Of a stretch of 64,000 bases of DNA, positions 1 through 64,000 are shown in pieces. The notes beneath the pieces are model-generated. The model saw nothing but the letters and a program-made list of their open reading frames with translations. It did not search any database and had not been told where the DNA came from. Both the position numbers and the translations under genes were made by a program. Origin of the DNA: Frankia sp. AiPa1 (GTDB taxonomy: Bacteria > Actinomycetota > Actinomycetes > Frankiales > Frankiaceae); the NCBI RefSeq assembly GCF_023243075.1, contig NZ_JALKFZ020000127.1, forward strand, positions 62,001-126,000, given 5' to 3'. How positions within the stretch are numbered: position 1 is the stretch's first letter; the number at the start of each line of letters is the position of its first letter.

Positions 1-680
1 CGATGTGGCGCGGCCAGCTCACCTTCGAGCCGCCGATGATGTTCGCCGTCGGCTTCCTGGTGACGTTCCTGTTCGGTGGTCTCACCGGCGTCCTGTTGTC
101 GAGCCCGCCGGTCGACTTCCACGTCAGTGACAGCTACTTCGTCGTCGGCCACTTCCACTATGTGGTCGCCGGCCTGCTGTTCGCCGGGTTCGCCGGGATC
201 TACTTCTGGTTCCCCAAGGTCACCGGCCGGATGATGAACGAGCGACTTTGCAAGATTCACTTCTGGACGATGCTGGTCGGCTTCCACTCGACGTTCCTTG
301 TGGACCACTGGCTCGGCGTCAAGGGCATGCCGCGCCGTTACGCCGACTACAGCGCGCAGGACGGCTTCACCACACTGAACACCATCTCGTCACTGGGCAG
401 CGTGATCCTCGCGCTCTCCACCCTGCCGTTCCTGTTCAACCTCTGGATCTCGTACCGCAAGGGGCCGATCGTCACGGTCGACGATCCGTGGGGATGCGGG
501 AACTCGCTGGAATGGGCGACGTCCTGCCCGCCGCCGCGGCACAACTTCACCACGCTGCCGCGGATCCGCTCCGAGCGCCCCGCATTCGACCTGCACTATC
601 CAGAGCTCGCCGGTGACGTGGACTACCACGCCACGCCCGAATTCGGTCCGGCAGCCAACAAGCCCGGCCTGAGCACCTGA
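1..680 (+). CDS. ctaD: cytochrome c oxidase subunit I, C-terminal part (5' truncated)
   Basis: This is the last ~225 residues of the haem-copper core subunit of an aa3-type cytochrome c oxidase, which reduces O2 to water in the cytoplasmic membrane. The gene enters from the left edge, so its start is not visible; the reading frame begins a codon at base 3. The HFHYV motif at visible residues 50-54 carries conserved metal-ligand histidines, and several hydrophobic spans surround it. The polar tail with [16 protein letters not shown] is typical of actinobacterial CtaD. It ends at TGA 678-680, just before a strong hairpin. It is a housekeeping gene with no visible link to the catabolic genes to the right. 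Confidence 0.96.
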
Positions 681-696
681 CCAGCTCGCGGTATCT

Positions 697-737
697 GGTC
701 CGCCCCGGTCTCCACATTGTGGGGACCGGGGCGGACC
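697..737. terminator. bidirectional terminator hairpin
   Basis: A 19-bp stem (697-715 with 719-737, one G-T wobble) closes on a 3-nt ATT loop between the convergent ends of ctaD and the HxlR-type gene. There is no T-tract, as is usual in very GC-rich actinobacteria. Confidence 0.75.
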
Positions 738-742
738 ACGTC

Positions 743-1180
743 TTACCCCCTTCGGGTGTCGTATTCCTGCTGGGCCTCCTGGATCTCGTCCGCGTGCGCC
801 AGCAGCCAGGCCATGAGGCCCGATGCGTTGTCCAGGAGCTTCTCGCCCAGCGGCGTAAGGACATAGTCCACGCGTGGTGGAACGGTCGCGTGGACGGTGC
901 GGTTGACGAACCCGTCCCGCTCCAGGCCGCGCACCGTCGAGGTCAGCATCCGCTGGCTGATACCCGGCACGGCGCGGCGCAGCTCCGAAAACCGCCGGAC
1001 GCCACTTCCCAGCTCGTACACCACCGATATTGACCATTTATCGCCGATGCGGTCCAGCACGTCCCGCACCCGGCACACGGCCTCACCCCGCGCGGCCAAC
1101 GCGGCCGCTATCTGGTGCTGGGCCGCCTCGCCCGCCTCGCCCGCCTTGCCCTCGCCCTCGCCCTCGCCCTCGTCCGGCAT
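743..1180 (-). CDS. HxlR-family winged-helix transcriptional regulator
   Basis: A 145-residue DNA-binding protein of the HxlR family (DUF24, MarR-like winged helix). After an acidic EGEGEGK start, residues ~35-125 hold the family core: a C[13 protein letters not shown] segment, then [17 protein letters not shown], then a wing ending in [10 protein letters not shown]. HxlR proteins usually sense redox or electrophile stress, and the single Cys ahead of the first helix fits that. The ATG at 1180 is preceded by GTG at 1186 and a GGAGGG, so either start is possible. It is divergent from the LUD gene at 1368, which is its likeliest target (inference). Confidence 0.88.
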
Positions 1181-1367
1181 CGTCACGGTTCCCTCCGGGT
1201 AACCCAGGCAGAAAAAAGTGCCGTCTTCCACTGGACCATTATCTTGTCGAGACTTTGGCCAGTTTCCACCGGGAACTCCGGCGTGGCGGACCGCTCGCCC
1301 CGGTCCGGCCGGGCCCGACCGCCCTGCGGATCTTCGGCCCTGCCGCCCTGCGACCGAAGGATCGACG

Positions 1368-2159
1368 ATGACCATCGACTCACCGGACTCCGACACAGCG
1401 ACCCTCGGCACAGCGGACCTCGACGCGGCGGCCCTCGACGCGGCGGCCCTCGACGCGGCGGCCCTCGACGCGGCGGCCCTCGACGCGGCGGCCCTTGACG
1501 CGGCGGCCGCCGACGAGACGGCCTCCGCCGGCTCTCCTGCCCTGCTCGCCGACGAGTCCTTTGCCGTGCCCGCCGACGAGGCCGCACTCGAGCGCGCGGT
1601 CACCGCGCTGCGCGCCAACGGTTTCATCGTCCGGGTGGTGGACACCGTTGCCGACGCCCGGGCGCTGCTCGCCGAGCTGCTCCCCCGGGACCGGGAGATC
1701 TTCACCGCCTCCAGCCAGACGCTCGAGCTCTCGGGCATCACCGCCGACATCGACGAGTCGGGCGAGTTCGTCTCGGTGCGGGCCAAGGCTGGCCCACCCA
1801 CGCCCGACGACCTCTGGGCGACCATCCGGCTGGGCGCGACTCCCGAGGTCGTGGTCGGCAGCGTCCACGCGGTGACCGAGAACGGCCAGCTGCTCGTCGC
1901 CTCCGCCAGCGGTAGCCAGTTCGCGCCCTATGCCAGCGGAGCGAAGCTCGCCTACTGGGTCGTCGGCGCGCAGAAGATCATGCCCGACGTGGAGACCGGA
2001 CTACGCCGTCTGCACACGTACAGCCTGCCGCGTGAACACCAGCGGCTCCAGGAGCGGTACAACCAGGGCTCGGTCATCGGCCGAATCCTCATCCTGGAGC
2101 GCGAGGTGTTCCCCGAGCGCGGCACGGTGATCCTCGTCCGCGAGGCGATCGGTTACTGA
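1368..2159 (+). CDS. LUD-domain protein (LutC/YkgG-like)
   Basis: A 263-residue protein whose C-terminal ~200 residues match the LUD (DUF162) fold of LutC-type lactate-utilisation proteins. Visible hallmarks are [29 protein letters not shown], then [18 protein letters not shown]. Stand-alone LUD proteins have no firmly known reaction. The N-terminal ~50 residues are a low-complexity Asp-Ala-rich run made by a 15-bp tandem repeat. The ATG has AAGG 7 nt upstream. LutA and LutB partners are absent here, so a role in lactate oxidation is not supported by context. The divergent HxlR-type gene may control it. Confidence 0.85.
1419..1508 (+). repeat. 15-bp tandem repeat inside LUD gene (6 units)
   Basis: Six consecutive copies of CTCGACGCGGCGGCC, identical except for one T in the last unit. 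They encode repeated LDAAA in the N-terminal tail of the LUD protein. The near identity suggests recent slippage expansion. Confidence 0.97.
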
Positions 2160-2249
2160 GCAGCCCGCGGGCTGTCCTCGCCCGCCGCACGTGCGGCGCG
2201 TGCGCGTCGCGCGGGTCGGGTGCCCGGCCGAGCCCTCCCGAACGCAGAG

Positions 2250-2282
2250 CCGGCCCCGGAGTCGAACACCCTCCGGGGCCGG
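2250..2282. terminator. bidirectional terminator hairpin
   Basis: A perfect 12-bp stem (2250-2261 with 2271-2282) with a 9-nt loop lies between the convergent LUD gene and the MMPL gene. Confidence 0.7.
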
Positions 2283-2318
2283 GCAATCTACCGTCAGTCG
2301 CGATACGCGATGGTCCCC

Positions 2319-2386
2319 TCCGCGTGACGATCAGCCGCGCACGACGATCAACCGCGCACGATGGTCAGACGCGCACGATGGTCAGA
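2319..2386 (+). repeat. 17-bp tandem repeat at MMPL 3' end (about 4 units)
   Basis: Units begin at 2319, 2336, 2353 and 2370. The last two are identical (CGCGCACGATGGTCAGA) and the first two have diverged. The final unit covers the MMPL stop codon at 2382-2384. No function is evident. Confidence 0.85.
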
Positions 2387-4646
2387 CGTTGATGGCCTGG
2401 TCGTGCGGCCCGGACTGGGGCGGGGTCCGGGCCGCGCTGTCCGTGGACGGGGTGACGTCGTCGTCGGGCGGTTCGACGGACACCCGTGGGGTGATCCGGT
2501 CCAGCCAGCGGGGGAAGAACCAGTTCGGCTTCCCGATGATGTGCATGAGCGAGGGCACCAGCATCGTCCGCAGGATGAACGCGTCCAGGAACACCGCCGA
2601 TGCAAGGCCCAGGCCGAAGATCTTGATCTGCCGGCCCGGGGAGACCAGGAAGCCGAGGAACACCGCGATCATGATGAGCGCGGCGGCGGTGATGATGCCG
2701 CCGGTCTCGGCCTGGCCGACGGTGACCGCCCGCTTGTTGTCCCGGGTGTGGACCCACTCCTCGTGCATCCGGCTGACGAGGAACACCTGGTAGTCCATGG
2801 ACAGGCCGAACAGGATCGCGAACAGCATGACCGGGATCCAGGCGTCGATCGGGCCACCGGGCCCGCCACCGAGGGCGTCCGAGCCCCAGCCGTACTGGAA
2901 GATCGCCACGATCAGGCCGAAGGAACCCGCGGCGGCCAGCAGGTTCATCACCGCGGCCGTCAGCGGGACGACCACGGAACGGAAGGCGAGCAGCAGCAGC
3001 AGGAACGACAGCCCGACGACGACCCCGACGAACAGCGGCAGCTTGCGGGCGAGCACCTTGGCGAAGTCGACGTTGATCGCCGTGTCACCGTAGGTGTAGA
3101 TCTGGTTCGCCGTGCCCTTGTACAGCGGCGGCAGCACGTCCGAGCGCAGGTGCCGGACCAGCGTGTAGGTCTTCTCCGACTGGGGCGACGTGGTCGTCTT
3201 GAACGAGACGAACGCGATGTCCTTGGCCAGCGGGAGGGTACTCAGGCTCGCCCGGTCGATGCCCGGCTCGGCGGCCAGCGTCTGGGACACCTTCTGCAGG
3301 AAGGCCTTGTCGGAGGCGCCGGGGCCGTTGACGACGGCTTCCAGCGCGGAGTTGTACCCGACCCCGAAATCGGAGGCGATCAGATCGTAGCCGGACCGGG
3401 TGGTGGAGCTCTTCGGATCGCTGCCCTGGTCGCTGGCGCCGAGCTGCAGCGAGAAGAACGGGACCGCGAGCGCGACGATGATCGCCCCGGAGACAGCGGC
3501 GACGGCGATGCGGTTGTGGGCGACGAACTCCGACCAGCGGGCCCAGAATCCGACCTGCGTGTTACCGACGAACTGCCCGGCGCGCACGGCAGCCCGGTGT
3601 TTGCGAGTCAGCACCTTCAGCCCGAACAGGCTCAACAGTGCGGGCAGCAGGGTCAGCGACGCAGCCATGGTGAGCCCGACCGCGAGGGCCGTCGCCACCG
3701 CCATGCCGTTGAAGAAGCTCACGCCGAGCGCGATGAGGCCGAGAATGGCGATGCACACGGTGGTACCGGCGAACAGCACGGCCCGGCCCGACGTGTTGAT
3801 CGCCGACACGATCGACTCGGGGACCGGCATGCCGCGGCGCAGGTTGCGCCGATGTCTGGTCACGATGAACAGCGCATAGTCGACGCCGACACCGATCACC
3901 ATCAGCTCCGCCAGATATGGCGTGATGTTGGAGACGCTGATCGCGTGGCTGAGGATGTAGATCAGGCCAAGGCCGCTCACGAGCGCTACCACGGCGCTGG
4001 CCAGCGGCAGCACCGTCGCCGCCACGGTGCGGAACACGATGGCCAGAATGATCAGTGCGGCGCCGAAGCCGATGAACACCGAGGCGCCGCCGCCGCCCTG
4101 ACTCTGCCCGATGCCCGAGAACGCGTTGCCGGTGAACTCGGCCTGCAGCGAGTTACTGTCGAGTTTCTTCAGCGAGTCGTAGGCGTTCTTGAAGAGCTCC
4201 GGCTCGTAGTGGTTGTTCTCCCACGTGATCGAGACCAGCGCGGTGGTCGACCCACGTGCGGTGTTCAGCAGCTGGGGGTTTCCGGCCGTCGGCTTGTCGC
4301 TCTCGGCGCAGCTGATCGACTGCCATGGCGTGGCGATGAACGCAACATGATCACGCGACGCGCACAGGTCGATCAGGGCCGGCTTGACCGCGGACGGCTC
4401 GGACTTGAGGTCCCCGTTCCTGCTCTTGAGGACGACGGTTCCGACGGCGCCGTTCCGGTTGTCCAGGTTGCCGGCCTTGAGCAGGTCAGCGACCTTCGCG
4501 GTCTCGGTGTGCGGGAGGCTGAACGTGTCCTTGTAGGCCGACCCGCCCATCGCACCGGCGATGCCCTGGGCCGCGACGATCACCACCAGCCAGCCGACGA
4601 TGACAAGCCATCGGCGGCGGATGGCGAACTCGGCAATGGTCTTCAT
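2382..4646 (-). CDS. MMPL-family RND transporter
   Basis: A 754-residue inner-membrane exporter of the MmpL/RND superfamily, driven by the proton gradient and usually carrying lipids or hydrophobic compounds. One helix lies near residues 12-33, followed by an extracytoplasmic loop to ~185, a block of helices to ~330, one near 385, a second loop to ~535, and a second helix block to ~715. The paired Asp-Tyr proton-relay motifs are both present (GVGVDYALFIVTRHR and GLSMDYQVFLVSR). The start ATG follows AGGAG by 5 nt. It stands alone, with no lipid-synthesis gene beside it, so the cargo is unknown. The length is on the short side of the family, as for many actinobacterial copies. Confidence 0.93.
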   Translation of the reverse strand: MKTIAEFAIRRRWLVIVGWLVVIVAAQGIAGAMGGSAYKDTFSLPHTETAKVADLLKAGNLDNRNGAVGTVVLKSRNGDLKSEPSAVKPALIDLCASRDHVAFIATPWQSISCAESDKPTAGNPQLLNTARGSTTALVSITWENNHYEPELFKNAYDSLKKLDSNSLQAEFTGNAFSGIGQSQGGGGASVFIGFGAALIILAIVFRTVAATVLPLASAVVALVSGLGLIYILSHAISVSNITPYLAELMVIGVGVDYALFIVTRHRRNLRRGMPVPESIVSAINTSGRAVLFAGTTVCIAILGLIALGVSFFNGMAVATALAVGLTMAASLTLLPALLSLFGLKVLTRKHRAAVRAGQFVGNTQVGFWARWSEFVAHNRIAVAAVSGAIIVALAVPFFSLQLGASDQGSDPKSSTTRSGYDLIASDFGVGYNSALEAVVNGPGASDKAFLQKVSQTLAAEPGIDRASLSTLPLAKDIAFVSFKTTTSPQSEKTYTLVRHLRSDVLPPLYKGTANQIYTYGDTAINVDFAKVLARKLPLFVGVVVGLSFLLLLLAFRSVVVPLTAAVMNLLAAAGSFGLIVAIFQYGWGSDALGGGPGGPIDAWIPVMLFAILFGLSMDYQVFLVSRMHEEWVHTRDNKRAVTVGQAETGGIITAAALIMIAVFLGFLVSPGRQIKIFGLGLASAVFLDAFILRTMLVPSLMHIIGKPNWFFPRWLDRITPRVSVEPPDDDVTPSTDSAARTPPQSGPHDQAINV

Positions 4647-5229
4647 CAGTTCTCCTGATCAGGGCCACGGTGTGCGGCTGCTGAGGGCGGATGTACAGGC
4701 GGCGGACGGACCGCGCCGATATGCTTTATGTGCAGAGACAACTAGCCGGGCGGTAACCTGGCGGCTACCTGGCGGTCGGCCGACACCGTCGCACGGGCCA
4801 CCGACCAGCCAAACCCCTCAGACGGCAGTCCAGCGAGTCCGGCCACCCTTCGGAGTCCGTGCCAGCACCTGGCCGGTCCCTGTGAACCGGCCAGTGCGAA
4901 CACCAATGCGAACATAGCCCGCTCGCGCGAGGGCCGGCACGCCGGCCACGGGACAGTCATACCGTGGGACTGTCATCTTGCCGACTCATTATCGACTGGC
5001 CGGCCCCAGCGACCCCCACGGACGGCCGCGCAACGCCGGCGGTGCACCGGGAATCCCGCGCTCACCTGCGGCATCTCGCCGAACCGGCATGGCGATCACG
5101 GATGATTGCCGACGTACGTGACAACTATCACGTCAGGGGATCCGGCTGTGGTCACGTGTATTGCCTGGCCGGAAAACGATTCTCGCACTGGACCCGCGGC
5201 CTCCGGCCGCGATATGGCCGGGTGCGCCC
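4647..5229. other. 583-bp intergenic region
   Basis: This lies upstream of the MMPL gene and downstream of the split-barrel oxidoreductase gene. It contains a somewhat AT-richer patch near 4720-4745 that could hold the MMPL promoter. No RNA gene, repeat or convincing small gene is seen; a 94-codon open frame at 4964-5248 has no recognisable features. Confidence 0.5.
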
Positions 5230-5664
5230 TCAGAGGGACTGGCCGTAGACCCGCTCGACCGTGAGGGTGAGCAGGACGCGGCGGTCGGAGACCATCACCG
5301 CGCGGTACTCGTCCCAGTCGGGATGTTCGCCGGCGGCGCGGCGGTAGTAGTCGACGAGCGCCCGCACCTCGGGGCTGGCCTCGTCCGCGCCCGGGCCGGT
5401 GATCGTCACCGGACCCTCGGCTGTCGCCCACGAGCGGCCGTCGGGGCCGGTGACCTCCAGGGCGGCCCAGGGCTCGCGGCGCAGGTTCGCCGTCTTGGCC
5501 AGTCCAGCCCGGGTCGAGATGAGGATGACGCCCGCCGACTGGTCGTAGAACGGCAGGATCGGCGACAGCTGGGGGCGGCCATCGGTCCGGGTGGTGGCGA
5601 GGACGCCCAGGCGGCTCTGCGCAAGCAGCGCATGGGGGTCGAACGAGGAGGTGGATGCGGCCAT
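5230..5664 (-). CDS. PPOX-class split-barrel oxidoreductase, probably F420-dependent
   Basis: A 144-residue protein of the pyridoxamine-5'-phosphate-oxidase-like split-barrel fold. The pattern LGVLATTRTDGRPQLSPI near residues 18-36, followed by ISTRAGLAKTANLRREP, is typical of the F420-dependent PPOX-class group of actinobacteria, and the C-terminal DEYRAVMVSDRRVLLTLTVERVYG is also characteristic. Members reduce unsaturated or redox-active small molecules using reduced F420, or FMN in related groups. The cofactor preference is a family inference. The gene is alone on its strand and 10 bp from the membrane-protein gene behind it. Confidence 0.87.
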   Translation of the reverse strand: MAASTSSFDPHALLAQSRLGVLATTRTDGRPQLSPILPFYDQSAGVILISTRAGLAKTANLRREPWAALEVTGPDGRSWATAEGPVTITGPGADEASPEVRALVDYYRRAAGEHPDWDEYRAVMVSDRRVLLTLTVERVYGQSL

Positions 5665-5674
5665 GGCTCCATCC

Positions 5675-6382
5675 TCACCCAGAGCGAAGGCTACTGCTGC
5701 GCAACCCGACGATCGCGGCGCCGGCAGTGACGATGCAACCGGCCAGACAGCAGGTCACGCCGATGTTCGGGTCGAAGTGGACGGTGACCGTTCTCGACGC
5801 GCCGAAGGCGGATTCCTCGTCGTTGTGAACACCAGTGAGCCCGAGAAGGATGAAAGTCCCGTAACCGAGCGCACCCAGAAGCCCGGCGGGCAGGACCAGC
5901 CCATAAAACACCTGAGTCCGGGAGGCGAGGCCCGCACCAAGCGCGAGACCAGCGAGAATCGCCCCGAAGACCGCCGATATCAGCCGCGCCCCGGGAACAA
6001 CCGTGTAGCCGTAGAGGTCGGTGTAGGTGACAAAGGGCAGCAGTGAGCCGAGGAACACCGCTGCCCCTCCACCCAGCGCCCATTTCCAGGATGAGGAAGC
6101 CGCCCGCGGCGCACCGGCCGGCGGCGGTACGCCCCAGCCGGGCACGGAGCGCGAGGCCGCCCAGCCGGCCGAGGCGGCCGGGACCCACCCGGCGCCAGCG
6201 CCGGGAACCGCTGGGGCCCAGCCGGTCGCGGGCCCGGCGCCGGCCACCGCGGAATCATCCAGCCACAGGCTCCATCCCGGGGGCGGTGCGGGCCACGCCG
6301 GATCGGGCTGCCAGCCCTGCGGCGGAACCCAGCCCGGCGGGGGAACAGGCCAACCGGGAGGTGGATTGAAGCGAAACACCAT
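5675..6382 (-). CDS. proline-rich PPGW-repeat membrane protein
   Basis: A protein of ~235 residues with no assigned function. The N-terminal half is disordered and carries repeated PPPGW motifs, as in many actinobacterial DUF2510-like or septal and cell-surface proteins. The C-terminal half has four predicted membrane helices, starting at KWALGGGAAVFLG and ending with a Cys-Cys pair in the last hairpin. The start was chosen at the ATG giving MVFRFNPPPGW, a start commonly seen for this type. A GTG at 6433 with GGGGAG 9 nt upstream is an alternative and would add 17 residues. It may share a transcript with the split-barrel enzyme downstream. Confidence 0.8.
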   Translation of the reverse strand: MVFRFNPPPGWPVPPPGWVPPQGWQPDPAWPAPPPGWSLWLDDSAVAGAGPATGWAPAVPGAGAGWVPAASAGWAASRSVPGWGVPPPAGAPRAASSSWKWALGGGAAVFLGSLLPFVTYTDLYGYTVVPGARLISAVFGAILAGLALGAGLASRTQVFYGLVLPAGLLGALGYGTFILLGLTGVHNDEESAFGASRTVTVHFDPNIGVTCCLAGCIVTAGAAIVGLRSSSLRSG

Positions 6383-6833
6383 CTGCCCTCGCACCAGGAC
6401 CTCTTCGGCGACGCGGACGAACGGCGCCGGCACCGGGAGGGACTCCCCGAGGCGGGATCAACCGTATCGGGTTCATGGCGCCCTCTCAACCGACATCCGG
6501 GGACCTTGTTGTCTGGTTCTCGACCGCCCCCGCCATCTACACCACCCACCCCGGAATATCAACAGCGAGGTGGATAACGCGCGGATCCCAGCGTGATTTC
6601 CTCCCACTCGGCGATAATCATCGGATCGCCGTCATACCTGGTGCAGGGCCCGCCAGGACACCCGACGCCGGCCTACCACGAGGAACGCGGGCAGGTCCTG
6701 AACACCGCGTCTGCGGGTCGAGCCCCGCGCATATGAATCGAACGCAGCGCAGCTGGCGCGGGTGACCAACCGCATGGCGGCGGGCGGCTCCGCCGCACCT
6801 TGGCCGTAGTCCTGGCCGACGGTTGTCTCAGGA
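6383..6833. other. 451-bp intergenic region
   Basis: This lies between the end of the LysR gene and the start of the PPGW membrane protein. A small GCGGC-loop-GCCGC hairpin at 6784-6796 could end LysR transcription. Nothing else is supported; short open frames here look non-coding. Confidence 0.45.
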
Positions 6834-7736
6834 TCAACGCGCTGGTTCGGCCAGGTGGTCGCCCAGAACTGCCCGGAAGGCGAGCAGGCCGGGGTGGGCG
6901 GCGTTGCGGGCGAGCCAGGTCAGGGTGACGGCAGTGTCCAGGGCGATGTCGTCCAGTTCGACCAGAGCCACCTCGCCGCGCTCGGCGTTCGCGCGTACGG
7001 CGACCAGAGGCAGCAGGGCGCAGCCCATGCCCGCAGCGACGCAGCCGCGCAGCGTGCCGATGCTCGAGACAACCGCCACCGGCTGCGCGGCACGGCAGGT
7101 CCCGACGACCCTCCCCGCGGCGAAGGCGTTGTCGTGCATCTCGCGGAAGCCGCAGCCGGGCTCGGTGGCGATAAACGGCTCGGCGGCAAGGTCCGCGAGG
7201 CTTGCCCGGCCGCGGCCGGCGAGTGGGTGCGCCGGCGCAACGATGACCACCAGCGGTTCGGTGCTGAGTGTCCGCGCACGCAGTGAAGCGTCCGGCGGTG
7301 GATCTCCGAAGGTCAGGCACGCGTCCAGCTCGCCGCGGCGCACCTGCTGGTACAGCTCGCCCCGACTGGCCTGCGCCACCCGGACCCGCGCGCCTGGATG
7401 GCGCGCGCAGTACCGGGCGAGGACGTCCGGCAGCAGGTGGGCGCTGAGCGTCTCGAGCGCGCCGACGGCAAGATCCGGGTTTGGCTGGGCCACGGCGAAT
7501 CGGGCCTCCTCGACGAGGCCGAAGATCCGGCCGGCATAGTCGGCCAGCGCCCTGCCCTGGACGGTGAGCCGAATCCGGTGCCGCGTGCGATCGAGCAGGG
7601 GGGTGCCGAGGTCACGCTCGAGGGCCTGCACCTGGTCACTCACGCTTGACTGTGCGTAGTGCAGCTCCCGCGCGGCCTGCGTGATGCTGAGTGTCCGGGC
7701 GACGGCCTCGAACGTCCGTAGCTGTCTGAGCTCCAC
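6834..7736 (-). CDS. LysR-family transcriptional regulator
   Basis: A 300-residue LysR-type regulator. The N-terminal winged helix (residues ~1-60, ELRQLRTFEAVARTLSITQAA) is followed by a linker helix and the two-lobed periplasmic-binding-like effector domain (~90-295). The GTG start was chosen because it gives the standard family start and length; the open frame upstream to 7997 is not family-like. It is divergent from the MFS exporter gene at 8010 and most likely controls it, with the operator expected in the 7737-8009 gap, though no clear T-N11-A site is claimed. The inducer is unknown. Confidence 0.92.
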   Translation of the reverse strand: MELRQLRTFEAVARTLSITQAARELHYAQSSVSDQVQALERDLGTPLLDRTRHRIRLTVQGRALADYAGRIFGLVEEARFAVAQPNPDLAVGALETLSAHLLPDVLARYCARHPGARVRVAQASRGELYQQVRRGELDACLTFGDPPPDASLRARTLSTEPLVVIVAPAHPLAGRGRASLADLAAEPFIATEPGCGFREMHDNAFAAGRVVGTCRAAQPVAVVSSIGTLRGCVAAGMGCALLPLVAVRANAERGEVALVELDDIALDTAVTLTWLARNAAHPGLLAFRAVLGDHLAEPAR

Positions 7737-8009
7737 AGCCCGCGCCCCCAATCCGTGTTCCCCGATCCGTGTTCCGCTATCCGTGCCGCAGGTGTGCCGC
7801 CCCGGCGCTCCCCGTGCCCGTCCGTTGATCCCGCGTGCCAGGCTACCCGCCGATACCGCGACCATCGGATCAGCCGATGTCGTGCACCGGGAATTCCGGT
7901 GGCGAGATCCGGTCCGGTACACCGCATGGTCGATTGAATGGGTGCACCGCCGCCCCGCCCGTCGAGAACTCCGGGCCTGACCGCCTGCGGCGGACACCCG
8001 GGAGGCCAG

Positions 8010-9524
8010 ATGTCAGCACAGTCAGAACCGACGGCGCGACCAGGGCCGGAACCACCCCGTTCGACACCAGGAACGCAGCCACGGGAAAGCACTCACGGCC
8101 AGCGGGAGAATCCTGCGAACGGGCCGTCATACCCAGCGCCAGAAAAGCTGTCGCGGATACTTCTGCTCGGCCTTTCCCTGGGCTATTTCATGGTGCTGTT
8201 GGATCTGACGGTCGTCACGGTCGCGCTGCCCGCTGTCTCTCGGAGCCTGGACGTCGGCCTCGCCGGATTGCAGTGGGTCAGCAATGGATACACGGTGTCC
8301 TTCGCCGCTATGCTGCTCACCGCCGGCTGGCTTTCGGATCGTTTCGGCGGCCGACGGGTGTTCCTTTGCGGGCTCGCCTCGTTCGGCGTGCTGTCGGGAA
8401 TTTCGGCCACCGCGACCGACCTTGCCACGCTGGTGGCCCTGCGCGTCGCGCTTGGGCTCGCTGGGGCACTGCTGCTGCCGGCATCGCTCGCGCTGCTCAC
8501 CCGGGCCCATGACGATCCCGCCACGCGGGCGCGGGCGGTCGGGTCGTGGGCTGCGATCACCGGTGCCGCGCTGGCGGCGGGGCCGGTGATCGGCGGCGTC
8601 CTGACCGAGACGTTCGGCTGGCGTGCGGTCTTTCTGGTCAACGTGCCGCTGGCACTGGCGAGCCTCGTCATCACCGTGCGCCTGGCGCCACGGACCGCAC
8701 CCGCACCGCGCGGCAGCCTGGATCTGCCCGGCCAGGCGAGCGGCGTCCTCGCCCTGGCCGGACTGATATACGTCCTGGTCGAGGGCCCGCAACGGGGCTG
8801 GGTCGACGGTGAGGTCATCGGCGCGTTCGGGTGCGCGGTGCTCGCGGCCGTGCTCTTCGGGTCGGTCGAGGCACGGGCCGCCGGCGCGGCGATGCTCCCG
8901 CTGCACCTGTTTCGCAGTCGCGGCTTCTGCGCCGCGCTGAGCGCCGGGCTGCTGGCCACCTTCACGCTGTCCGGGCTCCTGTTCGTACTCTCGCTGTACT
9001 TCCAGGATGCCCGTGGGTATTCGGCGCTCGGGTCGGGGCTGGCCTTTCTTCCGCTCACGGTTCCGACCGCCGTCAACCCGATGTTCACCGGCCGGCTCGT
9101 CGCCCGGATGGGGCCGCGCCGGCCGGCCACGCTCGGCTTTGTGCAGATGGCGGTGGGCGTTGCCCTCCTGGCGCCGTCCACGGGCGGCTCGGTGGCGGCG
9201 GTGACCACGACCGCCGCGGGCCTGCTGGTACTCGGGGTCGGCATCTCCTTCGCACTGCCGGCCCTGGTTGCCGCGGTGGTCGGCTCCGTCCCGACCGAGC
9301 TCACCGGAACGGGCATGGGTGCGCTGAACTCCGCTCGGCAGGTCGGTGGGGCGCTTGGCGTCGCCATCCTCGGCATCCTGCTGCGACAGGGGGCGACGAC
9401 CGCTGCCGGGACCCGCCTCGCGCTGGTGGCAAGCGGGGGGATCCTGCTGGTCGGCGCGATCGTCTGCGCGACGTCGCTGCCGGGGCGCGCCCGCCGTCCC
9501 GCACCCGCGACCGCGGGCGACTGA
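8010..9524 (+). CDS. MFS drug exporter, 14-helix DHA2 (EmrB/QacA) family
   Basis: A ~504-residue inner-membrane proton antiporter. Fourteen hydrophobic segments are visible from ILLLGLSLGYFMVLLDLTVV onward. Motif A (GWLSDRFGGRR) sits between helices 2 and 3, and antiporter motif C (GAALAAGPVIGG) in helix 5. WRAVFLVNVP ends the N-terminal half, as usual in this group. The N-terminal ~45 residues are a polar disordered tail. The ATG at 8010 has GGAGG 4 nt upstream; a longer version from 7938 is possible but less likely. It is divergent from the LysR gene. The substrate is unknown. Confidence 0.94.
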   Translation: MSAQSEPTARPGPEPPRSTPGTQPRESTHGQRENPANGPSYPAPEKLSRILLLGLSLGYFMVLLDLTVVTVALPAVSRSLDVGLAGLQWVSNGYTVSFAAMLLTAGWLSDRFGGRRVFLCGLASFGVLSGISATATDLATLVALRVALGLAGALLLPASLALLTRAHDDPATRARAVGSWAAITGAALAAGPVIGGVLTETFGWRAVFLVNVPLALASLVITVRLAPRTAPAPRGSLDLPGQASGVLALAGLIYVLVEGPQRGWVDGEVIGAFGCAVLAAVLFGSVEARAAGAAMLPLHLFRSRGFCAALSAGLLATFTLSGLLFVLSLYFQDARGYSALGSGLAFLPLTVPTAVNPMFTGRLVARMGPRRPATLGFVQMAVGVALLAPSTGGSVAAVTTTAAGLLVLGVGISFALPALVAAVVGSVPTELTGTGMGALNSARQVGGALGVAILGILLRQGATTAAGTRLALVASGGILLVGAIVCATSLPGRARRPAPATAGD

Positions 9525-9619
9525 CCGCAGGCGGGCCACGGCCTGCACCGCGGCCACATACCGTTTACGCTACCGACCTGGGTGCATATTTAGGTACATC
9601 GTGCGAGTGGAGGATCGCC

Positions 9620-10075
9620 ATGAACGTGGGAGACAAGGTAGGGGAGCTGTCCGGGGTCGATGAGACCGGGGCCGAGCTGAAGTTCTCGGACCTGCTCGCC
9701 AAGGGTCCGCTGGTGGTGTTCTTCTACCCCGCGGCGATGACCTACGGCTGCACCAAGGAGAGCTGCCACTTCCGCGATCTCGCCGCCGAGTTCGAGGCGG
9801 TCGGAGCGGGCATCGTGGGCGTCAGCGCCGACGACGTGGCCAAGCAGGCGGAGTTCAGCGCCAAGCACTCGCTCGGATTCCCGCTGGTGGCCGACACGGA
9901 CAGGAGCATCGCCGAGGCCTTCGGCGTCCGGCGCAAGCGCGGCCCGAACAAGCGGTCCACCTTCGTCGTGGGCATCGACCACATCGTGCTGGCCCGGATC
10001 GACTCCGAGTTCGCGATGGGCCGCCACGCCGACGATGCGCTCGAAGCGCTGCAAGCAGCTGTCCGGCGCGGCTAA
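9620..10075 (+). CDS. peroxiredoxin (BCP/PrxQ-like)
   Basis: A 151-residue thiol peroxidase of the AhpC/TSA superfamily that reduces hydroperoxides with electrons from thioredoxin-type donors. The active-site segment FFYPAAMTYGCTKESCHFRD holds the peroxidatic Cys44 and a Cys49 at the BCP spacing (C-X4-C). The usual Pro in TPGC is replaced by Tyr, which is odd, but the Thr and Cys are kept. The start ATG has TGGAGG 6 nt upstream. It stands alone between the MFS gene and a long hairpin. Confidence 0.93.
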   Translation: MNVGDKVGELSGVDETGAELKFSDLLAKGPLVVFFYPAAMTYGCTKESCHFRDLAAEFEAVGAGIVGVSADDVAKQAEFSAKHSLGFPLVADTDRSIAEAFGVRRKRGPNKRSTFVVGIDHIVLARIDSEFAMGRHADDALEALQAAVRRG

Positions 10076-10083
10076 GCATGGGT

Positions 10084-10125
10084 GCGGGCTCGGCTGCTGT
10101 CCGTCTGGACAGCAGCCGAGCCCGC
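10084..10125. terminator. bidirectional terminator, perfect 19-bp hairpin
   Basis: A perfect 19-bp inverted repeat (10084-10102 with 10107-10125) with loop GTCT sits 8 bp after the peroxiredoxin stop and 12 bp before the convergent stop of the binding-protein gene. Confidence 0.85.
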
Positions 10126-10137
10126 GTCAGATCAGCG

Positions 10138-11481
10138 TCAGCTACCGAAACTGGTCGGTACCGGCTGGTACCAGTTGCGCTTGGCGGTCTCCCAGCAGGC
10201 GAACGGTTTGTCGTTCGTTCCGCCGACGATCTGCAGCTTGCTGCCGCTCACGACCTTCAGGAAGGCGAAGCACTCCAGCTTGGGGCCGTGGGTGATCGGG
10301 TCGGACTGGGTGGGTGCCTGGTGCTGGCGCGACCAGTCGACCGGGACGACCAGGCCCCCGGCGTCGTAGTCGGTGAGCTTGTTGGTGGCGGCGATCACCG
10401 AGGAGCGGGTGAAGGAGGGTCCGACGGCCTTGATGCCCTGGTAGGCGAGGTCTGCGGAGACCCAGCCGTACATCGCGTAGTCGGTCAGCTTGCCACCGGT
10501 CTTGGGTACCCAGCTGAGGAAGTCGGCCAGGCCGGAGCCCTTCGGGTTCGCCTCGAAGGGCACGAACGGAGTGCCGACGATGTCACCGTCGAACAGGTTG
10601 CCGGCCTTCGCCAGGAAGTCCTTGTCGTAGGTGTTCGGCATGACCAGCTTGGCGTTGGACACGCCCTGGCGCTGCAGTTCCGTGGCCACGGTCTTCGCGC
10701 CGTTCAGGTCGATGCAGAGCATGATCGCCTGCGCGCCGGCGCGTTTCATCGCCGACACCTCGGGGCCGATGCCGTTCGGCAGGCCGAAGGGCAGGGAGTT
10801 GTTCGAGTAGACGACCGACTGCCCGGTCTGGGCCGCGTACAGCTTGGTCGTGGCGACCACCGAGTTGACGCACTGCTTGGAGTTTTCCGAGACGCCATAC
10901 CCGAGGGCGGCGATCTTCTTCGCGCCGAGGAGCTGTGCCGCGTACGGATAGGTCCGGCTGGTGCACTCGATGCAGTTCATGCCGACGGTCGAGTAGGCCG
11001 AGTCCTTGCCGGCCATGTCTGCCGGGAAGTACGGGTCGGCGTAGTTCGGGATGCCGGCCTTCGCGAGGTCCGGCCACCCGGTGGCCAGCTGCGGCGCACT
11101 GAACGTGGCGAACGTGTCATTCGCGGTGATGATCTGCAGTGCGCCCTGCTTGTTCTGTCCAAGCTGGTCGTCGACCAACTTGGACAGGACGAGCTTGCGG
11201 CCGAAGACACCGCCCTTGCTGTTCTGGTAGGCGAAGTAGGCCTTGACGCCCTGGGCGTAACAGTCCAGCACGCAGGTGCCGAGTGGGTTGTTGGAGTTCG
11301 TGCCGAGCGCGGCGAACCGGATCTCCGAGGCTGAGACGCCGGGCGCGCCGTTCGCGGAGTTCGCCGGGGCCGAGCCGGTGGAACCACCACCGCCACCGCC
11401 ACCGGAGGAGGCGTTCGAGCACGCGACCAGCGCAAGACCCAGCGCGACAGCGAGGACTGATAAGCGGCGTATGTATTTCAC
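10138..11481 (-). CDS. ABC-type branched-chain amino acid/amide substrate-binding lipoprotein
   Basis: A 447-residue extracytoplasmic binding protein of the periplasmic-binding-protein type I fold (Peripla_BP_6, LivK/AmiC-like). The signal peptide ends in a lipobox LVAC near residue 21, so it should be lipid-anchored, and a Gly/Ser-rich spacer follows. The ligand domain begins at GVSASEIRFAALGT. The GTG start follows AAGGAG by 9 nt; an ATG 11 codons upstream is an alternative. No permease or ATPase genes lie next to it, so it is an orphan component here. In catabolic regions such proteins often bind acids or aromatic compounds, but the ligand is unknown. Confidence 0.9.
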   Translation of the reverse strand: MKYIRRLSVLAVALGLALVACSNASSGGGGGGGSTGSAPANSANGAPGVSASEIRFAALGTNSNNPLGTCVLDCYAQGVKAYFAYQNSKGGVFGRKLVLSKLVDDQLGQNKQGALQIITANDTFATFSAPQLATGWPDLAKAGIPNYADPYFPADMAGKDSAYSTVGMNCIECTSRTYPYAAQLLGAKKIAALGYGVSENSKQCVNSVVATTKLYAAQTGQSVVYSNNSLPFGLPNGIGPEVSAMKRAGAQAIMLCIDLNGAKTVATELQRQGVSNAKLVMPNTYDKDFLAKAGNLFDGDIVGTPFVPFEANPKGSGLADFLSWVPKTGGKLTDYAMYGWVSADLAYQGIKAVGPSFTRSSVIAATNKLTDYDAGGLVVPVDWSRQHQAPTQSDPITHGPKLECFAFLKVVSGSKLQIVGGTNDKPFACWETAKRNWYQPVPTSFGS

Positions 11482-12061
11482 AGGGTACTGCTCCTTGCTT
11501 CTCGCGCCCTTCACTACTTCGCGGGGGCACTGTTCTCATGGGAGGTATCAACCGGCTCGACAGCGCCGTCGGTGTTTCCGGACACCGAGGAGGGCCATCT
11601 TGGCGGAACCTGTCCGAGCGACCTGTCCGAGCGACCCGAGCCCCCCGGCGAGAGCCCCTTGGATGCCACCCGTTCGTCAACTCCCCAGCCGGCCGGAACG
11701 ATAGCATCCCCCGGTCCGATCTTCCATTGACGTGTCGACAGCGACCGGCGGCACGGGCGCGGAACACTTCCACCAACATTGAGCGCACAACATTCAGGGG
11801 TAGGCGAGCTTAACAGCGTAAAGCAGTCCTCGCCAGACAGCCGACCGGCCCCGGTGAGGTTCGCCGGAGTCGATGGGCCAGAGGGTCGATGGGCCAGAGG
11901 GTCGATGGGCCATGGAGTAGACGGACCACGGCCGACCGGCCGCGGGCTCGGCCCGTCAGGTGGGAGCGCAGGCCTCGCGCCCGGGCCCGCCGGGCGACCG
12001 CGGGTAGCGCCAGCCCGCACGGGCAGCGCCGTGCACCACGGCTCGGTCCGGCTGATCAGGC
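11482..12061. other. 580-bp intergenic region with short tandem repeats
   Basis: This is upstream of the binding-protein gene and downstream of the SDR gene (both on the minus strand). It holds a 13-bp direct repeat (CCTGTCCGAGCGA twice, 11609-11634) and a 16-bp tandem array at 11869-11916. No gene is supported. Confidence 0.55.
11869..11916 (+). repeat. 16-bp tandem repeat (3 units plus a degenerate fourth)
   Basis: The unit GTCGATGGGCCAGAGG occurs at 11869 and 11885, with a variant at 11901 and a weak fourth copy after it. It lies in non-coding DNA. Confidence 0.88.
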
Positions 12062-12991
12062 TCAGTCCGGCTGGTGGAGGTGCGCCATGAAGTGCTCGGA
12101 CCAGTCCACTGGATCGGTGGGCACGTAGTACCCCTTCTCGTCGTTGATGGTCTCCCAGTTGGCGGCGACCTCCTCGACGCTCGCCCGCGCCGGTTCGGCG
12201 CTCACGTAACCCTCGGTCACGCCGAGGAAGAGCCGGGCGAAGCGTCCCCCGCCGGCGACGTACACCTCGCCGCGGGCCTGGCACGCCTCGTGCGCCAGAT
12301 AGGCGACCATGGGTGCGACGGCGGCCGGGTTCAGCTCGGGTGGGGGGCGGAACCCCTCGTTCGCCGGAGCGTCCCCCGGCTTGCCGGCAAGGCGGGTAAG
12401 CGCGTTCGGGGCGATGCAGTTGACCCGGATGTCCCGCTCGCCGGCCGCCGCCGACATGCTCCGGGCCATCCCGAGCAGGGCCGCCTTCCCCGTGGCGTAG
12501 CCAAGGTTGTCCGGCAGGCCGAACATACCGATGGACGTCGTCAGCACGACGCGACCATAGCCTTGGCGCAGCATCTGCGGCCAGGCCGCCCGCACGGTGT
12601 TGAACGCGCCCTTGACGTGCACGTCCAGCAACCGTTCGAGGGTGGCCAGGTCGACCTCGGGCAGACCGGCCCAGATCATGTTCCCGGCGTTGTTGACGAC
12701 CGCGTCGATCCGGCCGAACTCCCCGAGCGCGGTGTCGATAATCGACTGTCCACCCTCGGCCGTCGAGACGTCGGCGTGGTCGGCCACCGCGGCGCCGCCG
12801 GCGGCCAGGATCCGCTCGACCACCCGGTTCGCCGGAGCCGGGTCGCTGCCGGCGCCGGCAGCCGCCGCGCCAAGGTCGTTGACGACCACCTTCGCGCCGA
12901 GGCGCGCCAGCAGCTCCGCGTAGGCCCGGCCGATGCCCCGCCCCGCGCCCGTCACGGCCACCACGCGCCCGTCAAAGGTGAACCCGCCCAT
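12062..12991 (-). CDS. SDR-family dehydrogenase (MFE-2/hydroxyacyl-CoA type)
   Basis: A 309-residue NAD(P)-dependent short-chain dehydrogenase. The Rossmann motif TGAGRGIGRAYAELLARLGA with VVVNDLG downstream resembles the dehydrogenase domain of multifunctional enzyme type 2 and actinobacterial 3-hydroxyacyl-CoA or hydroxysteroid dehydrogenases. The NAG motif and the Ser-Tyr-Lys triad (TTSIG, then YATGK) are intact. The C-terminal ~60 residues extend beyond a minimal SDR. The start was chosen at MGGFTFDGR; an ATG 9 codons upstream is possible. It is divergent from the NTF2-like gene at 13080, and a perfect 14-bp palindrome lies between them. Confidence 0.9.
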   Translation of the reverse strand: MGGFTFDGRVVAVTGAGRGIGRAYAELLARLGAKVVVNDLGAAAAGAGSDPAPANRVVERILAAGGAAVADHADVSTAEGGQSIIDTALGEFGRIDAVVNNAGNMIWAGLPEVDLATLERLLDVHVKGAFNTVRAAWPQMLRQGYGRVVLTTSIGMFGLPDNLGYATGKAALLGMARSMSAAAGERDIRVNCIAPNALTRLAGKPGDAPANEGFRPPPELNPAAVAPMVAYLAHEACQARGEVYVAGGGRFARLFLGVTEGYVSAEPARASVEEVAANWETINDEKGYYVPTDPVDWSEHFMAHLHQPD

Positions 12992-13038
12992 GGTCTGCCT
13001 ACCGTTCCTCTGCGTCATGGCCTGAGATAGCGTTGCAA

Positions 13039-13052
13039 ACTGACCGGTCAGT
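13039..13052. promoter_or_regulatory. palindromic operator ACTGACCGGTCAGT
   Basis: A perfect 14-bp palindrome midway in the divergent SDR/NTF2-like promoter region. Its GACCGGTC core matches the operator family at 15346, 18308 and 26117, suggesting the same or a related TetR regulator. Confidence 0.65.
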
Positions 13053-13079
13053 CCAATCCTGGAAGAAAGGCCCGGGCCG

Positions 13080-13475
13080 ATGAGCACCGAGTACGCCGAC
13101 GCCGCCGCCCGCATCCGCGACACGATCGCGACCTACGCGCAGGCGGTGGACGACGGTCGCACCGAGGACATCGTCGCCACGTTCCTGCCCGACGGGTGGG
13201 CGTCGTTCCCGGGCGCGGACATCGCCCGCGGCCACGACGGAATCCGCGCGACGTACGCGGCCCTCCCCCCCGGGCGGGCCCAGCGGCACCTCGTGGGCAA
13301 CACGCTGATCACCGAGTTCGACGGCGACGCCGCCACGGCCACGAGCGACCTGGTCTTCCTGACCAGGGGCAAGGAGGGCCACTGGGCGGTTCGCATCGTC
13401 GGCCGCTACACCGACCACCTGCGCCGCAGCGGCAACGCCTGGCTGTTCGCCAGCCGCGAGCTTGTGTTCATCTGA
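13080..13475 (+). CDS. SnoaL/NTF2-like protein
   Basis: A 131-residue single-domain protein of the NTF2-like cone fold. The helix IRDTIATYAQAVDDGRTEDI followed by a short strand and DGWASF is the SnoaL_4 pattern. The group includes isomerases, dehydratases and small hydrolases acting on steroids or polyketides, as well as non-enzymatic members. Conserved acidic and His positions (D25, H71-like) are compatible with catalysis, but no specific reaction can be assigned. It is divergent from the SDR gene with a shared operator, so both may act on the same compound. Confidence 0.85.
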   Translation: MSTEYADAAARIRDTIATYAQAVDDGRTEDIVATFLPDGWASFPGADIARGHDGIRATYAALPPGRAQRHLVGNTLITEFDGDAATATSDLVFLTRGKEGHWAVRIVGRYTDHLRRSGNAWLFASRELVFI

Positions 13476-13542
13476 CCGCGCCGCCCAGCACGGCCCGCCG
13501 GCTCCGGCCGGCCGGCCGGCCGTGCTGGGCACGGCGCGGTCA
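13473..13542. terminator. long bidirectional hairpin containing both stop codons
   Basis: An 11-bp outer stem (13473-13483 with 13532-13542) and a 12-bp inner stem (13484-13495 with 13518-13529) are separated by a 2-nt bulge. The outer arms are the stop codons and last bases of the convergent NTF2-like and Baeyer-Villiger-type genes. Confidence 0.8.
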
Positions 13543-15123
13543 GTCGAGGAAGCCCGCATAGCCGCCCTCGATGGTCTTCGCCATCACCCGCAGCAGCACC
13601 GGCCGTCCCGCCGGGTTCAGCAGGAACCGGCGGGGCTTGCCGGGCACGTTCGTCCCGTAGTACTGGCCGTGCTCCACGAAGGTGGACCGCGGCAGCGCCT
13701 TCTCCATCGTGGCCGCCCAGCGCCGCTCGGTCTCGAGCGGGACCTCGACCCGGCGCTCGCCCCGGTCTCGGGCGTGGTTGAGCAGGTCAGCAACGAAGTC
13801 GACCTGGTCCCCGCCGTAACGGGGGTTGTTCCCGGCCGCCCCGTGCGGACCGCCGGGGAAGAAGAAGTTGGGGAAACGGTGGCACATAACGCCCAGGAAG
13901 GTACGCGGGCCGTCCGCCCAGTACTCGTTCAGGGGCAGCCCGTCCACGCCGCGGATGCCCATCCGCCGCATCGCACCCGTGCCGAAGTCGAAGCCGGTGG
14001 CCCAGACGACGAGGTCGAAGGGACGCAGGCCGTCCGTCGTCTCGATGCCGGTCTCGGTGAGGCGGAGCATCGGTGTGCGGCGGGTGGAGACGAGCTCGAC
14101 GTTCGGCCGGTTGAACATCTCGTAGTACCCGGTGACGAACGGCGGCCGTAACCCGCCATAGCCGTGGTCAGGCACGAGCAGGTCGGCGACCGCCGGGTCC
14201 GCGACGAGGGCGCGGATCTTCTCCTCGAGGAACTCGCACCACTCCCCGTTCGCCTTCGGGTCGAGCATCATGTCCTCGTAGTTGCTGCTCAGCTTGGCGA
14301 ATCCGGGGCTGTTCCAGATGGTCTCGTAGAACTCCCAGCGCTGTTCCTTCGAATCATCGAAGGTCCGCCGCCCGGAGGACTCGTGCAGGAATCCGGCGAC
14401 CGCCACGGCGAGGGCGTCGCGGATCCGGGTGAAGCTCTCTTTCAGTTCGGCCTGTTGGCGCGCGGTGATGGGATGGTTGTTCAGCGGCGTGCACCACGAC
14501 GGGGTGCGCTGGTACACCGTCACCGACGCCGCCTGTTCGGCGACCACGGGCGCGATCTGTACCCCGCTGGACCCGGTGCCGACCACCGCGATCCGCCGGC
14601 CCTCGATGGCCACCGGCGAGTCCGGCCAGGCTCCGGTGTGGTGCTGCTCCCCCGCGAAGGTCTCCCGGCCGGGCACATCCGGGTACTGCGGCACGGACAG
14701 CACGCCGGTCGTGCTGATCAGGTAGGTCGAGCGGGCCTCGAAGCCGTCCTCGGTCCGCGTCGTCCACGTCCGCGTGGCCTCGTCCCACTCAGCGGACGTG
14801 ACCCGGCTGCCCAGGCGGATGTAACGGCGCAGATCGAACCGGTCGACCACATGATTGAGGTAACGCTCGGTCTCGGGCTGGCCGGCGAACTCCTCGCTCC
14901 ATTCCCAGTCCCGCCAGAGCTGTTCGGAGAACAGATAGCCGTAGGTGTAGCTCTCCGAGTCGAAGCGGCAGCCCGGATAGCGGTTCCAGTACCACGTTCC
15001 TCCGACGCCGCCGCCCTGTTCCAGCAACAGCACGGAGTACCCGTCGCGGCGGGCGCGGTAGAGCTGGTTGATCCCGAGAACGCCCGCTCCCACGATCACG
15101 ATGTCGACGTCAGCCTGATCCAT
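13540..15123 (-). CDS. Baeyer-Villiger-type flavin monooxygenase
   Basis: A 527-residue class B flavoprotein monooxygenase that would insert oxygen next to a ketone using FAD, NADPH and O2. The first dinucleotide motif is VGAGVLG (11-17) and the second VGTGSSG (181-187). The BVMO fingerprint FxGxxxHxxxWP is intact (F156, G158, H162, W166). It is closest in style to cyclohexanone/cyclopentadecanone-type enzymes. The start at MDQADVDIVIVGAG has a poor ribosome site (GGGAG only 2 nt away); an upstream ATG at 15186 would add 21 non-family residues. An operator-like TTGTACCGTTTGGTCCA lies 38 bp upstream. The substrate is probably a cyclic or long-chain ketone. Confidence 0.93.
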   Translation of the reverse strand: MDQADVDIVIVGAGVLGINQLYRARRDGYSVLLLEQGGGVGGTWYWNRYPGCRFDSESYTYGYLFSEQLWRDWEWSEEFAGQPETERYLNHVVDRFDLRRYIRLGSRVTSAEWDEATRTWTTRTEDGFEARSTYLISTTGVLSVPQYPDVPGRETFAGEQHHTGAWPDSPVAIEGRRIAVVGTGSSGVQIAPVVAEQAASVTVYQRTPSWCTPLNNHPITARQQAELKESFTRIRDALAVAVAGFLHESSGRRTFDDSKEQRWEFYETIWNSPGFAKLSSNYEDMMLDPKANGEWCEFLEEKIRALVADPAVADLLVPDHGYGGLRPPFVTGYYEMFNRPNVELVSTRRTPMLRLTETGIETTDGLRPFDLVVWATGFDFGTGAMRRMGIRGVDGLPLNEYWADGPRTFLGVMCHRFPNFFFPGGPHGAAGNNPRYGGDQVDFVADLLNHARDRGERRVEVPLETERRWAATMEKALPRSTFVEHGQYYGTNVPGKPRRFLLNPAGRPVLLRVMAKTIEGGYAGFLD

Positions 15124-15160
15124 GTCTCCCACAGCCACATCGCAGCGGTGCACAGCAGTT

Positions 15161-15177
15161 TTGTACCGTTTGGTCCA
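15161..15177. promoter_or_regulatory. operator-like site TTGTACCGTTTGGTCCA
   Basis: It is upstream of the Baeyer-Villiger gene. It keeps the TTGTACC and GGTC arms of the 15346/18308 site with a changed centre. Confidence 0.5.
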
Positions 15178-15345
15178 CTGGTGCACTGACGCTAGCCCCC
15201 GCCCCCAGAGGCGTCAAGGCTTGCCCGGCCGACCAGCCGGAACGCCACGCCACCGGGGATGGGACACGGGTCGCCGCGACCGGTACCGCCGCGGGATCGG
15301 CGTGGCCAGTCGTTGAACCGCCGGCCCGATCGGACTACGGTCACG

Positions 15346-15365
15346 TTGTTTGTACCGGTCGGTCA
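15346..15365. promoter_or_regulatory. operator TTGTTTGTACCGGTCGGTCA
   Basis: This 20-mer, 67 bp upstream of the acyl-CoA ligase start, is identical to that in front of the TetR gene at 18308-18327. The TACCGGTCGGTC part is near-palindromic, as expected for a TetR dimer. Confidence 0.7.
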
Positions 15366-15432
15366 GGATCAGGTCGGCCAAGGTGAGGCCGGCCAAGGTG
15401 AGGTCGGTCCGGAAGAAGCCGAGGCAGGCGAG

Positions 15433-16983
15433 ATGAGCACCGCGGACATGAACTGGGTCGGCGTTCTCGAGCACCATGCGGCCCGCACCCCGGACCGGCC
15501 GTTCGCCGTGCAGGACGGCGACGTCGTCAGCTACCGGGGTGCCCTCGACCGGGCCGCCGCCATCGCCGCCGGCCTGCGGGTCCGGGGCGTCGCGGCGGGT
15601 GACGTCGTGGCGCTGCTCGCCCACAACAGTATCGACTTCCTGACGACGATCTTCGCCGCGAACCACCTCGGCGCGGTCGTGATGCCGCTGAACTGGCGGC
15701 TCGCCGCGCCGGAACTCGCCTACATCCTTGAGCACGCGCAGGCCCGCGTCCTGGTCGCGGACGCCGAACTGGCCGCGCTCGGCGCCGACGCCGCGCGGGC
15801 GCTCCCGGCCCTCGATCGCGTCCTGATCGGGCGCCAGGACCGGGCCGGCTGGGTGCGCCTCGACGACGTCGCCGATGGCACGGCCCCGCCGGTCGAACGC
15901 GCCCCAGCCGCCGGCGACGACCTCCAGCGGCTCATGTACACCTCCGGCACGACCGGGCGCCCCAAGGGCGTGATGATCACCCACGCCAACCTCGCGTGGA
16001 AGAACTACGCGCACACCGCCGAGTTCGGCCTCACCGGCGCGGACATCGGTCTGGCCTGCGGCCCGCTCTACCATGTGGGCGCGCTCGACCTGGTGACCAC
16101 GTCGATCATCTCGGCGGGCGGATCGACCCACGTCCACCCGGTGTTCGACGCCGCCCGGGTGGTCGACGACATCGAGTCGGCCCGGATCACCGTGGTCTGG
16201 CTGGCCCCGGCGATGGTCCGCGCCATCCTGGACCTACCCGGCATCGAGACGCGCGACCTGTCCTCGGTCCGCCTGCTCATCGGCGGCGGCGAGAAGATGC
16301 CGCTTCCCCTCATCGACCGCATCGAGCGGATCTTCCCGTCAGCCTGGTTCGCCGACGCCTACGGCCTGACCGAGACGGTCTCCGGCGACACCTTCCTGGA
16401 CGCCGCGTCCATCCGCGCCAAGCGCGGCAGTGTCGGCCGCACCTGCCTGTACCTGGAGCTCGACATCTGGGACGCGCAGGGCCGTCCGCTGCCGGCGGGC
16501 GAGTCCGGCGAGATCGTCCTGCGCGGGCCGAAGGTGTTCCGCGGATACTGGCGCGACCCCGCGGCGACCGAGCGCGCCTTCGCCGGCGGCTGGTTCCACA
16601 CCGGCGACATCGGCGTGCGCGACGCCGACGGCTACGTCTTCATCGTCGACCGACTGAAGGACATGATCCTCTCCGGTGGCGAGAACATCGCCGGTTCCGA
16701 GGTCGAGCGGGTGCTCTACGAGCACGCCGACGTGCGCGAGGCTGCCGTGGTCGGTCGGCCCGACCCCCGCTGGGGCGAGGTTCCGGTGGCGTTCGTCGCG
16801 CTGCGCCCTGGATCCGGCGTCGCCGAGCAGGAACTCCTGGAACACTGCCGCGGCCAGCTCGCCCGGTTCAAGGTGCCCCGCGCCGTCACCTTCGTCGACG
16901 CGCTCCCCCGCAATCCGTCGGGCAAGATCCTCAAGCGCGAGCTGCGCGCCCTCATTGACCAGCCCGACGGCCAGCCCGTGTAG
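15433..16983 (+). CDS. AMP-dependent acyl-CoA synthetase/ligase
   Basis: A 516-residue ANL-superfamily enzyme that activates a carboxylic acid as acyl-AMP and then acyl-CoA. The P-loop-like MYTSGTTGRPKG is near residue 167, the ADAYGLTET motif near 310, TGD in FHTGDIGVRDADGY near 390, and the catalytic Lys in NPSGKILKREL near 500. These are the core motifs of FadD/medium-chain or aryl-CoA ligases. The ATG follows GAGG by 8 nt. An operator of the TetR (18392) family lies upstream. It probably supplies the CoA ester for the dehydrogenases nearby; the acid is unknown. Confidence 0.94.
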   Translation: MSTADMNWVGVLEHHAARTPDRPFAVQDGDVVSYRGALDRAAAIAAGLRVRGVAAGDVVALLAHNSIDFLTTIFAANHLGAVVMPLNWRLAAPELAYILEHAQARVLVADAELAALGADAARALPALDRVLIGRQDRAGWVRLDDVADGTAPPVERAPAAGDDLQRLMYTSGTTGRPKGVMITHANLAWKNYAHTAEFGLTGADIGLACGPLYHVGALDLVTTSIISAGGSTHVHPVFDAARVVDDIESARITVVWLAPAMVRAILDLPGIETRDLSSVRLLIGGGEKMPLPLIDRIERIFPSAWFADAYGLTETVSGDTFLDAASIRAKRGSVGRTCLYLELDIWDAQGRPLPAGESGEIVLRGPKVFRGYWRDPAATERAFAGGWFHTGDIGVRDADGYVFIVDRLKDMILSGGENIAGSEVERVLYEHADVREAAVVGRPDPRWGEVPVAFVALRPGSGVAEQELLEHCRGQLARFKVPRAVTFVDALPRNPSGKILKRELRALIDQPDGQPV

Positions 16984-16984
16984 C

Positions 16985-17032
16985 AGCCAGGCTGGGGCCG
17001 CTGGCCCCGCTGACGGCCGCCCCAGCCTGGCT
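16985..17032. terminator. terminator hairpin downstream of the acyl-CoA ligase
   Basis: A perfect 14-bp stem (16985-16998 with 17019-17032) with a 20-nt loop, immediately after the ligase stop. Confidence 0.75.
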
Positions 17033-17084
17033 GAGGGCTGGCCCCGCTGACGGCCGGCCCAGAGCCACGGCGTCGCCGTGGACC

Positions 17085-17117
17085 GCGTGTCCGGGCTACC
17101 CGACCGCCCGGACACGC
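17085..17117. terminator. second terminator hairpin of the convergent pair
   Basis: A perfect 12-bp stem (17085-17096 with 17106-17117) with a 9-nt loop, 8 bp past the stop of the convergent cyclase gene. Confidence 0.75.
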
Positions 17118-17125
17118 GATCCGGG

Positions 17126-18175
17126 CTACACGGTGGCGACGGGGGTGAGCGGACTGCCGGCGGTGCCGGGCAGGCGCAGCGGCGGGGCGGTGAGCAGGAA
17201 GCTGGTGCGACCGTGGGCGCGCAACCAGGCGGCGAGCTCGTGCAGGTACCACAGCTCGCCGAGGGGCACACCGAGCTTGAACAGGCACAGGTGGTGGATC
17301 GGCAGCAGGGTGTGCGGTTCGCGGCTCGCGGGGGCCCAGCCCTCGACGGCGTAGTTGTCGGCGACCAGTGCCGACATCCCGGACTCGACGATCCACGCGA
17401 GCACGTCGTCGTCCATCGCGTCGAGGTACGGGTACATCGCCTGGATGCGGGCGGCGTCGGGCTGGCCGTTCCACTCGAGGATCTTCGTCGCGAACCCGGT
17501 GTGCAGCAGCACGATGTCCCCGGGCCGCACCTCCACCCCGTCGGCGTCGATGATGTCGCGCAGCGTCCGCCAGCCGACCGGGCGCCATTCCTCGGTGTGG
17601 TCGAGATGGTGCGCGATGTCGATCAGTACGGCCCGGCCCTGCACGCCGTGCGCGGCCATGTGCTCCAGGCCCAGGCGGCGGGCGAAGCTCACACTGCCGC
17701 TGCCGTCGCCCTTGGCGTCGGGCGCCGGCCCGACGACGTCCTCGCCAGGGCGGAAGCCGTTGTAGTACACCGGCTCGGCGACGCCATCGCCGTCCGCGTC
17801 GAACAGCGCGCCCTGGTGGACGAGCGCGTCCCACTGCGTCGAGTACTGCAGCCAGAGCGTCACGACGTCGTCGGACCACAGGTCGGTGAACGAGCGGTGG
17901 ATCGAGTCCCGAGCGACGACGTTGTAGAAGGTGTCGGGCTTGCGGGCGAGGTCCTCGGTGGGGCGCAGGATCGGCGGGTAGCGACGCTGGTTCAGCGAGC
18001 TGCCGCCGGGCAGGTCCAGCGGCAGGCTCAGCGAGAACGACCGGCCCGCCCGCACCTCCCGCACGCCCTCGAGCACCTTCTCCGACGTGACCAGGTTGAT
18101 CCGGCCGAGCTCGTCGTCGTCGCCCCAGTCACCCCAGGTGGAGCCGTCCGGACGTTGCTTCCAGCGCTTCGCCAC
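17126..18175 (-). CDS. cyclase-family metal-dependent hydrolase (kynurenine formamidase-like)
   Basis: A 349-residue protein of the cyclase family (PF04199), whose members are metal-dependent amide, lactone or ester hydrolases. Visible family segments are a Trp-Gly-rich N-terminus (TWGDWGDDDELGRINL), the QWDALVHQG segment in place of the usual STHWDAP-type metal site, DIAHH near residue 205, VEVRPGDIVLLHTGF near 235, and a late HHLCLFKLGVPLGE. The GTG start follows GGGAG by 5 nt. It is divergent from the TetR gene, with the TTGTACCGGTCGGTCA operator between them. A ring-opening hydrolysis step, for example of a lactone made by the Baeyer-Villiger enzyme, is an attractive inference. Confidence 0.86.
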   Translation of the reverse strand: MAKRWKQRPDGSTWGDWGDDDELGRINLVTSEKVLEGVREVRAGRSFSLSLPLDLPGGSSLNQRRYPPILRPTEDLARKPDTFYNVVARDSIHRSFTDLWSDDVVTLWLQYSTQWDALVHQGALFDADGDGVAEPVYYNGFRPGEDVVGPAPDAKGDGSGSVSFARRLGLEHMAAHGVQGRAVLIDIAHHLDHTEEWRPVGWRTLRDIIDADGVEVRPGDIVLLHTGFATKILEWNGQPDAARIQAMYPYLDAMDDDVLAWIVESGMSALVADNYAVEGWAPASREPHTLLPIHHLCLFKLGVPLGELWYLHELAAWLRAHGRTSFLLTAPPLRLPGTAGSPLTPVATV

Positions 18176-18307
18176 CGTTACTCCCTCGCGTCCAGCCCGG
18201 CCGCGCGCCCCGGGGACCGGCCCCGCGGTGCCGCGCGCGAGACCCGCGGGGCGGACGGTCCGCGCACGTCCTGGGACCGGCCGCCTTCCGTCCCGGCGAA
18301 CCTAGCC

Positions 18308-18327
18308 TTGTTTGTACCGGTCGGTCA
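18308..18327. promoter_or_regulatory. operator TTGTTTGTACCGGTCGGTCA
   Basis: This lies between the divergent cyclase and TetR genes and is identical over 20 bp to 15346-15365. Its position fits autoregulation by the TetR protein encoded just downstream. Confidence 0.75.
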
Positions 18328-18391
18328 ACTTCTGGACCCGCGTATTCTGGCCCACGAAGACGCAGCCAGTGCCGGCCGGCGAAACGGAGCG

Positions 18392-19048
18392 ATGTCAACC
18401 GCCATGACCGATGTCCAGGTTCGGCGCAGCGCCAAGTGGGAGCTCCGGCGCAGGGCGATCATCGACACCTCCGCGCGCGTCTTCGCCCGGCGGGGATTCC
18501 ACGCCACCAGCACCGCGGAGCTCTGCGAGGCCAACGAGGTCGGCAAGGGCGCGCTGTACTACTACATCGGCTCCAAGGAGCAGTTGCTCGTCGCGATCCA
18601 CGACCGGGTGATGGACGAGGTGATGCTCGGTGCCGACCGGGTGGCCACGGCCGGGGGCACACCGCCCGAGCGGCTCGCGCGCCTCGGCACCGAGCTGCTC
18701 CACGTCATCCACCGCTACCCCGACCACGTGTGGGTCTTCCTGCACGAGTTCCCGGCACTGACCGGCACCAACGCCGAGACGTTCCGGGACCGGCGCCGGG
18801 AGTACGAGACCCGCGTCGAGCAGGTCCTCGAGGAGGGCCGACGCTCCGGGGACTTCCGGGCCATCGACGCCCCGATGGCATCCAAGGCATGGCTCGGCAT
18901 GCACAACTACACATACCTGTGGATGCGCACCGACGGACGGGTCGCCGTCGAGGATCTGGCGGCGCAGTACGCGGACATCTTCGTGCGCGGCATCGCCAGC
19001 GGCCCCGTGCCTGGCCCGCTGGCGGATCCCGGTCACGGCGCCGCGTAG
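18392..19048 (+). CDS. TetR-family transcriptional regulator
   Basis: A 218-residue TetR-type repressor. The helix-turn-helix lies near residues 25-60 (ARVFARRGFHATSTAELCEA, then GKGALYYYIGSKEQLL), and a helical ligand-binding domain follows. It resembles the KstR/FadR-like TetR group, which answers to CoA esters, but the ligand is unknown. The ATG has GGAG only 2 nt away; a second ATG 4 codons in is possible. The operator at 18308 and copies near five other promoters suggest that it governs much of the 13-26 kb region. Its end overlaps the convergent SDR gene by 16 bp. Confidence 0.92.
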   Translation: MSTAMTDVQVRRSAKWELRRRAIIDTSARVFARRGFHATSTAELCEANEVGKGALYYYIGSKEQLLVAIHDRVMDEVMLGADRVATAGGTPPERLARLGTELLHVIHRYPDHVWVFLHEFPALTGTNAETFRDRRREYETRVEQVLEEGRRSGDFRAIDAPMASKAWLGMHNYTYLWMRTDGRVAVEDLAAQYADIFVRGIASGPVPGPLADPGHGAA

Positions 19049-19866
19049 CCTCCGTCGACGACGAGGGCCGAGCCCGTCGTCCACCGTGCGGCGTCGCTGG
19101 CGAGGTAGGCGTAGGCGCCGACGAGATCGCCGGGTGTGCCGAGGCCGAGCGGATGCTTCGCCGCGATCGCCTCCACCGCGGTCGCCGGCAACGTCTCGTG
19201 CATGGCGGACAGGAAGGTGCCGGGACAGACCGCGTTCACCCGGATGCGGTCGCGGGCGTACTCGACCGCGGCCACCTTCGCAAGATGGATGACGGCGGCC
19301 TTGGTGACGCAGTACGGGGCGGCGTGCGACCAGGCGGTGAGCCCGGCCACCGAGGCGGTGAGAACGATCGACCCGCCGCCGCCCTGGCGCATCGGGCCGA
19401 CGGCGGCGTGGACCGCGTTGACCGCCCCCAGGACGTTGATCCGGTAGGAGCGATCCCAGTCCGCCGTCGCGAGGTTGTGGATGCGCCCGTTCGGCGCGAG
19501 CACGCCCGCGTTGCTGATGAGCACGTCGAGCCGCCCGAAGCGCTCCACGGCGAGCCGCACCACCGCCTCGACCTGCTCCCGCTCGCTGACGTCGACCAGC
19601 GCCGTCGCCACCTGCGCACCGTCGACGGCCACACCGCCGACGGCCCCACCACCGCCAGCCGTACCGCCGACGGCCGCACCGCCGACCGCCGCACCGCCGA
19701 CGGCCACGCCGTCGTTGATGCTCTCGACCGTCGCGGCCAGGGCCGCCTCGCTCACGTCGCCGAGGACGACAGCGGTGCCGGCCTCGGCCGCGAACCTGCG
19801 GGCGAGCGCACTGCCGAGGGCGCCGCCCGCGCCGAGAAGCACCACCACGCGTGGCTGATCGGACAT
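19033..19866 (-). CDS. SDR-family oxidoreductase with Gly/Ala/Val insert
   Basis: A 277-residue short-chain dehydrogenase. The dinucleotide site is GAGGALGSALARRFA (12-26), with NAG near residue 122 and a Ser-Tyr-Lys triad (TASVAG, then YCVTKAA). Between strand 3 and the Asp-containing turn (residues ~53-82) there is a low-complexity insert of repeated AVGGA-type units made by a 15-bp DNA repeat, which minimal SDRs lack. It ends in the classical GSALVVDGGYAAP. The 37-bp spacing behind the next SDR gene suggests co-transcription. The substrate is unknown. Confidence 0.9.
   Translation of the reverse strand: MSDQPRVVVLLGAGGALGSALARRFAAEAGTAVVLGDVSEAALAATVESINDGVAVGGAAVGGAAVGGTAGGGGAVGGVAVDGAQVATALVDVSEREQVEAVVRLAVERFGRLDVLISNAGVLAPNGRIHNLATADWDRSYRINVLGAVNAVHAAVGPMRQGGGGSIVLTASVAGLTAWSHAAPYCVTKAAVIHLAKVAAVEYARDRIRVNAVCPGTFLSAMHETLPATAVEAIAAKHPLGLGTPGDLVGAYAYLASDAARWTTGSALVVDGGYAAP
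19621..19710 (+). repeat. 15-bp tandem repeat inside SDR gene (about 6 units)
   Basis: Imperfect units of GCCGACGGCCGCACC run in frame through the SDR coding sequence (complementary strand) and encode the Gly/Ala/Val insert. Confidence 0.88.
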
Positions 19867-19903
19867 CTGATCCCCTGTTCCGCGGTGCCCCGTCCGGGCC
19901 CCG

Positions 19904-20683
19904 CTATTTCAGCAGGTAGCCGCCGTCGACGGACAGGACGGCGCCGGTGACGAACGCGGCCGCCTCGGAGGCCAGGAACAGGTAGGCGCCGGCGAGATCG
20001 GCCGGATGGCCCCAGCGGCCCTGGGCCGTGTGGTTCAGGATGGACTGCTCGAGGCGGTCGTTGCTCTTCCAACCGGCGGCCAGGGGCGAGTCGAACCAGC
20101 CGGGCGCGACCACGTTCACCGTGATCCCCGCGGCGGCGAGATCCAACGCCAGCGCCTTGGACATTCCCACCAGCCCCGCCTTGGACGCGCTGTAGGCGGC
20201 AAGCCCGCGGGCCGGCCGCTCCCCCAGCACCGAACCGGTGAAGATGAGCCGGCCGCCCTCGCCCATCACCCGGGCGGCGGCACGCGCGCCGAGGAACGCG
20301 CCGGTGAGGTTGACGTCCAGGACATCCCGCCACACCGCCGGGTCGGTCTTCAACGGCCCGCCGACCGCCGGGGAGATCCCGGCGTTGCAGATCCACACGT
20401 CGATCCCGCCCCAGGCGGCCACCGTGGCGTCGGCGACCGACTCGTTGAAGGCCTCGTCCCGCACATCCCCGCTGAACCGCAGCACCGGGCCGGGCAGGGC
20501 ATCCCCGACCGACTTGAGGTCGGCCTCGGTGCGCGCGACCAGGGAGAGGTGGGCGCCGGCACGGGAGAACGCGTGCGCGAGCAGCTCCCCGAGGCCGCGG
20601 CCGGCCCCGGTCAGCACCACCCGCCGACCACGCACATCTCCAGGGCCGGGGAACTGTGCCGGGATCTCGATCCGCTCGGTCAT
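19904..20683 (-). CDS. SDR-family oxidoreductase
   Basis: A 259-residue short-chain dehydrogenase with LTGAGRGLGELLAHAFSRAGA at the nucleotide site, an Arg after strand 2 (VARTEADL) that suggests NADP(H), NAG near residue 100, and the catalytic TGSVLG ... YSASKAGLVGMSKAL. It ends in the usual VLSVDGGYLLK. The ATG has GGAG 6 nt upstream. It sits between the ferredoxin gene and the second SDR on the same strand, so a P450-ferredoxin-SDR-SDR transcript is plausible, with alcohols made by the P450 then oxidised (inference). Confidence 0.91.
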   Translation of the reverse strand: MTERIEIPAQFPGPGDVRGRRVVLTGAGRGLGELLAHAFSRAGAHLSLVARTEADLKSVGDALPGPVLRFSGDVRDEAFNESVADATVAAWGGIDVWICNAGISPAVGGPLKTDPAVWRDVLDVNLTGAFLGARAAARVMGEGGRLIFTGSVLGERPARGLAAYSASKAGLVGMSKALALDLAAAGITVNVVAPGWFDSPLAAGWKSNDRLEQSILNHTAQGRWGHPADLAGAYLFLASEAAAFVTGAVLSVDGGYLLK

Positions 20684-20830
20684 CGCCGGCTCCAGCCCGG
20701 CGACCGCGCGTCCCGGGGCGCCCGGGACTCCGCGTCCCCCCGGTCTTCCCGGCGCCGCGGGTCCGCCTGGACCGCCCCGCCGCGCGGGCCGTCCCGCCAC
20801 CCGGCCGGCAAGTCCCCGTACCGGTCGGCG

Positions 20831-21025
20831 TCAGACACCGTGGACCGAGATCGCCGTGGTCGGGCAGCCCTGGGCGGCGTCCAGCAGCGCCGCGTCGGTG
20901 CCGCCGTCCGGGTCAAGCACGATCGCGATGTCGTCCTCGTCCTGGCCGAAGACCGCCGGCGCATAGTGCATGCACTGCCCGGACCCCATGCACCGGTCCC
21001 GGTCGATCCGGATCTCGCGTGCCAC
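20831..21025 (-). CDS. 3Fe-4S ferredoxin (P450 redox partner type)
   Basis: A 64-residue ferredoxin with Cys12-X5-Cys18 (CMGSGQC) and Cys54-Pro (GCPTTAI), the single-cluster 3Fe-4S pattern of actinobacterial P450 ferredoxins. An acidic stretch GQDEDDIAIV lies between. The GTG start has GAGG 7 nt upstream and gives the normal length; an ATG 6 codons upstream is an alternative. It lies downstream of the P450 at 21225-22553 on the same strand and is its likely electron donor. The reductase is not in the window. Confidence 0.92.
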   Translation of the reverse strand: MAREIRIDRDRCMGSGQCMHYAPAVFGQDEDDIAIVLDPDGGTDAALLDAAQGCPTTAISVHGV

Positions 21026-21043
21026 CGCCGTTCCTCTCGTCAT

Positions 21044-21103
21044 GGTCCTGGCCCACCGTTTCCTGGCCCACAGTTTCCTGGCCCGTCGCCTCCTGGCCGC
21101 ACC
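21044..21103 (+). repeat. 15-bp tandem repeat between P450 and ferredoxin (4 units)
   Basis: Units at 21044, 21059, 21074 and 21089 share the core TCCTGGCCC with variable ends (for example TTTCCTGGCCCACAG). Confidence 0.85.
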
Positions 21104-21155
21104 TGTCCAGGCGGCGCTGAGCTGGTCCACACCGGACCGGTCGCGCTCCGCCGGC

Positions 21156-21200
21156 CGGTTCGCGGCCGGTCGGTTCGCGGCCGGTCGGTTCGCGGCCGGC
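21156..21200 (+). repeat. 15-bp tandem repeat between P450 and ferredoxin (3 units)
   Basis: Three copies of CGGTTCGCGGCCGGT, the last differing by one base. They form a second array in the same 199-bp gap. Confidence 0.92.
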
Positions 21201-21224
21201 CGGACCGTGCCGTCGCGGCGGGTG

Positions 21225-22553
21225 TCACGCGACACCGGTCAGCTCCACATGCAGCCGGGTCAGGCCGCGGAACAGGTAGGTGGGCATGTACTCGTAGCGC
21301 CGGGCACCGACCGGCCCGTGTTCCTGCACGGAGATCGCGATCTCGGACGTGCGGTCGAACAGCCGCTCCAGCACGACCCGCACCTCCGAGCGGGCCAGGG
21401 GCGCGCCGACGCAGGTGTGCGTGCCATGGCCGAACGCCAGGTGCCGGCGGGAGTTGGCCCGCTCCAGGCGCAGCTCGTCCGGCTGGTCGAACTGGCGGGG
21501 GTCCCGGCCGGTCGCGGTGTTCATCAGCAGCACGACCGTGCCGGCGGGAAGGTCCACGCCCCCGACCCGCGTCGATTTGCGGACCAGGCGGAACGCACCC
21601 TTGATCGGCGACTCCAGGCGCAGCGTCTCCTCGACGAACCGCGGGATGAGCTCGCGGTCGTCGCGCAGCTGGCGCTGCAGCTCGGGGTCGTCGCCGAGGA
21701 TCTGCAGGCAGGCGCCGAGCAACCGCACGGTGGTCTCCTGGCCGGCGGCGAACATGTTGGCGCCGATCCGGGCGACGTCGAGCAGGTCCGGCGTGGTGCC
21801 GTCGGGGAACGTCGCCTGCGCCATGCCGGTGAGGACGTCGCCGCGGGGCGCGGCGCGGCGCTCGCCGATGCGCTCGATGAAGTAGTCGTAGATCGGATCC
21901 AGCGTGTGGTGGGAGTCGTGCTTTTCCGCGAGGCTGCCCGGCAGCTCACCGATGCCGGTCCGCTCCAGCAGCATCTGATGGTCCTCTTCGGGCACCCCCA
22001 GCAGGTCGGCGATGACCAGCAGCGTGTAGGGCTGGGCGAAGTCGTTGACGAACTCGCACCGGCCCACCTCGAGGGTCGCGTCGAGCTGGCGGTCGGCGAG
22101 CCGCCACATGAACTCCTCGTTCTCCTTCAGCCGCTTCGGGGTGATCAGCCCGGCCAGCACCGCCCGGTGCGCGGTGTGCTTCGGCGGGTCGAAGGTGACC
22201 AGCTGGTCGCTCTGCGGCAGCGCGTCGCGGTGCGCCTCGATCAGCGCACTGATGTCGTCGCCCTGCCCCTTCAGCTCGACCGGGAACGGCGGGCGGGGGC
22301 CCGCGACGATGTTGCAGGATGAGAAGGAGTCGGTGTCCCGCAGGATGGTCAGCGCCTCCTCCCAGCCCGAGACCATGGCGACACCGTAGGTCGGCTCGAT
22401 CCAGATCGGCCGGTCGCGCAGCAGGAAGCTGAAGTAGTCCCACGGGTTGACCGCGACATCGCGGTCCCGGAAGTAGTTCAGCGTGCTGAAGTCCCTCGGA
22501 GTGCTCGAGTCGTTCGGAGTGCTCGAGTCGTTCGGGCTTCGCTGTTCCGTCAT
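21225..22553 (-). CDS. cytochrome P450
   Basis: A 442-residue soluble bacterial P450 monooxygenase. The haem-binding loop FGHGTHTCVGAPLARSE carries the Cys ligand near residue 386, the I-helix has AAGQETT near residue 270, and the K-helix ETLRLESP follows. The ATG has GGAG 8 nt upstream. The first ~20 residues contain a short repeat (PNDSST) from an 18-bp DNA repeat. With the downstream 3Fe-4S ferredoxin it forms the usual actinobacterial pair. It is related in sequence to the P450 at 54475 (shared KRLKENEEF/KRLRENEEF and AGQETT segments). The substrate is unknown. Confidence 0.95.
   Translation of the reverse strand: MTEQRSPNDSSTPNDSSTPRDFSTLNYFRDRDVAVNPWDYFSFLLRDRPIWIEPTYGVAMVSGWEEALTILRDTDSFSSCNIVAGPRPPFPVELKGQGDDISALIEAHRDALPQSDQLVTFDPPKHTAHRAVLAGLITPKRLKENEEFMWRLADRQLDATLEVGRCEFVNDFAQPYTLLVIADLLGVPEEDHQMLLERTGIGELPGSLAEKHDSHHTLDPIYDYFIERIGERRAAPRGDVLTGMAQATFPDGTTPDLLDVARIGANMFAAGQETTVRLLGACLQILGDDPELQRQLRDDRELIPRFVEETLRLESPIKGAFRLVRKSTRVGGVDLPAGTVVLLMNTATGRDPRQFDQPDELRLERANSRRHLAFGHGTHTCVGAPLARSEVRVVLERLFDRTSEIAISVQEHGPVGARRYEYMPTYLFRGLTRLHVELTGVA
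22483..22536 (+). repeat. 18-bp tandem repeat in P450 5' end (about 3 units)
   Basis: GTGCTCGAGTCGTTCGGA is at 22501, with a one-base variant at 22519 and a more diverged copy at 22483. It encodes the SSTPND repeats. Confidence 0.85.
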
Positions 22554-22572
22554 CGTGACGTCTCCGGTTCGG

Positions 22573-24600
22573 TTAGGCACGGGCCGACTCGCGCACAGCG
22601 GCGGCGATGCGGTCCACGTCCGGCAGCCAGGCATGTTCGAGGGACGGGGCGTACGGCGCCGGAGTCGGCTCGGCGCCCACGCGGATGACCGGCGCGTCCA
22701 GCGTCCAGAAGCCCTCGCGCACCGCCGCCGCCGCGAGTTCCGCGCCGACCCCGAACGGGGTCACCGCCTCGTGCGCGACGACGAGCCGGTTGGTCCTGGC
22801 CAGTGACGCGAGCACGGTGTCGTAGTCCAACGGCGTGATCGTGCGCAGGTCGATGACCTCGACGCTGATCCCCTCGGCGGCCAGCGCCTCGGCGGCGGAC
22901 AGGCAGTCGTGCACCATCCGCGAGTAGGACACCAGCGTGACGTCCGTGCCCGGCCGGCGCACGATCGCCCGGCCGAGCGGCACCAGCGCGTCCGGCTCCG
23001 GGCGTGGCCCCTTGCGGCCGTAGAGCAACCGGTTCTCGATGAAGATCACCGGGTTGGGGTCGCGGATGGCGGCGCGCAGCAGCCCGTAGGTGTCCGCCGG
23101 GGTGGACGGCATGACCACGGTGAGCCCCGGCAGGTGCGCGAGCAGTGCCTCGAGGCTCTGCGAGTGCTGGCTGCCGGACGAGCGGCCCGCCCCGAACTGG
23201 GTACGAATGACCAGCGGCAGCTCCACCGCACCGCCGGTCATGAAGCGCAGCTTCGCAGCCTGGTTCATGATCTGATCGAGGCAGACGCCGATGAAGTCGA
23301 GGTACATGACCTCGACCACCGGCCGCATCCCGGCCATCGCCGCGCCGACCGCCGCCCCGACGACGGCGCTCTCCGAGATCGGCGTGTCGCGCACCCGGCC
23401 GGGATAGCGGGCGGCGAGCCCTCGGGTGAGCCCGAACACGTTGCCGCCGGCACCGACGTCGATGCCGGCGATAAGGACGTCGGGGTCATGTGCGAGCTCG
23501 TGGTCGAGCGCATCGTGCACCGCGTCCATCGTCCGGAAGACCTCGCCGGTGGGCTCGGGTGGCTCGGGTCGGTCGATGCGCGGGCTCGTGACGAAGTGGT
23601 GCAGCGTGGCCGGCGCGGGCTCGGCGGCGCTCGACGCGGTGGCCTGCGCCTTGTCGATCTGCTCGTCGACCTCGCGGTCGATCGCCGCGACCTGCCGCGG
23701 CGCCAGGCGCCGGGCGTGGACGACCAGCGGGTCGCGGGCCTTCCAGGTGTCGACCTCGGTGGCGTCGCGGTACCGCTCGGGGTCGCCCTCGTAATGGCCG
23801 TGCCAGCGGTAGGTCTCGGCCTCCAGCAGCACCGGGCGGGCCCCGCCGCGCAGTTCGGCGACCAGCCGCGTGGTCGTCCGCGCCACGGCGACGACGTCGT
23901 TGCCGTCGACGTGCGCGTACCGGATCCCGTAGCCACGGGCCCGGTCGGACAATGGCGCGCGGTGCTGGTCGGCCTCCGCCGAGAACTCGGCGTAGTGGTT
24001 GTTCTCGCACAGGAAGATCACCGGAAGGTCCCAGACCGCGGCGAGGTTCACCGCCTCGTGGAACATTCCCTGCCCCACCGCGCCGTCGCCGAAGAACGCC
24101 ACCACCACGCCGCCGGTGCCGCGCAGCCGCGCCGCCGTGGCCGCGCCGGTCGCGATCGGCAGGCCGGCCGCGACGATGCCGTTCGCGCCGAAGATCCCGC
24201 GCCGCGGGTCGGCGATGTGCATCGAGCCACCGCGGCCCCGGTTCGTCCCGGTCTCGCGGCCCATCAGCTCGGCGAACATCTCGGTGACGTCAAGGCCCTT
24301 GGCGATGCAGTGCCCGTGGCCACGATGGGTGGAGGTGATCACATCCCGCTCGTCGAGCGGCCAGCACGCCCCGACGGCGCTGGCCTCCTGGCCGATCGAC
24401 AGGTGCAGGAAGCCGGGGATCCGGCTGTCCCGGTAGAGCGCCGCCGCCGACTCCTCGAACCGCCGGATCAGCCGCATCCGCCGGTACATCTCACCCAGCG
24501 CGGCCGCGTCCAGCTCAGGCTGCACCACCTCGGACTGCACCGCCTCGGACTGCGCGGCTTCGGACTGCACAGCCTCGCCCCTCCCCTCGGTGGAACCCAC
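22573..24600 (-). CDS. fused E1 alpha-beta 2-oxoacid/acetoin-type dehydrogenase
   Basis: A 675-residue thiamine-diphosphate enzyme in which the alpha and beta chains of a branched-chain ketoacid, pyruvate or acetoin dehydrogenase E1 are joined. The alpha half (to ~350) has the GDGAVGQGMFHEA ... ENNHYAEFS thiamine-binding motif and RGRGGSMH. The beta half starts near residue 370 (EVFRTMDAVHDALDHEL) and includes EVMYLDFIGVCLDQIMNQAAK and FGVGAELAAAAV. The GTG start follows GGGAG by 6 nt; the Gln-Ser-Glu-rich tail comes from a 15-bp repeat. No E2 or E3 genes are nearby. It is 19 bp behind the P450 on the same strand. The substrate is unknown. Confidence 0.9.
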   Translation of the reverse strand: MGSTEGRGEAVQSEAAQSEAVQSEVVQPELDAAALGEMYRRMRLIRRFEESAAALYRDSRIPGFLHLSIGQEASAVGACWPLDERDVITSTHRGHGHCIAKGLDVTEMFAELMGRETGTNRGRGGSMHIADPRRGIFGANGIVAAGLPIATGAATAARLRGTGGVVVAFFGDGAVGQGMFHEAVNLAAVWDLPVIFLCENNHYAEFSAEADQHRAPLSDRARGYGIRYAHVDGNDVVAVARTTTRLVAELRGGARPVLLEAETYRWHGHYEGDPERYRDATEVDTWKARDPLVVHARRLAPRQVAAIDREVDEQIDKAQATASSAAEPAPATLHHFVTSPRIDRPEPPEPTGEVFRTMDAVHDALDHELAHDPDVLIAGIDVGAGGNVFGLTRGLAARYPGRVRDTPISESAVVGAAVGAAMAGMRPVVEVMYLDFIGVCLDQIMNQAAKLRFMTGGAVELPLVIRTQFGAGRSSGSQHSQSLEALLAHLPGLTVVMPSTPADTYGLLRAAIRDPNPVIFIENRLLYGRKGPRPEPDALVPLGRAIVRRPGTDVTLVSYSRMVHDCLSAAEALAAEGISVEVIDLRTITPLDYDTVLASLARTNRLVVAHEAVTPFGVGAELAAAAVREGFWTLDAPVIRVGAEPTPAPYAPSLEHAWLPDVDRIAAAVRESARA
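24524..24568 (+). repeat. 15-bp tandem repeat in E1 gene 5' end (3 units)
   Basis: Units at 24524, 24539 and 24554 share CTCGGACTGC-type sequence and encode repeated QSEAV in the N-terminal tail. Confidence 0.85.
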
Positions 24601-24704
24601 CGCCCGCTCCCCTCCTCCCCGCCACCCGGGCACGCGTCGCCGCCGGGCCCTGATGCCGGGGACGCCGTGCCGATGCCTTGACATTGGGCGACAGCGCGCC
24701 ATTC

Positions 24705-24722
24705 TTGTACCGCTCGTTCCAA
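24705..24722. promoter_or_regulatory. operator-like site TTGTACCGCTCGTTCCAA
   Basis: It lies between the divergent E1 and acyl-CoA dehydrogenase genes. It shares TTGTACCG and the second arm (TTC/GTC-CAA) with the 15161 and 18308 sites; the match is weaker than theirs. Confidence 0.4.
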
Positions 24723-24751
24723 AAAACAACCCTTTGCCGATGGACGGTGCC

Positions 24752-25909
24752 ATGGACTTCGATCTCCCCGCGGAGACACTCGCCCTGCAACGCGTCTGCC
24801 GTGCGTTCGCGGCCCGGGAAATCGAGCCGTACGCGGCCGACTGGAGCGAGCGCGAGTACTTCCCGCACGAGCTGTTCGGCCGGTTCGCCGAGCTCGGGAT
24901 CATGGGCATGCTCGTGGACGAGGAGTTCGGCGGGGCCGGCGCCGGCTATGTCTCCTACGTCGCGGTGATGGAGGCCATCGGGGGTGCCGACCAGTCGGTC
25001 GCCGCCGCGTGGAACGCCCACTCGACGATCGCGTCGCTGCCGCTGGCCGTCTTCGGCACACCGGAACAGAAGAAGCGCTGGCTCGTCCCGCTCGCCTCCG
25101 GCACCCATCTGGGCGCCTTCGGCCTCACCGAACCGACCGCGGGCTCGGACGCCGCGTCGATCCGCACCCGCGCGCAGCGCGACGGCGAGGGCTGGCGGAT
25201 CAATGGCACGAAGATGTTCATCACCAACGCCGGCACGCCGATCAGCCTCGGTGTGACCATCCTCGCGGTGACCGGCACCTCGCCGGACGGCCAGAAGCGC
25301 TACGGCACGTTCTTCATCCCTGACGGCACCCCCGGCTACACCAAGGGCGAGCCCCTGCGCAAGCTGGGCTGGCACGCCATGGACACCCGCGAGCTCGTCT
25401 TCCGCGACTGTTGGATCCCCGACGACCACCTCATCGGCGAGGAGGGTGCCGGGCTGCGCCAGTTCCTCGCCGTCCTGGACGCCGGACGGATCAGCGTGGC
25501 GGCGCTGGGCCTGTCGCTCGCACAGACCGCCCTCGACCTCGCCCTACGCCACGCGAGCGAGCGCGAGCAGTTCGGCAGCAAGCTCAACCGGTTCCAGGCG
25601 ATCGGCCACAAGCTCGCCGACATGGCCACCGAGGTCGAGGCCGCGCGGGCACTCGTGTACCGGGCGGCGTGGCTCGGCGACCAGGGTCGCCCCTTCGCCA
25701 CCGAGGCCGCGATGGCCAAGCTCTACGCCTCCGAGGTCGCCAACCGCGCCGCCAGCGCGAGCGTGCAGATCCACGGCGGCTACGGCTACGTCCGCGAGTC
25801 CGCGATCTCGCGGTTCTACGCGGACGCGAAGGTGCTGGAGATCGGCGAGGGCACCAACGAGATCCAGCGCAACGTCATCGCCCGCGCCCTGAGCCGCCCC
25901 CGACCGTGA
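24752..25909 (+). CDS. acyl-CoA dehydrogenase
   Basis: A 385-residue FAD-dependent acyl-CoA dehydrogenase catalysing alpha,beta-desaturation. Signature segments are GAFGLTEPTAGSDAAS (FAD/substrate loop, ~125-140), the ITNAGTP strand, EREQFGSKLNRFQAIGHKLADM, and QIHGGYGYVRESAISRFYADAKVLEIGEGTNEIQRN near the end, where the Glu of GEGTNEI is the usual catalytic base. An in-frame ATG 4 codons upstream is an alternative start; neither has a good ribosome site. It is divergent from the E1 gene. It likely works on CoA esters made by the ligase at 15433. Confidence 0.94.
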   Translation: MDFDLPAETLALQRVCRAFAAREIEPYAADWSEREYFPHELFGRFAELGIMGMLVDEEFGGAGAGYVSYVAVMEAIGGADQSVAAAWNAHSTIASLPLAVFGTPEQKKRWLVPLASGTHLGAFGLTEPTAGSDAASIRTRAQRDGEGWRINGTKMFITNAGTPISLGVTILAVTGTSPDGQKRYGTFFIPDGTPGYTKGEPLRKLGWHAMDTRELVFRDCWIPDDHLIGEEGAGLRQFLAVLDAGRISVAALGLSLAQTALDLALRHASEREQFGSKLNRFQAIGHKLADMATEVEAARALVYRAAWLGDQGRPFATEAAMAKLYASEVANRAASASVQIHGGYGYVRESAISRFYADAKVLEIGEGTNEIQRNVIARALSRPRP

Positions 25910-26116
25910 GCCGCCCGCGCCCTGATCCACCGCTGGCAGCCCTGATCTCCTCGACCGGCCCGCGGATCGCGCCCGAGGTCGGAACGCGGATACCCCCGTT
26001 CTGACCTCGAGCGATCCTCGTCAGCCCATCGCGCCACCACGGAAGGTAACTTTGGTGGCTGAAGGTTTGGTGTCAAACTGTCTTGACTCTGACCATGCGC
26101 TGGGGCCAGAATCACC

Positions 26117-26133
26117 TTGACCGGTCGGTACAA
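26117..26133. promoter_or_regulatory. operator TTGACCGGTCGGTACAA
   Basis: It lies 25 bp upstream of the amidohydrolase start. Its reverse complement TTGTACCGACCGGTCAA matches the 18308 site (TTGTACCGGTCGGTCAA) except at the two central bases, as expected for a symmetric operator read from the other side. Confidence 0.68.
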
Positions 26134-26158
26134 CCCCGACCCGAACGGGTGGTGTGAC

Positions 26159-27406
26159 ATGACCAAGGACTTCGTCGTCTCGGCGGACTCGCACGTGCTC
26201 GAGCCCACGGACCTGTTCCGCACCCGCCTGCCGGCGCATCTTCGCGACCGAGCGGTGTGGGAGGAGGACTTCGAGGTGGAGCCGCTGGTCGAAGGCGGCC
26301 CACGGATCTACCGACGCCTGCACACGCCGGGCTTCGAGGGCTGGACGATCTCCCGCTACCGGCAGACCGGCGGCCGTATGCCCGAGGGCGATCCCGAACG
26401 GATCCTCGAGGACATGGACCTCGACGGCATCGACGCGACGCTGATGCACCCGAACCTGTCGATCTTCGGGCTCTACTCGGACGACCACGAGCTGTCGATG
26501 GCGCACGCCCGGGTCTACAACAGCTACCTGGTCGAGCGGTTCCTGCCGTTCGCGGACCGGATCCGCCCGACCTGCCCGATCCCGCTCACCGACGTCAACG
26601 ACGCCGTCGCCGAGATCGAGCGGGTGACGGGCGCCGGCTTCCGGGCGCTGCTGCTGCCGGGCGTCCCGCCGACCACCTACTGGGACCCCGCGCTCGACCG
26701 GGTCTGGGAGGCGGCGCGGCACGCCGGCGCGCAGATCTTCTTCCACACCCAGACCGGTGGCGTGAAGATGAAGAACCCGTCGTCGTCGACGATGCGGGTG
26801 GTCAAGGAGTCGGCCCGGCAGGTGAACCAGCCGGTCACGGCGAAGTCCGCCGCCGAGCGGCTCTACACCCAGGCGGTGCTGTCCACCCTGGTGCCGCAGA
26901 AGCTGATCTGCGAGCTGATCGGCGCCGGCGTCCCCGAGCGGTTCCCCGAGCTGCACTTCGGCCTGATCGAGTTCAACGCGCACTGGCTGTCCTCGCTGGT
27001 GGGCGCGATGGACAAGGCGTGGACCACCGGCATCGGGCAGGACACCGACTGGTGGATCGGCTCCTGGGACGACGAGGCCCCGGCGACCGCCGAGGGCCAG
27101 CAGACGATGTCGCGGCTGTTCCTGCTCAACGAGAAGTGGCCCTACCCGATGCTGCCCAGCGAGTATGTGCGGCGCCAGTTCCACATCTCCTTCCAGGACG
27201 ACCCGGCGGCGGTCGCCGCCCGCCACATCACCGGGGTCAGCTCGATCATCTGGGGCAACGACTACCCGCACGCCGAGGGAACCTTCCGGCACAGCCAGGA
27301 GCTCATCCGCACGCAGTTCGCCGACGTCCCGGACGACGAGCGCCGGGCGATCGTCGGCGGCACCCTGGCCGGCGTCCTCGGCTTCACCCAGCCGGCCCTG
27401 GCCTGA
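26159..27406 (+). CDS. amidohydrolase family 2 (ACMSD/TIM-barrel) protein
   Basis: A 415-residue metal-dependent TIM-barrel hydrolase or decarboxylase of the amidohydrolase_2 family (PF04909). The N-terminal SADSHVLEP is the family metal-binding start, LMHPNLSIFGLYSDD and LLLPGVPP follow, HTQ near residue 203 supplies a later metal His, and SSIIWGNDYPHAEGTF near residue 365 contains the conserved Asp. Such proteins are frequent in actinobacterial steroid and terpenoid gene regions, where they may hydrolyse or decarboxylate CoA-free acids; the reaction here is not known. It is preceded by a TetR-type operator and followed 5 bp later by the MarR gene. Confidence 0.9.
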   Translation: MTKDFVVSADSHVLEPTDLFRTRLPAHLRDRAVWEEDFEVEPLVEGGPRIYRRLHTPGFEGWTISRYRQTGGRMPEGDPERILEDMDLDGIDATLMHPNLSIFGLYSDDHELSMAHARVYNSYLVERFLPFADRIRPTCPIPLTDVNDAVAEIERVTGAGFRALLLPGVPPTTYWDPALDRVWEAARHAGAQIFFHTQTGGVKMKNPSSSTMRVVKESARQVNQPVTAKSAAERLYTQAVLSTLVPQKLICELIGAGVPERFPELHFGLIEFNAHWLSSLVGAMDKAWTTGIGQDTDWWIGSWDDEAPATAEGQQTMSRLFLLNEKWPYPMLPSEYVRRQFHISFQDDPAAVAARHITGVSSIIWGNDYPHAEGTFRHSQELIRTQFADVPDDERRAIVGGTLAGVLGFTQPALA

Positions 27407-27411
27407 TCGCG

Positions 27412-28107
27412 ATGCCCAAGCCCTGGCACCGTGACCCGATCCGGGCGGCCTACGACCTGTGGGTCGACCAGGGCTGGGCGGTCACCGCCGACGGAATGAC
27501 GGCGGTGACCTCACTTCTGCGGGTCCATCAGCTCCTCACCCAGCGCGCCGACCGGATCCTGGCCCCGGTCGGACTGACGTTCGCGCGCTATGAGGTGCTG
27601 GTGGTCCTGTACTTCAACGAGGACGCCGTCTCGCTGTCCTACCTGGCGAGGGCGTTGCAGCTGCGCCAGGCGAGCGTCACGGGCCTGGTCGACAAGCTGG
27701 AGCGGCAGGGACTCCTGACCCGCGAGGCCCACCGCGGCGACCGCCGCGTCACGCTGGCGCGGATCACCGACGCCGGCCGGGAGCGCATCCGCGACGCGAT
27801 CGAGCGGCTGAGCGGTGGGCTGTACGCGCGGCTCGGGCTCGGGCCCGAGCAGACCCGGCAGCTGGTCGGCCTGCTCGCGACGATCCGGGACGCCTGGGGC
27901 GATCTGCCGGCCGACGTCGAGGACGACGGGATCGACGCCGGCGCCGACGCGGCCGGCCGAGACGACCAGGCCAGCCGAGACGACCAGGCCGGCAGTCACG
28001 ACCAGGCCGGCCGAGACGACCAGGCCGCCGCGGATGCCGGCGCCTCGGGGAACGGGGAAAGCGATGCCGCTCGCGCTCTGCTGTATGTCGCACAGCCCTC
28101 TGCTTGA
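27412..28107 (+). CDS. MarR-family transcriptional regulator with repetitive tail
   Basis: A 231-residue MarR-type regulator. Residues ~35-150 hold the winged helix (LTFARYEVLVVLYFN, LQLRQASVTGLVDKLERQGLL, then RGDRRVTLARIT with the basic wing). The C-terminal ~60 residues are a polar tail with RDDQAG repeats from an 18-bp DNA repeat. The start codon is 5 bp after the amidohydrolase stop, and the 3' end overlaps mhpB by 44 bp in another frame, so all three are probably one transcript. It may sense an aromatic acid, by analogy with MarR regulators of aromatic degradation. Confidence 0.91.
   Translation: MPKPWHRDPIRAAYDLWVDQGWAVTADGMTAVTSLLRVHQLLTQRADRILAPVGLTFARYEVLVVLYFNEDAVSLSYLARALQLRQASVTGLVDKLERQGLLTREAHRGDRRVTLARITDAGRERIRDAIERLSGGLYARLGLGPEQTRQLVGLLATIRDAWGDLPADVEDDGIDAGADAAGRDDQASRDDQAGSHDQAGRDDQAAADAGASGNGESDAARALLYVAQPSA
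27961..28032 (+). repeat. 18-bp tandem repeat in MarR gene 3' end (4 units)
   Basis: Units of GACGACCAGGCCAGCCGA-type sequence start at 27961, 27979, 27997 and 28015, encoding RDDQAS, RDDQAG, SHDQAG and RDDQAA. Confidence 0.92.
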
Positions 28108-29056
28108 CATCACCCGTCAGCAGGACGAGCTGGAGTCATCCGTGCGCGCGGCGCTGGCGGCGGCCCGCGCCTTCGCCGCCAGCGTCGATCCCGACATCGT
28201 CGTCGTGGTCGCGCCGGACCATTTCAACGGGTTCTTCTACCGGCAGATGCCGCCGTTCTGCCTGGGCCTGTCCGCCACCGCGGTCGGGGACTACGCCAGC
28301 CCCGCGGGCCGGTTGGACGTGCCGCAGGCCCTGGCCCGCGAGCTTGCCACCGAGGTCCTCGCCGCGGGGGTCGACCTGACGGTCTCCTACCGGATGCAGG
28401 TCGACCACGCGAGCGCACAGCCGCTGCGGGAGTTGTTCGGCTCGCTGGACGCACGCCCGGTGATCCCGGTGTTCGTCAACGCCGCGGCGCCGCCGCTCGC
28501 GCCCCTGTCCCGGGCACGGGCGCTGGGAACCGCGATCGGGCGGTTCTTCGAGTCCCGGGACGAACGGGTCCTCGTCGTCGGTTCGGGCGGGCTCTCCCAC
28601 GACCCGCCGGTGCCCAGGCTCGACTCCGCCCCCGTGCCCGTCGCCGAGCGGCTCGTCTCCGGCCGGGCCCTGACCGAGCAGGAGGCGGCGGGCAAACACG
28701 CCGGGGCGATCGCCGAGGGCCTGCGCCTGGCCGCCGGCACCAGTGACCGCCTGCCGCTGGACCCGGACTGGGACGAGGCGTTCCTCGACCTGCTCGGGCA
28801 GGGACGCCTCGCCGACACCGACAGCTGGACCGAGGCCGAGATCGGGGCCCGTGGCTGCGGCGCGCAGGAGATCCGGACCTGGGTCGCCGCGTACGCGGCG
28901 CTGGCCGCGGCCGGCCCGTACGAGGTGGGATACCGCTACTACCGGGCGACACCCGAGTACATCGCCGGTTTCGCCGTCACCACCGCGCGGCCCCGGGCCT
29001 GGGTACGGTCCGGGGCCGCGACACGCGTCGGGTCAGGGCGCCGCGACGGAGATTGA
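28064..29056 (+). CDS. mhpB: 2,3-dihydroxyphenylpropionate 1,2-dioxygenase (class III extradiol)
   Basis: A 330-residue Fe(II) extradiol ring-cleavage dioxygenase, opening a catechol-type ring next to the hydroxyls. It aligns along its length with E. coli MhpB: CCMSHSPLLD at the N-terminus (His10), APDHFNGFFY (His53), YRMQVDH (His115) and GSGGLSHDPPVP (His179); His115 and His179 fall at the same numbers as the catalytic His of MhpB. The C-terminal ~20 residues run past the normal end and overlap the convergent aldehyde dehydrogenase gene by 24 bp. It is 19 kb from the mhpACDFE genes it should serve. It overlaps the MarR gene upstream. Confidence 0.93.
   Translation: MPLALCCMSHSPLLDITRQQDELESSVRAALAAARAFAASVDPDIVVVVAPDHFNGFFYRQMPPFCLGLSATAVGDYASPAGRLDVPQALARELATEVLAAGVDLTVSYRMQVDHASAQPLRELFGSLDARPVIPVFVNAAAPPLAPLSRARALGTAIGRFFESRDERVLVVGSGGLSHDPPVPRLDSAPVPVAERLVSGRALTEQEAAGKHAGAIAEGLRLAAGTSDRLPLDPDWDEAFLDLLGQGRLADTDSWTEAEIGARGCGAQEIRTWVAAYAALAAAGPYEVGYRYYRATPEYIAGFAVTTARPRAWVRSGAATRVGSGRRDGD
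28986..29020. terminator. hairpin inside mhpB 3' end, downstream of ALDH
   Basis: A perfect 11-bp stem (28986-28996 with 29010-29020) with a 13-nt loop. It lies 12 bp beyond the ALDH stop on the minus strand but within mhpB coding sequence. Confidence 0.5.
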
Positions 29057-30481
29057 TTTGGTGTCGAGGTAGCCGTCAAGGCCCTCGCGGCCCAGTTCAC
29101 GGCCGTAGCCGCTGTTCTTCACCCCGCCGAAGGGCGCCGCCGGGTCCATCGAGTACCCCTGATTGACACCGAAGGTCCCGGTCCGGACCCGGCTCGCGAT
29201 CCGCAGACCGCGGTCGGTGTCCGCGGTGAACACCGAACCGGCGAGACCGTAGTCGCTGTCGTTCGCGAGGCGCACGGCGTCGTCCTCATCCCGGTAGGGC
29301 AGGACCACGATGACCGGGCCGAAGATCTCCTCCCGGGCGATGGTCATCGCGGGGTCGACGTCACTGAAGACGGTCGGCGCCACGTACCACCCGGTGTCGG
29401 CCCCGGCCGGCGCCGCGCTGCCGCCGGTGACCAGACGCGCGCCCTCTCGCACGCCGGTGTCGATATAGCCGCGCACCCGATCCCGCTGCCGGCTGGTCAC
29501 CAGCGGCCCCATCTGGGTTCCCGGATCGGCCGGGTCGCCGACCCGGATGGCCGACAGCTGCGCGGCGAGGGCGTCCGCGTACTCGTCCATGCGATCCACG
29601 GGGGCGAGCACGCGGGTCAGCGCGTTGCAGACCTGGCCGGCCATGCCCAGCCCGGAGAGGCGGACGGCCTTGGCCACCGCGACGGGGTCCGCGTCGGGCA
29701 GCGCGATGGCCGCCGACTTCCCGCCGAGTTCGAGGCTGACCCGGGTGAGGTTCGCGGCGCAGGCCGCGGCGACCTGTCGGCCCGCCGCGGTCGACCCGGT
29801 GAACGAGACCTTGTCGATGCCGGGATGACCGACGAGATAGGCGCTGACCTCCCGCTCGGCGGGCAGCACGCTCACGACGCCGGGTGGCAGGTCGGCCTGC
29901 TCGAACAGGTCGGCGAGCAGCAGCGCGTCCAGCGGCGACTCGGGTGCGGGCTTGAGCACGACCGTGCAGCCGGCGAGCAGCGCCGGGATGATCTTGGTTA
30001 CGGTGAGGAACTGCGGCATGTTCCAGGGGACGACCGCGGCGACGACGCCGACCGGCTCCCGGCGCAGCAGGACGTCCTGCCCGTAGACGCCGGACCGGCT
30101 CTCCTGCCACGGGTAGCCCGCCGCGAGGTCGACGAACGTGGTCATCAACAGTGTCGGCAGGCCGATCTGGACCCGGCGGGCGAAGGTGATCGGGGCGCCG
30201 AGCTGCGCCGTGATGGCCTCGGCCAGGTCGCCGGCCCGCGCGGCGTAGAGCGCGGCCAGGCGCCGGATCGCCGCGGCGCGATCGGCCGGGTCGAGACGGG
30301 GCCATGGGCCCTCGTCGAAGGCCGCCCGGGCGGCGGCCACCGCGCGGTCGACGTCGGCGGTGCCGGCCGCGGCGACCAGCCCCACCGGCTTCTCACTGTG
30401 CGGCGAGATCACCTCGATGTGCTCGCCGGTGCTCGGGGCAACCCATCGGCCGCCGACGAACAGCTGCCTGCGTTCCTGCAT
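29033..30481 (-). CDS. aldehyde dehydrogenase family protein
   Basis: A 482-residue NAD(P)-dependent aldehyde dehydrogenase oxidising an aldehyde to its acid. The motifs are VPWNMPQFLTVTKIIPALLAGCTVVLKP (Asn catalytic, ~148), FTGSTAAGRQVA, SLELGGKSAAI (Glu general base near 247) and the Cys nucleophile in GQVCNALTR. It ends with GGVKNSGYGRELGREGLDGYL. The ATG has GGGAG 5 nt upstream. It stands alone on this strand and converges with mhpB. In this region it could oxidise aldehydes from alcohol-SDR steps; the substrate is unknown. Confidence 0.94.
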   Translation of the reverse strand: MQERRQLFVGGRWVAPSTGEHIEVISPHSEKPVGLVAAAGTADVDRAVAAARAAFDEGPWPRLDPADRAAAIRRLAALYAARAGDLAEAITAQLGAPITFARRVQIGLPTLLMTTFVDLAAGYPWQESRSGVYGQDVLLRREPVGVVAAVVPWNMPQFLTVTKIIPALLAGCTVVLKPAPESPLDALLLADLFEQADLPPGVVSVLPAEREVSAYLVGHPGIDKVSFTGSTAAGRQVAAACAANLTRVSLELGGKSAAIALPDADPVAVAKAVRLSGLGMAGQVCNALTRVLAPVDRMDEYADALAAQLSAIRVGDPADPGTQMGPLVTSRQRDRVRGYIDTGVREGARLVTGGSAAPAGADTGWYVAPTVFSDVDPAMTIAREEIFGPVIVVLPYRDEDDAVRLANDSDYGLAGSVFTADTDRGLRIASRVRTGTFGVNQGYSMDPAAPFGGVKNSGYGRELGREGLDGYLDTKSISVAAP

Positions 30482-30808
30482 CAGCACTCCCTGTGCCGGC
30501 CTCGTTCCACCGGCTGCACTAGAGGAAAGACGGCACCCGCGGCCATCCGATGGCCACGTTCTCGATGGCCACGTTCTCGATGCCCACGACCATGACGGGT
30601 CACGGTCACGGCCGCGGCGGCCAGGTCCACCCCGCCGATCAGCAAGCCTCCCGCGGCCACCGGCCGGGCGCCACGACTGTTCGGACGTTTCGCGGCGACC
30701 GCGGAGGTCTTGCGATTCACCGCACATCTATGTTAGTCACTTGGAGAACGTTAGTCAGTCGTAGAACACGCTCGACCAGTGAGAGCGGACTCGACGGGAG
30801 GCTGGGCC
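30482..30808. other. divergent promoter region, ALDH / Rieske operon
   Basis: A 327-bp gap. A 9-mer (CGTTCTCGATGGCCA type) is repeated near 30556-30585, and the GTTAGTCA direct-repeat operator is at 30732-30767. No gene is supported. Confidence 0.55.
30732..30767 (+). promoter_or_regulatory. 18-bp tandem operator, GTTAGTCA...AGAAC twice
   Basis: Two abutting 18-mers, GTTAGTCACTTGGAGAAC (30732-30749) and GTTAGTCAGTCGTAGAAC (30750-30767), are identical at 15 positions and lie 41 bp before the Rieske start. The same unit occurs at 34155. Confidence 0.68.
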
Positions 30809-32098
30809 ATGGCACGTGCCATCAAGGAGGCGGAGGCCAGTTGGACGGGCCGGTACCCGGAACTGGGCACCGGGCTCGTGTCGTACGAGGACTCCATCTC
30901 GCCGGAGTTCTACGAACTCGAGCGGGAGGCGATCTTCAGGCGGGCCTGGCTGAACGTCGGTCGGGTCGAGCAGCTGCCGCGACGGGGCAGCTACTTCACC
31001 AGGGACCTCGCGGTCGCGAAGACCTCGGTCATCGTCGCCCGCGACCTGTCCGGCCAGGTCCGCGCCTTCCACAACGTGTGCCGCCACCGCGGCAACAAGT
31101 TGCTGTGGGGCACGACGCCGAACGACGAGACCAGCGGCGTCTGCCGCGAGTTCATGTGCCGTTATCACGGCTGGCGGTACACCCTCGAGGGCCAGCTGAC
31201 GTTCGTACTGCAGGAGGAGGAGTTCTTCGACTTCGACCGGCGCGACTTCCCACTCGTGCCGGTCCACTGCGAGGTCTGGGAAGGGTTCATCTTCGTGAAC
31301 CTGGCCGACCAGCCCGGCCAGACCCTGACGGACTTCCTCGGGCCGATGGTGCGCGGGCTCGAGGGATATCCGTTCCACCTGGTGACCGAGCGGTACGCGT
31401 TCCGGGCCGACCTGAACAGCAACTGGAAGATCTACCTGGACGCGTTCCAGGAGTACTACCATGCCTCGGTGCTGCACTCGCAGCAGCAGGTGCCGAGCCT
31501 GCGCAGCTTCGCGACCGGCTACAAGGCGCCGCACTACCAGATCGACGGGCCGCACCGGCTGGTCAGCACCGGCGGCTGGAAGGGCGTGCCCCGTCACCAG
31601 CTGCCGCACGACAAGATGTACCCGCTCGAGCCGCTCACCGAGGCGGGCCTCATGGGCCCCTGGCAGCGCCCGGACATCCCCGAGCTCGACCCGGCCAACC
31701 TGCCGCCCGGGATCAACCCCGGCGGTCTGGACCCGTGGTCGATCTCGAACTTCCAGATCTTCCCGAACTTCGTGATCCTGCTCTACGAGCGAGGCTGGTA
31801 CCTGACCTACCACTACTGGCCGACGTCCCATCGCACGCACATGTGGGAGATGTCGTACTACTTCCCGCCGTCACGCAACGCCAGCGAGCGGATCCGGCAC
31901 GAGGTCACCGCGGTCATCTCCAAGGAGGCCGGCCTGCAGGACGCCGGCACCCTCGACGGCACCCAGATGGGTCTGGAGTCCCGGGTGGTCAGCCGTTGGC
32001 CGCTGTCCGACCAGGAGATCACCGTGCGTCACCTACACAAGACCACCGGCGACTGGGTGCAGGCCTACCTGCGCGACGGGATGGGAGCCCCCGCATGA
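30809..32098 (+). CDS. Rieske non-haem iron oxygenase, alpha subunit (module 1)
   Basis: A 429-residue aromatic-ring-hydroxylating-type oxygenase. The Rieske 2Fe-2S site is Cys91-X-His93 (CRHRGN) with Cys117-X2-His120 (CRYHGW), a 23-residue gap. The mononuclear iron site is in DAFQEYYHASVLH (His218, His223). The ATG has GGGAGG 7 nt upstream. It overlaps the small gene at 32095 (ATGA). No beta subunit, ferredoxin or reductase is adjacent. It is a close paralogue of the proteins at 35871 and 62868. It most likely hydroxylates or demethylates a cyclic compound; the substrate is unknown. Confidence 0.94.
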   Translation: MARAIKEAEASWTGRYPELGTGLVSYEDSISPEFYELEREAIFRRAWLNVGRVEQLPRRGSYFTRDLAVAKTSVIVARDLSGQVRAFHNVCRHRGNKLLWGTTPNDETSGVCREFMCRYHGWRYTLEGQLTFVLQEEEFFDFDRRDFPLVPVHCEVWEGFIFVNLADQPGQTLTDFLGPMVRGLEGYPFHLVTERYAFRADLNSNWKIYLDAFQEYYHASVLHSQQQVPSLRSFATGYKAPHYQIDGPHRLVSTGGWKGVPRHQLPHDKMYPLEPLTEAGLMGPWQRPDIPELDPANLPPGINPGGLDPWSISNFQIFPNFVILLYERGWYLTYHYWPTSHRTHMWEMSYYFPPSRNASERIRHEVTAVISKEAGLQDAGTLDGTQMGLESRVVSRWPLSDQEITVRHLHKTTGDWVQAYLRDGMGAPA

Positions 32099-32475
32099 GC
32101 GACGCGATCCCCGCGATCCCCGCGATCCCCGGGAGCGCCACGGTCCTCCCGATCCTCCCGGAGACGTTCTCCGACCTGGCCCCCTTCGCCGCCCGGTGGT
32201 GCCTGCCCACCGAGCCCGCCCGGTACGCCGAGCGGCTGCGCAGCACCATGGCCGAGCTGGAGGCGTTCTACGACGCCGCCCGCCCCCGCGTCCGGGAGGC
32301 GATGGCCCATCTCGACCGGTTCCCCCTCGACGCGCTGCCCGAGCCGGAGGAGAACCTGCTCCACCTCGTGTACTCGTTCGTCATGGTGTCCCTGCCCGTC
32401 GAGGTCTGGCACCAGCCGCGCGTCATCGACGCCGGAACCGCCTACTTCGACCGCCACCTGGAGCCCACACCGTGA
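32095..32475 (+). CDS. small conserved protein coupled to Rieske oxygenase (module 1)
   Basis: A 126-residue protein of unknown function, predicted mainly helical and soluble. After a repetitive AIPAIPG start, the core (residues ~20-126) reads FSDLAPFAARWCLPTEPARYAER, then a long helix MAELEAFYDAARPRVREAM, then PEENLLHLVYSFVMVSLPVEVW. The same pattern is in the 110-residue protein at 37136, also directly behind a Rieske gene. The start overlaps the Rieske stop by 4 bp (ATGA), implying translational coupling. It is too short and not of the fold pattern of a normal ring-hydroxylating beta subunit, so it may be a helper or alternative small subunit (inference). Confidence 0.85.
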   Translation: MSDAIPAIPAIPGSATVLPILPETFSDLAPFAARWCLPTEPARYAERLRSTMAELEAFYDAARPRVREAMAHLDRFPLDALPEPEENLLHLVYSFVMVSLPVEVWHQPRVIDAGTAYFDRHLEPTP

Positions 32476-33317
32476 CGACGACACTTACCTGTGAACCTCT
32501 GGCCGCCACGGTCGGCGCCGAGGTGCGCGGCGTCGACGCGCGCCAGCTCGCCCAGGATGACGCCGTCGCCGGCGCGGTGCTCGAGGCCCTCGAGACCTAC
32601 GGCGTCCTGGTGTTGCGCGGGCTGGACCTCGACCCGCACAGCCAGGTCGCCTTCGGCCGACGCCTCGGCCAGATCGATCTCGAGCCGGGCCACCACCCCG
32701 TCCCGGGGATCTACCGGGTCACGCTCGACACGTCGAAGAACGCCTCCGCCGACTATCTGCGGGCCACCTTCGCCTGGCACATGGACGGCTGCACCCCGCT
32801 GCATGGCGAGCCGCCGCAGAAGGCCACCATCCTGTCCGCGAAGGCGGTCGCCCTCGCCGGTGGGCAGACCGAGTTCGCCAGCACCTACGCGGCCTACGAC
32901 GCGCTGGGCGACGAGGACAAGGCCCGGTTCGCCGCCATCCGGGTGGTGCACTCCATGGAGTACTCCCAGCGGCACGTGGTCACCGATCCGACCCCCGAGC
33001 AACTCGAGCGCTGGCGGCAACGCCCGTCCTCGGTGCATCCCCTGGTCTGGACGCACCGCGACGGCCGGCGCTCGCTGGTGATCGGCGTGAGCGCGGGCCG
33101 GGTCGTCGGGACGGATCCCGACTCCGGGTCGGCGCTGCTGGCGGACCTGCTCGACCACGCGACGGCGCCCGGACGGGTCTACCGGCACGAATGGCAGGTG
33201 GGCGACACCGTCATCTGGGACAACACCGGCCTCGTGCACCGGGCGACGCCCTACCCTCGCCACTCACCTCGCGAGATGCTGCGCACCGCCGTCTTCGGCA
33301 CCGAACCGATCCAGTAG
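32472..33317 (+). CDS. TauD/TfdA-family 2-oxoglutarate dioxygenase
   Basis: A 281-residue Fe(II)/2-oxoglutarate oxygenase. The facial triad is visible as WHMDG (His ~104, Asp ~106) and the distal His in DNTGLVHRATPY (~258), and the 2-oxoglutarate Arg in HSPREMLRTAVFG follows. The N-terminal TCEPLAATVGAEVRGVDA is the family start. The GTG overlaps the preceding stop by 4 bp (GTGA). It is the third gene of the Rieske operon, so it should act after or beside the Rieske step, for example by hydroxylation or oxidative removal of a side group. No terminator was seen behind it. Confidence 0.92.
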   Translation: MTTTLTCEPLAATVGAEVRGVDARQLAQDDAVAGAVLEALETYGVLVLRGLDLDPHSQVAFGRRLGQIDLEPGHHPVPGIYRVTLDTSKNASADYLRATFAWHMDGCTPLHGEPPQKATILSAKAVALAGGQTEFASTYAAYDALGDEDKARFAAIRVVHSMEYSQRHVVTDPTPEQLERWRQRPSSVHPLVWTHRDGRRSLVIGVSAGRVVGTDPDSGSALLADLLDHATAPGRVYRHEWQVGDTVIWDNTGLVHRATPYPRHSPREMLRTAVFGTEPIQ

Positions 33318-33408
33318 GACCGATCCGGACGACCTGCCCCGCACATCACCGCCACGTGGACGACGACCCGTGACCCACCCGCGAAGGGCACCCGGCCAAC
33401 GGCGGACG

Positions 33409-34056
33409 TCAGCGCGCCGGGTGGCCGGTGCCGGCGACCGTGATGGCGCCCATGGCCTGCTCGCCGGCCGCCCGACGCTCCCCCTCGATCGCGCGGATCT
33501 CGCGCTCGACGACGTCGATCAGCTCGCGGTGGCCCTGCTCGACGTCGAACGCCTCCTCCAGGTGCAGGAAGCGGGAGATCGCGGCCATGGCCAGCAGCAG
33601 GGACGACGCCGGCCAGCGGCCCAGGTCGACGCCGTAGCCCTCGAGCACGCCCGCGAGCAGCTCGAGCTGCAGCGCGCGGAACGTCCGCGCGTAGGAGGCG
33701 ATCTCGACCCGGATCGCCTTGCGGTGGTTGGCCAGTGCCGTGAACTCCATCGTGCGCGCGTTGTTCGAGGAGTCCTGGGCGAACTCCCACAGCGCCCACA
33801 GCGGCTGCGGAGACCGCAGCGCCACGCGCAGCCGGGCGAGGCTGCGTTCGGCACCTCGGCGGAACAGCTCGATGAACAGGCTGTCCACCGAGCCGAAGTA
33901 GTAGTAGACCAGCCCGTTGTTGACGCCCGCCCGGGCCGCGATCCGGCGGGTGGTGACGGCGGCGTAGCCGTCCTCGAGCATCAGGGCCTCGGTGGCGTCG
34001 AGCAGCGCCGTGCGGGTGGCCGAGTCGTCGGCGGCACCGCGCCGTACCCGTGTCAT
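33409..34056 (-). CDS. TetR-family transcriptional regulator (Rieske region)
   Basis: A 215-residue TetR-type repressor. The HTH is at residues ~25-60 (ATEALMLEDGYAAVTTRRIAA, then NGLVYYYFGSVDSLF). The ligand domain contains MEFTALANHRKAIR, shared with the TetR at 56621, its paralogue. The ATG has GGGAGG 5 nt upstream. It lies between the two Rieske operons and is divergent from the SDR at 34434, with the direct-repeat operator at 34155 in between; the same repeat at 30732 suggests control of both modules (inference). Confidence 0.92.
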   Translation of the reverse strand: MTRVRRGAADDSATRTALLDATEALMLEDGYAAVTTRRIAARAGVNNGLVYYYFGSVDSLFIELFRRGAERSLARLRVALRSPQPLWALWEFAQDSSNNARTMEFTALANHRKAIRVEIASYARTFRALQLELLAGVLEGYGVDLGRWPASSLLLAMAAISRFLHLEEAFDVEQGHRELIDVVEREIRAIEGERRAAGEQAMGAITVAGTGHPAR

Positions 34057-34433
34057 GTCGACCTCCCGTTTCGCCCGCCGTCCCCGTACGCCCGCTCGTC
34101 CAAGTGTCGCCCCTGCCCGTGCTCCCGCAGTCCTTGCCCTCGGCCACACTCCATGTTAGTCATATGAAGAACTATCCTTGGTCGCTCGTAGAACACCCGG
34201 GTCCGGGCCGGTCGCACTCGAACCCGGGTGCGTAGCCGACGACGCGGCCCGGTGGGCCCGCCCGGACCAGCCCCGGCCGGCGGACGCCCGTCCACCAGAC
34301 GGCCCGACGCGTGCCAGACGCCGGATCCGCCGCGCGGGCGGCGCACGTCGGACCGGCGAGCCAGGCCGGATCGGCGGACACCGGTCCATACCGGCCCACC
34401 AGGCCATACCGGCTCACGAGGAAGGCGGAAACG
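34057..34433. other. divergent promoter region, TetR / SDR
   Basis: A 377-bp gap with the GTTAGTCA operator at 34155-34194 and GC-rich spacer; no gene or RNA seen. Confidence 0.5.
34155..34194 (+). promoter_or_regulatory. operator, two GTTAGTCA/AGAAC-type half repeats
   Basis: GTTAGTCATATGAAGAAC (34155-34172) and the weaker CTTGGTCGCTCGTAGAAC (34177-34194), 4 bp apart, match the units at 30732-30767. Confidence 0.62.
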
Positions 34434-35198
34434 ATGCCGCGAGGAAGGCCGCAGCAGTCCCGCGTGGCCGTGGTCACCGGCGGGGCGTCGGGCATCGGGG
34501 AGGCCAGCTGTCACCACCTGGCCGAGCGCGGTCACCGCATCGCGGTGCTCGACCTCGACGGTGACGCGGCGCTGCGGGTGGCCAAGGAGCTGCGGGCCGA
34601 CGGGGTCGACGCCCTCGCCCTCGCCCTGGACGTGACGGACCGCCCGGCGATCGACGCCGCCTTCGCCGAGATCCGCACGGCGCTGGGCCCGACCGAGATC
34701 CTCGTGACCAGCGCCGGTCTCGTCGACTTCGAGGACTTCGAGCGGATCACCCTCGACCAGTGGAACCGGGTCCTCGACGTGAACCTCACCGGCACGTTCC
34801 ACTGCTGCCAGGCGGCGGTGCCGGACATGGTCGCCGCGCGGTGGGGCCGGATCGTGACCATCTCGTCGTCCAGTGCCCAGCGGGGTTCGCCGCGCAACGC
34901 CCACTACGCCGCCGCCAAGGGTGGGGTGATGGTGCTGACCAAGTCCCTGGCCCGGGCCTACGCCGCCCATGGCATCACCGCCAACTGCATCCCACCGTCG
35001 GGGATCGAGACCCCGATGCAGCACCGGGACCAGGCGGCGGGCAACCTGCCGGCCAACGAGGTGATAGCGGCGACGATCCCGCTGGGCCGTCTCGGCGTCC
35101 CGGACGACCTGGCCGCCGCGGTGGCCTTCCTCGCCTCCGAGGAAGCCGGTTTCATCACTGGGCAGGTGCTCGGGGTCAACGGCGGGTCGGTGCTGTGA
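34434..35198 (+). CDS. SDR-family oxidoreductase (module 2)
   Basis: A 254-residue short-chain dehydrogenase with VTGGASGIGEASCHHLAERG at the nucleotide site, an Asp after strand 2 (AVLDLDGD) pointing to NAD(H), SAG in place of NAG, and the triad SSSSAQ ... HYAAAKGG. It ends with GQVLGVNGGSVL. It is very like the SDRs at 55773 and 53014 (shared WGRIV-ISSSSAQ and the GVNGG end). The ATG follows GAAGG by 8 nt. It overlaps the next gene by 4 bp (GTGA), opening the second Rieske operon. Confidence 0.93.
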   Translation: MPRGRPQQSRVAVVTGGASGIGEASCHHLAERGHRIAVLDLDGDAALRVAKELRADGVDALALALDVTDRPAIDAAFAEIRTALGPTEILVTSAGLVDFEDFERITLDQWNRVLDVNLTGTFHCCQAAVPDMVAARWGRIVTISSSSAQRGSPRNAHYAAAKGGVMVLTKSLARAYAAHGITANCIPPSGIETPMQHRDQAAGNLPANEVIAATIPLGRLGVPDDLAAAVAFLASEEAGFITGQVLGVNGGSVL

Positions 35199-35902
35199 CC
35201 CGCGCCGCGAGGCCACGGATCGGGCCCCTCGCGGTGTCGCAGTGGTCGGCACGGGACCGGGAGCTGCTGCGCGGCAACCTGGCCCGGGCCGACCGCTACC
35301 TGTCGGGTGAGCCGGACGCGCCGCCCATGCCGGCGATTCTTGGCCTGTTCGCGCGGCACTCCACGGTCGGTGCCGCCTGGCTGGCCTTCTCCTCGACCCT
35401 GCTCGAGCAGGGCGTCCTCGACGCCCACGACCGCGAGCTGTTGATCCTGCGGGTCGGTCACCGCACGAGCTGCGCCTACCTGTGGACCCAGCACGCCGGG
35501 ATGGCCCAGGCCGCGGGGCTCACACCCGAGCGGATCGCCGCCGTGGCCGACACCGGCGAGGCGCATCCGTGGTCGGAGCGTGACCGCGACCTACTGCGCG
35601 CGGCCGACCAGCTTGTCGCCGGCCACGTCATCGACGACCCGACCTGGGAGCGGCTCGCCCGGCACTTCGATGACCGCCAACTGCTGGAACTGACCTTCGT
35701 CGTAGGCAGCTACGTGTGTCTGGCGGCGGTGCTCAACAGCGTCGGGCTGCAGCCCGGGCCCGCGGCGCAGCCCGGGCCCGGCATCGACTCGCAGCCGTCG
35801 CGCCCCTCGCCGCCGACGCCCACGTCCGCGCGGACGCCCACGTCCCCGCTGGCGCAGAAGGAGGAGAGCCATGCCACGTTTCCCGAAGCCGCCGGAAGGT
35901 AG
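35195..35902 (+). CDS. carboxymuconolactone decarboxylase/AhpD-like protein (module 2)
   Basis: A 235-residue helical protein of the CMD/AhpD-like family. The core HDRELLILRVGHRTSCAY ... TQHAGMAQAAGL corresponds to the AhpD active-site helix, but the second Cys of the CxxC pair is Leu, so a disulfide peroxidase mechanism is unlikely. The C-terminal ~45 residues are a Pro/Thr-rich tail. The GTG start overlaps the SDR stop (GTGA), and the 3' end overlaps the Rieske gene by 32 bp. A paralogue lies right upstream of the third Rieske gene (62189), so the pair is conserved. The reaction is unknown. Confidence 0.86.
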   Translation: MTRAARPRIGPLAVSQWSARDRELLRGNLARADRYLSGEPDAPPMPAILGLFARHSTVGAAWLAFSSTLLEQGVLDAHDRELLILRVGHRTSCAYLWTQHAGMAQAAGLTPERIAAVADTGEAHPWSERDRDLLRAADQLVAGHVIDDPTWERLARHFDDRQLLELTFVVGSYVCLAAVLNSVGLQPGPAAQPGPGIDSQPSRPSPPTPTSARTPTSPLAQKEESHATFPEAAGR

Positions 35903-37139
35903 CTGGACGGAGCGGTATCCGAACCTCGGCACCGGCCCGGTGTCCTACGACGACTCGATCACGCCCGAGTATTTCGAGCGGGAGAAGGAGGCGGTCTTCA
36001 AGCGGGCGTGGCTGAATGTCGGGCGGGTCGAGCAGCTGCCCCGGATCGGCAGCTACTTCACCAAGGACGTCCGGGCCGCCCACGCGTCCATCATCGTGGT
36101 CCGGGACAGGGAACGGCGCGTACGGGCGTTTCACAACATGTGCCGGCACCGCGGCAACAAGCTCGTCTGGACCGACGACCCGAAGAACGAGAGCCAGGGC
36201 ATCTGCCGGCAGTTCGCGTGCAAGTACCACGGCTGGCGCTACGGCCTCGACGGCTCGCTCACCTACATCCAGCAGGAAGGCGAGTTCTTCGACGTCGACA
36301 AGAGCCAGTGGGGCCTGGCTCCGGTGCACTGCGAGGTGTGGGCGGGATTCATCTTCGTGAACTTCGCCCAAGAGCCCACGCAGAGCCTGCGCGAGTTCCT
36401 CGGGCCGATGGTCACCGACCTGGAGGGCTATCCGTTCGAGCGGATGACGTCCCGCTTCGGGTACACGACGACGGTCGGGGCGAACTGGAAGCTGTTCATG
36501 GACGCGTTCGCGGAGTTTTACCACGCGCCGGTCCTGCACGGGAACCAGTCGCCGGAGAAGTACTCGAATGCCGCCCGGCAGGCGGGCTTCGAGGCGCCGC
36601 ATTATCAGATCGAGCGGCCGCATCGGCTGGTGAGCACGTCGGGCGTCCGGTTCTGGGAGATGGGCCCGGACATGACCAAGCCGATGGAGCGGCTGACCCA
36701 GGGTGGGCTGTTCGGCCCGTGGGAGCCCGCCGACCTGGGCGAGCTACCCAAGGGGGTCAACCCGGCGAAGTGCGATCCCTGGGGGCTCGACTCGTTCCAG
36801 CTGTTCCCGAACTTCGTAATTCTCATCTGGAGCCAGGGCTGGTATCTCACCTACCACTACTGGCCGACCTCGTACAACACCCATGTCTTCGAGGGCAACG
36901 TCTACTTTCTGCCGGCGAAGAACGCCCGGGAACGGGTCGCGCAGGAGATGTCGGCGGTGACGTTCAAGGAGTTCGCCCTACAGGACGCGAACACCCTCGA
37001 GGCCACCCAGATGATGCTCGAGACCCGCTACGTCGACCGATTCCTGCTCAACGACCAGGAAATCCTCTGCCGCGCGCTGCACACCGAGGTACGCGACTGG
37101 ATCGACGCCCATGAGGTCCGCGAGGGAGTCCGCCGATGA
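35871..37139 (+). CDS. Rieske non-haem iron oxygenase, alpha subunit (module 2)
   Basis: A 422-residue Rieske oxygenase closely related to the one at 30809. The cluster ligands are Cys91/His93 (CRHRGN) and Cys117/His120 (CKYHGW); the iron site is DAFAEFYHAPVLH (His218, His223). GGAGGAGAGCC precedes the ATG. It overlaps the CMD-like gene upstream and the small gene downstream (ATGA at 37136). Electron-transfer partners are not adjacent. The repeated gene order suggests that modules 1 and 2 act on related substrates or successive ring positions. Confidence 0.94.
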   Translation: MPRFPKPPEGSWTERYPNLGTGPVSYDDSITPEYFEREKEAVFKRAWLNVGRVEQLPRIGSYFTKDVRAAHASIIVVRDRERRVRAFHNMCRHRGNKLVWTDDPKNESQGICRQFACKYHGWRYGLDGSLTYIQQEGEFFDVDKSQWGLAPVHCEVWAGFIFVNFAQEPTQSLREFLGPMVTDLEGYPFERMTSRFGYTTTVGANWKLFMDAFAEFYHAPVLHGNQSPEKYSNAARQAGFEAPHYQIERPHRLVSTSGVRFWEMGPDMTKPMERLTQGGLFGPWEPADLGELPKGVNPAKCDPWGLDSFQLFPNFVILIWSQGWYLTYHYWPTSYNTHVFEGNVYFLPAKNARERVAQEMSAVTFKEFALQDANTLEATQMMLETRYVDRFLLNDQEILCRALHTEVRDWIDAHEVREGVRR

Positions 37140-37468
37140 AAGCGTTGCTGCCGGCCGAGTTCGCCGACCTCGAGCCGTTCGCCGCGCAGTGGTGCCTGCC
37201 GACCGAACACGAGCGTTACCACGCCCGGCTGGCCAGCACCACCGAGGAGATGCAGACCTTCTACGACGCGGTCACCCCGCGCGCCGAGGCCGCGATGGAC
37301 TACCTGGACGCGTTATCCCTCGACTCGCTGCCCGACGAGGCGACAAACCTGCTGTATCTGCTCTATTCTATGATCCAGGCTTCGTTTCCCGTGGAACTGT
37401 GGCGCCAGCCGCGGGTACCGGACTCGGGCGCCACCAGCTTCGACTGTTTTGTGGAACCGGTGCCGTGA
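37136..37468 (+). CDS. small conserved protein coupled to Rieske oxygenase (module 2)
   Basis: A 110-residue protein of unknown function, a paralogue of 32095-32475. It shares FADLEPFAAQWCLPTEHERY, the helix EEMQTFYDAVTPRAEAAMDYL, the PDEATNLLYLLYSM segment and FPVELWRQPRV, and lacks the AIP-repeat N-terminus. The ATG overlaps the Rieske stop (ATGA). It has no Cys pair, metal motif or signal peptide, so an assembly or subunit role is more likely than a separate enzyme (inference). Confidence 0.86.
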   Translation: MKALLPAEFADLEPFAAQWCLPTEHERYHARLASTTEEMQTFYDAVTPRAEAAMDYLDALSLDSLPDEATNLLYLLYSMIQASFPVELWRQPRVPDSGATSFDCFVEPVP

Positions 37469-38748
37469 GCGCGCTGACCGTCCTGCGCGCCGCCCGCTGG
37501 CTCGACCTCGACGCGCCCGCCGGGGCCGAGATCCGCTCCCCCGCGGTCATCGTGGTCGAGGGCAACCGGATCACCTCGCTCGGCCCCGACGCTCCCGACC
37601 GCACCACGCCCGGCCACACCACCATCCCCGCCGGCGCCACCGAGATCGACCTGGGCGACGTGACGCTGTTGCCCGGGCTGATGGACATGGAGCTCAACCT
37701 GCTCATCGGCGGCCCGGAGACGCCTACCGGCCTGCCGCTGCCGATGCACGGCGTCCAGGACGACCCGCCCTACCGCACCCTGCGGGCGACCGTCAACGCT
37801 CGCCGGACCCTACTCGCCGGTTTCACCACCGTGCGCAACCTCGGCCTCATGGTGAAGACGGGCGGCTACCTGCTCGACGTCGCTCTGCAGCGCTCGATCG
37901 ACTCCGGCTGGGTCGAGGGGCCGCGCATCATTCCCGCCGGACACGCCGTCACCCCCTACGGCGGGCATCTCGACCCGACCGTGTTCCAGCGACTCGCTCC
38001 TGGGATCATGCCGCTGAGCATCGGCGAGGGCCAGGCCAACGGCGTCGACGAGGTGCGGCACTGCGTGCGCTACCAGCTCCGCCACGGCGCCAAGGTGATC
38101 AAGGTGTCGGCGTCCGGCGGGGTCATGTCGCACAGCACCGGCCCCGGCGCCCAGCAGTACTCCGACGACGAACTCGCCGCCATCGCCGACGAGGCCCACC
38201 GCGCCGGCATCCGGGTCGCCGCGCACGCCATCGGCGACCGGGCGGTGCGCGCCTGCATTCGGGCCGGCATCGACTGCGTCGAGCACGGCTTTCTCGCCAG
38301 TGACGAAACCCTGGCCCTCATGGCCGAACACGGCACCTTCCTGGTCTCCACCACCTACCTCACCGACGCGATGGACATCGCCCGCGCCGCCCCCGAGCTC
38401 CAGAAGAAGGCCGCCGCCGTCTTCCCCCAGGCCCGGGCCATGCTGCCGAAGGCCATCGCCGCCGGCGTGCGGATCGCCTGCGGCACCGACGCCCCGGCCG
38501 TTCCACACGGCGACAACGCCAAGGAACTCGCCGCGCTGGTGGCTCGGGGCATGACCCCGGCGCAGGCGCTGCGGGCCGCCACCGTCACCAGTGCCGAGCT
38601 GGTCGAACTCGACGACGAGCTCGGCCGGCTGCGCGCGGGCTACCTCGCCGACATCATCGCCGTCCCTGGCGACCCGACCAGGGACATCACCGTCACCCAG
38701 GACGTCCGTTTCGTCATGAAGGACGGTCGGGTGCATCTGAACCGCTGA
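37465..38748 (+). CDS. amidohydrolase, imidazolonepropionase/prolidase-like, lacking HxH
   Basis: A 427-residue amidohydrolase_1-type protein. The later metal and catalytic positions are clear: carboxylated-Lys region KVIKVSASGG, His in AAHAIGDRAV, His in CVEHGFLA, and Asp in CGTDAPAVPHG. But the N-terminal HxH, normally in PGLIDxHxH, reads LPGLMDMELNLL, so two zinc ligands are missing. It may bind one metal or act differently. The GTG start overlaps the stop of the small gene (GTGA), placing it as the fifth gene of the SDR-CMD-Rieske-small operon. The reaction is unknown. Confidence 0.88.
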   Translation: MSALTVLRAARWLDLDAPAGAEIRSPAVIVVEGNRITSLGPDAPDRTTPGHTTIPAGATEIDLGDVTLLPGLMDMELNLLIGGPETPTGLPLPMHGVQDDPPYRTLRATVNARRTLLAGFTTVRNLGLMVKTGGYLLDVALQRSIDSGWVEGPRIIPAGHAVTPYGGHLDPTVFQRLAPGIMPLSIGEGQANGVDEVRHCVRYQLRHGAKVIKVSASGGVMSHSTGPGAQQYSDDELAAIADEAHRAGIRVAAHAIGDRAVRACIRAGIDCVEHGFLASDETLALMAEHGTFLVSTTYLTDAMDIARAAPELQKKAAAVFPQARAMLPKAIAAGVRIACGTDAPAVPHGDNAKELAALVARGMTPAQALRAATVTSAELVELDDELGRLRAGYLADIIAVPGDPTRDITVTQDVRFVMKDGRVHLNR

Positions 38749-38802
38749 CCCGCCACCATCAACAGCAGTCACCCGAGACCATCGCATCCGAAGGGAGCAC
38801 GC

Positions 38803-39111
38803 ATGTCCGGCGTGCTGGTAGTCGAGTCCGGCCCCGCCTCGCCCGAGGAGGCGGCGGCCTACCACGACTGGTACGACAACACCCACATCCCCGAGATCCT
38901 CACGTTGGACGGCTTCGTCTCGGCCCGCCGGCTCGCGGCGGGCGACGGCGACACCTTCCTCGTCATCTACGAGATCGACGGGGACGTCGAGGTCGCGAAG
39001 GCGACGCTCGCCGCCGCCAACGCCGCCGGCACCATGTCCCCGCCGAAGGGCCTGCAGCTCAAGCCGCCGCCGCGGGTCCGCTACTACAGCCAGCTCGACA
39101 ACGCCGGGTAG
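38803..39111 (+). CDS. EthD-like dimeric alpha/beta-barrel protein
   Basis: A 102-residue protein of the dimeric alpha-beta barrel type. The pattern YHDWYDNTHIPEIL near residues 21-34, DGFVSARRL, and FLVIYEIDGD is typical of EthD-like/stress-responsive small proteins often found in steroid and aromatic catabolic regions. Some members are monooxygenases or isomerases, others have no known activity. The ATG follows AAGGGAG by about 5 nt. It closes the module 2 operon, 54 bp behind the amidohydrolase. Confidence 0.85.
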   Translation: MSGVLVVESGPASPEEAAAYHDWYDNTHIPEILTLDGFVSARRLAAGDGDTFLVIYEIDGDVEVAKATLAAANAAGTMSPPKGLQLKPPPRVRYYSQLDNAG

Positions 39112-39132
39112 CCGCCAGCCGGCCAAACTCCG

Positions 39133-39208
39133 CAGGATCCCGCCACGTAGGTCGTTGTAGGGCGCAAAATGGACACGAACACGCCCACAACGACCTGCTT
39201 GGATCCTG
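39133..39208. terminator. large interrupted stem-loop between convergent genes
   Basis: Three nested perfect inverted segments: CAGGATCC/GGATCCTG (39133-39140 with 39201-39208), AGGTCGTTGT/ACAACGACCT (39149-39158 with 39187-39196) and GGGCG/CGCCC (39160-39164 with 39182-39186), around a 17-nt AT-rich loop. It sits between the EthD-like and esterase genes. It may be a terminator or the remnant of a small inverted-repeat element. Confidence 0.6.
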
Positions 39209-39344
39209 AGCCCAGCCGACCCGGAGACATCCGTTACGGAACGTGACTCCCATCGCGTGGTGGGGCCCTCCGACCTGGCGCTGGCCAGCGGAGTCGCCTC
39301 CCGGCGCGTGGCCGGAGACGCTCTCTCGGTTGGCGCGGGCGAGT

Positions 39345-40667
39345 CTAAGGGGCGGCTCGTTCGACTGGCTCGAGCACGCGGCGCGGATCGCCCGCGGACG
39401 GACCGGAGGAGCCGAAGGCAGTGGCGAGCGCGGCATAGACATCGCGCAACAGCTGCGCCGTGCGCGGCGTACGCGGGATCGTGCCGAACCCTCCGTGGAT
39501 GACTCCGGGATACACATGTAGCTCCACCGGCGTGCCGGCCCGGGCCAGCCGCGCCGCGTAGTCGAGGTTCTCGTCGAGAAACGCGTCCACATCGCCGATG
39601 CAGAGGTAGGCCGGCGCGAGTCCGGCAAGGTCGGTCGCGCGGGCCGGAGCCGCGCATGCCGGAATGTCCCACCCGCCGGGCTCGTCCGTCCCCTCCGCGT
39701 CGTCCGGGGTCGGCTTCTTCGGCGCCGGATCGGCCGGGGCGCGATCGCCATCGGCCGGGACGGCCAAGGGTGGGTCCCCGGTCGGGACGGTCGAGACCGA
39801 ATCATTCCCAGCCGGGACGGCCGGGAGCAGGTCGGACAGGTAGGCGCCCCAGCAGAGCCGGTTGGCGCGCAGGTGCCACAGGCCCCAGTGCCCCGGCGCC
39901 TCGCTCGCGCGGATCGACGCGGTCAGCTCTCGGTCGTCCAGCATCGGGTAGATGAGCAGCTGAAGCGCCGGCTGGGGACTGCCGGCCGCGCGCAGGCGCA
40001 GGCAGAGCGCGGCGGCCAGGCCGGCGCCCGCACTCGCGCCGCCGACGACGAGGCGATCCGGGTCCACGCCGTGCGCCGCCGGATCCTCGACGAGCCGGGC
40101 CCAGACCGTCGCGGCGTCGTCCAGGCCCTGCGGGTAGGGATGCTCGGGGGCGAGTCGCCAGTCGACCGAGACGATCGCGCAGCCCAGCTCCAGGACCATA
40201 CGTTCGAGCCGGTCGTCGTTCTCGTCCAGGGTGCCCATCACATACGCCCCGCCATGCAGCCACAGCAGGCATGGCAGCGCCACCGCCCCCAGCCTCGTGT
40301 CCGCGCCGGCCTCGGCGAGCCCCGGATCGGCTCCGGACCTCAGGTCGGGTCGGTACCAGCGCACCCGGACGTCGGGACGGCCATCGACGCCGGCGATCGT
40401 GGCGTCGGTTCGCATCACGCCGGGGGTGGGCGGCGCCGGCGGGGCGGCCACCGCGGCGTAGGAGGCGCGGATCGTCGCGACCGAGGTCAGGTCCCAGCGC
40501 GCAAGCCGGTCGAGGGCCGCCACCGTACCGGGCTCCACCCGCGCTCGCACGTCGATGGCTGGGGGCGGGGCGCCGTCCGGCGGACGTGCTGCCGCGGGCA
40601 CCGGCGTGGGCGCGGCAGGGCGGGGGGTGACCGGGTGGGCGGAGGTGGTTCCCCGACTGCCGGTCAC
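39345..40667 (-). CDS. alpha/beta-hydrolase fold-3 (HSL-type) esterase
   Basis: A 440-residue serine hydrolase of the hormone-sensitive-lipase group. The oxyanion motif LLWLHGGAYVMGT, nucleophile VVGGASAGAGLA (GxSxG), DxD-containing CIGDVDAFLDE and catalytic His in PGVIHGGFG are in order. A ~50-residue Pro/Asp-rich insert lies between the nucleophile and the acid, and the N-terminal ~30 residues are Pro-rich. The GTG start overlaps the stop of the flavin monooxygenase (GTGA). It probably cleaves an ester produced by that monooxygenase, as is known for Baeyer-Villiger pathways (inference). Confidence 0.91.
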   Translation of the reverse strand: MTGSRGTTSAHPVTPRPAAPTPVPAAARPPDGAPPPAIDVRARVEPGTVAALDRLARWDLTSVATIRASYAAVAAPPAPPTPGVMRTDATIAGVDGRPDVRVRWYRPDLRSGADPGLAEAGADTRLGAVALPCLLWLHGGAYVMGTLDENDDRLERMVLELGCAIVSVDWRLAPEHPYPQGLDDAATVWARLVEDPAAHGVDPDRLVVGGASAGAGLAAALCLRLRAAGSPQPALQLLIYPMLDDRELTASIRASEAPGHWGLWHLRANRLCWGAYLSDLLPAVPAGNDSVSTVPTGDPPLAVPADGDRAPADPAPKKPTPDDAEGTDEPGGWDIPACAAPARATDLAGLAPAYLCIGDVDAFLDENLDYAARLARAGTPVELHVYPGVIHGGFGTIPRTPRTAQLLRDVYAALATAFGSSGPSAGDPRRVLEPVERAAP

Positions 40668-42556
40668 CGTGTGGTCGCGACTTCCCGCTCGGGGTCGACG
40701 GGCTCGATGCCCTCCTCGATCGCCTTGATCAGCAGGGCCGTGAACCGCGTGTAGAAGCGGGCCATCCGGATGAAGCCGGTGCCGAACCAGAGGCCGGGCT
40801 GCGCGGAGCGGCGCCAGGTGTTCGCGTACTCGCCGTCGGCGGCGCGGCCGTAGGCCTTGTCGATCTTCTCCGCGGCCGTGCCGAGTACCGGTTGCAGATG
40901 CCCCCAGAACTGGTGGTAGCCGGTGGCGAAGACGATCAGGTCGACGTCGTCCAGCGTCGAGCCGTCGGTGAACACGACGGTCCGGCCGCGGATCTCGGCG
41001 ACCTCGACCCCCTGCTTCAGCCGCACCAGCCCGTCGGCGATCAGCTCGGACGCGCCGATGTTGATCTGGTAGGCGTCGCGGCCGGACATGTGGGCGCCGA
41101 TGATGCCGGTGCCGTCGGGTCCCCACTCGAGTTTGAAGCCACGTGACTCGAGCTTGTCGAGCAGCGGCCGGTCCGCCTCGGCCGCGAGTTTCACGAGCTT
41201 CTTGTTCAGCTCGTCCACCCGCTCGTTGGGCAGGGCGTAGGTCATCTGGTCGGCGAAGTCGGGGGTGTAGGGCATGTACTCGGTGAACAGCGTCGACCAG
41301 AAGCGGTGGTAGGACTCGTACGTCACGACATACGTGGCGCTGCGCTGCAGCAGGGTGACATCCGCGCCGTGCTCGTACAGGTCGTGGGCGAGTTCGTGCC
41401 CGCTGACCCCGGCGCCGATCACCAGGGCGCGCCGGCCGGCGAAGTCGGCGCCGTTCTGGAACTCGTCGGAGTGCGCCCAGATGCCCTCGAAGCTCGACAG
41501 GCCCGGAATGTCGGGGATCTTCGGGGCGCCGAACATGCCGCCGGCGACGACGAAGTGCCGTGGGTGCAGCTCCCGGATCGACCCGTCACCCCGGCGGACC
41601 TGGATGGTCCAGACCTGCGCGTCAGGGTCGTAGCGGCCGGAGATAAACGTCGTGGACGTCCAGACGTTGATGTCCATCAGCGTCGCGTAGGACTCCAGCC
41701 AGTCGGCGAACTTGTCCTTCGGCGTGTGCGCGGGCCAGTTCGGCGGCAGCGGCAGGTACGGCAGGTGGTCGCCGAAGACGGTGCTGTGCAGCGCCAGCGA
41801 CGCGTACCGCCGACGCCAGGTGTCGCCGACCCGTTGCTCCTTGTCGATGACCAGAGTCGGGACGTCGAGCGCGCCGAGCCGGGCCGCGAGGGCCAGACCG
41901 TTGTGCCCGGCGCCGAGGACGACCACCGCGGGGTCGTCCTCGGCGAAGGACGCCTCCCGGGCCCGGTCATGCGTCCAGCGGGTGCGTCCCGGCACGACGC
42001 CGTAGACCTTGCCCTCCGGGCGGCGGTGCCGGATCCGCTCCGGATGCTCGGTCAGCCCGATGACCTGCGTCTGCATGATCGAGGCCCGCCAGGTGCCGCC
42101 GTCGTCGACCAGCAGCACGTATCCGCGGTCCTGGCGGTCCCGGGTGGTGAAGTCGAAGAAGGCGTTGATGGCGCCGTCGGTGACGACGGGCGGCTGTTCC
42201 GCGTTGACCGCGAAGTCGCCAGCCTGCCAGGTTCCCGCCAGCTCCAGGAACCGGGCGACGGTCTCCTCCTGGCCGACGGCGTGGTGGAAGTCCCAGGGGA
42301 ACGCCATGAAGTCACGCCAGGTCGCCTCCGCGCAGAACAGCTCCGCCAGGGCGTTCACCGACCCGTCCCACACGGCCGTCGCGAGCTGGGCGACCCAGCC
42401 GGCGGCGATCCGAGCCGCCTGTGCGGCGGTGGGCCCGGGCCCGGGCTGGTCCTGCGCGGAGGGTCGATCGCCGGTATCGTCCGCGGTCCGCGGGTTGCCG
42501 GCCGGCGGCTGCGCCGTCCGTGCCGCTGCCGTCTGTGCTTCCGCGGTCTGCGTCAT
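40664..42556 (-). CDS. flavin monooxygenase with N-terminal NTF2-like domain
   Basis: A 630-residue class B flavoprotein monooxygenase. Residues ~45-170 form an NTF2-like domain (ELFCAEATWRDFMAF ... VTDGAINAFFDFTTRD) joined to the FAD domain, which starts at VVVLGAGHNGLALAARLGA. The second dinucleotide site is ALVIGAGVSGHELAHDL, and FEGIWAHSDEF matches the FxGxxxHxxx(F/W) signature. ATGYHQFWG is the late FAD-family motif. The ATG has AGGAG 5 nt upstream and overlaps the stop of the flavoprotein upstream (ATGA). It may oxygenate a ketone formed by the ketosteroid-dehydrogenase-like enzyme (inference). Confidence 0.92.
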   Translation of the reverse strand: MTQTAEAQTAAARTAQPPAGNPRTADDTGDRPSAQDQPGPGPTAAQAARIAAGWVAQLATAVWDGSVNALAELFCAEATWRDFMAFPWDFHHAVGQEETVARFLELAGTWQAGDFAVNAEQPPVVTDGAINAFFDFTTRDRQDRGYVLLVDDGGTWRASIMQTQVIGLTEHPERIRHRRPEGKVYGVVPGRTRWTHDRAREASFAEDDPAVVVLGAGHNGLALAARLGALDVPTLVIDKEQRVGDTWRRRYASLALHSTVFGDHLPYLPLPPNWPAHTPKDKFADWLESYATLMDINVWTSTTFISGRYDPDAQVWTIQVRRGDGSIRELHPRHFVVAGGMFGAPKIPDIPGLSSFEGIWAHSDEFQNGADFAGRRALVIGAGVSGHELAHDLYEHGADVTLLQRSATYVVTYESYHRFWSTLFTEYMPYTPDFADQMTYALPNERVDELNKKLVKLAAEADRPLLDKLESRGFKLEWGPDGTGIIGAHMSGRDAYQINIGASELIADGLVRLKQGVEVAEIRGRTVVFTDGSTLDDVDLIVFATGYHQFWGHLQPVLGTAAEKIDKAYGRAADGEYANTWRRSAQPGLWFGTGFIRMARFYTRFTALLIKAIEEGIEPVDPEREVATTR

Positions 42557-44238
42557 CGTCTCTCCTGGGATGTTGCGGATTTCGGGTCATGCACGGCGGC
42601 GCGCCCGGCGCTCATCCCCCAGATCCCGGCGACCGCGAGGGTCGCGCCGGCTCCGCCGTACACCATGCCGGTGGGACTGGCCATCACGTTGCCGGCCGCG
42701 TACAACCCGGGGATCGCATCGCCGTCGACGTCGAGGACCCGGCCGTCGGGATCGGTGCGCGGGCCGCCCTTCGTGCCGAGCAGCGAGGACTCGACGCGCA
42801 CGCCGTAGAAGGGTGCGGTCTCGACCGGCCCCAGCGTCGAGGACGGCGTGTCGGGGTCCAGGGTGCGACCGCCGGGGAACCGGTCGAAGGCGCTCTCGCC
42901 GCGACCGAAGTCCGGGTCGGTGCCGGCGCGGGCGTGGGCGTTGAAGGCGGCCGCGGTCGCCTCGACCTGGCCGGCGGGCAGGCCGAGCGCCGCCGCCAGC
43001 GCGCCGAGGGAGTCCGCGCGGGCCACCCACGCGGGTACCGGGGCCCCGGGGCCGCCGCCGAGGACCCCGAAACGGTCCACCACCGACTGGTCGAAGACCA
43101 GGTAGGCGGGCAGGTTCGGATACTCGAACCGCGCCGCGTCCAGCTGATGGAACGCGCCACCGAACGCGTTGTAGTTGGCGGCCTCGTTGGCGAACCGTCG
43201 CCCGTGGCCGTTCACCATGATCGACCCGGGCAGAGCGCGGTCACGGGAAGCGAGCAGTCCGTTGGCCCCGCCGTCCCGGCGTACTCCGGGGACACTCACC
43301 GCCGGCGCCCACCAGGCCTCCCGCATGTTGCCGAGCCGCGCACCGACGCGCATCGCCATCCGCAGACCGTCGCCGGTGTTCGTCGGCGCGCCGAGCGGAC
43401 GGGTCACCGGACCGCGCAGGAAGTCCCGGACGAGCACCGGGTCGTACTCGAAGCCACCGGTGGCCAGCACGACCGACCGGGCCAGCACCACGTCGGCGAC
43501 GGGCGTGCCGGTCGACGCCGACCCGGCGGACACCGTTCCAGCGCCAGCATCCGTACCGATCTCGACGCCGACGACCGCGCCGTCGTCGGTCAGCAGCCGC
43601 CGGCCGGGAGTGCTGGTGCGGATCTCCACGCCGCGCCGTAGGCACGCGGCGAGCAGGCCCGCCACCAGTCCGCGGCCGAGGCCCTCGGCGCCCGCCCGGG
43701 ACCGCTCGGCCAACAGCGGCGCCGGGAGCACGCCGGTTCCGCCGCCGAGCGGGGTCTCCCGGATCAACAGGTGGCTCGGGACGCCGGCGATGCGATCAGC
43801 CCACGGCCCGAGATCAGCCAGATCCATCAGGCCGACCTCGATCGATCGCCCGCCGCGCGGCAGTCCGCCGGGGCGTTCGGGATGATAGTCGGGATAGCCC
43901 TCGACCAGCTGGAACCGCAACTCGGTGTGCTCGTGGATGAAGTCGATGTACCGCGGGCCGCGCTGGACCAACGCCTCGGCGAGCTCGGGCAGGATCAGGC
44001 CGTGGGACAGGCTGAGCAGGTACCGCAGGCCGCTCTCGCACGAGTCGGCGATCCCCGCCGCGCGCGCCGGCTGGTTGCCCGGGATCCAGACCGTGCCGCC
44101 GGACAGCGCGGTCGTGCCGCCGAGCAGGTCGGCCTTCTCCAGGACGACGACCCGAGCGCCCTCGACCGCCGCGGACAGGGCGGCGGTCAGGCCGGCCGCG
44201 CCGGAACCGAGGACCAGAACGTCATATGTCTGCTGCAT
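42553..44238 (-). CDS. 3-ketosteroid-Delta1-dehydrogenase-like FAD dehydrogenase
   Basis: A 561-residue flavoprotein of the fumarate-reductase/KstD superfamily. FAD binding is at VLGSGAAGLTAALSAAVEGA followed by GGTTALSGGTVWIPGN, a match to KstD-type N-termini. FRFANEAANYN and the end GLYAAGNVMASPTGMVYGGAGATLA are also family-like, the Tyr of MVYGG matching the KstD active-site Tyr position. It would introduce a double bond next to a ketone or reduce one. It is first of a three-gene operon with the monooxygenase and esterase, all overlapping by 4 bp. A steroid substrate is not proven. Confidence 0.9.
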   Translation of the reverse strand: MQQTYDVLVLGSGAAGLTAALSAAVEGARVVVLEKADLLGGTTALSGGTVWIPGNQPARAAGIADSCESGLRYLLSLSHGLILPELAEALVQRGPRYIDFIHEHTELRFQLVEGYPDYHPERPGGLPRGGRSIEVGLMDLADLGPWADRIAGVPSHLLIRETPLGGGTGVLPAPLLAERSRAGAEGLGRGLVAGLLAACLRRGVEIRTSTPGRRLLTDDGAVVGVEIGTDAGAGTVSAGSASTGTPVADVVLARSVVLATGGFEYDPVLVRDFLRGPVTRPLGAPTNTGDGLRMAMRVGARLGNMREAWWAPAVSVPGVRRDGGANGLLASRDRALPGSIMVNGHGRRFANEAANYNAFGGAFHQLDAARFEYPNLPAYLVFDQSVVDRFGVLGGGPGAPVPAWVARADSLGALAAALGLPAGQVEATAAAFNAHARAGTDPDFGRGESAFDRFPGGRTLDPDTPSSTLGPVETAPFYGVRVESSLLGTKGGPRTDPDGRVLDVDGDAIPGLYAAGNVMASPTGMVYGGAGATLAVAGIWGMSAGRAAVHDPKSATSQERR

Positions 44239-44539
44239 CGCGTCCCCTCACCGGGCGAAACTCGTGCAGATCAAGACTCGTACGGACGAGAATCGTGCAG
44301 ATAATGCACATTAATGTTCTCATAGTGCACCGGCCGAAGATTACTGGGCCACCCCGGCAAAGGCAACACCAGCCGCGACGCGAGCAGCGAGGGCTACTCC
44401 CGACGCAGGCGGATCGCCGCCCACCGCGCCCCGTTGACGATCTCGCGCCCTCTCCCCAGCCCGGCGACGCCCCGCACGGACACCGACGAAACCCGCGGCC
44501 CGAACACCTGGTGTCACCAGCGGACGCGGGGGATGCCCG
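44239..44539. other. 301-bp intergenic region upstream of KstD-like operon
   Basis: It holds the paired TCGTGCAGAT repeats (listed separately) and an AT-rich patch TAATGCACATTAATG near 44301-44316, a likely promoter area, in otherwise GC-rich DNA. No gene. Confidence 0.55.
44262..44302. promoter_or_regulatory. paired TCGTGCAGAT sites flanking CTCGT-ACGAG
   Basis: Two identical 10-mers TCGTGCAGAT (44262-44271 and 44293-44302) flank an inverted repeat CTCGT-ACGG-ACGAG (44277-44290). It is 24 bp upstream of the KstD-like start and a plausible site for the IclR protein encoded next door. Confidence 0.6.
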
Positions 44540-45262
44540 CTAGGGCTGGCGGCGCAGCATCCGTCCGACCTGGTCCGCCGCGCGCCGGATCTCCTGGCCC
44601 GCGGCGTCCGCGACGTCCTCGCGATAGGTGATCAGGTTCAGGCAGGCCCGCGTCGCGGTCCCGGCGATCGGGATCCACGCGGCGACCGCGAACTGGCCGG
44701 CCTCGATCTCCTCATGGCTGCGGGCCCAGCCCCGCGCACGGGCCTGGGCGACCGGCTCGGGCTCGCCCGGGATGGACGGCTGCGCGGCGAGCAGCGCGTA
44801 CCCGGCCGCGCCCCGGCTCAGCGAGGTGCGCATGCCCAGCCGGAACGCCAGATGGTGGGATGCCGTCGTGGGCTCGGCCATCGCGATCGCGACCGCGTCC
44901 CCGCCCTGGGCGACGAACAGCATGATCGTCGACTGGAGGCGGTCGGCGAGTGACCGCATGACCGGCGTCGTGACGTCGCGCAGCGCGGGCAGGAAGGCCT
45001 CGGCCAGGGTGGCGAGCCGGGCGCCGGGCAGGTAGGTGCCCTCGCCGCCGCGCGCGACCAGGTCGAAGTCGACCAGGGTCTGCAACAGCCGGTAGGCGAT
45101 CGACCGGTGCACGTCGAGCAGCTCGCTGACCTGCGCGACGGTCATTCCCGCCCGGGCATCGGCGATCGCGAGCAGCACCCGCAGCCCGCGGGCCAGGGTC
45201 TGGTTCCCGTCCCGCGCCCGGGTCGGCGCGCCCACGCTCAGCTCCGGCACACGGCCCAGCAT
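44540..45262 (-). CDS. IclR-family transcriptional regulator
   Basis: A 240-residue IclR-type regulator: winged helix at residues ~20-75 (LARGLRVLLAIADARAGMTVAQ, then DVHRSIAYRLLQTLVDF) and an effector GAF-like domain with GMRTSLSRGAAGYALLAAQPS. IclR proteins, such as MhpR, often control aromatic-acid degradation. The ATG follows GGAGG by 8 nt; an upstream start at 45322 is possible. It sits between the mhp operon and the KstD-like operon, all on one strand, and may regulate either (inference). Confidence 0.92.
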   Translation of the reverse strand: MLGRVPELSVGAPTRARDGNQTLARGLRVLLAIADARAGMTVAQVSELLDVHRSIAYRLLQTLVDFDLVARGGEGTYLPGARLATLAEAFLPALRDVTTPVMRSLADRLQSTIMLFVAQGGDAVAIAMAEPTTASHHLAFRLGMRTSLSRGAAGYALLAAQPSIPGEPEPVAQARARGWARSHEEIEAGQFAVAAWIPIAGTATRACLNLITYREDVADAAGQEIRRAADQVGRMLRRQP

Positions 45263-45364
45263 AGTGACGCCCTCCGCCGCCTCCACCGGCGACGATCGCC
45301 ACCGGTCCCCCAGCGCATCCACGCGCCACCACGCACATCAGCGACCACCTCACACCCGGCGTAC

Positions 45365-46402
45365 TCAGCCGGCACGGGCGGCCAGGGTCAGGGCGATGTC
45401 GGTGAGCATGTCCTCCTGGCCGCCGACGAGCCGGCGCCGGCCGGCTTCCAGCAGGATCTCGCGGGCGTCCACGCCATAGGTGACGGCAGCGGTCTCGGCG
45501 TGGCGCAGGAAGCTGCCATAGACCCCGGCGTAGCCGATGGTGAGGGTCTCCCGGTCGATCCGCACCGGCCGGTCCTGCAACGGGCGGACGATGTCCTCCG
45601 CGGCGTCCTGCAGGGCGAACAGGTCGCAGCCGGTCTCCCAGCCGAGCACGTTCGCCACGGCGATGAGGGCCTCGAGCGGAGCGTTGCCGGCTCCGGCGCC
45701 GAGTCCCGTCAGCGAGGCGTCGACCCGGTAGGCGCCCTCCTCCACGGCGGCCACCGAGTTCGCGACCGCCAGCGAGAGGTTCTCGTGGGCGTGGATGCCC
45801 ACCTGGGTCTCGGGGCTCAGCACTTCGCGGTAGGCGCGGACCCGGGCGCGTACCTCGTCGATCGTGAGCCGGCCGCTGGAGTCGGTGATGTAGACGCAGT
45901 GCGCGCCGTAGGACTCCATCAGCAGCGCCTGGTCGGCGAGCTCCTTGGCGCTGGTCATGTGGGCCATCATCAGGAAGCCCGAGACGTCCATGCCCAGGCC
46001 GCGGGCCTCGGCGATGTGCTGCGCGGCGACGTCGGCCTCGGTGCAGTGGGTGGCGATGCGCACCGAACGGATGCCCAGGTCATAGGCGCGACGCAGGTCG
46101 TGCACCGTGCCGACGCCCGGCAGCAGCAGCGTGGTGAGCACCGCGGTGCGCGCGTGCTCGGCGGCCGCCTCGATCCACTCCCAGTCGGTGTTGCTGCCCG
46201 GCCCGTAGTTCAGGCTGGAGCCGCCCAGGCCGTCGCCGTGCGCGATCTCGATCGCGCCGACTCCCGCGGCCTCCAGGTTCTCGACGATCCGGCCGACCAG
46301 CTCCGGCGTGATTCGGTGGCGAAGGGCGTGCATCCCATCGCGCAGTGTGACGTCCTGGATGTAGGGCGCCGTCGGAGTCGCCGGCGTCGTGGAGTCGGTC
46401 AT
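45365..46402 (-). CDS. mhpE: 4-hydroxy-2-oxovalerate aldolase
   Basis: A 345-residue DRE-TIM aldolase that splits 4-hydroxy-2-oxovalerate into pyruvate and acetaldehyde, the last carbon-carbon cleavage of the meta pathway. The signature [12 protein letters not shown] (catalytic Arg, metal Asp, His) is near residues 18-29, and the second metal site VGIHAHEN is near 202-209. Its length matches BphI/DmpG. The ATG overlaps the stop of the acetaldehyde dehydrogenase by one base, fitting the known channelling complex of the two enzymes. It is the last gene of the mhpACDFE operon. Confidence 0.96.
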
Positions 46403-47358
46403 CAGGCCACCGCCTTCGCGCGCTGCGCGATCCGCTCGGCCACCCGCATCGCGGCCGAGGTCATGATGTCGAGGTTGCCGGCGTAGGCCGGCAGGTAGTG
46501 GGCCGCACCCTCGACCTCGAGGAAGACCGACACCCGGGTGTCAACCGGGCCGGAACCGGCCGGAAGCAGGGTCGCCACCTGCGCCGGGTCGACCGGGGTG
46601 AACTGCACCCGCTGCACCAGCCGGTACCCGGGCACGTAGGTCGCCACCTCGGCGATCATGTCCTCGATCGAGGCGCGGATCCGTTCGTGGTCGGCCGCGC
46701 CGACCAGGCAGAAGATGGTGTCCCGCATGATCAGCGGCGGTTCGGCCGGGTTCAGGATGATGATGGCCTTGCCGCGGCGCGCCCCGCCGACCTGCTCGAT
46801 GGCGTCGGCCGTGGTCTCGGTGAACTCGTCGATGTTCGCCCGCGTGCCGGGGCCGGCCGACTTCGACGCCACCGAGGCGACGATCTCGGCGTAGGGCACC
46901 TCGGCCACCCGCGACACCGCCGCCACGATCGGGATGGTGGCCTGACCGCCGCAGGTGACCATGTTGATGTTCGGCGCGTCGAGGTGGTCCTCGAAGTTCA
47001 CCGCGGGGATCACAAAGGGCCCGATCGCCGCCGGGGTGAGGTCCACCAGGCGCAGGCCGTAGGGCGCCAGGCGGGCCGCGTTGGCCCGGTGCGCCCCGGC
47101 GCTGGTGGCGTCCAGGACGATCTCCACCTCGCCGAACTCGGGCAGTCCGATCAGGCCCTCGACGCCGTCGGCGGTGGTGGCGATGCCGAAGCGGCGGGCG
47201 CGGGCCAGACCATCGGAGTTCGGGTCGATGCCGACCATCGCGACGACCCGCAGATTCGTGTCGCCACGAAGGATCTTGACCATCAGGTCGGTGCCGATGT
47301 TGCCGGAGCCGATGATCGCGACCCCTGTGCGTCCGGACGGTTGTGTGCGCTCGGTCAT
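46402..47358 (-). CDS. mhpF: acylating acetaldehyde dehydrogenase
   Basis: A 318-residue enzyme turning acetaldehyde, NAD+ and CoA into acetyl-CoA. The N-terminal Rossmann site is [19 protein letters not shown], the catalytic Cys lies in [12 protein letters not shown] near residue 135, and [27 protein letters not shown] is the family end. The length fits BphJ/DmpF. It overlaps mhpD by 4 bp upstream and mhpE by one base downstream, so it should form the aldolase-dehydrogenase complex with MhpE. Confidence 0.96.
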
Positions 47359-48320
47359 CCCTTGACGTCCCTTCCTGAGAAACGTGCGGTCACCGTGCCC
47401 AGCGGAGCGATGTCCGCCGTGAAGACGTCGCCGGCGGCCACCGCCACCATCGGACCGAGCGCTCCGGAGAGCACGAGCTCGCCCGCGCGCAGCGGTGTGC
47501 CCACCTCGATCATGGTCGCGGCGAGCCAGACCAGCGCGTTCAACGGATCGCCCAGGCAGGCGGCTCCGTCGCCCTGGGAGACCACCTCGGCGGCGGATGC
47601 GCCCGGACTGACCGGGCCGCCGCGGTCTGGCGCTCCGCGGCGGCCCGGCGGCTCGGCGGGACCCGGCGTCTCGTCACGTTCCGGCCCGGCACTGCGGCGC
47701 AGGGTCATCGTGACGTCGACGGGCCGCAGCTCCGTCAGGGGCAGTCCGGTCGGACCGAGGACGAACACGCCGGAGGAGGCGTTGTCGGCGACGGTGTCGG
47801 TGATGCCGATCCGCCAGTCGGCGATCCGGCTGTCGACGATCTCCAGCGCGGGGAACGCGAGCTCCACCGCGTCCGCCACCACGGCGGGATCGGAGGCGTC
47901 AGGGATGTCGCGAGCCAGCCGAAAGGCCACCTCGGCCTCGGCCTTCGGCTGCAGCAGCCGTCCGATGGGGATCAGCTCGTCGTCCGCGTAGTGCATGTCG
48001 GCGAACAGGACCCCGAAGTCGGGCCGGTCGACGCCGACCTGCTGCTGCACGGCGTGCGAGGTCAGGCCGATCTTGCGTCCGACGATGCGCGCCCCGCCGG
48101 CCAGCCGACGCTCGGTGAGCCGGCGCTGCACCTGGTAGGCGGCGTCGATGTCCCCGGCCACGAGCAGATCGGTCAGCGGCGCGCAGGCCACGCCGGTCTC
48201 GGCCGCGAGCTGGAGCCGGTCGGCCGCCGCGTCCAGCGCCTCGCCGGCCACCGCCACCCCGACTGCCTCGGCCGCCTGGACGGCCCGCGCCGCCTGGGAT
48301 GCCGGTCGCGCGGTGGTCAC
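47355..48320 (-). CDS. mhpD: 2-oxopent-4-enoate hydratase with insert
   Basis: A 321-residue hydratase adding water to 2-hydroxypenta-2,4-dienoate to give 4-hydroxy-2-oxovalerate. The metal motif KAEAEVAF (Glu-x-Glu) and ALEIVDSRI are present. The protein is ~55 residues longer than MhpD/BphH because of an N-terminal extension and a Pro/Gly/Arg-rich insert of ~40 residues near 220-260 that splits the C-terminal half. The core on both sides is normal, so activity is likely kept. GTGA overlap with the hydrolase gene upstream. Confidence 0.93.
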
Positions 48321-49165
48321 GCGGACCGTCCCAGGAACTCCAGCGCGATCTCGTCGAACTCGGCGCGTTGTTCCCACTGCGGCCAGTGGCCGGCATCCTT
48401 GATCAGCCGAAACTCGGCGTCGGGGATGCGTTCGGCCATGTCGAGGCCGGCCTTCGCCGGGCCGGACGGGTCGTCACTGGTCCAGATCACCAGGGTCGGC
48501 GCGGTGACGGCGTCGAGCTCGGCGTCGGTCACCAGGTTGCGCCGGCGGATCTCCGGGGCCTGCAGGCACAGGATGTGCCGCATGGACGTGGCGAATCCGG
48601 GCCGGCCGTACACCCCGCGGCGGATCGCGACCAGCTCGTCGGTGACCGAGCTCGGATCGGCCATCAGCCATTCCAGCCGGGTCCGGATCCGCTGCTCGCT
48701 GGGATCGTCGGCCGCCGCCTGGCTCAGCGAGCGGATCCGCTCCATCACCTCGGGGGTGGCCATCGTCCCGCCGGGGGTGTTGAGCACCAGCCGGTGGACG
48801 CGCTCGGGATGGCGGGCGGCGAACTTCACCGCGACCCATCCGCCGAGAGACTCCCCCGACAGGTGCACCCGGTCGAGGCCGAGCACGTCGAGCAGGCCGC
48901 CGAGATGCTCCAGGTAGTCGTCGATCTCCAGGTCATGGGTGGTGGTCGTCGTCCAGCCGTGGCCCGGGAAGTCGTAGGCGATGACCCGGTAGCGCGCCCC
49001 GAGCGCGCGCAGGTTGCGGGTGAACGCCTCCAGGTGCCCGCCGGTGCCGTGCAGCAAAACCAGCGGCTCCCCGGCGCCGGTCTCCAGCACCCGGGTGGAC
49101 CAGGGGCCGACATCGACGTGGCGCACCGTGAAGTCCACGCCGGCCAGGTCGGTCCAGAGCGTCAT
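48317..49165 (-). CDS. mhpC: meta-cleavage product hydrolase (MhpC/BphD-type)
   Basis: A 282-residue alpha/beta hydrolase that cuts the C-C bond of the ring-fission product, releasing 2-hydroxypentadienoate and an acid. HGTGGHLEAF is the oxyanion region, GESLGGWVA holds the nucleophile Ser, TSDDPSGPA the acid and AGHWPQWE the His. GTGA-type overlaps on both sides fix it in the operon. Among the BphD/HsaD/MhpC group, the exact substrate cannot be told from sequence, so the symbol reflects the operon. Confidence 0.92.
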   Translation of the reverse strand: MTLWTDLAGVDFTVRHVDVGPWSTRVLETGAGEPLVLLHGTGGHLEAFTRNLRALGARYRVIAYDFPGHGWTTTTTHDLEIDDYLEHLGGLLDVLGLDRVHLSGESLGGWVAVKFAARHPERVHRLVLNTPGGTMATPEVMERIRSLSQAAADDPSEQRIRTRLEWLMADPSSVTDELVAIRRGVYGRPGFATSMRHILCLQAPEIRRRNLVTDAELDAVTAPTLVIWTSDDPSGPAKAGLDMAERIPDAEFRLIKDAGHWPQWEQRAEFDEIALEFLGRSA

Positions 49166-50979
49166 GCGTCCTCATTCTCTGCGCTGTTTCCTGCGCTGTT
49201 CCCTGCACTGTTTCCTGCGCGCAAGGCGGCGTCGAAGGCCCGCACCATGTCGGACGCGGCGTGCGCCGGGCTCGCGCCGCCCACGATCCGGTCCGGGCGA
49301 ACCAGCACCACGGACTCGGCGTGCGCGTCGAACCATCGTTTCAGCGAGCCGTCCAGGTCGCCGACGACCAGCACCGAGCCACCGCCCGCCCCGGCCCCGG
49401 CAACGCCGACGGAGCCGGGACGAGCAGGGTCGAGGGGAGCGGGCCAGGCGGGCCCGCCGTGGTCGACGCCATCGGCGGGGCCGGCCGGGCCCCCGGCCTC
49501 GGCGTCGGCGGTCCTCGCGTTCCAGGGCAGCTGGACGGCGGGGCGTACCTCAACCAGCCGCACCCCGGCCTGGGCCAGTCGTCGCTGCGCGTCGTCGTCC
49601 AGGAGTTGGCGCGGGTCGTTGTTCCAGACGAGGAGCACGAACCACGGGCCGAGCACGTCGTCGAGCCGGGCCGACGCGACGGCGCGGGTCGCCACGGTCG
49701 GCTGGATGAACAGCCGACCCACCGGGCTCGGCTCACTCACCGAGCCGACCCGGGTGAGCGCGCCATCCCGCATCGTCGGCATCGGCTTGAAACGCATCGT
49801 CACGATGTAGGTCTTCGCCCGGGGAATCGCCGACAGCGATCGGAAGAACAGGTTGCGCGCGGCCGCCCCGGCCCGGTTGGTGACCGACACGGCCTGCCCC
49901 ACCCTGGTGGACAGGTCGATCATCGCCCGGGCATGGTCGCGGCGCTCGGACTCGTAGGAATCGAGCAGACCGTCCTCGGCCACCCCCCGGCACACCGCCG
50001 CGAGTTTCCAGGACAGGTTGAGCGCGTCCCGGATCCCGCTGTTGTACCCCTGCCCCTGCCAGACGGGCATCAGGTGCGCCGCGTCGCCGGCGAGCAGGAC
50101 CCGGCCGTGGCGGAAGCGCTCGGCCAGGCGCGAGTGGTGGGTGTAGACCCGGCGACGGATGACGTCCACCTTGGCGCTCGCCGGCACGATCGGCTCGAGC
50201 AGGCGGGCGAGGAACTGCTCGGACATCGCGTCCGCCTCGGTCTCACCCGGCAGCAGCATGAACTCGAACCGGCGGATGCCGTGCGGGATGCTGATCGACA
50301 CGTGCGGCCGGCGCGGGTCGCAGCAGACGTACGCGCCGGGACGGCCCAGCGGGTCGTTGCGGACGTCGACGACAAACCAGCTCTCGGCCGCCGACGTGCC
50401 GTCGAAGCCCAGGCCGAGGGCCTTGCGGGTGGCGCTGCTCCCGCCGTCCGAACCGACGGCGTAGGCCGCCCGCACCGCCACGCTCCCCTGCGGCGTCTCG
50501 GCGGTGAGGGTGACTGCGCCCGCGTCCTGGGTGAGGTCGGTGACCCGGGTCGAGAAGTCGACCTTGACCTGGTCGAAGCGGGCCAGGCCCTCGAAGAGCA
50601 CCCGGTCGGCCAGCGGCTGGACGAAGCCGTTGCGGCGCGGCCAGCCGAACTCCGCCGTCGGCGGCGCCAGGCGGGCCAGGTCACGGCCCTTGGCATCGAC
50701 GAACACCAGCAGCTGGTGCGGGACGGTGTGCGGCAGCACCTCGGCCACCAGGCCCGCGGTCTGGAAGGTCCGCAGCGTCTCGTCGTCCATGCCGACCCCG
50801 CGCGGGTAGTCGATGAGCGCCGGGCCCGCCTCAAGCACGCGCACCCGCAGGCCATGCAGCCCGAGAAGGTTCGCGAGCATCAGCCCGGTCGGCCCCGCGC
50901 CGACGACGGCAACGTCCGCGTCGAGTCCCGCCTCGCCCGGCACGGACGGTGGCTGGGTCGCGCCGAGCGGAGTGGACAC
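49162..50979 (-). CDS. mhpA: FAD aromatic hydroxylase (MhpA-like)
   Basis: A 605-residue class A flavoprotein hydroxylase like 3-(3-hydroxyphenyl)propionate hydroxylase, adding an OH ortho to a phenol to make a catechol. FAD motifs are VVGAGPTGLMLANLLGLHG (~25), SDGGSSATRKALG (~178) and LLAGDAAHLMPVWQGQGYNSGIRDA (~308). The C-terminal ~160 residues form the thioredoxin-like domain of the family, with Gly/Ala-rich inserts and an SAGNSAGN tail from a 12-bp repeat. The GTG start follows GAGGAG. It is the first gene of the mhpACDFE operon, divergent from a CoA ligase. The product would feed MhpB, which is encoded 19 kb away. Confidence 0.92.
   Translation of the reverse strand: MSTPLGATQPPSVPGEAGLDADVAVVGAGPTGLMLANLLGLHGLRVRVLEAGPALIDYPRGVGMDDETLRTFQTAGLVAEVLPHTVPHQLLVFVDAKGRDLARLAPPTAEFGWPRRNGFVQPLADRVLFEGLARFDQVKVDFSTRVTDLTQDAGAVTLTAETPQGSVAVRAAYAVGSDGGSSATRKALGLGFDGTSAAESWFVVDVRNDPLGRPGAYVCCDPRRPHVSISIPHGIRRFEFMLLPGETEADAMSEQFLARLLEPIVPASAKVDVIRRRVYTHHSRLAERFRHGRVLLAGDAAHLMPVWQGQGYNSGIRDALNLSWKLAAVCRGVAEDGLLDSYESERRDHARAMIDLSTRVGQAVSVTNRAGAAARNLFFRSLSAIPRAKTYIVTMRFKPMPTMRDGALTRVGSVSEPSPVGRLFIQPTVATRAVASARLDDVLGPWFVLLVWNNDPRQLLDDDAQRRLAQAGVRLVEVRPAVQLPWNARTADAEAGGPAGPADGVDHGGPAWPAPLDPARPGSVGVAGAGAGGGSVLVVGDLDGSLKRWFDAHAESVVLVRPDRIVGGASPAHAASDMVRAFDAALRAGNSAGNSAGNSAENEDA
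49181..49216 (+). repeat. 12-bp tandem repeat in mhpA 3' end (3 units)
   Basis: Units GCGCTGTTTCCT (49181), GCGCTGTTCCCT (49193) and GCACTGTTTCCT (49205) encode repeated Gly-Asn-Ser-Ala near the C-terminus. Confidence 0.88.
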
Positions 50980-51092
50980 CGCAGCTCCTCAGATGACGGA
51001 CCTCGCAATGGGATGGCAGGCCGGGCTCCCGCACCCTGCCGTACCGGGCCGTACCGGGCCGCCGGCTGGTCCTGTCCACCGGCCACCACTGT

Positions 51093-51139
51093 TCGTTATA
51101 TCTGTCCGTTATATGCAACACGGGATTCATTAACTGCAA
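51093..51139. promoter_or_regulatory. AT-rich divergent promoter with repeated CGTTATAT
   Basis: In the mhpA/CoA-ligase intergenic region, CGTTATAT occurs at 51094-51101 and again at 51107-51114, and TGCAA at 51114-51118 and 51135-51139. The low-GC patch is exceptional here and probably holds the promoters and activator sites. Confidence 0.55.
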
Positions 51140-51197
51140 AAAAGCTAGTAAGGTCCGGCCGACCCGTCAACCCGCCAGGGAGGAGTGCCGAACCGAC

Positions 51198-52862
51198 ATG
51201 ACGGTGGACCAGGCAAGACCGTGGCTGGCCCGGTATCCGCCGGGGCTCGACCCCACCCCGCGGATCGCGCACGAGACGATCCCGGCGGCCTGGCGGGCCC
51301 GGGTCGCCGCCGGCCCGGACCGGGCCGCGGTGCGCTACTTCGACGGGTCGATCAGCGCGGCCGAACTCGACACGCACGCCGACGCGCTGGCCGCCGAACT
51401 GCGGGCCCGTGGCGTCCGGCGGGGCGACCGGATCGGCATCTACCTGCAGAACGTGCCCTACTACCCGATCAGCCTGCTCGCGGTCTGGAAGGCCGGGGCC
51501 GCCGTCGTCCCGCTCAACCCGATGTACCGGGGGCCGGAGCTTCGCCGCCTGATCGACGACTCCGGGACGAGCGGCATGATCGTAGCCCGGGGCACCGACG
51601 AACCCACCCGGGCCGCCCTCGCCGGCTCGACCGTCGGCTGGCTGCTGTCCGCCTCCTCCCGCGACTTCCAGACCCGCGACGACCCGCGGGTGTTCGACGA
51701 CGCGCCGCAGCCACCCCCGTCGCCCGACGGCGATCTCGCCGAGATCCTCGCCGCGCGCCGCGGCGAACGCCCCCACTCCGTCGAAGACGTCGGCCCGGAC
51801 GACATCGCCTTCATCACCTACACCTCGGGGACCACCGGCCCGCCGAAGGGCGCGCTGAACACCCACCGCGGCGTCCTGCACTCGGTGCTGAACTACGGCC
51901 GATGGCTGGATCTCGCGCCCGGGGACGTCTCGTTCGCCATCGCCCCGCTGTTCCACATCACCGGGCTGACCCTCAACGCCGGCATCGCCCTGCTGGACGA
52001 TGTCACGCTCAGCATGAGCGGGCGGTTCGACCCGGCCGTCGTGCTCGACACCTTCCGCGAACACGGCGTGACCACCACCATCGGCTCGATCACCGCCTTC
52101 AACGCCTTCTTCCGGGTGCCGGACGCGGGCCCCGAGCACTTCGCCTCGATCAAGCGGCTCCATTCCGGGGGCGCGCCGATTCCGCCGGCGACCATCGAGG
52201 CGTTCCGGTCCCGCTTCGGCCCGTACCTGCACAACATCTGGGGAATGACCGAGACGACCGGCGGCGGCATCGCCGTGCCGGCCGGCACCGAGGCTCCCGT
52301 GCACCAGGCCAGCGGGACCCTGTCGATCGGCGTGCCCATGCAGAACGCGGCCGTCGAGATAGTCGACACCGCCGGCGTGCCGCTCGCACCCGGGCGCGAG
52401 GGAGAGCTCGTGTTCATCGCGCCACAGGTCAGTCCCGGGTACTGGCGCAACCCGGAGGCCAGCGCCCACACGATGCCGGACGGCCACCTGCACACCGGCG
52501 ATGTCGCGGTCATGGATGGCGACGGCTGGATCTACCTCGTCGACCGGATCAAGGACCAGATCAACACCTCGGGCTTCAAGGTCTGGCCCCGCGAGGTGGA
52601 GGACGCCCTCTACGAGCATCCGGCAGTCTTCGAGGCGGCGGTGGTCGGCCAGCCGGACGCCTACCGGGGCGAGGCGGTCACGGCCTACGTCTCGCTGCGC
52701 GACGGCATGGCCGCGGACGAGCAGGAGCTCGTCGCCTTCGCCGGGGAGCGGCTCGCGGCGTACAAGCGCCCCCGTCGCGTGCTGGTCATCCCCGCGCTAC
52801 CGAAGACCGCCACCGGAAAGATCCAGCGTGCGGCCCTACGCGACCAGCCCACCCCGCCGTGA
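51198..52862 (+). CDS. AMP-dependent acyl-CoA synthetase/ligase
   Basis: A 554-residue ANL-superfamily CoA ligase. TYTSGTTGPPKGALNTH (~208), HNIWGMTETTGG (~345), HTGDVAVMDGDGWIYLVDRIKDQIN (~430) and the catalytic Lys of PKTATGKIQRAALR (~540) are all intact. It resembles long-chain and aryl-acid FadD-type ligases. GGAGG lies 14 nt upstream of the ATG, which is long. It is divergent from the mhp operon with a shared AT-rich region, so it may activate the aromatic or side-chain acid that enters or leaves that pathway. It differs clearly from the ligase at 15433. Confidence 0.94.
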   Translation: MTVDQARPWLARYPPGLDPTPRIAHETIPAAWRARVAAGPDRAAVRYFDGSISAAELDTHADALAAELRARGVRRGDRIGIYLQNVPYYPISLLAVWKAGAAVVPLNPMYRGPELRRLIDDSGTSGMIVARGTDEPTRAALAGSTVGWLLSASSRDFQTRDDPRVFDDAPQPPPSPDGDLAEILAARRGERPHSVEDVGPDDIAFITYTSGTTGPPKGALNTHRGVLHSVLNYGRWLDLAPGDVSFAIAPLFHITGLTLNAGIALLDDVTLSMSGRFDPAVVLDTFREHGVTTTIGSITAFNAFFRVPDAGPEHFASIKRLHSGGAPIPPATIEAFRSRFGPYLHNIWGMTETTGGGIAVPAGTEAPVHQASGTLSIGVPMQNAAVEIVDTAGVPLAPGREGELVFIAPQVSPGYWRNPEASAHTMPDGHLHTGDVAVMDGDGWIYLVDRIKDQINTSGFKVWPREVEDALYEHPAVFEAAVVGQPDAYRGEAVTAYVSLRDGMAADEQELVAFAGERLAAYKRPRRVLVIPALPKTATGKIQRAALRDQPTPP

Positions 52863-52923
52863 CCGGGCCAACCCGCTGACACCGCGGCCACCGCTGACAC
52901 CGGGGTGACGCCACCGCGGAAAT

Positions 52924-52978
52924 GCCACCGCGGCGGCCGCCCGCCGATCAGGTGCCTCGGGGACGCCGCCGCAGTGGC
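52924..52978. terminator. bidirectional terminator hairpin
   Basis: A 14-bp stem with one G-T wobble (52924-52937 with 52965-52978) and a 27-nt loop, between the convergent CoA ligase and SDR genes. Confidence 0.6.
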
Positions 52979-53013
52979 GTGGTTCGCCGGTCATCCGGCC
53001 TACGCGGACCGGC

Positions 53014-53769
53014 TCAGGTGACGCGGCCGCCGTTGACGCCGATGATCTGGCCGGTGATATAACCGGCCTCGTCACGGCACAGGAACGAGGTCGCTGCGGC
53101 GATGTCCTCGGGGGTTCCGGGGCGACGGACCGGAATCCGCTGCGCGTTGTCCTCGACGCTTCCGCCGAGCAATCCGCGCCGTTCGGAGTCACGCATCATC
53201 GGGGTGTCGATGAACCCGGGCGGAATCGTGTTCGCGGTGATGCCATCCGGGCCGAACTCGAGCGCCAACGACTTCGTCATGCCGATCAGGCCGGCCTTCG
53301 ACGAGACATAGTGGGTCATGTACTGCTGGCCGCCCTGGGCGCTGGAGGAGGAGATGTTCACGATCCGCCCCCACTTCGCGGCGATCATGTCGGGCAGCAC
53401 GGCCTGAGTGAGGTAGAACGGGGCGGACAGGTTGACCGCGATTATCTTGTCCCAGGCCGCTTCACTGATCTTCAGGAATGGCCGGAAGCCGGAGAGACCG
53501 GCGTTGTTGACGAGGACGAGAATCGGGCCGAACCGCTCGCGGACGCCGTCGACGGCGGCGCTCAGGGCTGCCCGGTCGGACACGTCGACGCCACCGAAGG
53601 CGCTCGCCTCGTGGCCATCCGCGGCGATCTCCTCGGTGACCCGCTTGGCCGAGTCATGATCGAGGTCGAGGACGGCCACCGCGAAGCCGTCCGCGGCGAG
53701 CCGGCGGCTGATGGCCCGTCCGATGCCCGAGCCACCGCCGGTGACCAGCGCCGTTCGTCGTTCGGTCAC
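53014..53769 (-). CDS. SDR-family oxidoreductase
   Basis: A 251-residue short-chain dehydrogenase of the FabG type: VTGGGSGIGRAISRRLAADG, Asp after strand 2 (AVLDLDHD, NAD type), VNNAG, and the triad ISSSSAQ ... HYVSSKAGLIGMTKSLAL. It ends with GQIIGVNGGRVT. The GTG start follows GGAGG by 9 nt. It stands alone, converging with the CoA ligase and divergent from the P450 at 54475. It shares WGRIVNISSSSAQGG with the SDRs at 34434 and 55773, so the three are a local paralogue set. Confidence 0.93.
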   Translation of the reverse strand: MTERRTALVTGGGSGIGRAISRRLAADGFAVAVLDLDHDSAKRVTEEIAADGHEASAFGGVDVSDRAALSAAVDGVRERFGPILVLVNNAGLSGFRPFLKISEAAWDKIIAVNLSAPFYLTQAVLPDMIAAKWGRIVNISSSSAQGGQQYMTHYVSSKAGLIGMTKSLALEFGPDGITANTIPPGFIDTPMMRDSERRGLLGGSVEDNAQRIPVRRPGTPEDIAAATSFLCRDEAGYITGQIIGVNGGRVT

Positions 53770-54151
53770 TGCTGCGAACCTCCTGTGATCCCTGGATCCC
53801 CGGTCCGATGTCCGTGATCCGTGCTACCTGGTCCGTCGACGTCCGTCGACCTGTGTCGAGGGGGCGGGATCGGACATCGGTGATCGACCGGCACGCTGGC
53901 CGCTCGGCCGGACCCGCGAGGCAGCGCGGACCGCGTGCCAGCCGGACGTTCGAGGCTGCGCCGAGGACGCGCCGCGAAGAACGGGACACGCCGAAAGGCG
54001 TTATGAACTGCGGACCAGCCGGAAATGCCATACCGAATCCCGCGCCTGGTGCACCACGCGGCCGCCGCGGGCGGGCTGGTCCCCCGAGGTCGGCGCCGCC
54101 CGTTGAAGGAAAACCGCTGGACGTCATCACACTGCTCCGAGGTCCCCAGCT

Positions 54152-54219
54152 CTGTCAACCAGGACGATCTGTCAGCCAGGACGATGTGTCGCCCAGGACG
54201 AACTGTCAGCCAGGAAGAA
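54152..54219 (+). repeat. 17-bp tandem repeat (4 units)
   Basis: CTGTCAACCAGGACGAT (54152), CTGTCAGCCAGGACGAT (54169), GTGTCGCCCAGGACGAA (54186) and CTGTCAGCCAGGAAGAA (54203). It is non-coding, 256 bp upstream of a P450 gene. Confidence 0.92.
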
Positions 54220-54396
54220 CTGAGGAACGGTGGCCCGCGCGGGCGCCGGCCCGCCGAGAGAAGCCGACCGGGCCGCCAAACCACCGCGCCGCGCCACGCC
54301 GCCCAGGTGGCAAACCGTCCGGGGCACGCCGGCACCAAGGTGGTGCATCCCCACGGAAGCCGGATCCGGCTATCGCTTGCGGATCGCTCCACGCAC

Positions 54397-54410
54397 GTGT
54401 TACACAACAC
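54397..54410. promoter_or_regulatory. palindrome GTGTTACACAACAC upstream of P450
   Basis: Inverted 5-bp arms GTGTT and AACAC with a 4-nt centre, 64 bp before the P450 start and followed by an AT-rich ATTGTAGGTATTTGG. It is a possible operator for the nearby TetR (56621). Confidence 0.5.
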
Positions 54411-54474
54411 ATTGTAGGTATTTGGCGACCGCACAAGGGGCCTTCGGTGCCCCGATGCGCGGGAGGAGAGCGGG

Positions 54475-55776
54475 TTGACTGACCTGACCGCGGTCGATTA
54501 CTTCAACGATCCTTCGCTGAACGACGACCCGTATCCGTACTATGACGCGCTGCGCGCGAAGTGCCCGGTGCTGCCGCTGCCCGAACTCGGCGTCGTCGCG
54601 GTCTCCGGCTACCAGGAGATCACCGAGGTCTATCGCGACCCGGCCAACTACTCATCGATCAACTCGGTGATCGGCCCGTACGCGACGTTCCCGGTGCCGC
54701 TCGAGGGTGATGACATCACCCCCCTCATCGAGAAGTACCGCGACCAGATCCCGATGAACGAGCACCTGGTCACGATGGACCCCCCGTCGCACACACAGGG
54801 CCGCACCCTGGTGATGGGGATGCTCACGCCCAAGCGCCTGCGGGAGAACGAGGAGTTCATCTGGGGCCTGGCCGACCGGCAGCTCGACGCGATCCTCGCC
54901 CAGGGGAAGTGCGAGTTCATCCGCGAGTTCGCCCAGCCGTTCGCGATGCTGACGGTCGCCGACCTGCTGGGGGTGCCGCAGGCCGACCACGAGCGGTTCC
55001 GCCAGGGTTTCGGCCTGTCGCAGAGCCCCGGCCAGATCGGCGCCGGCGGCGAGGGCGGCACTGACGCCGACGGCGGCCTCAACGCGCTGTCCTGGCTCGA
55101 CGACTGGTTCAGCAGGTACATCGAGGACCGCCGCGAGACCCCCACCGGGGACGTGCTGACCCAGATGGCGACGGCCACCTACCCGGACGGCACCGTGCCG
55201 TCGGTCGACGAGGTCGTCCGCGCCGCGACCTTCCTGTTCGCCGCCGGCCAGGAGACCACCGCCCGGCTGCTCGCCTCGGCGGTGAAGTACCTCGGCGACA
55301 ACCCCGACGTGCAGGCGCGGGTCCGCGAGCACCGGGAGCTGATCCCGGAGCTGATCGAGGAGACGCTGCGGGTCGAGAGCCCGGTCAAGACCGACTTCCG
55401 GCTGGCCAAGCGGAACATGACCCTCGCCGGTGTCGACCTGCCCGCCGGCACGCCGGTGATGCTGCTCAACAGCGCGGCCAACCGCGACCCGGAGCAGTTC
55501 GAGTGCCCGGCCGAGTTCCGGCTGGGCCGGGAGAATGTCCGCTCGCACATCGCCTTCGGCCGCGGTGTGCACACCTGCCCCGGCGGCCCGCTGGCCCGGG
55601 TCGAGGCCCGGATCAGCCTGGAGCGGCTGTTCGACCGCACCACCGACATCCGGATCTCCGAGGAGCACCACGGCCCGGCCGGCGACCGGCACTACGACTA
55701 CGAGCCGACCTGGATCCTGCGCGGCCTGACCAAGCTGCACGTGGAGTTCGACCTGGCCGAGGGTGAGGGCCAGTGA
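54475..55776 (+). CDS. cytochrome P450
   Basis: A 433-residue soluble P450 with haem loop FGRGVHTCPGGPLARVE, I-helix FAAGQETTARLLA and K-helix ETLRVESP. The TTG start has GGAGG 8 nt upstream. A Gly-rich insert (GAGGEGGTDADGG) lies after the F-helix region. It is related to the P450 at 21225, sharing KRLRENEEF and the overall spacing. It overlaps the next SDR gene by 4 bp (GTGA), so hydroxylation followed by oxidation of the alcohol is likely. No ferredoxin is adjacent; the one at 20831 could serve it (inference). Confidence 0.95.
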   Translation: MTDLTAVDYFNDPSLNDDPYPYYDALRAKCPVLPLPELGVVAVSGYQEITEVYRDPANYSSINSVIGPYATFPVPLEGDDITPLIEKYRDQIPMNEHLVTMDPPSHTQGRTLVMGMLTPKRLRENEEFIWGLADRQLDAILAQGKCEFIREFAQPFAMLTVADLLGVPQADHERFRQGFGLSQSPGQIGAGGEGGTDADGGLNALSWLDDWFSRYIEDRRETPTGDVLTQMATATYPDGTVPSVDEVVRAATFLFAAGQETTARLLASAVKYLGDNPDVQARVREHRELIPELIEETLRVESPVKTDFRLAKRNMTLAGVDLPAGTPVMLLNSAANRDPEQFECPAEFRLGRENVRSHIAFGRGVHTCPGGPLARVEARISLERLFDRTTDIRISEEHHGPAGDRHYDYEPTWILRGLTKLHVEFDLAEGEGQ

Positions 55777-56513
55777 GCCGGGTCGCCGTCGTCACCGGCG
55801 GGGCGTCCGGCATCGGGCTCGGGGTCGCCCGCCAGTTCCTGGCCGACGGCCACAAGGTCGCCATCCTCGACCTGGACGGCAAAGCCGCGGACGCCGCGGC
55901 CGCCGACCTCGGCGCCCCCGACCGGACCCTGGCGCTCGCGGTCGACGTGGCCGACCGCGCCAGCGTCACCGCGGCGTTCGAGCGGATCCGGGCCGAACTC
56001 GGCCCGGTCGGGATCCTGGTGACCAGTGCCGGGGTCGAGGCGTTCAACCCGCTGCTGGACATCACCGCCGAGACCTGGGATCGGGTCATCGCCGTCAACC
56101 TCACCGGCACGTTCATCTCCGTGCAGGCCGCGGTACCCGACATGATCGCCGCGGGCTGGGGGCGGATCGTCACGATCTCGTCGTCGAGCGCGCAGTCCGG
56201 TGCGGCGACGATGGCGCACTACACCGCGTCCAAGGGCGGCGTCATCGCGCTGACGAAGTCGCTGGCCCGGGAGCTCGCCCCGCACGGCATCACGGCCAAC
56301 ACGATTCCGCCCACCCTCGTCGACACACCGATGGCGCGTGAGGGTGAGGCCCGGGGCGACATCGTGGCCATCGACACGATCGCGAAGATGGTTCCGCTCG
56401 GCCGGGCCGGCACCCCCGCCGACATCGCCGCCGCCACGTCGTTCCTGTCCTCGGACGCCGGCAGCTACATCACCGGCCAGGTGATCGGCGTCAACGGTGG
56501 GATGTACATCTGA
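55773..56513 (+). CDS. SDR-family oxidoreductase (P450-coupled)
   Basis: A 246-residue short-chain dehydrogenase: VTGGASGIGLGVARQFLADG, an NAD-type Asp (AILDLDGK), SAG, the triad SSSSAQ ... HYTASKGGVIALTKSLARELA, and the end GQVIGVNGGMYI. It is strikingly similar to the module 2 SDR at 34434 (shared GPxxILVTSAG, NLTGTF, AAVPDM and WGRIVTISSSSAQ). It begins inside the P450 stop (GTGA), so the two are translationally coupled. Confidence 0.94.
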   Translation: MSRVAVVTGGASGIGLGVARQFLADGHKVAILDLDGKAADAAAADLGAPDRTLALAVDVADRASVTAAFERIRAELGPVGILVTSAGVEAFNPLLDITAETWDRVIAVNLTGTFISVQAAVPDMIAAGWGRIVTISSSSAQSGAATMAHYTASKGGVIALTKSLARELAPHGITANTIPPTLVDTPMAREGEARGDIVAIDTIAKMVPLGRAGTPADIAAATSFLSSDAGSYITGQVIGVNGGMYI

Positions 56514-56536
56514 CGGCTCGCGCCACCGGTCGCGAC

Positions 56537-56572
56537 GCCGCCCAGCCGGGACGCGACGCCCGGCTGGGCGGC
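56537..56572. terminator. terminator hairpin after P450-SDR operon
   Basis: A perfect 14-bp stem (56537-56550 with 56559-56572) with an 8-nt loop, 24 bp after the SDR stop. Confidence 0.8.
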
Positions 56573-56620
56573 CAGACTCAACCGGCAGAACCCGATGCTC
56601 GGATGGAATATGAAGGAGGC

Positions 56621-57235
56621 ATGACTAGCCCCCGCCGCTCCGACGCGGCCGCGACGAGTACGCGGGAGAAGCTGCTCGATGCCGCGGAGCGGCTGTTGCT
56701 CGAGGAGGGCTACGCCGCGGTCACCTCACGGCGGGTCGGCGCCCGGGCGGATCTCGCCCCCCAGCTGGTGCACTATTACTTCCGCACGATGGACGACCTG
56801 TTCCTGGAGATCTTTCGGCGGCGGGCGGACGTGGGCCTGCAGATGCTGCGGGACGCGCTGCGGGCCCGTCCGACGCTGCGGCAGCTGTGGGCGATGCGCG
56901 AGATCGGCATGACCTCCAGCCGGTTCAACCTTGAGTTCATGGCACTGGCGAACCATCGCAAGGCCATCCGGTCAAGCATTCTCGAGTACTACCGGGCCTA
57001 CCGTCAGCTCCAGCTCGACGCCTTCACGGCGGCACTTGCCGACCTGGGGATTCCCGAAGACCGTTTCTCCCCTCGGGTGGCCCAGGTCGCGATGATCGGC
57101 ATGACGCAGGTCATGGCGATCGACGCGGATCTCGGTATCGCGAGCGATGATGAAGCGGTGTTCGCCGCCATCGATGCGCAGCTACTCGCGCTGGAGAGCT
57201 CCCGGCACGGCCCGGAGCGCGTCGACCTGGGGTGA
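56621..57235 (+). CDS. TetR-family transcriptional regulator
   Basis: A 204-residue TetR-type repressor: HTH in AERLLLEEGYAAVTSRRVGA ... VHYYFRTMDDLFLEIF, then a ligand domain with LEFMALANHRKAIRSSIL, shared with the TetR at 33409. The ATG is only 1 nt from GGAGG; an in-frame ATG at 56603 is the alternative. It lies between two P450 genes, so it may respond to the same class of ligand as its paralogue and control the P450-SDR pair (inference). Confidence 0.92.
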   Translation: MTSPRRSDAAATSTREKLLDAAERLLLEEGYAAVTSRRVGARADLAPQLVHYYFRTMDDLFLEIFRRRADVGLQMLRDALRARPTLRQLWAMREIGMTSSRFNLEFMALANHRKAIRSSILEYYRAYRQLQLDAFTAALADLGIPEDRFSPRVAQVAMIGMTQVMAIDADLGIASDDEAVFAAIDAQLLALESSRHGPERVDLG

Positions 57236-57343
57236 GCACCCGCCGCTGGCCGCGCTCTCCGTGCCAGGAATGCGACTGGCGTCACGTGGTACGTTGCGGC
57301 CCGCCCGCAGGACAAAAACCCCATTTCAACTGTGCTCAACCGG

Positions 57344-57371
57344 CTGTCCTGCACTGCCTGTCCTGCACTGC
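57344..57371 (+). repeat. 14-bp direct repeat upstream of P450 (2 units)
   Basis: CTGTCCTGCACTGC occurs twice in tandem, followed by two degenerate copies up to ~57393. Confidence 0.8.
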
Positions 57372-57474
57372 CTCTGCCCTGAACTGCCTGTCCCACCTGA
57401 CCGCGGCGCTCTCACCCCCCGCGCCGCCGGCCCCTATCCGGCCCGCCGGAGCATGCCCGAGAGAGGTCCGCACC

Positions 57475-58662
57475 ATGACGGATGACGTGTACTGGGATCC
57501 GTTTGACCCGGCGATCGACGTCAATCCTTATCCGCGGTGGCGCCAGCTGCGCGACGACGTGCCGCTCTACCGCAACGACAAGCACGACTTCTTCGCCCTC
57601 TCCCGGTTCGCCGACGTGGACGCCGCAAGCGTCGACCCGGCGACCTACAGCTCCGCCTACGGGACCGTGCTGGAGATCATGGGTGACGAGCCACTCGGCA
57701 CCGGTCACATGATCTTTCTTGACCCGCCCGCGCACACCATGCTGCGCGCGCTGGTCGTGCGCGCGTTCACCCCCCGCCGGGTGGGCAGCCTCGACGGCGT
57801 CATCACCGAACTATGCCACGAGCTGCTCGACCCGCTGATCGGCTCAGGCGGCTTCGACTACGTCCAGGACTTCGCCGCCCGGCTCCCGTCGCTGGTCATC
57901 TCCCGGCTGCTCGGCGTCGACCCCGACGACCAGGAGCGGGTCCGCGGCCTCATTGACGAGACCTTCCACCTGGACCCGGAGAAGGGGATGATCAACGACG
58001 TCTCCCTGACGGCCCAGATCAACCTGCACACCTACGCGTCCGAGCAGCTCGACGCCCGGCGGGTCACGCCGCGCGACGACATGATGAGCGATCTCGTCCA
58101 GGTCGAGATCACCGAGGGCGGCGTCACCCGCAAGCTCACCACGTCGGAGGCGGCCGACTTCGTCCTGCTGCTGGTCTCGGCCGGCACCGAGACCGTCGCC
58201 CGGCTGCTGGGCTGGGCGGGTAACCTGCTGGCCGCCCATCCCGACCAGCGGGCCGCGCTCGCCGCCGACCACGCGCTCATCCCGAACGCGATCGAGGAGA
58301 CGCTGCGGTACGAGGCGCCGTCCCCCGTGCAGGGCCGTACCCTCACGCGCGACGTCGAGCTGTACGGCGTCACGGTCCCGGCGAAGTCCAAGATCCTGCT
58401 GCTCACCGGCTCGGCCGGACGAGACGACCGCAAGTACACCGACCCGGACCGTTACGACGTCCAGCGCAAGTTCGACCGGCATCTGTCCTTCGGCCGCGGC
58501 ATCCACTACTGCCTGGGCGCGGCGCTCGCCCGGGTCGAGGGGCGCATCGCCCTGGAGCAGACCCTGCGCCGCTTCCCGACCTGGGAGGTCGACCATGACA
58601 ATGCGGTCCGCCTGCACACCAGCACGGTGCGCGGTTTCCTCAAGCTGCCGATCCTGATCTGA
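57475..58662 (+). CDS. cytochrome P450
   Basis: A 395-residue soluble P450 with haem loop FGRGIHYCLGAALARVEG, I-helix VSAGTETVARLLGW and K-helix ETLRYEAPSPVQGR. The ATG follows AGAGG by 8 nt; the open frame upstream to 57232 is repetitive and not family-like. It belongs to a different P450 group from the 21225 and 54475 proteins. It is a single-gene unit closed by a strong hairpin. The substrate and redox partner are not known. Confidence 0.95.
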   Translation: MTDDVYWDPFDPAIDVNPYPRWRQLRDDVPLYRNDKHDFFALSRFADVDAASVDPATYSSAYGTVLEIMGDEPLGTGHMIFLDPPAHTMLRALVVRAFTPRRVGSLDGVITELCHELLDPLIGSGGFDYVQDFAARLPSLVISRLLGVDPDDQERVRGLIDETFHLDPEKGMINDVSLTAQINLHTYASEQLDARRVTPRDDMMSDLVQVEITEGGVTRKLTTSEAADFVLLLVSAGTETVARLLGWAGNLLAAHPDQRAALAADHALIPNAIEETLRYEAPSPVQGRTLTRDVELYGVTVPAKSKILLLTGSAGRDDRKYTDPDRYDVQRKFDRHLSFGRGIHYCLGAALARVEGRIALEQTLRRFPTWEVDHDNAVRLHTSTVRGFLKLPILI

Positions 58663-58666
58663 CCCA

Positions 58667-58711
58667 AACCCCCGGCGGCGCGGCCCTGTCGGGGTGACGC
58701 CGCCGGGGGTT
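58667..58711. terminator. terminator hairpin after P450
   Basis: A perfect 14-bp stem AACCCCCGGCGGCG/CGCCGCCGGGGGTT (58667-58680 with 58698-58711) with a 17-nt loop, 5 bp after the stop codon. Confidence 0.85.
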
Positions 58712-59261
58712 CCGCCCGACTGGCAGGTGCGAGGTGGTCCGCCCGGGCAGGTTGATGGTTCCGAGGTCGAGGACGCGCTGCCCCGACCGGCGTTCTCGAC
58801 CGTCTCCTCCGACCGCCGCGCTCGACCGTCTCCCTCGCCGAGTGGCCAGTGTTTGCCCTGGTCAGCGACCGGGCCCCGGCCGACCAGGCCGGCCCACCCG
58901 GCCTGCGCTCGCCCCGCGGCCCGCCTGGGTGCGTGCGGCGCCCCCGACCACACGGAGCCCTTGCGCCTGCGGCGCCCCAGGCCACGCGACGCGATGACCG
59001 GCGCCCGCCCATCATTACTGACCGTATCCAAGCGGCAGTCGATGCGCTACCTACTCCAGCGAATCCGACCGGCTACTGTGGCCACCGCACCCGCGGTTTT
59101 ATAGGGTGTCCAAAAGTATGGCTTCCGGCAATTGGGGGGATCTCAAGCTGTTCGCGCCTCATGCCGGCGGGCCCGGCCAGCGGCGGTCGCCGCCGATCCC
59201 CCCCGATCCCCGATGGTCGCCAGGGCCGTCGGTCGTTGCCGCTGCGGTCGAGAGGAGTTCG
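58712..59261. other. 550-bp intergenic region
   Basis: GC-rich DNA between the P450 terminator and the ketoacyl synthase gene. An AT-richer patch TTTTATAGGGTGTCC near 59097-59111 may contain the promoter. No gene, repeat or RNA is supported. Confidence 0.5.
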
Positions 59262-60227
59262 ATGGTGGACGGTGAATGGCCCGCTGGCAGGGGCCAAGGG
59301 GCGCGGCTGGTGGGTCTCGGGGCCTATCGACCTGCGGGTCGGTTGACGAACGAGACGCTTGCGTCCCGTTTCGGCCGGACACCCGAGTGGATCGAGACCC
59401 GTACCGGCTTCGTCTCCCGGCAGCAGGCCGGCCAGCATGAGACGGTCGCGTCGATGGCGCTCGCGGCAGCCGAGGACGCGCTGCGGGACAGCGGCCTGCA
59501 GGCCGGGGATCTCGATCTGATCATCGCGGCGACCTGCAGTAACGACAGGCAACAGGGAGGTGTCGCCGCGCAGGTGGCGGCCTCGCTCGGCGCGCAGCGC
59601 AGCGGGGCCGTCGACCTGAATGCCGCGTGTGCCGGGTTCTGCTACGCGGTGGTCGCCGCGGCGGCGTTCGTCCGGACGGGTTCCTCGCGCCGCGTGCTCG
59701 TCGTGGCGTCGGAGAAGATGAGCTCGCTGGTCGATCCCGAGGACCTCGGGACCGGCATCATCTTCGGTGACGGTGCGGCCGCGGTCGTGGTGGGCCCGGG
59801 TGACGACGCGGCCATCGGCCCGGCCGCCTGGGGCCATGACGGGTCCGGGGCGTCGCTGATCCAGGTCGATGAGACCAGTGGCCAGCTGCGCATGGAGGGC
59901 CAGCGGGTCTTTCGTTGGGCGACGACAGCGGTGTATCCCGTAGCTCTGGCGGCCTGCGAACGCGCGGGAATCGCGCCGGGGGACCTCGCCGCGGTGATAC
60001 CGCACCAGGCGAACCTGCGCATCGTGGACGCGCTCGCCGCGAAACTCGGCGCCACGCGGGCGGTCGTCGCCCGGGAGCGGACGACCGGTAACACCTCGGC
60101 GGCTTCCATCCCGCTTGCCCTGCATTCCCTGCGCGCACAGGGCAGCGTGCGCTCGGGTGATTCCGCGCTCCTGGTCGGATTCGGCGCCGGTCTGACCCTG
60201 GCAGCCCTGATCGTCCAGGTCCCCTGA
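59262..60227 (+). CDS. beta-ketoacyl-ACP synthase III-like (FabH-type thiolase fold)
   Basis: A 321-residue condensing enzyme of the FabH/KAS III group. The triad is intact: Cys123 in NAACAGF, His249 in IPHQANLRI and Asn278 in GNTSAAS. The N-terminal GLGAYRPAGRLTN, EWIETRTGF and the FGDGAAAVVVG strand are typical. The start at MVDGEW follows AGGAG by 4 nt; an upstream in-frame ATG adds 52 unlike residues. No fatty acid or polyketide genes are adjacent, and the neighbours are a P450 and an acyl-CoA dehydrogenase, so it may condense or cleave CoA esters in catabolism or make a special starter unit (inference). Confidence 0.91.
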   Translation: MVDGEWPAGRGQGARLVGLGAYRPAGRLTNETLASRFGRTPEWIETRTGFVSRQQAGQHETVASMALAAAEDALRDSGLQAGDLDLIIAATCSNDRQQGGVAAQVAASLGAQRSGAVDLNAACAGFCYAVVAAAAFVRTGSSRRVLVVASEKMSSLVDPEDLGTGIIFGDGAAAVVVGPGDDAAIGPAAWGHDGSGASLIQVDETSGQLRMEGQRVFRWATTAVYPVALAACERAGIAPGDLAAVIPHQANLRIVDALAAKLGATRAVVARERTTGNTSAASIPLALHSLRAQGSVRSGDSALLVGFGAGLTLAALIVQVP

Positions 60228-60342
60228 GAAGACCCCTGATCGCCGCACCGGGCATGCACCGGGAACTGGGCCCGCCGTGGGGCCGGTCCAGGGTTGCGGC
60301 CATCCAGGGGCCGCGGGCGGGCGCGGCCATCGAGGAGACGGT

Positions 60343-60375
60343 CCGCGTCCCGCGCGACCTACGTGCGGGACGCGG
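60343..60375. terminator. bidirectional terminator hairpin
   Basis: A perfect 11-bp stem (60343-60353 with 60365-60375) with an 11-nt loop between the convergent ketoacyl synthase and acyl-CoA dehydrogenase genes. Confidence 0.6.
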
Positions 60376-60442
60376 CAGCGGGTCGGCGCAGACCGCCCAC
60401 CCGCGGCGGCGGTCTCCCCGAGATCATGGATGCCCGCGGATC

Positions 60443-61609
60443 TCACCAGCCCAGCCGGCCGGCGCCCGACACCAGCGATCGCGCGATCACGAGGCGTTGG
60501 ATGTCGTTCGTTCCCTCACCGATGGCCATCAGCGGGGCGTCGCGGTAGAGACGTTCGATCACGAACTCCGCCGAGTAGCCATACCCGCCGTGAATGCGCA
60601 TCGCTTCCAGTGAGCTCTTGATGGCGACTTCCGACGCGAACATCTTGGCCATCCCCGCTTCCAGGTCCACCCGGCCGCCGGTCGTCTCGGACCTGGAAGC
60701 GGCCCAGTAGGTGAGCAACCGGGCCGCCTGGATCTCGGTGGCCATGTCCGCGATCTTCAGCTGGATCGCCTGGAAGTCCGAGATCGGCTGGCCGAAGGAC
60801 GTCCGTTCCCGGGAGTAGGTCAGGGCGGCGTCATAGGCCGCCTGGGCGACGCCGACGGCGCGGGCCGCGATGTTGATCCGGCCTATCTCGAGGGCGTTGA
60901 GGATCTGGGCCAGGCCGCGCCCCTCGGCACCGCCCAGCAGGTTCTCCGCCGGCACCCGCACCTCGTCGAGGACGAGTTCGCAGGTCTCCGGCCCCTTGTA
61001 GCCGAGTTTGGGCAGGTCCCGGGTCACGCTGAACCCCGCCGACGAGGTGTCGACCAGCAGCAGGGAGATCCCCTTCGGCGACCGCTGCGGGCCCCCGGTT
61101 TTCACCAGTACCGGCAGCATGCCGGCGACCCGCGCGTTGGTGATCCAGGTCTTGGCGCCCTTCACGACGTAGTGGTCGCCGTCTCGCACCGCCGTCGTCG
61201 TGATCCCCTGCAGGTCGGTTCCGGCGCCCGGCTCGGTCAGGCCAAGCCCGGAGCGCAGCTCACCGGTCGCCATGGCCGGCAGGAAGCGCTGCTTCTGCTC
61301 GGGCGTCCCGTTGCGGGCGAGGAGCCAGCAGGCCACCGAATGCGGTCCGAACAGCCCGGCGGCACCCAACCAGGCTCGGGCGATCTCCTCGAACGCCAGG
61401 GCATAGGAGACCCGGTCCGCGCCGAGGCCGCCGTACTCGGTCGGCACGTTCAGCCCGTACAGCCCGAACTCACGGAACGCCTCGACGAACTCGGTGGGGT
61501 AGCGGCCGGTCCGCTCCCATTCGGGTGCGACCGGAATGATCTCCTTGTCGGCGAAGTCCCGGAGGGTCCGTCGAAACAGCTTCTGCTCGTCGCTCAGCTC
61601 GAAGTCCAT
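60443..61609 (-). CDS. acyl-CoA dehydrogenase
   Basis: A 388-residue FAD acyl-CoA dehydrogenase: SGLGLTEPGAGTDLQGI, WITNARVAG, SRERTSFGQPISDFQAIQLKIADM, and MRIHGGYGYSAEFVIERLYRDAPLMAIGEGTNDIQRL with the usual catalytic Glu. The ATG follows GGAG by 5 nt. It differs from the enzyme at 24752 and probably handles a different CoA ester. It is alone on its strand; the upstream gap towards the third Rieske module holds GAGAA-type palindromes. The substrate is unknown. Confidence 0.94.
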   Translation of the reverse strand: MDFELSDEQKLFRRTLRDFADKEIIPVAPEWERTGRYPTEFVEAFREFGLYGLNVPTEYGGLGADRVSYALAFEEIARAWLGAAGLFGPHSVACWLLARNGTPEQKQRFLPAMATGELRSGLGLTEPGAGTDLQGITTTAVRDGDHYVVKGAKTWITNARVAGMLPVLVKTGGPQRSPKGISLLLVDTSSAGFSVTRDLPKLGYKGPETCELVLDEVRVPAENLLGGAEGRGLAQILNALEIGRINIAARAVGVAQAAYDAALTYSRERTSFGQPISDFQAIQLKIADMATEIQAARLLTYWAASRSETTGGRVDLEAGMAKMFASEVAIKSSLEAMRIHGGYGYSAEFVIERLYRDAPLMAIGEGTNDIQRLVIARSLVSGAGRLGW

Positions 61610-61926
61610 GAAGACTCCACCTCCACCGTCCTGGGTCACTGATACATACAGATCATGGGCGCAGGTAGCCGGGGCCACGATCGGTGAAGATGCAGGCCGA
61701 GTGCGCGCGACGGGCACCGACCGGAGCCTGGCCAGAGCTGGGCCGCCGCTGCGGCGCTGGGCTGCCCGCACAGCCGCACAGCCGGCAGAGAGGGAGGGAG
61801 GGAATCACCCACCGGTCGCCCGGGTCGGGCCGCGGCGGGTGTCGGTCACCGATCTGCCCGCGCGGCCACGGTCCGCCGACGGCGGCTCCGGCCGTTGCGG
61901 GGTCCCATATGGCATCCTCCTCTACC

Positions 61927-61958
61927 GAGAAGGAAACTAGCTTCTCGCGGTTCGAGAA
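61927..61958. promoter_or_regulatory. overlapping palindromes GAGAAG-CTTCTCG-CGAGAA
   Basis: GAGAAG (61927-61932) pairs with CTTCTC (61941-61946), and TTCTCG (61942-61947) pairs with CGAGAA (61953-61958). These are probable operator half-sites related to those at 62127-62174. Confidence 0.5.
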
Positions 61959-62126
61959 TCAAATACGACAACGCGCCACCCGGCGCCGAACCTCAGGCGC
62001 GCACACCCCCGAACCTTCGCCCGAGCACGACCGCCCCACGTCGACGAGGAGCGGACCGCGGGCAGGCATCCACCCCGCACCACGAGGCCAGGCGCCCGCT
62101 CCGCCTTTCGTTGACGTGGAGCCCCC

Positions 62127-62174
62127 CCACATGAGAACCTGATATTCATCACCGAGAACCACATTCTCAGGTGG
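62127..62174. promoter_or_regulatory. GAGAAC-rich inverted repeat before module 3
   Basis: The arms CCACATGAGAAC (62127-62138) and ATTCTCAGGTGG (62163-62174) are inverted copies matching at 10 of 12 positions; a perfect inner palindrome GAGAA-CCACA-TTCTC is at 62154-62168. The AGAAC elements recall the operators at 30732 and 34155. Confidence 0.55.
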
Positions 62175-62188
62175 CCGACGGGAGGATG

Positions 62189-62863
62189 ATGACGACAGGC
62201 GATGACGACAGGCCCAGTGCTCTCGGGCCGCCGTCCCGCACGCAGGGTGCCGGCGCGGTACGGCTGCCGCCTCTGCCGGAAGAGCAGTGGGATGACCGGA
62301 CCCGGGAGGCCGTGTCGCACATGCTGCCGCGCCGCCTGCGCAACGCGCGGGGCGCCGGCAATGGGCTGTCCACGCTGCTGCGTCATCCCGATCTGACCCA
62401 GGCCTTCCTGGCGTTCAACAACCATCTGCTGCTGCGCTCGACGCTGCCGCCCAGGGTGCGCGAGCTCGCGATCCTGCGGGTGGCGAAGCGCCGGGAGTGC
62501 GCCTACGAGTGGGCGCAGCACGTGCGGCTGGCTGCCGGGCTGGGGCTGTCCGAAGTCCAGATCGAAGCAGCCGGGCGAGGCGAGGCCGCCGACCCGTTCG
62601 ATCGCGAGGTGCTGCGCGCGGTCGACGAGCTCGACGGCGGCACCGGCCTGTCCGACGGGACATGGGAGCGCCTCAGCAAGGAGCTCGACGAGAAGCAGCT
62701 GATGGACCTGATCTTCACCGTCGGCGGCTACGCCATGCTCGCCGTCGCCTTCAACACCTTCGGTACCGCCCCGGAGGAGCCGGACGCCCGGCCCGGGGAC
62801 GACGCCACCCGTGCGAGCGCGGCCGGCGTCGGACGTGGCTCCAAGCCCGGACACGAAAGGTAG
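62189..62863 (+). CDS. carboxymuconolactone decarboxylase/AhpD-like protein (module 3)
   Basis: A 224-residue CMD/AhpD-like helical protein, a paralogue of 35195. RVRELAILRVAKRRECAYEWAQHVRLAA is the active-site helix; the second Cys of the AhpD CxxC is Glu, the His is kept. PPLPEEQWDDRTREAV at the start and FTVGGYAMLAVAFNTFG at the end are shared family features. The start is uncertain: ATG 62189 (GGAGG 3 nt away), ATG 62186 or GTG 62171. It lies 4 bp upstream of the Rieske gene. The reaction is unknown. Confidence 0.87.
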   Translation: MTTGDDDRPSALGPPSRTQGAGAVRLPPLPEEQWDDRTREAVSHMLPRRLRNARGAGNGLSTLLRHPDLTQAFLAFNNHLLLRSTLPPRVRELAILRVAKRRECAYEWAQHVRLAAGLGLSEVQIEAAGRGEAADPFDREVLRAVDELDGGTGLSDGTWERLSKELDEKQLMDLIFTVGGYAMLAVAFNTFGTAPEEPDARPGDDATRASAAGVGRGSKPGHER

Positions 62864-62867
62864 CCCC

Positions 62868-64000
62868 GTGCCCCACTTCGCCAAACCCGCCGAGGGCAGC
62901 TGGACAGCGCACTATCCCGCGCTGGGTACAGCCCCGATCGACTACAACGACTCCATCGACCCCGCCTACTACGAAAAGGAGCGGGTCGCGGTCTTCCGGC
63001 GCAGCTGGCTGAACGTCGGCCGCACCGAGCGCATCCCGCGCACCGGCAACTACTTCACCAAGGAACTGGTCTTCGCCGGGACCTCCGTGGTGGTCGTGCG
63101 GGGACCGGACGCCAAGGTCCGCGCCTTCTACAACATCTGCCGGCACCGCGGCAACAAGCTGGTGTGGAACGACTTTCCGAACGAGGAGACGTCGGGCACC
63201 TGCCGGCAGTTCACCTGCAAGTATCACGCCTGGCGCTACGACCTCACCGGCAAACTCACCTTCGTCCAGCAGGAGGGCGAGTTCTTCGACCTCGACAAGG
63301 CCGACTACGGGCTGAAGGAGGTGGCCTGCGAGGTCTGGGAGGGGTTCATCTTCATCAACCTCGACCCGCAGCAGACGCTGGAGGAGTACCTCGGTCCGAT
63401 GGTCCGGGGGATTGCGGGCTACCCGTTCCATGAGATGACCGAGGTCTACAGCTACCGGGCCGAGATCGGCAGCAACTGGAAGCTGTTCATCGACGCGTTC
63501 GCGGAATTCTACCACGCGCCGGTGCTGCACCAGAAGCAGGCCGTGAAGGAAGAGGCCGACAAGCTGATCGGCTTCGGCTTCGAGGCGCTGCACTACGAGC
63601 TGGACGGCCCGCACTCGATGGTCTCCAGCTGGGGCGGGATGGCGCCGCCCAAGGACATCAACATGGTCAAGCCGATCGAGCGTGTCCTGCGCAGCGGCCT
63701 GTTCGGCCCGTGGGACCCGCCCGACATCGAGGGCCTGGACGCGCTGCCGCCGAGTGTGAACCCGGCCCAGAGCCGTTCCTGGGGCATCGACTCGTTCGTC
63801 ATCTACCCCAACTTCATGCTGCTGGTCTGGGCGCCCGGATGGTACCTGACCTACCATTACTGGCCGACCGCCGTGAACAAGCACGTCTTCGAGGCCAGCC
63901 TTTACTTCGTCCCGCCCCGCAACGCCCGCGAACGGCTGGCCCAGGAACTCGCCGCCGTCACGTTCAAGGAATACGCCCTGCAGGACGGCAACACCCTGGA
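62868..64000 (+). CDS. Rieske non-haem iron oxygenase, alpha subunit (module 3, 3' truncated)
   Basis: The first ~377 residues of a third Rieske oxygenase running off the right edge. The GTG start follows AAAGG by 7 nt. The cluster ligands are Cys91/His93 (CRHRGN) and Cys117/His120 (CKYHAW, with Ala where the others have Gly); the iron site FAEFYHAPVLH is near residue 211-221. It is homologous along its length to 30809 and 35871 and closer to the latter. The CMD-like gene precedes it, as in module 2; a small WCLPTE-type gene may be expected beyond the window (prediction). Confidence 0.94.
   Translation, partial: MPHFAKPAEGSWTAHYPALGTAPIDYNDSIDPAYYEKERVAVFRRSWLNVGRTERIPRTGNYFTKELVFAGTSVVVVRGPDAKVRAFYNICRHRGNKLVWNDFPNEETSGTCRQFTCKYHAWRYDLTGKLTFVQQEGEFFDLDKADYGLKEVACEVWEGFIFINLDPQQTLEEYLGPMVRGIAGYPFHEMTEVYSYRAEIGSNWKLFIDAFAEFYHAPVLHQKQAVKEEADKLIGFGFEALHYELDGPHSMVSSWGGMAPPKDINMVKPIERVLRSGLFGPWDPPDIEGLDALPPSVNPAQSRSWGIDSFVIYPNFMLLVWAPGWYLTYHYWPTAVNKHVFEASLYFVPPRNARERLAQELAAVTFKEYALQDGNTL

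Follow-up and report, generated by a model that had tools for sequence, protein, structure and literature searches.

Six copies of one operator, none of them inside a gene, are spread over five intergenic gaps between positions 13039 and 26133 of the window (the whole 64,000-nucleotide stretch of DNA that was analysed). We consider it highly probable that the TetR protein encoded in the same cluster is a local repressor that would act on the cluster, on its own promoter and on a remote KstD-like gene through this inverted repeat, and that a CoA thioester would release it. What is observed directly is the set of sites, how far they are conserved, that they precede genes and that they occur together with this TetR.

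Operator copies in the cluster

A sequence-only reading of this DNA had described a 20-mer, TTGTTTGTACCGGTCGGTCA, as identical at 15346 and 18308, with related sites at 13039, 15161 and 24705 and the same core in reverse symmetry at 26117. The letters at 15346 and 18308 are indeed the same, and all of the other sites were found in intergenic DNA, the last of them as a match at 26118 on the minus strand. As that reading had it, they lie just upstream of catabolic genes: in the SDR/SnoaL, BVMO/CoA ligase (two sites), cyclase/TetR and E1/acyl-CoA dehydrogenase gaps, and upstream of the amidohydrolase gene (Table 1).

With up to three mismatches allowed, TTGTACCGGTCGGTCA has six matches in the window versus 0.60 expected, and none of 100 shuffles reaches six. 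Five of these (15161, 15350, 18312, 24705 and 26118 on the minus strand) belong to the set named in the earlier reading, while the sixth, at 31383, falls within the gene of a Rieske oxygenase, and we regard it as a chance match. The site at 13039 has four mismatches to TTGTACCGGTCGGTCA and hence falls outside this search; its minus-strand sequence, TTGGACTGACCGGTCA (13041–13056), includes the perfect palindrome GACTGACCGGTCAGTC. The symmetric consensus drawn from 68 sites is TTG(T/G)ACCG(A/G)(T/C)CGGT(A/C)CAA.

Table 1. Operators and genes of the cluster, in window coordinates.
Feature	Position	Strand	Remarks
short-chain dehydrogenase (SDRa)	12062..12991	-	
operator	13039..13056	-	gap between minus-strand SDR and plus-strand SnoaL-like gene; perfect-palindrome centre; aligned with 5 relatives
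SnoaL/NTF2-like protein	13080..13475	+	
Baeyer-Villiger-type flavin monooxygenase (BVMO)	13540..15123	-	
operator 1, BVMO/CoA ligase gap	15161..15178	+	aligned with 5 relatives
operator 2, BVMO/CoA ligase gap	15350..15367	+	66 bases before ligase start; aligned with 5 relatives
acyl-CoA ligase	15433..16983	+	
cyclase-family (PF04199) hydrolase	17126..18175	-	
operator, cyclase/tetR divergent gap	18312..18329	+	autoregulatory position; inverted repeat; core kept in 6/6 aligned relatives
tetR	18392..19048	+	TetR_N plus TetR_C_24; probable repressor of regulon
short-chain dehydrogenase (SDRb)	19033..19866	-	
short-chain dehydrogenase (SDRc)	19904..20683	-	
4Fe-4S-type ferredoxin	20831..21028	-	
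cytochrome P450	21225..22553	-	nearest solved structure CYP150A6
fused E1 alpha-beta thiamine-dependent dehydrogenase	22573..24600	-	start codon uncertain
operator	24705..24722	+	gap between minus-strand E1 and plus-strand acyl-CoA dehydrogenase; identical 16 letters in relatives L043, L044, L048, L049
acyl-CoA dehydrogenase	24740..25909	+	start may be 24752
operator, upstream of amidohydrolase gene	26116..26133	-	aligned with 4 relatives
amidohydrolase	26159..27406	+	nearest solved structures PtmU3 and DitZ

Scans of the strain's own genome

Sites of this kind could be chance matches in high-GC DNA, and one scan appears to speak for this: a permissive pattern derived from the six sites has nine matches in the genome, six of them these same sites, versus 11 for a backwards control. 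Because the control outnumbers it, this circular scan is worthless as evidence alone. Its two matches beyond the regulon, at C123:33033 and C152:15076, have no obvious catabolic promoter context. The tighter TTGTACCGNYCGKTCM has five matches in the 6.98 Mb genome versus none for its backwards control, namely four of the six cluster sites and one promoter on contig C88. An exact 16-mer with two mismatches allowed gives 16 matches versus three in the control (three cluster sites, one KstD-like promoter and 12 others, C88:10907 among them). A high-scoring match about 820 bases ahead of the window falls within a gene, presumably one resembling a cytochrome oxidase subunit, and was taken as chance. 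The case against chance matching comes mainly from the comparison between species.

The operator outside the Frankiaceae

A matrix was built from the six window sites only and applied to 33 loci outside the Frankiaceae that carry a homologue of this TetR; these loci are partly non-independent, with several closely related metagenome bins among them and two loci from a single bin. At scores of at least 15, a cut-off picked after a first scan had been seen, the matrix finds 75 sites, with at least one at every locus. Most of these (63 of 75) precede relatives of window genes at a distance of no more than 350 bp, and at most two of the 63 assignments depend solely on matches below 40% identity; only one site lies within DNA covered by relatives of window genes, though such DNA makes up 41% of the bases. 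Across 32 of the loci, 87 positions score at least 16, versus 1.75 on average and never more than 8 with 40 column-permuted matrices. Conservation between species, intergenic position and these permuted controls contradict chance matching, to which we give a negligible probability. The refuting outcome named in the sequence-only reading, matrix matches at chance level across coding DNA, was not what the 33 loci gave, although the loosest scan of the strain's own genome was uninformative.

Only half of the tetR genes outside the family (16 of 32) have a site at most 400 bp upstream, and 14 of 32 have one within 300 bp at score 14. Counts are also low for the CoA ligase (9/24), SDRa (3/19), cyclase (2/12), amidohydrolase (2/11), SDRb (1/21), P450 (0/6), SnoaL (0/4) and ferredoxin (0/2) genes. 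In genome G436, encountered after the main test, the cluster is present and two of its divergent gaps contain sites. A strict symmetric pattern had no match in 396 genomes of the phylum; since two of them, G000 and G436, carry the TetR without a match, this pattern is too strict as a test of co-occurrence. Clustering of naive open reading frames lumped unlike proteins together and served only in looking for extra core genes. Since the site stays with both the repressor and the catabolic genes even in distantly related bacteria, we regard the operator as a genuine gene switch, of a type already well known.

Co-occurrence within the family and a remote KstD-like gene

Among the family genomes, seven of the eight that carry the TetR have two to six strict sites, versus five of the 27 non-carriers, with one or two sites each; the backwards control, with five matches in 35 genomes, gives the background for these counts. 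The one carrier with no strict site, G024, has a decayed cluster. A gene for a KstD-like FAD dehydrogenase, located outside the window, is present in 7 of the 35 family genomes, all seven of them TetR carriers, and has a clear operator before it in six; in G021 its promoter retains just part of the operator. The operator thus predicts this gene as a putative member of the regulon beyond the window.

The claim that there is a single regulon, probably bound by the TetR at 18392, is well supported: the operator accompanies this TetR across genera and classes, the same gene families stand behind it, strict sites are near background in family genomes lacking the TetR, and the distant gene that it predicts is confined to TetR-carrying genomes. 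Judged from these sequence comparisons, the TetR encoded in the cluster is very probably the protein that binds the operator. The operator could instead be bound by a different regulator or by a number of TetR paralogues of PfmR/KstR2 type, with the neighbouring TetR a passenger or just one of several binders; G029, a family genome that lacks this TetR and has a 36% homologue, carries a good site near an SDR gene start, and the core ACCG-NN-CGGT is not exclusive to this TetR, since the sites of PfmR and SbtR, both Thermus TetR proteins, overlap (PMC7022988). We think this quite improbable, given that strict sites track this TetR in the family and that its recognition-helix region, G51-Y58, is largely invariant over 36 homologues retaining the operator.

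The TetR protein and its known relatives

The protein matches the Pfam families TetR_N (52.8 bits versus a cut-off of 24) and TetR_C_24 (108.9 versus 26.4), and its model (mean pLDDT 87.7) has nine helices in an all-helical two-domain fold. It scores far below the cut-offs of the named NCBIfam equivalogs FadR, ScbR-type and SACE_7040 (51, 50.4 and 47.3 bits versus 200, 150 and 250). Its PDB fold matches, among the best 50, are TetR proteins, the nearest to the model being PfmR, KstR2 and AibR bound to isovaleryl-CoA, with DarR proteins also in this set.

AibR of Myxococcus xanthus (PDB 5k7f/5k7h/5k7z), at 30% identity, matches in fold with isovaleryl-CoA and operator DNA bound. Its target pathway is isovaleryl-CoA synthesis. 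KstR2 of Mycobacterium tuberculosis (PDB 4w97/4w1u) also matches in fold; the protein does not appear to be KstR2, however, as identity is 22–23% and the KstR2 operator, AAGCAAGNNCTTGCTT, is unlike the Frankia consensus. KstR2 governs the final part of cholesterol breakdown and has cholesterol-CoA derivatives as ligands (PMC13176608), which makes it a repressor of ring degradation that a CoA ester releases.

The best fold match, among the best 50, is PfmR (TTHB023) of Thermus thermophilus HB8 (PDB 3vpr), at 27–28% identity over ~185 columns. PfmR binds CTGACCGATCGGTCAG at 2 nM, CCTACCGACCGGTCGG at 0.3 nM and CTTACCGACCGGTTGG at 0.4 nM (PMC7022988). It is a repressor in acyl-CoA metabolism, with acyl-CoA dehydrogenase genes and a CoA ligase gene among its targets. 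Its published sites share the core ACCG-NN-CGGT with the consensus of 68 sites, which places the Frankia operator in the PfmR-type class. Unlike those of PfmR, the Frankia operators have arms extended to TTGT...ACAA and their targets include a BVMO, a P450, a fused E1 and hydrolases. With this identity, different target genes and another phylum, the Frankia protein is not a PfmR orthologue; it would work like PfmR without being PfmR.

Proposed regulation

In our proposal the putative dimer would bind two 8-base halves, TTGTACCG-NN-CGGTACAA, with variation tolerated, and would repress the catabolic promoters at 12–27 kb by sitting on promoter DNA, along with its own promoter and that of the KstD-like dehydrogenase gene elsewhere in the genome. 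A CoA thioester made from the pathway substrate, perhaps via the CoA ligase at 15433, would then free it from DNA. What we infer here is the binding itself, that its effect is to repress and not to activate, the dimeric state, and an acyl-CoA as ligand. The TetR could instead be an activator, or could sense a small molecule that is not an acyl-CoA (a free acid, a lactone or c-di-AMP): ligand class is not readable from sequence, and the DarR proteins among the structural relatives bind c-di-AMP. We consider this unlikely, although it deserves to be kept in mind; the operators sit at or inside promoter-like hexamers, which favours blocking, and CoA esters are the ligands of AibR and KstR2, the closest relatives for which a ligand is known. 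Our best reading is a local repressor that an acyl-CoA would release, a new case of a familiar regulatory device.

A probable pathway under the operator

The genes under the operator likely form one pathway; this part of the sequence-only reading follows fairly from the set of genes that are conserved together. Least certain is that the pathway degrades an alicyclic, terpenoid- or steroid-like compound. Taken jointly, the genes would suggest an undescribed catabolic pathway common to the Frankiaceae and mostly uncultured Acidimicrobiia, with an alicyclic and perhaps terpenoid natural product as substrate and controlled by a single subfamily of acyl-CoA-sensing TetR proteins that has an operator of its own, a reading that we hold tentatively and rather on the doubtful side. 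It would involve CoA activation, acyl-CoA dehydrogenation, a KstD-like ring dehydrogenase, oxygenation by P450 and Baeyer-Villiger enzymes, a PtmU3/DitZ-like hydrolase and the fused E1, which may cleave a C–C bond; the cluster holds no E2/E3 partners for it. Among the matches listed for open-access titles on Frankia/TetR/BVMO, DitZ/PtmU3, Acidimicrobiia/BVMO and PfmR/AibR/KstR2, none concerns this regulon, and among those listed for operator strings just an 8-letter string occurs, in work unrelated by title.

The operator offers a handle on an unnamed pathway, uniting about a dozen enzyme genes whose order depends on lineage and adding the remote KstD-like gene, which is invisible to gene order alone. 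Carriers of the pathway include soil and freshwater Acidimicrobiia that are difficult in culture. The Frankia host is a soil actinomycete. The TetR might serve as a biosensor for the inducing compound, which could put a name to the pathway.

Six copies of one operator in the window

The sequence-only reading had described a near-palindromic operator repeated between 13039 and 26133, and we confirmed six intergenic copies, with its coordinates and its identical 20-mer both proving correct. All six are copies of one inverted repeat and lie in gaps of a catabolic cluster. The window spans bases 62001–126000 of contig C11; the whole genome measures 6.98 Mb over 198 contigs.

Operator copies in the window
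Feature	Coordinates	Location
Operator copy	13039-13056	SDR/SnoaL gap
Operator copy	15161-15178	BVMO/CoA ligase gap (one of two there)
Operator copy	15350-15367	BVMO/CoA ligase gap (one of two there)
Operator copy	18312-18329	Cyclase/TetR gap
Operator copy	24705-24722	E1/acyl-CoA dehydrogenase gap
Operator copy	26116-26133	Gap ahead of amidohydrolase

SDR, short-chain dehydrogenase (SDRa–c); BVMO, Baeyer-Villiger-type monooxygenase; E1, fused thiamine-dependent dehydrogenase.

A window scan allowing up to three mismatches returned six matches against 0.60 expected, a number reached in 0 of 100 shuffles; the 13039 site exceeds three mismatches and is outside this count, and one of the six, at 31383, is intragenic. 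Across the strain's own genome, a pattern loose enough to admit all six copies gave nine matches versus 11 for the reversed pattern and has no evidential value alone. The sequence TTGTACCGNYCGKTCM gave five matches versus none for its reversed control; four of these lie in the cluster and the fifth is at a promoter on contig C88. Symmetrised over 68 distinct sites, the consensus is TTG(T/G)ACCG(A/G)(T/C)CGGT(A/C)CAA, in which half-site positions 5, 6 and 8 (A, C and G) are 95–99% conserved. Among the matches listed, family gap alignments show conserved operators within variable flanking sequence.

Several neighbouring features were also observed. The tetR and SDRb genes are convergent, their 3′ ends overlapping by 16 bases (19033–19048), and the P450/ferredoxin gap holds a short tandem repeat of GGCCGGTCGGTTCGC (21150–21215), similar to repeated operator half-sites. 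Following the regulon, 27815–32098 encodes a class III extradiol dioxygenase that is MhpB-like and clears the NCBIfam cut-off, together with an aldehyde dehydrogenase and a Rieske oxygenase; the region's sole operator-like match is the one at 31383, within the Rieske gene. A second TetR gene, at 33412–34149, is not in the conserved cluster.

Conservation of the probable regulon across species

We trained a 20-column matrix solely on the six window sites and applied it to loci from a TetR search of GTDB genomes. Of 38 loci, four from Frankia/Pseudofrankia and one doubtful Chloroflexi locus were excluded, leaving 33 (L061–L093) outside the window's family by computed kinship, although L080 is nonetheless named a Frankiaceae bin. 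At a score of at least 15, every one of the 33 loci carried at least one site, and 63 of the 75 sites lay within 350 bp upstream of a window-gene relative (12 unassigned), with at most two assignments depending solely on a match below 40% identity. Query-like genes cover 41% of the bases yet contain one of the 75 sites. A score of 16 was reached at 87 positions in 32 of these loci (palindromic doubles unmerged), whereas 40 column-permuted matrices averaged 1.75 such positions and never exceeded 8. These results support the earlier proposal of one TetR regulon.

By gene, the number of copies preceded by a site no more than 400 bp away was 15/19 for acyl-CoA dehydrogenase, 15/21 for E1, 15/22 for SDRc, 6/7 for BVMO, 16/32 for TetR, 9/24 for CoA ligase, 3/19 for SDRa, 2/11 for amidohydrolase, 2/12 for cyclase, 1/21 for SDRb, 0/6 for P450, 0/4 for SnoaL and 0/2 for ferredoxin; the low counts would fit genes placed inside operons. 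In 15 stretches from genus g6 of the family, 37 of 38 sites lay upstream of regulon-gene relatives and none inside them. Examined once the matrix was already fixed, G436, the only other TetR carrier among 396 sampled phylum genomes, has the same cluster, with sites scoring 18.6 in the tetR/CoA ligase gap and 14.6 in the cyclase/amidohydrolase gap, and one weaker match (12.5) within a P450 gene.

In some Acidimicrobiia-type loci the regulon may be wider, since strong operators precede other genes there (L084 at 5640 and 9606, L085 at 5680 and 9622, L087 at 279), some of which resemble oxygenases by eye. A contig labelled Bifidobacterium breve (L067, a MAG) bears this Acidimicrobiia-like cluster, and its label looks mistaken.

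Within the family, TetR occurs at 78% identity or above in 8 of 35 genomes, seven of which have two to six strict sites (matches to a tight operator pattern) each. In the eighth, G024, strict sites are absent and the cluster is decayed, though weaker sites persist near its TetR. Five of the 27 genomes without TetR have one or two strict sites, six altogether and all within naively called reading frames; the reversed pattern gave five matches across the 35 genomes. One of these six, a good site at L107:795, belongs to G029, which has a 36% TetR homologue; it falls early in an SDR frame, and the gene may start downstream of it. G024 is a relative with a smaller genome, whose stretch L046 keeps the CoA ligase only as remnants; here the pathway is apparently decaying with the regulator left over.

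A remote KstD-like gene

A gene for a KstD-like FAD dehydrogenase starts 19 bases past the end of the C88 operator (3564–3581) and is, on the strength of its promoter sequence, a predicted distant regulon member. A second, weaker operator-like site lies at 3540, 24 bases upstream of the first. The best NCBIfam models for the protein, both sub-cut-off, are 4-oxocyclohexanecarboxylate 2-dehydrogenase and 3-ketosteroid-delta-1-dehydrogenase. Off-cluster strict sites in G030, G032 and G033 precede the same gene (∼90% identical). It is present in seven of the 35 family genomes, all TetR carriers (G034 being judged on part of its cluster), while G024 lacks both the gene and most of the cluster. Six of the seven promoters have a clear operator and that of G021 a partial one. 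On one contig of G017, gene and cluster are far apart (0.70 versus 6.55 Mb).

Mode of action and pathway

In 10 of 18 rows from outside the family, a TANNNT hexamer comes directly after the operator of the acyl-CoA dehydrogenase gene, with the start codon close behind. In four relatives, among the matches listed, a TTGAC-like and a TAGACA hexamer stand immediately ahead of the operator in the amidohydrolase gap. Because operators adjoin promoter-like hexamers, we favour repression of the blocking type, in which RNA polymerase would be blocked at operator-occupied promoters.

The TetR protein has TetR_N and TetR_C_24 domains, and its structure model (mean pLDDT 87.7) is closest, among the matches listed, to PfmR, KstR2 and AibR with isovaleryl-CoA, from which we guess that its ligand may be a CoA ester. 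DarR, a c-di-AMP binder, is also among its structural relatives. Measured PfmR sites (PMC7022988) have the same core as the operator here, which differs in its TTGT...ACAA arms and in its target genes. We place the candidate regulator, as a new member, among the known acyl-CoA-type TetR repressors.

The enzyme set comprises a CoA ligase, acyl-CoA dehydrogenase, SDRs, fused E1, P450 with ferredoxin, BVMO, cyclase-family hydrolase, amidohydrolase and KstD-like dehydrogenase. The closest solved structures are phenylacetone monooxygenase, OTEMO and steroid monooxygenase for the BVMO, CYP150A6 for the P450, 3-oxosteroid 1-dehydrogenase for the KstD-like protein, and, for the amidohydrolase, PtmU3 and DitZ, both diterpenoid enzymes. 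Our guess is that the substrate is alicyclic, perhaps terpenoid; the main interest of the regulon lies in its pathway.
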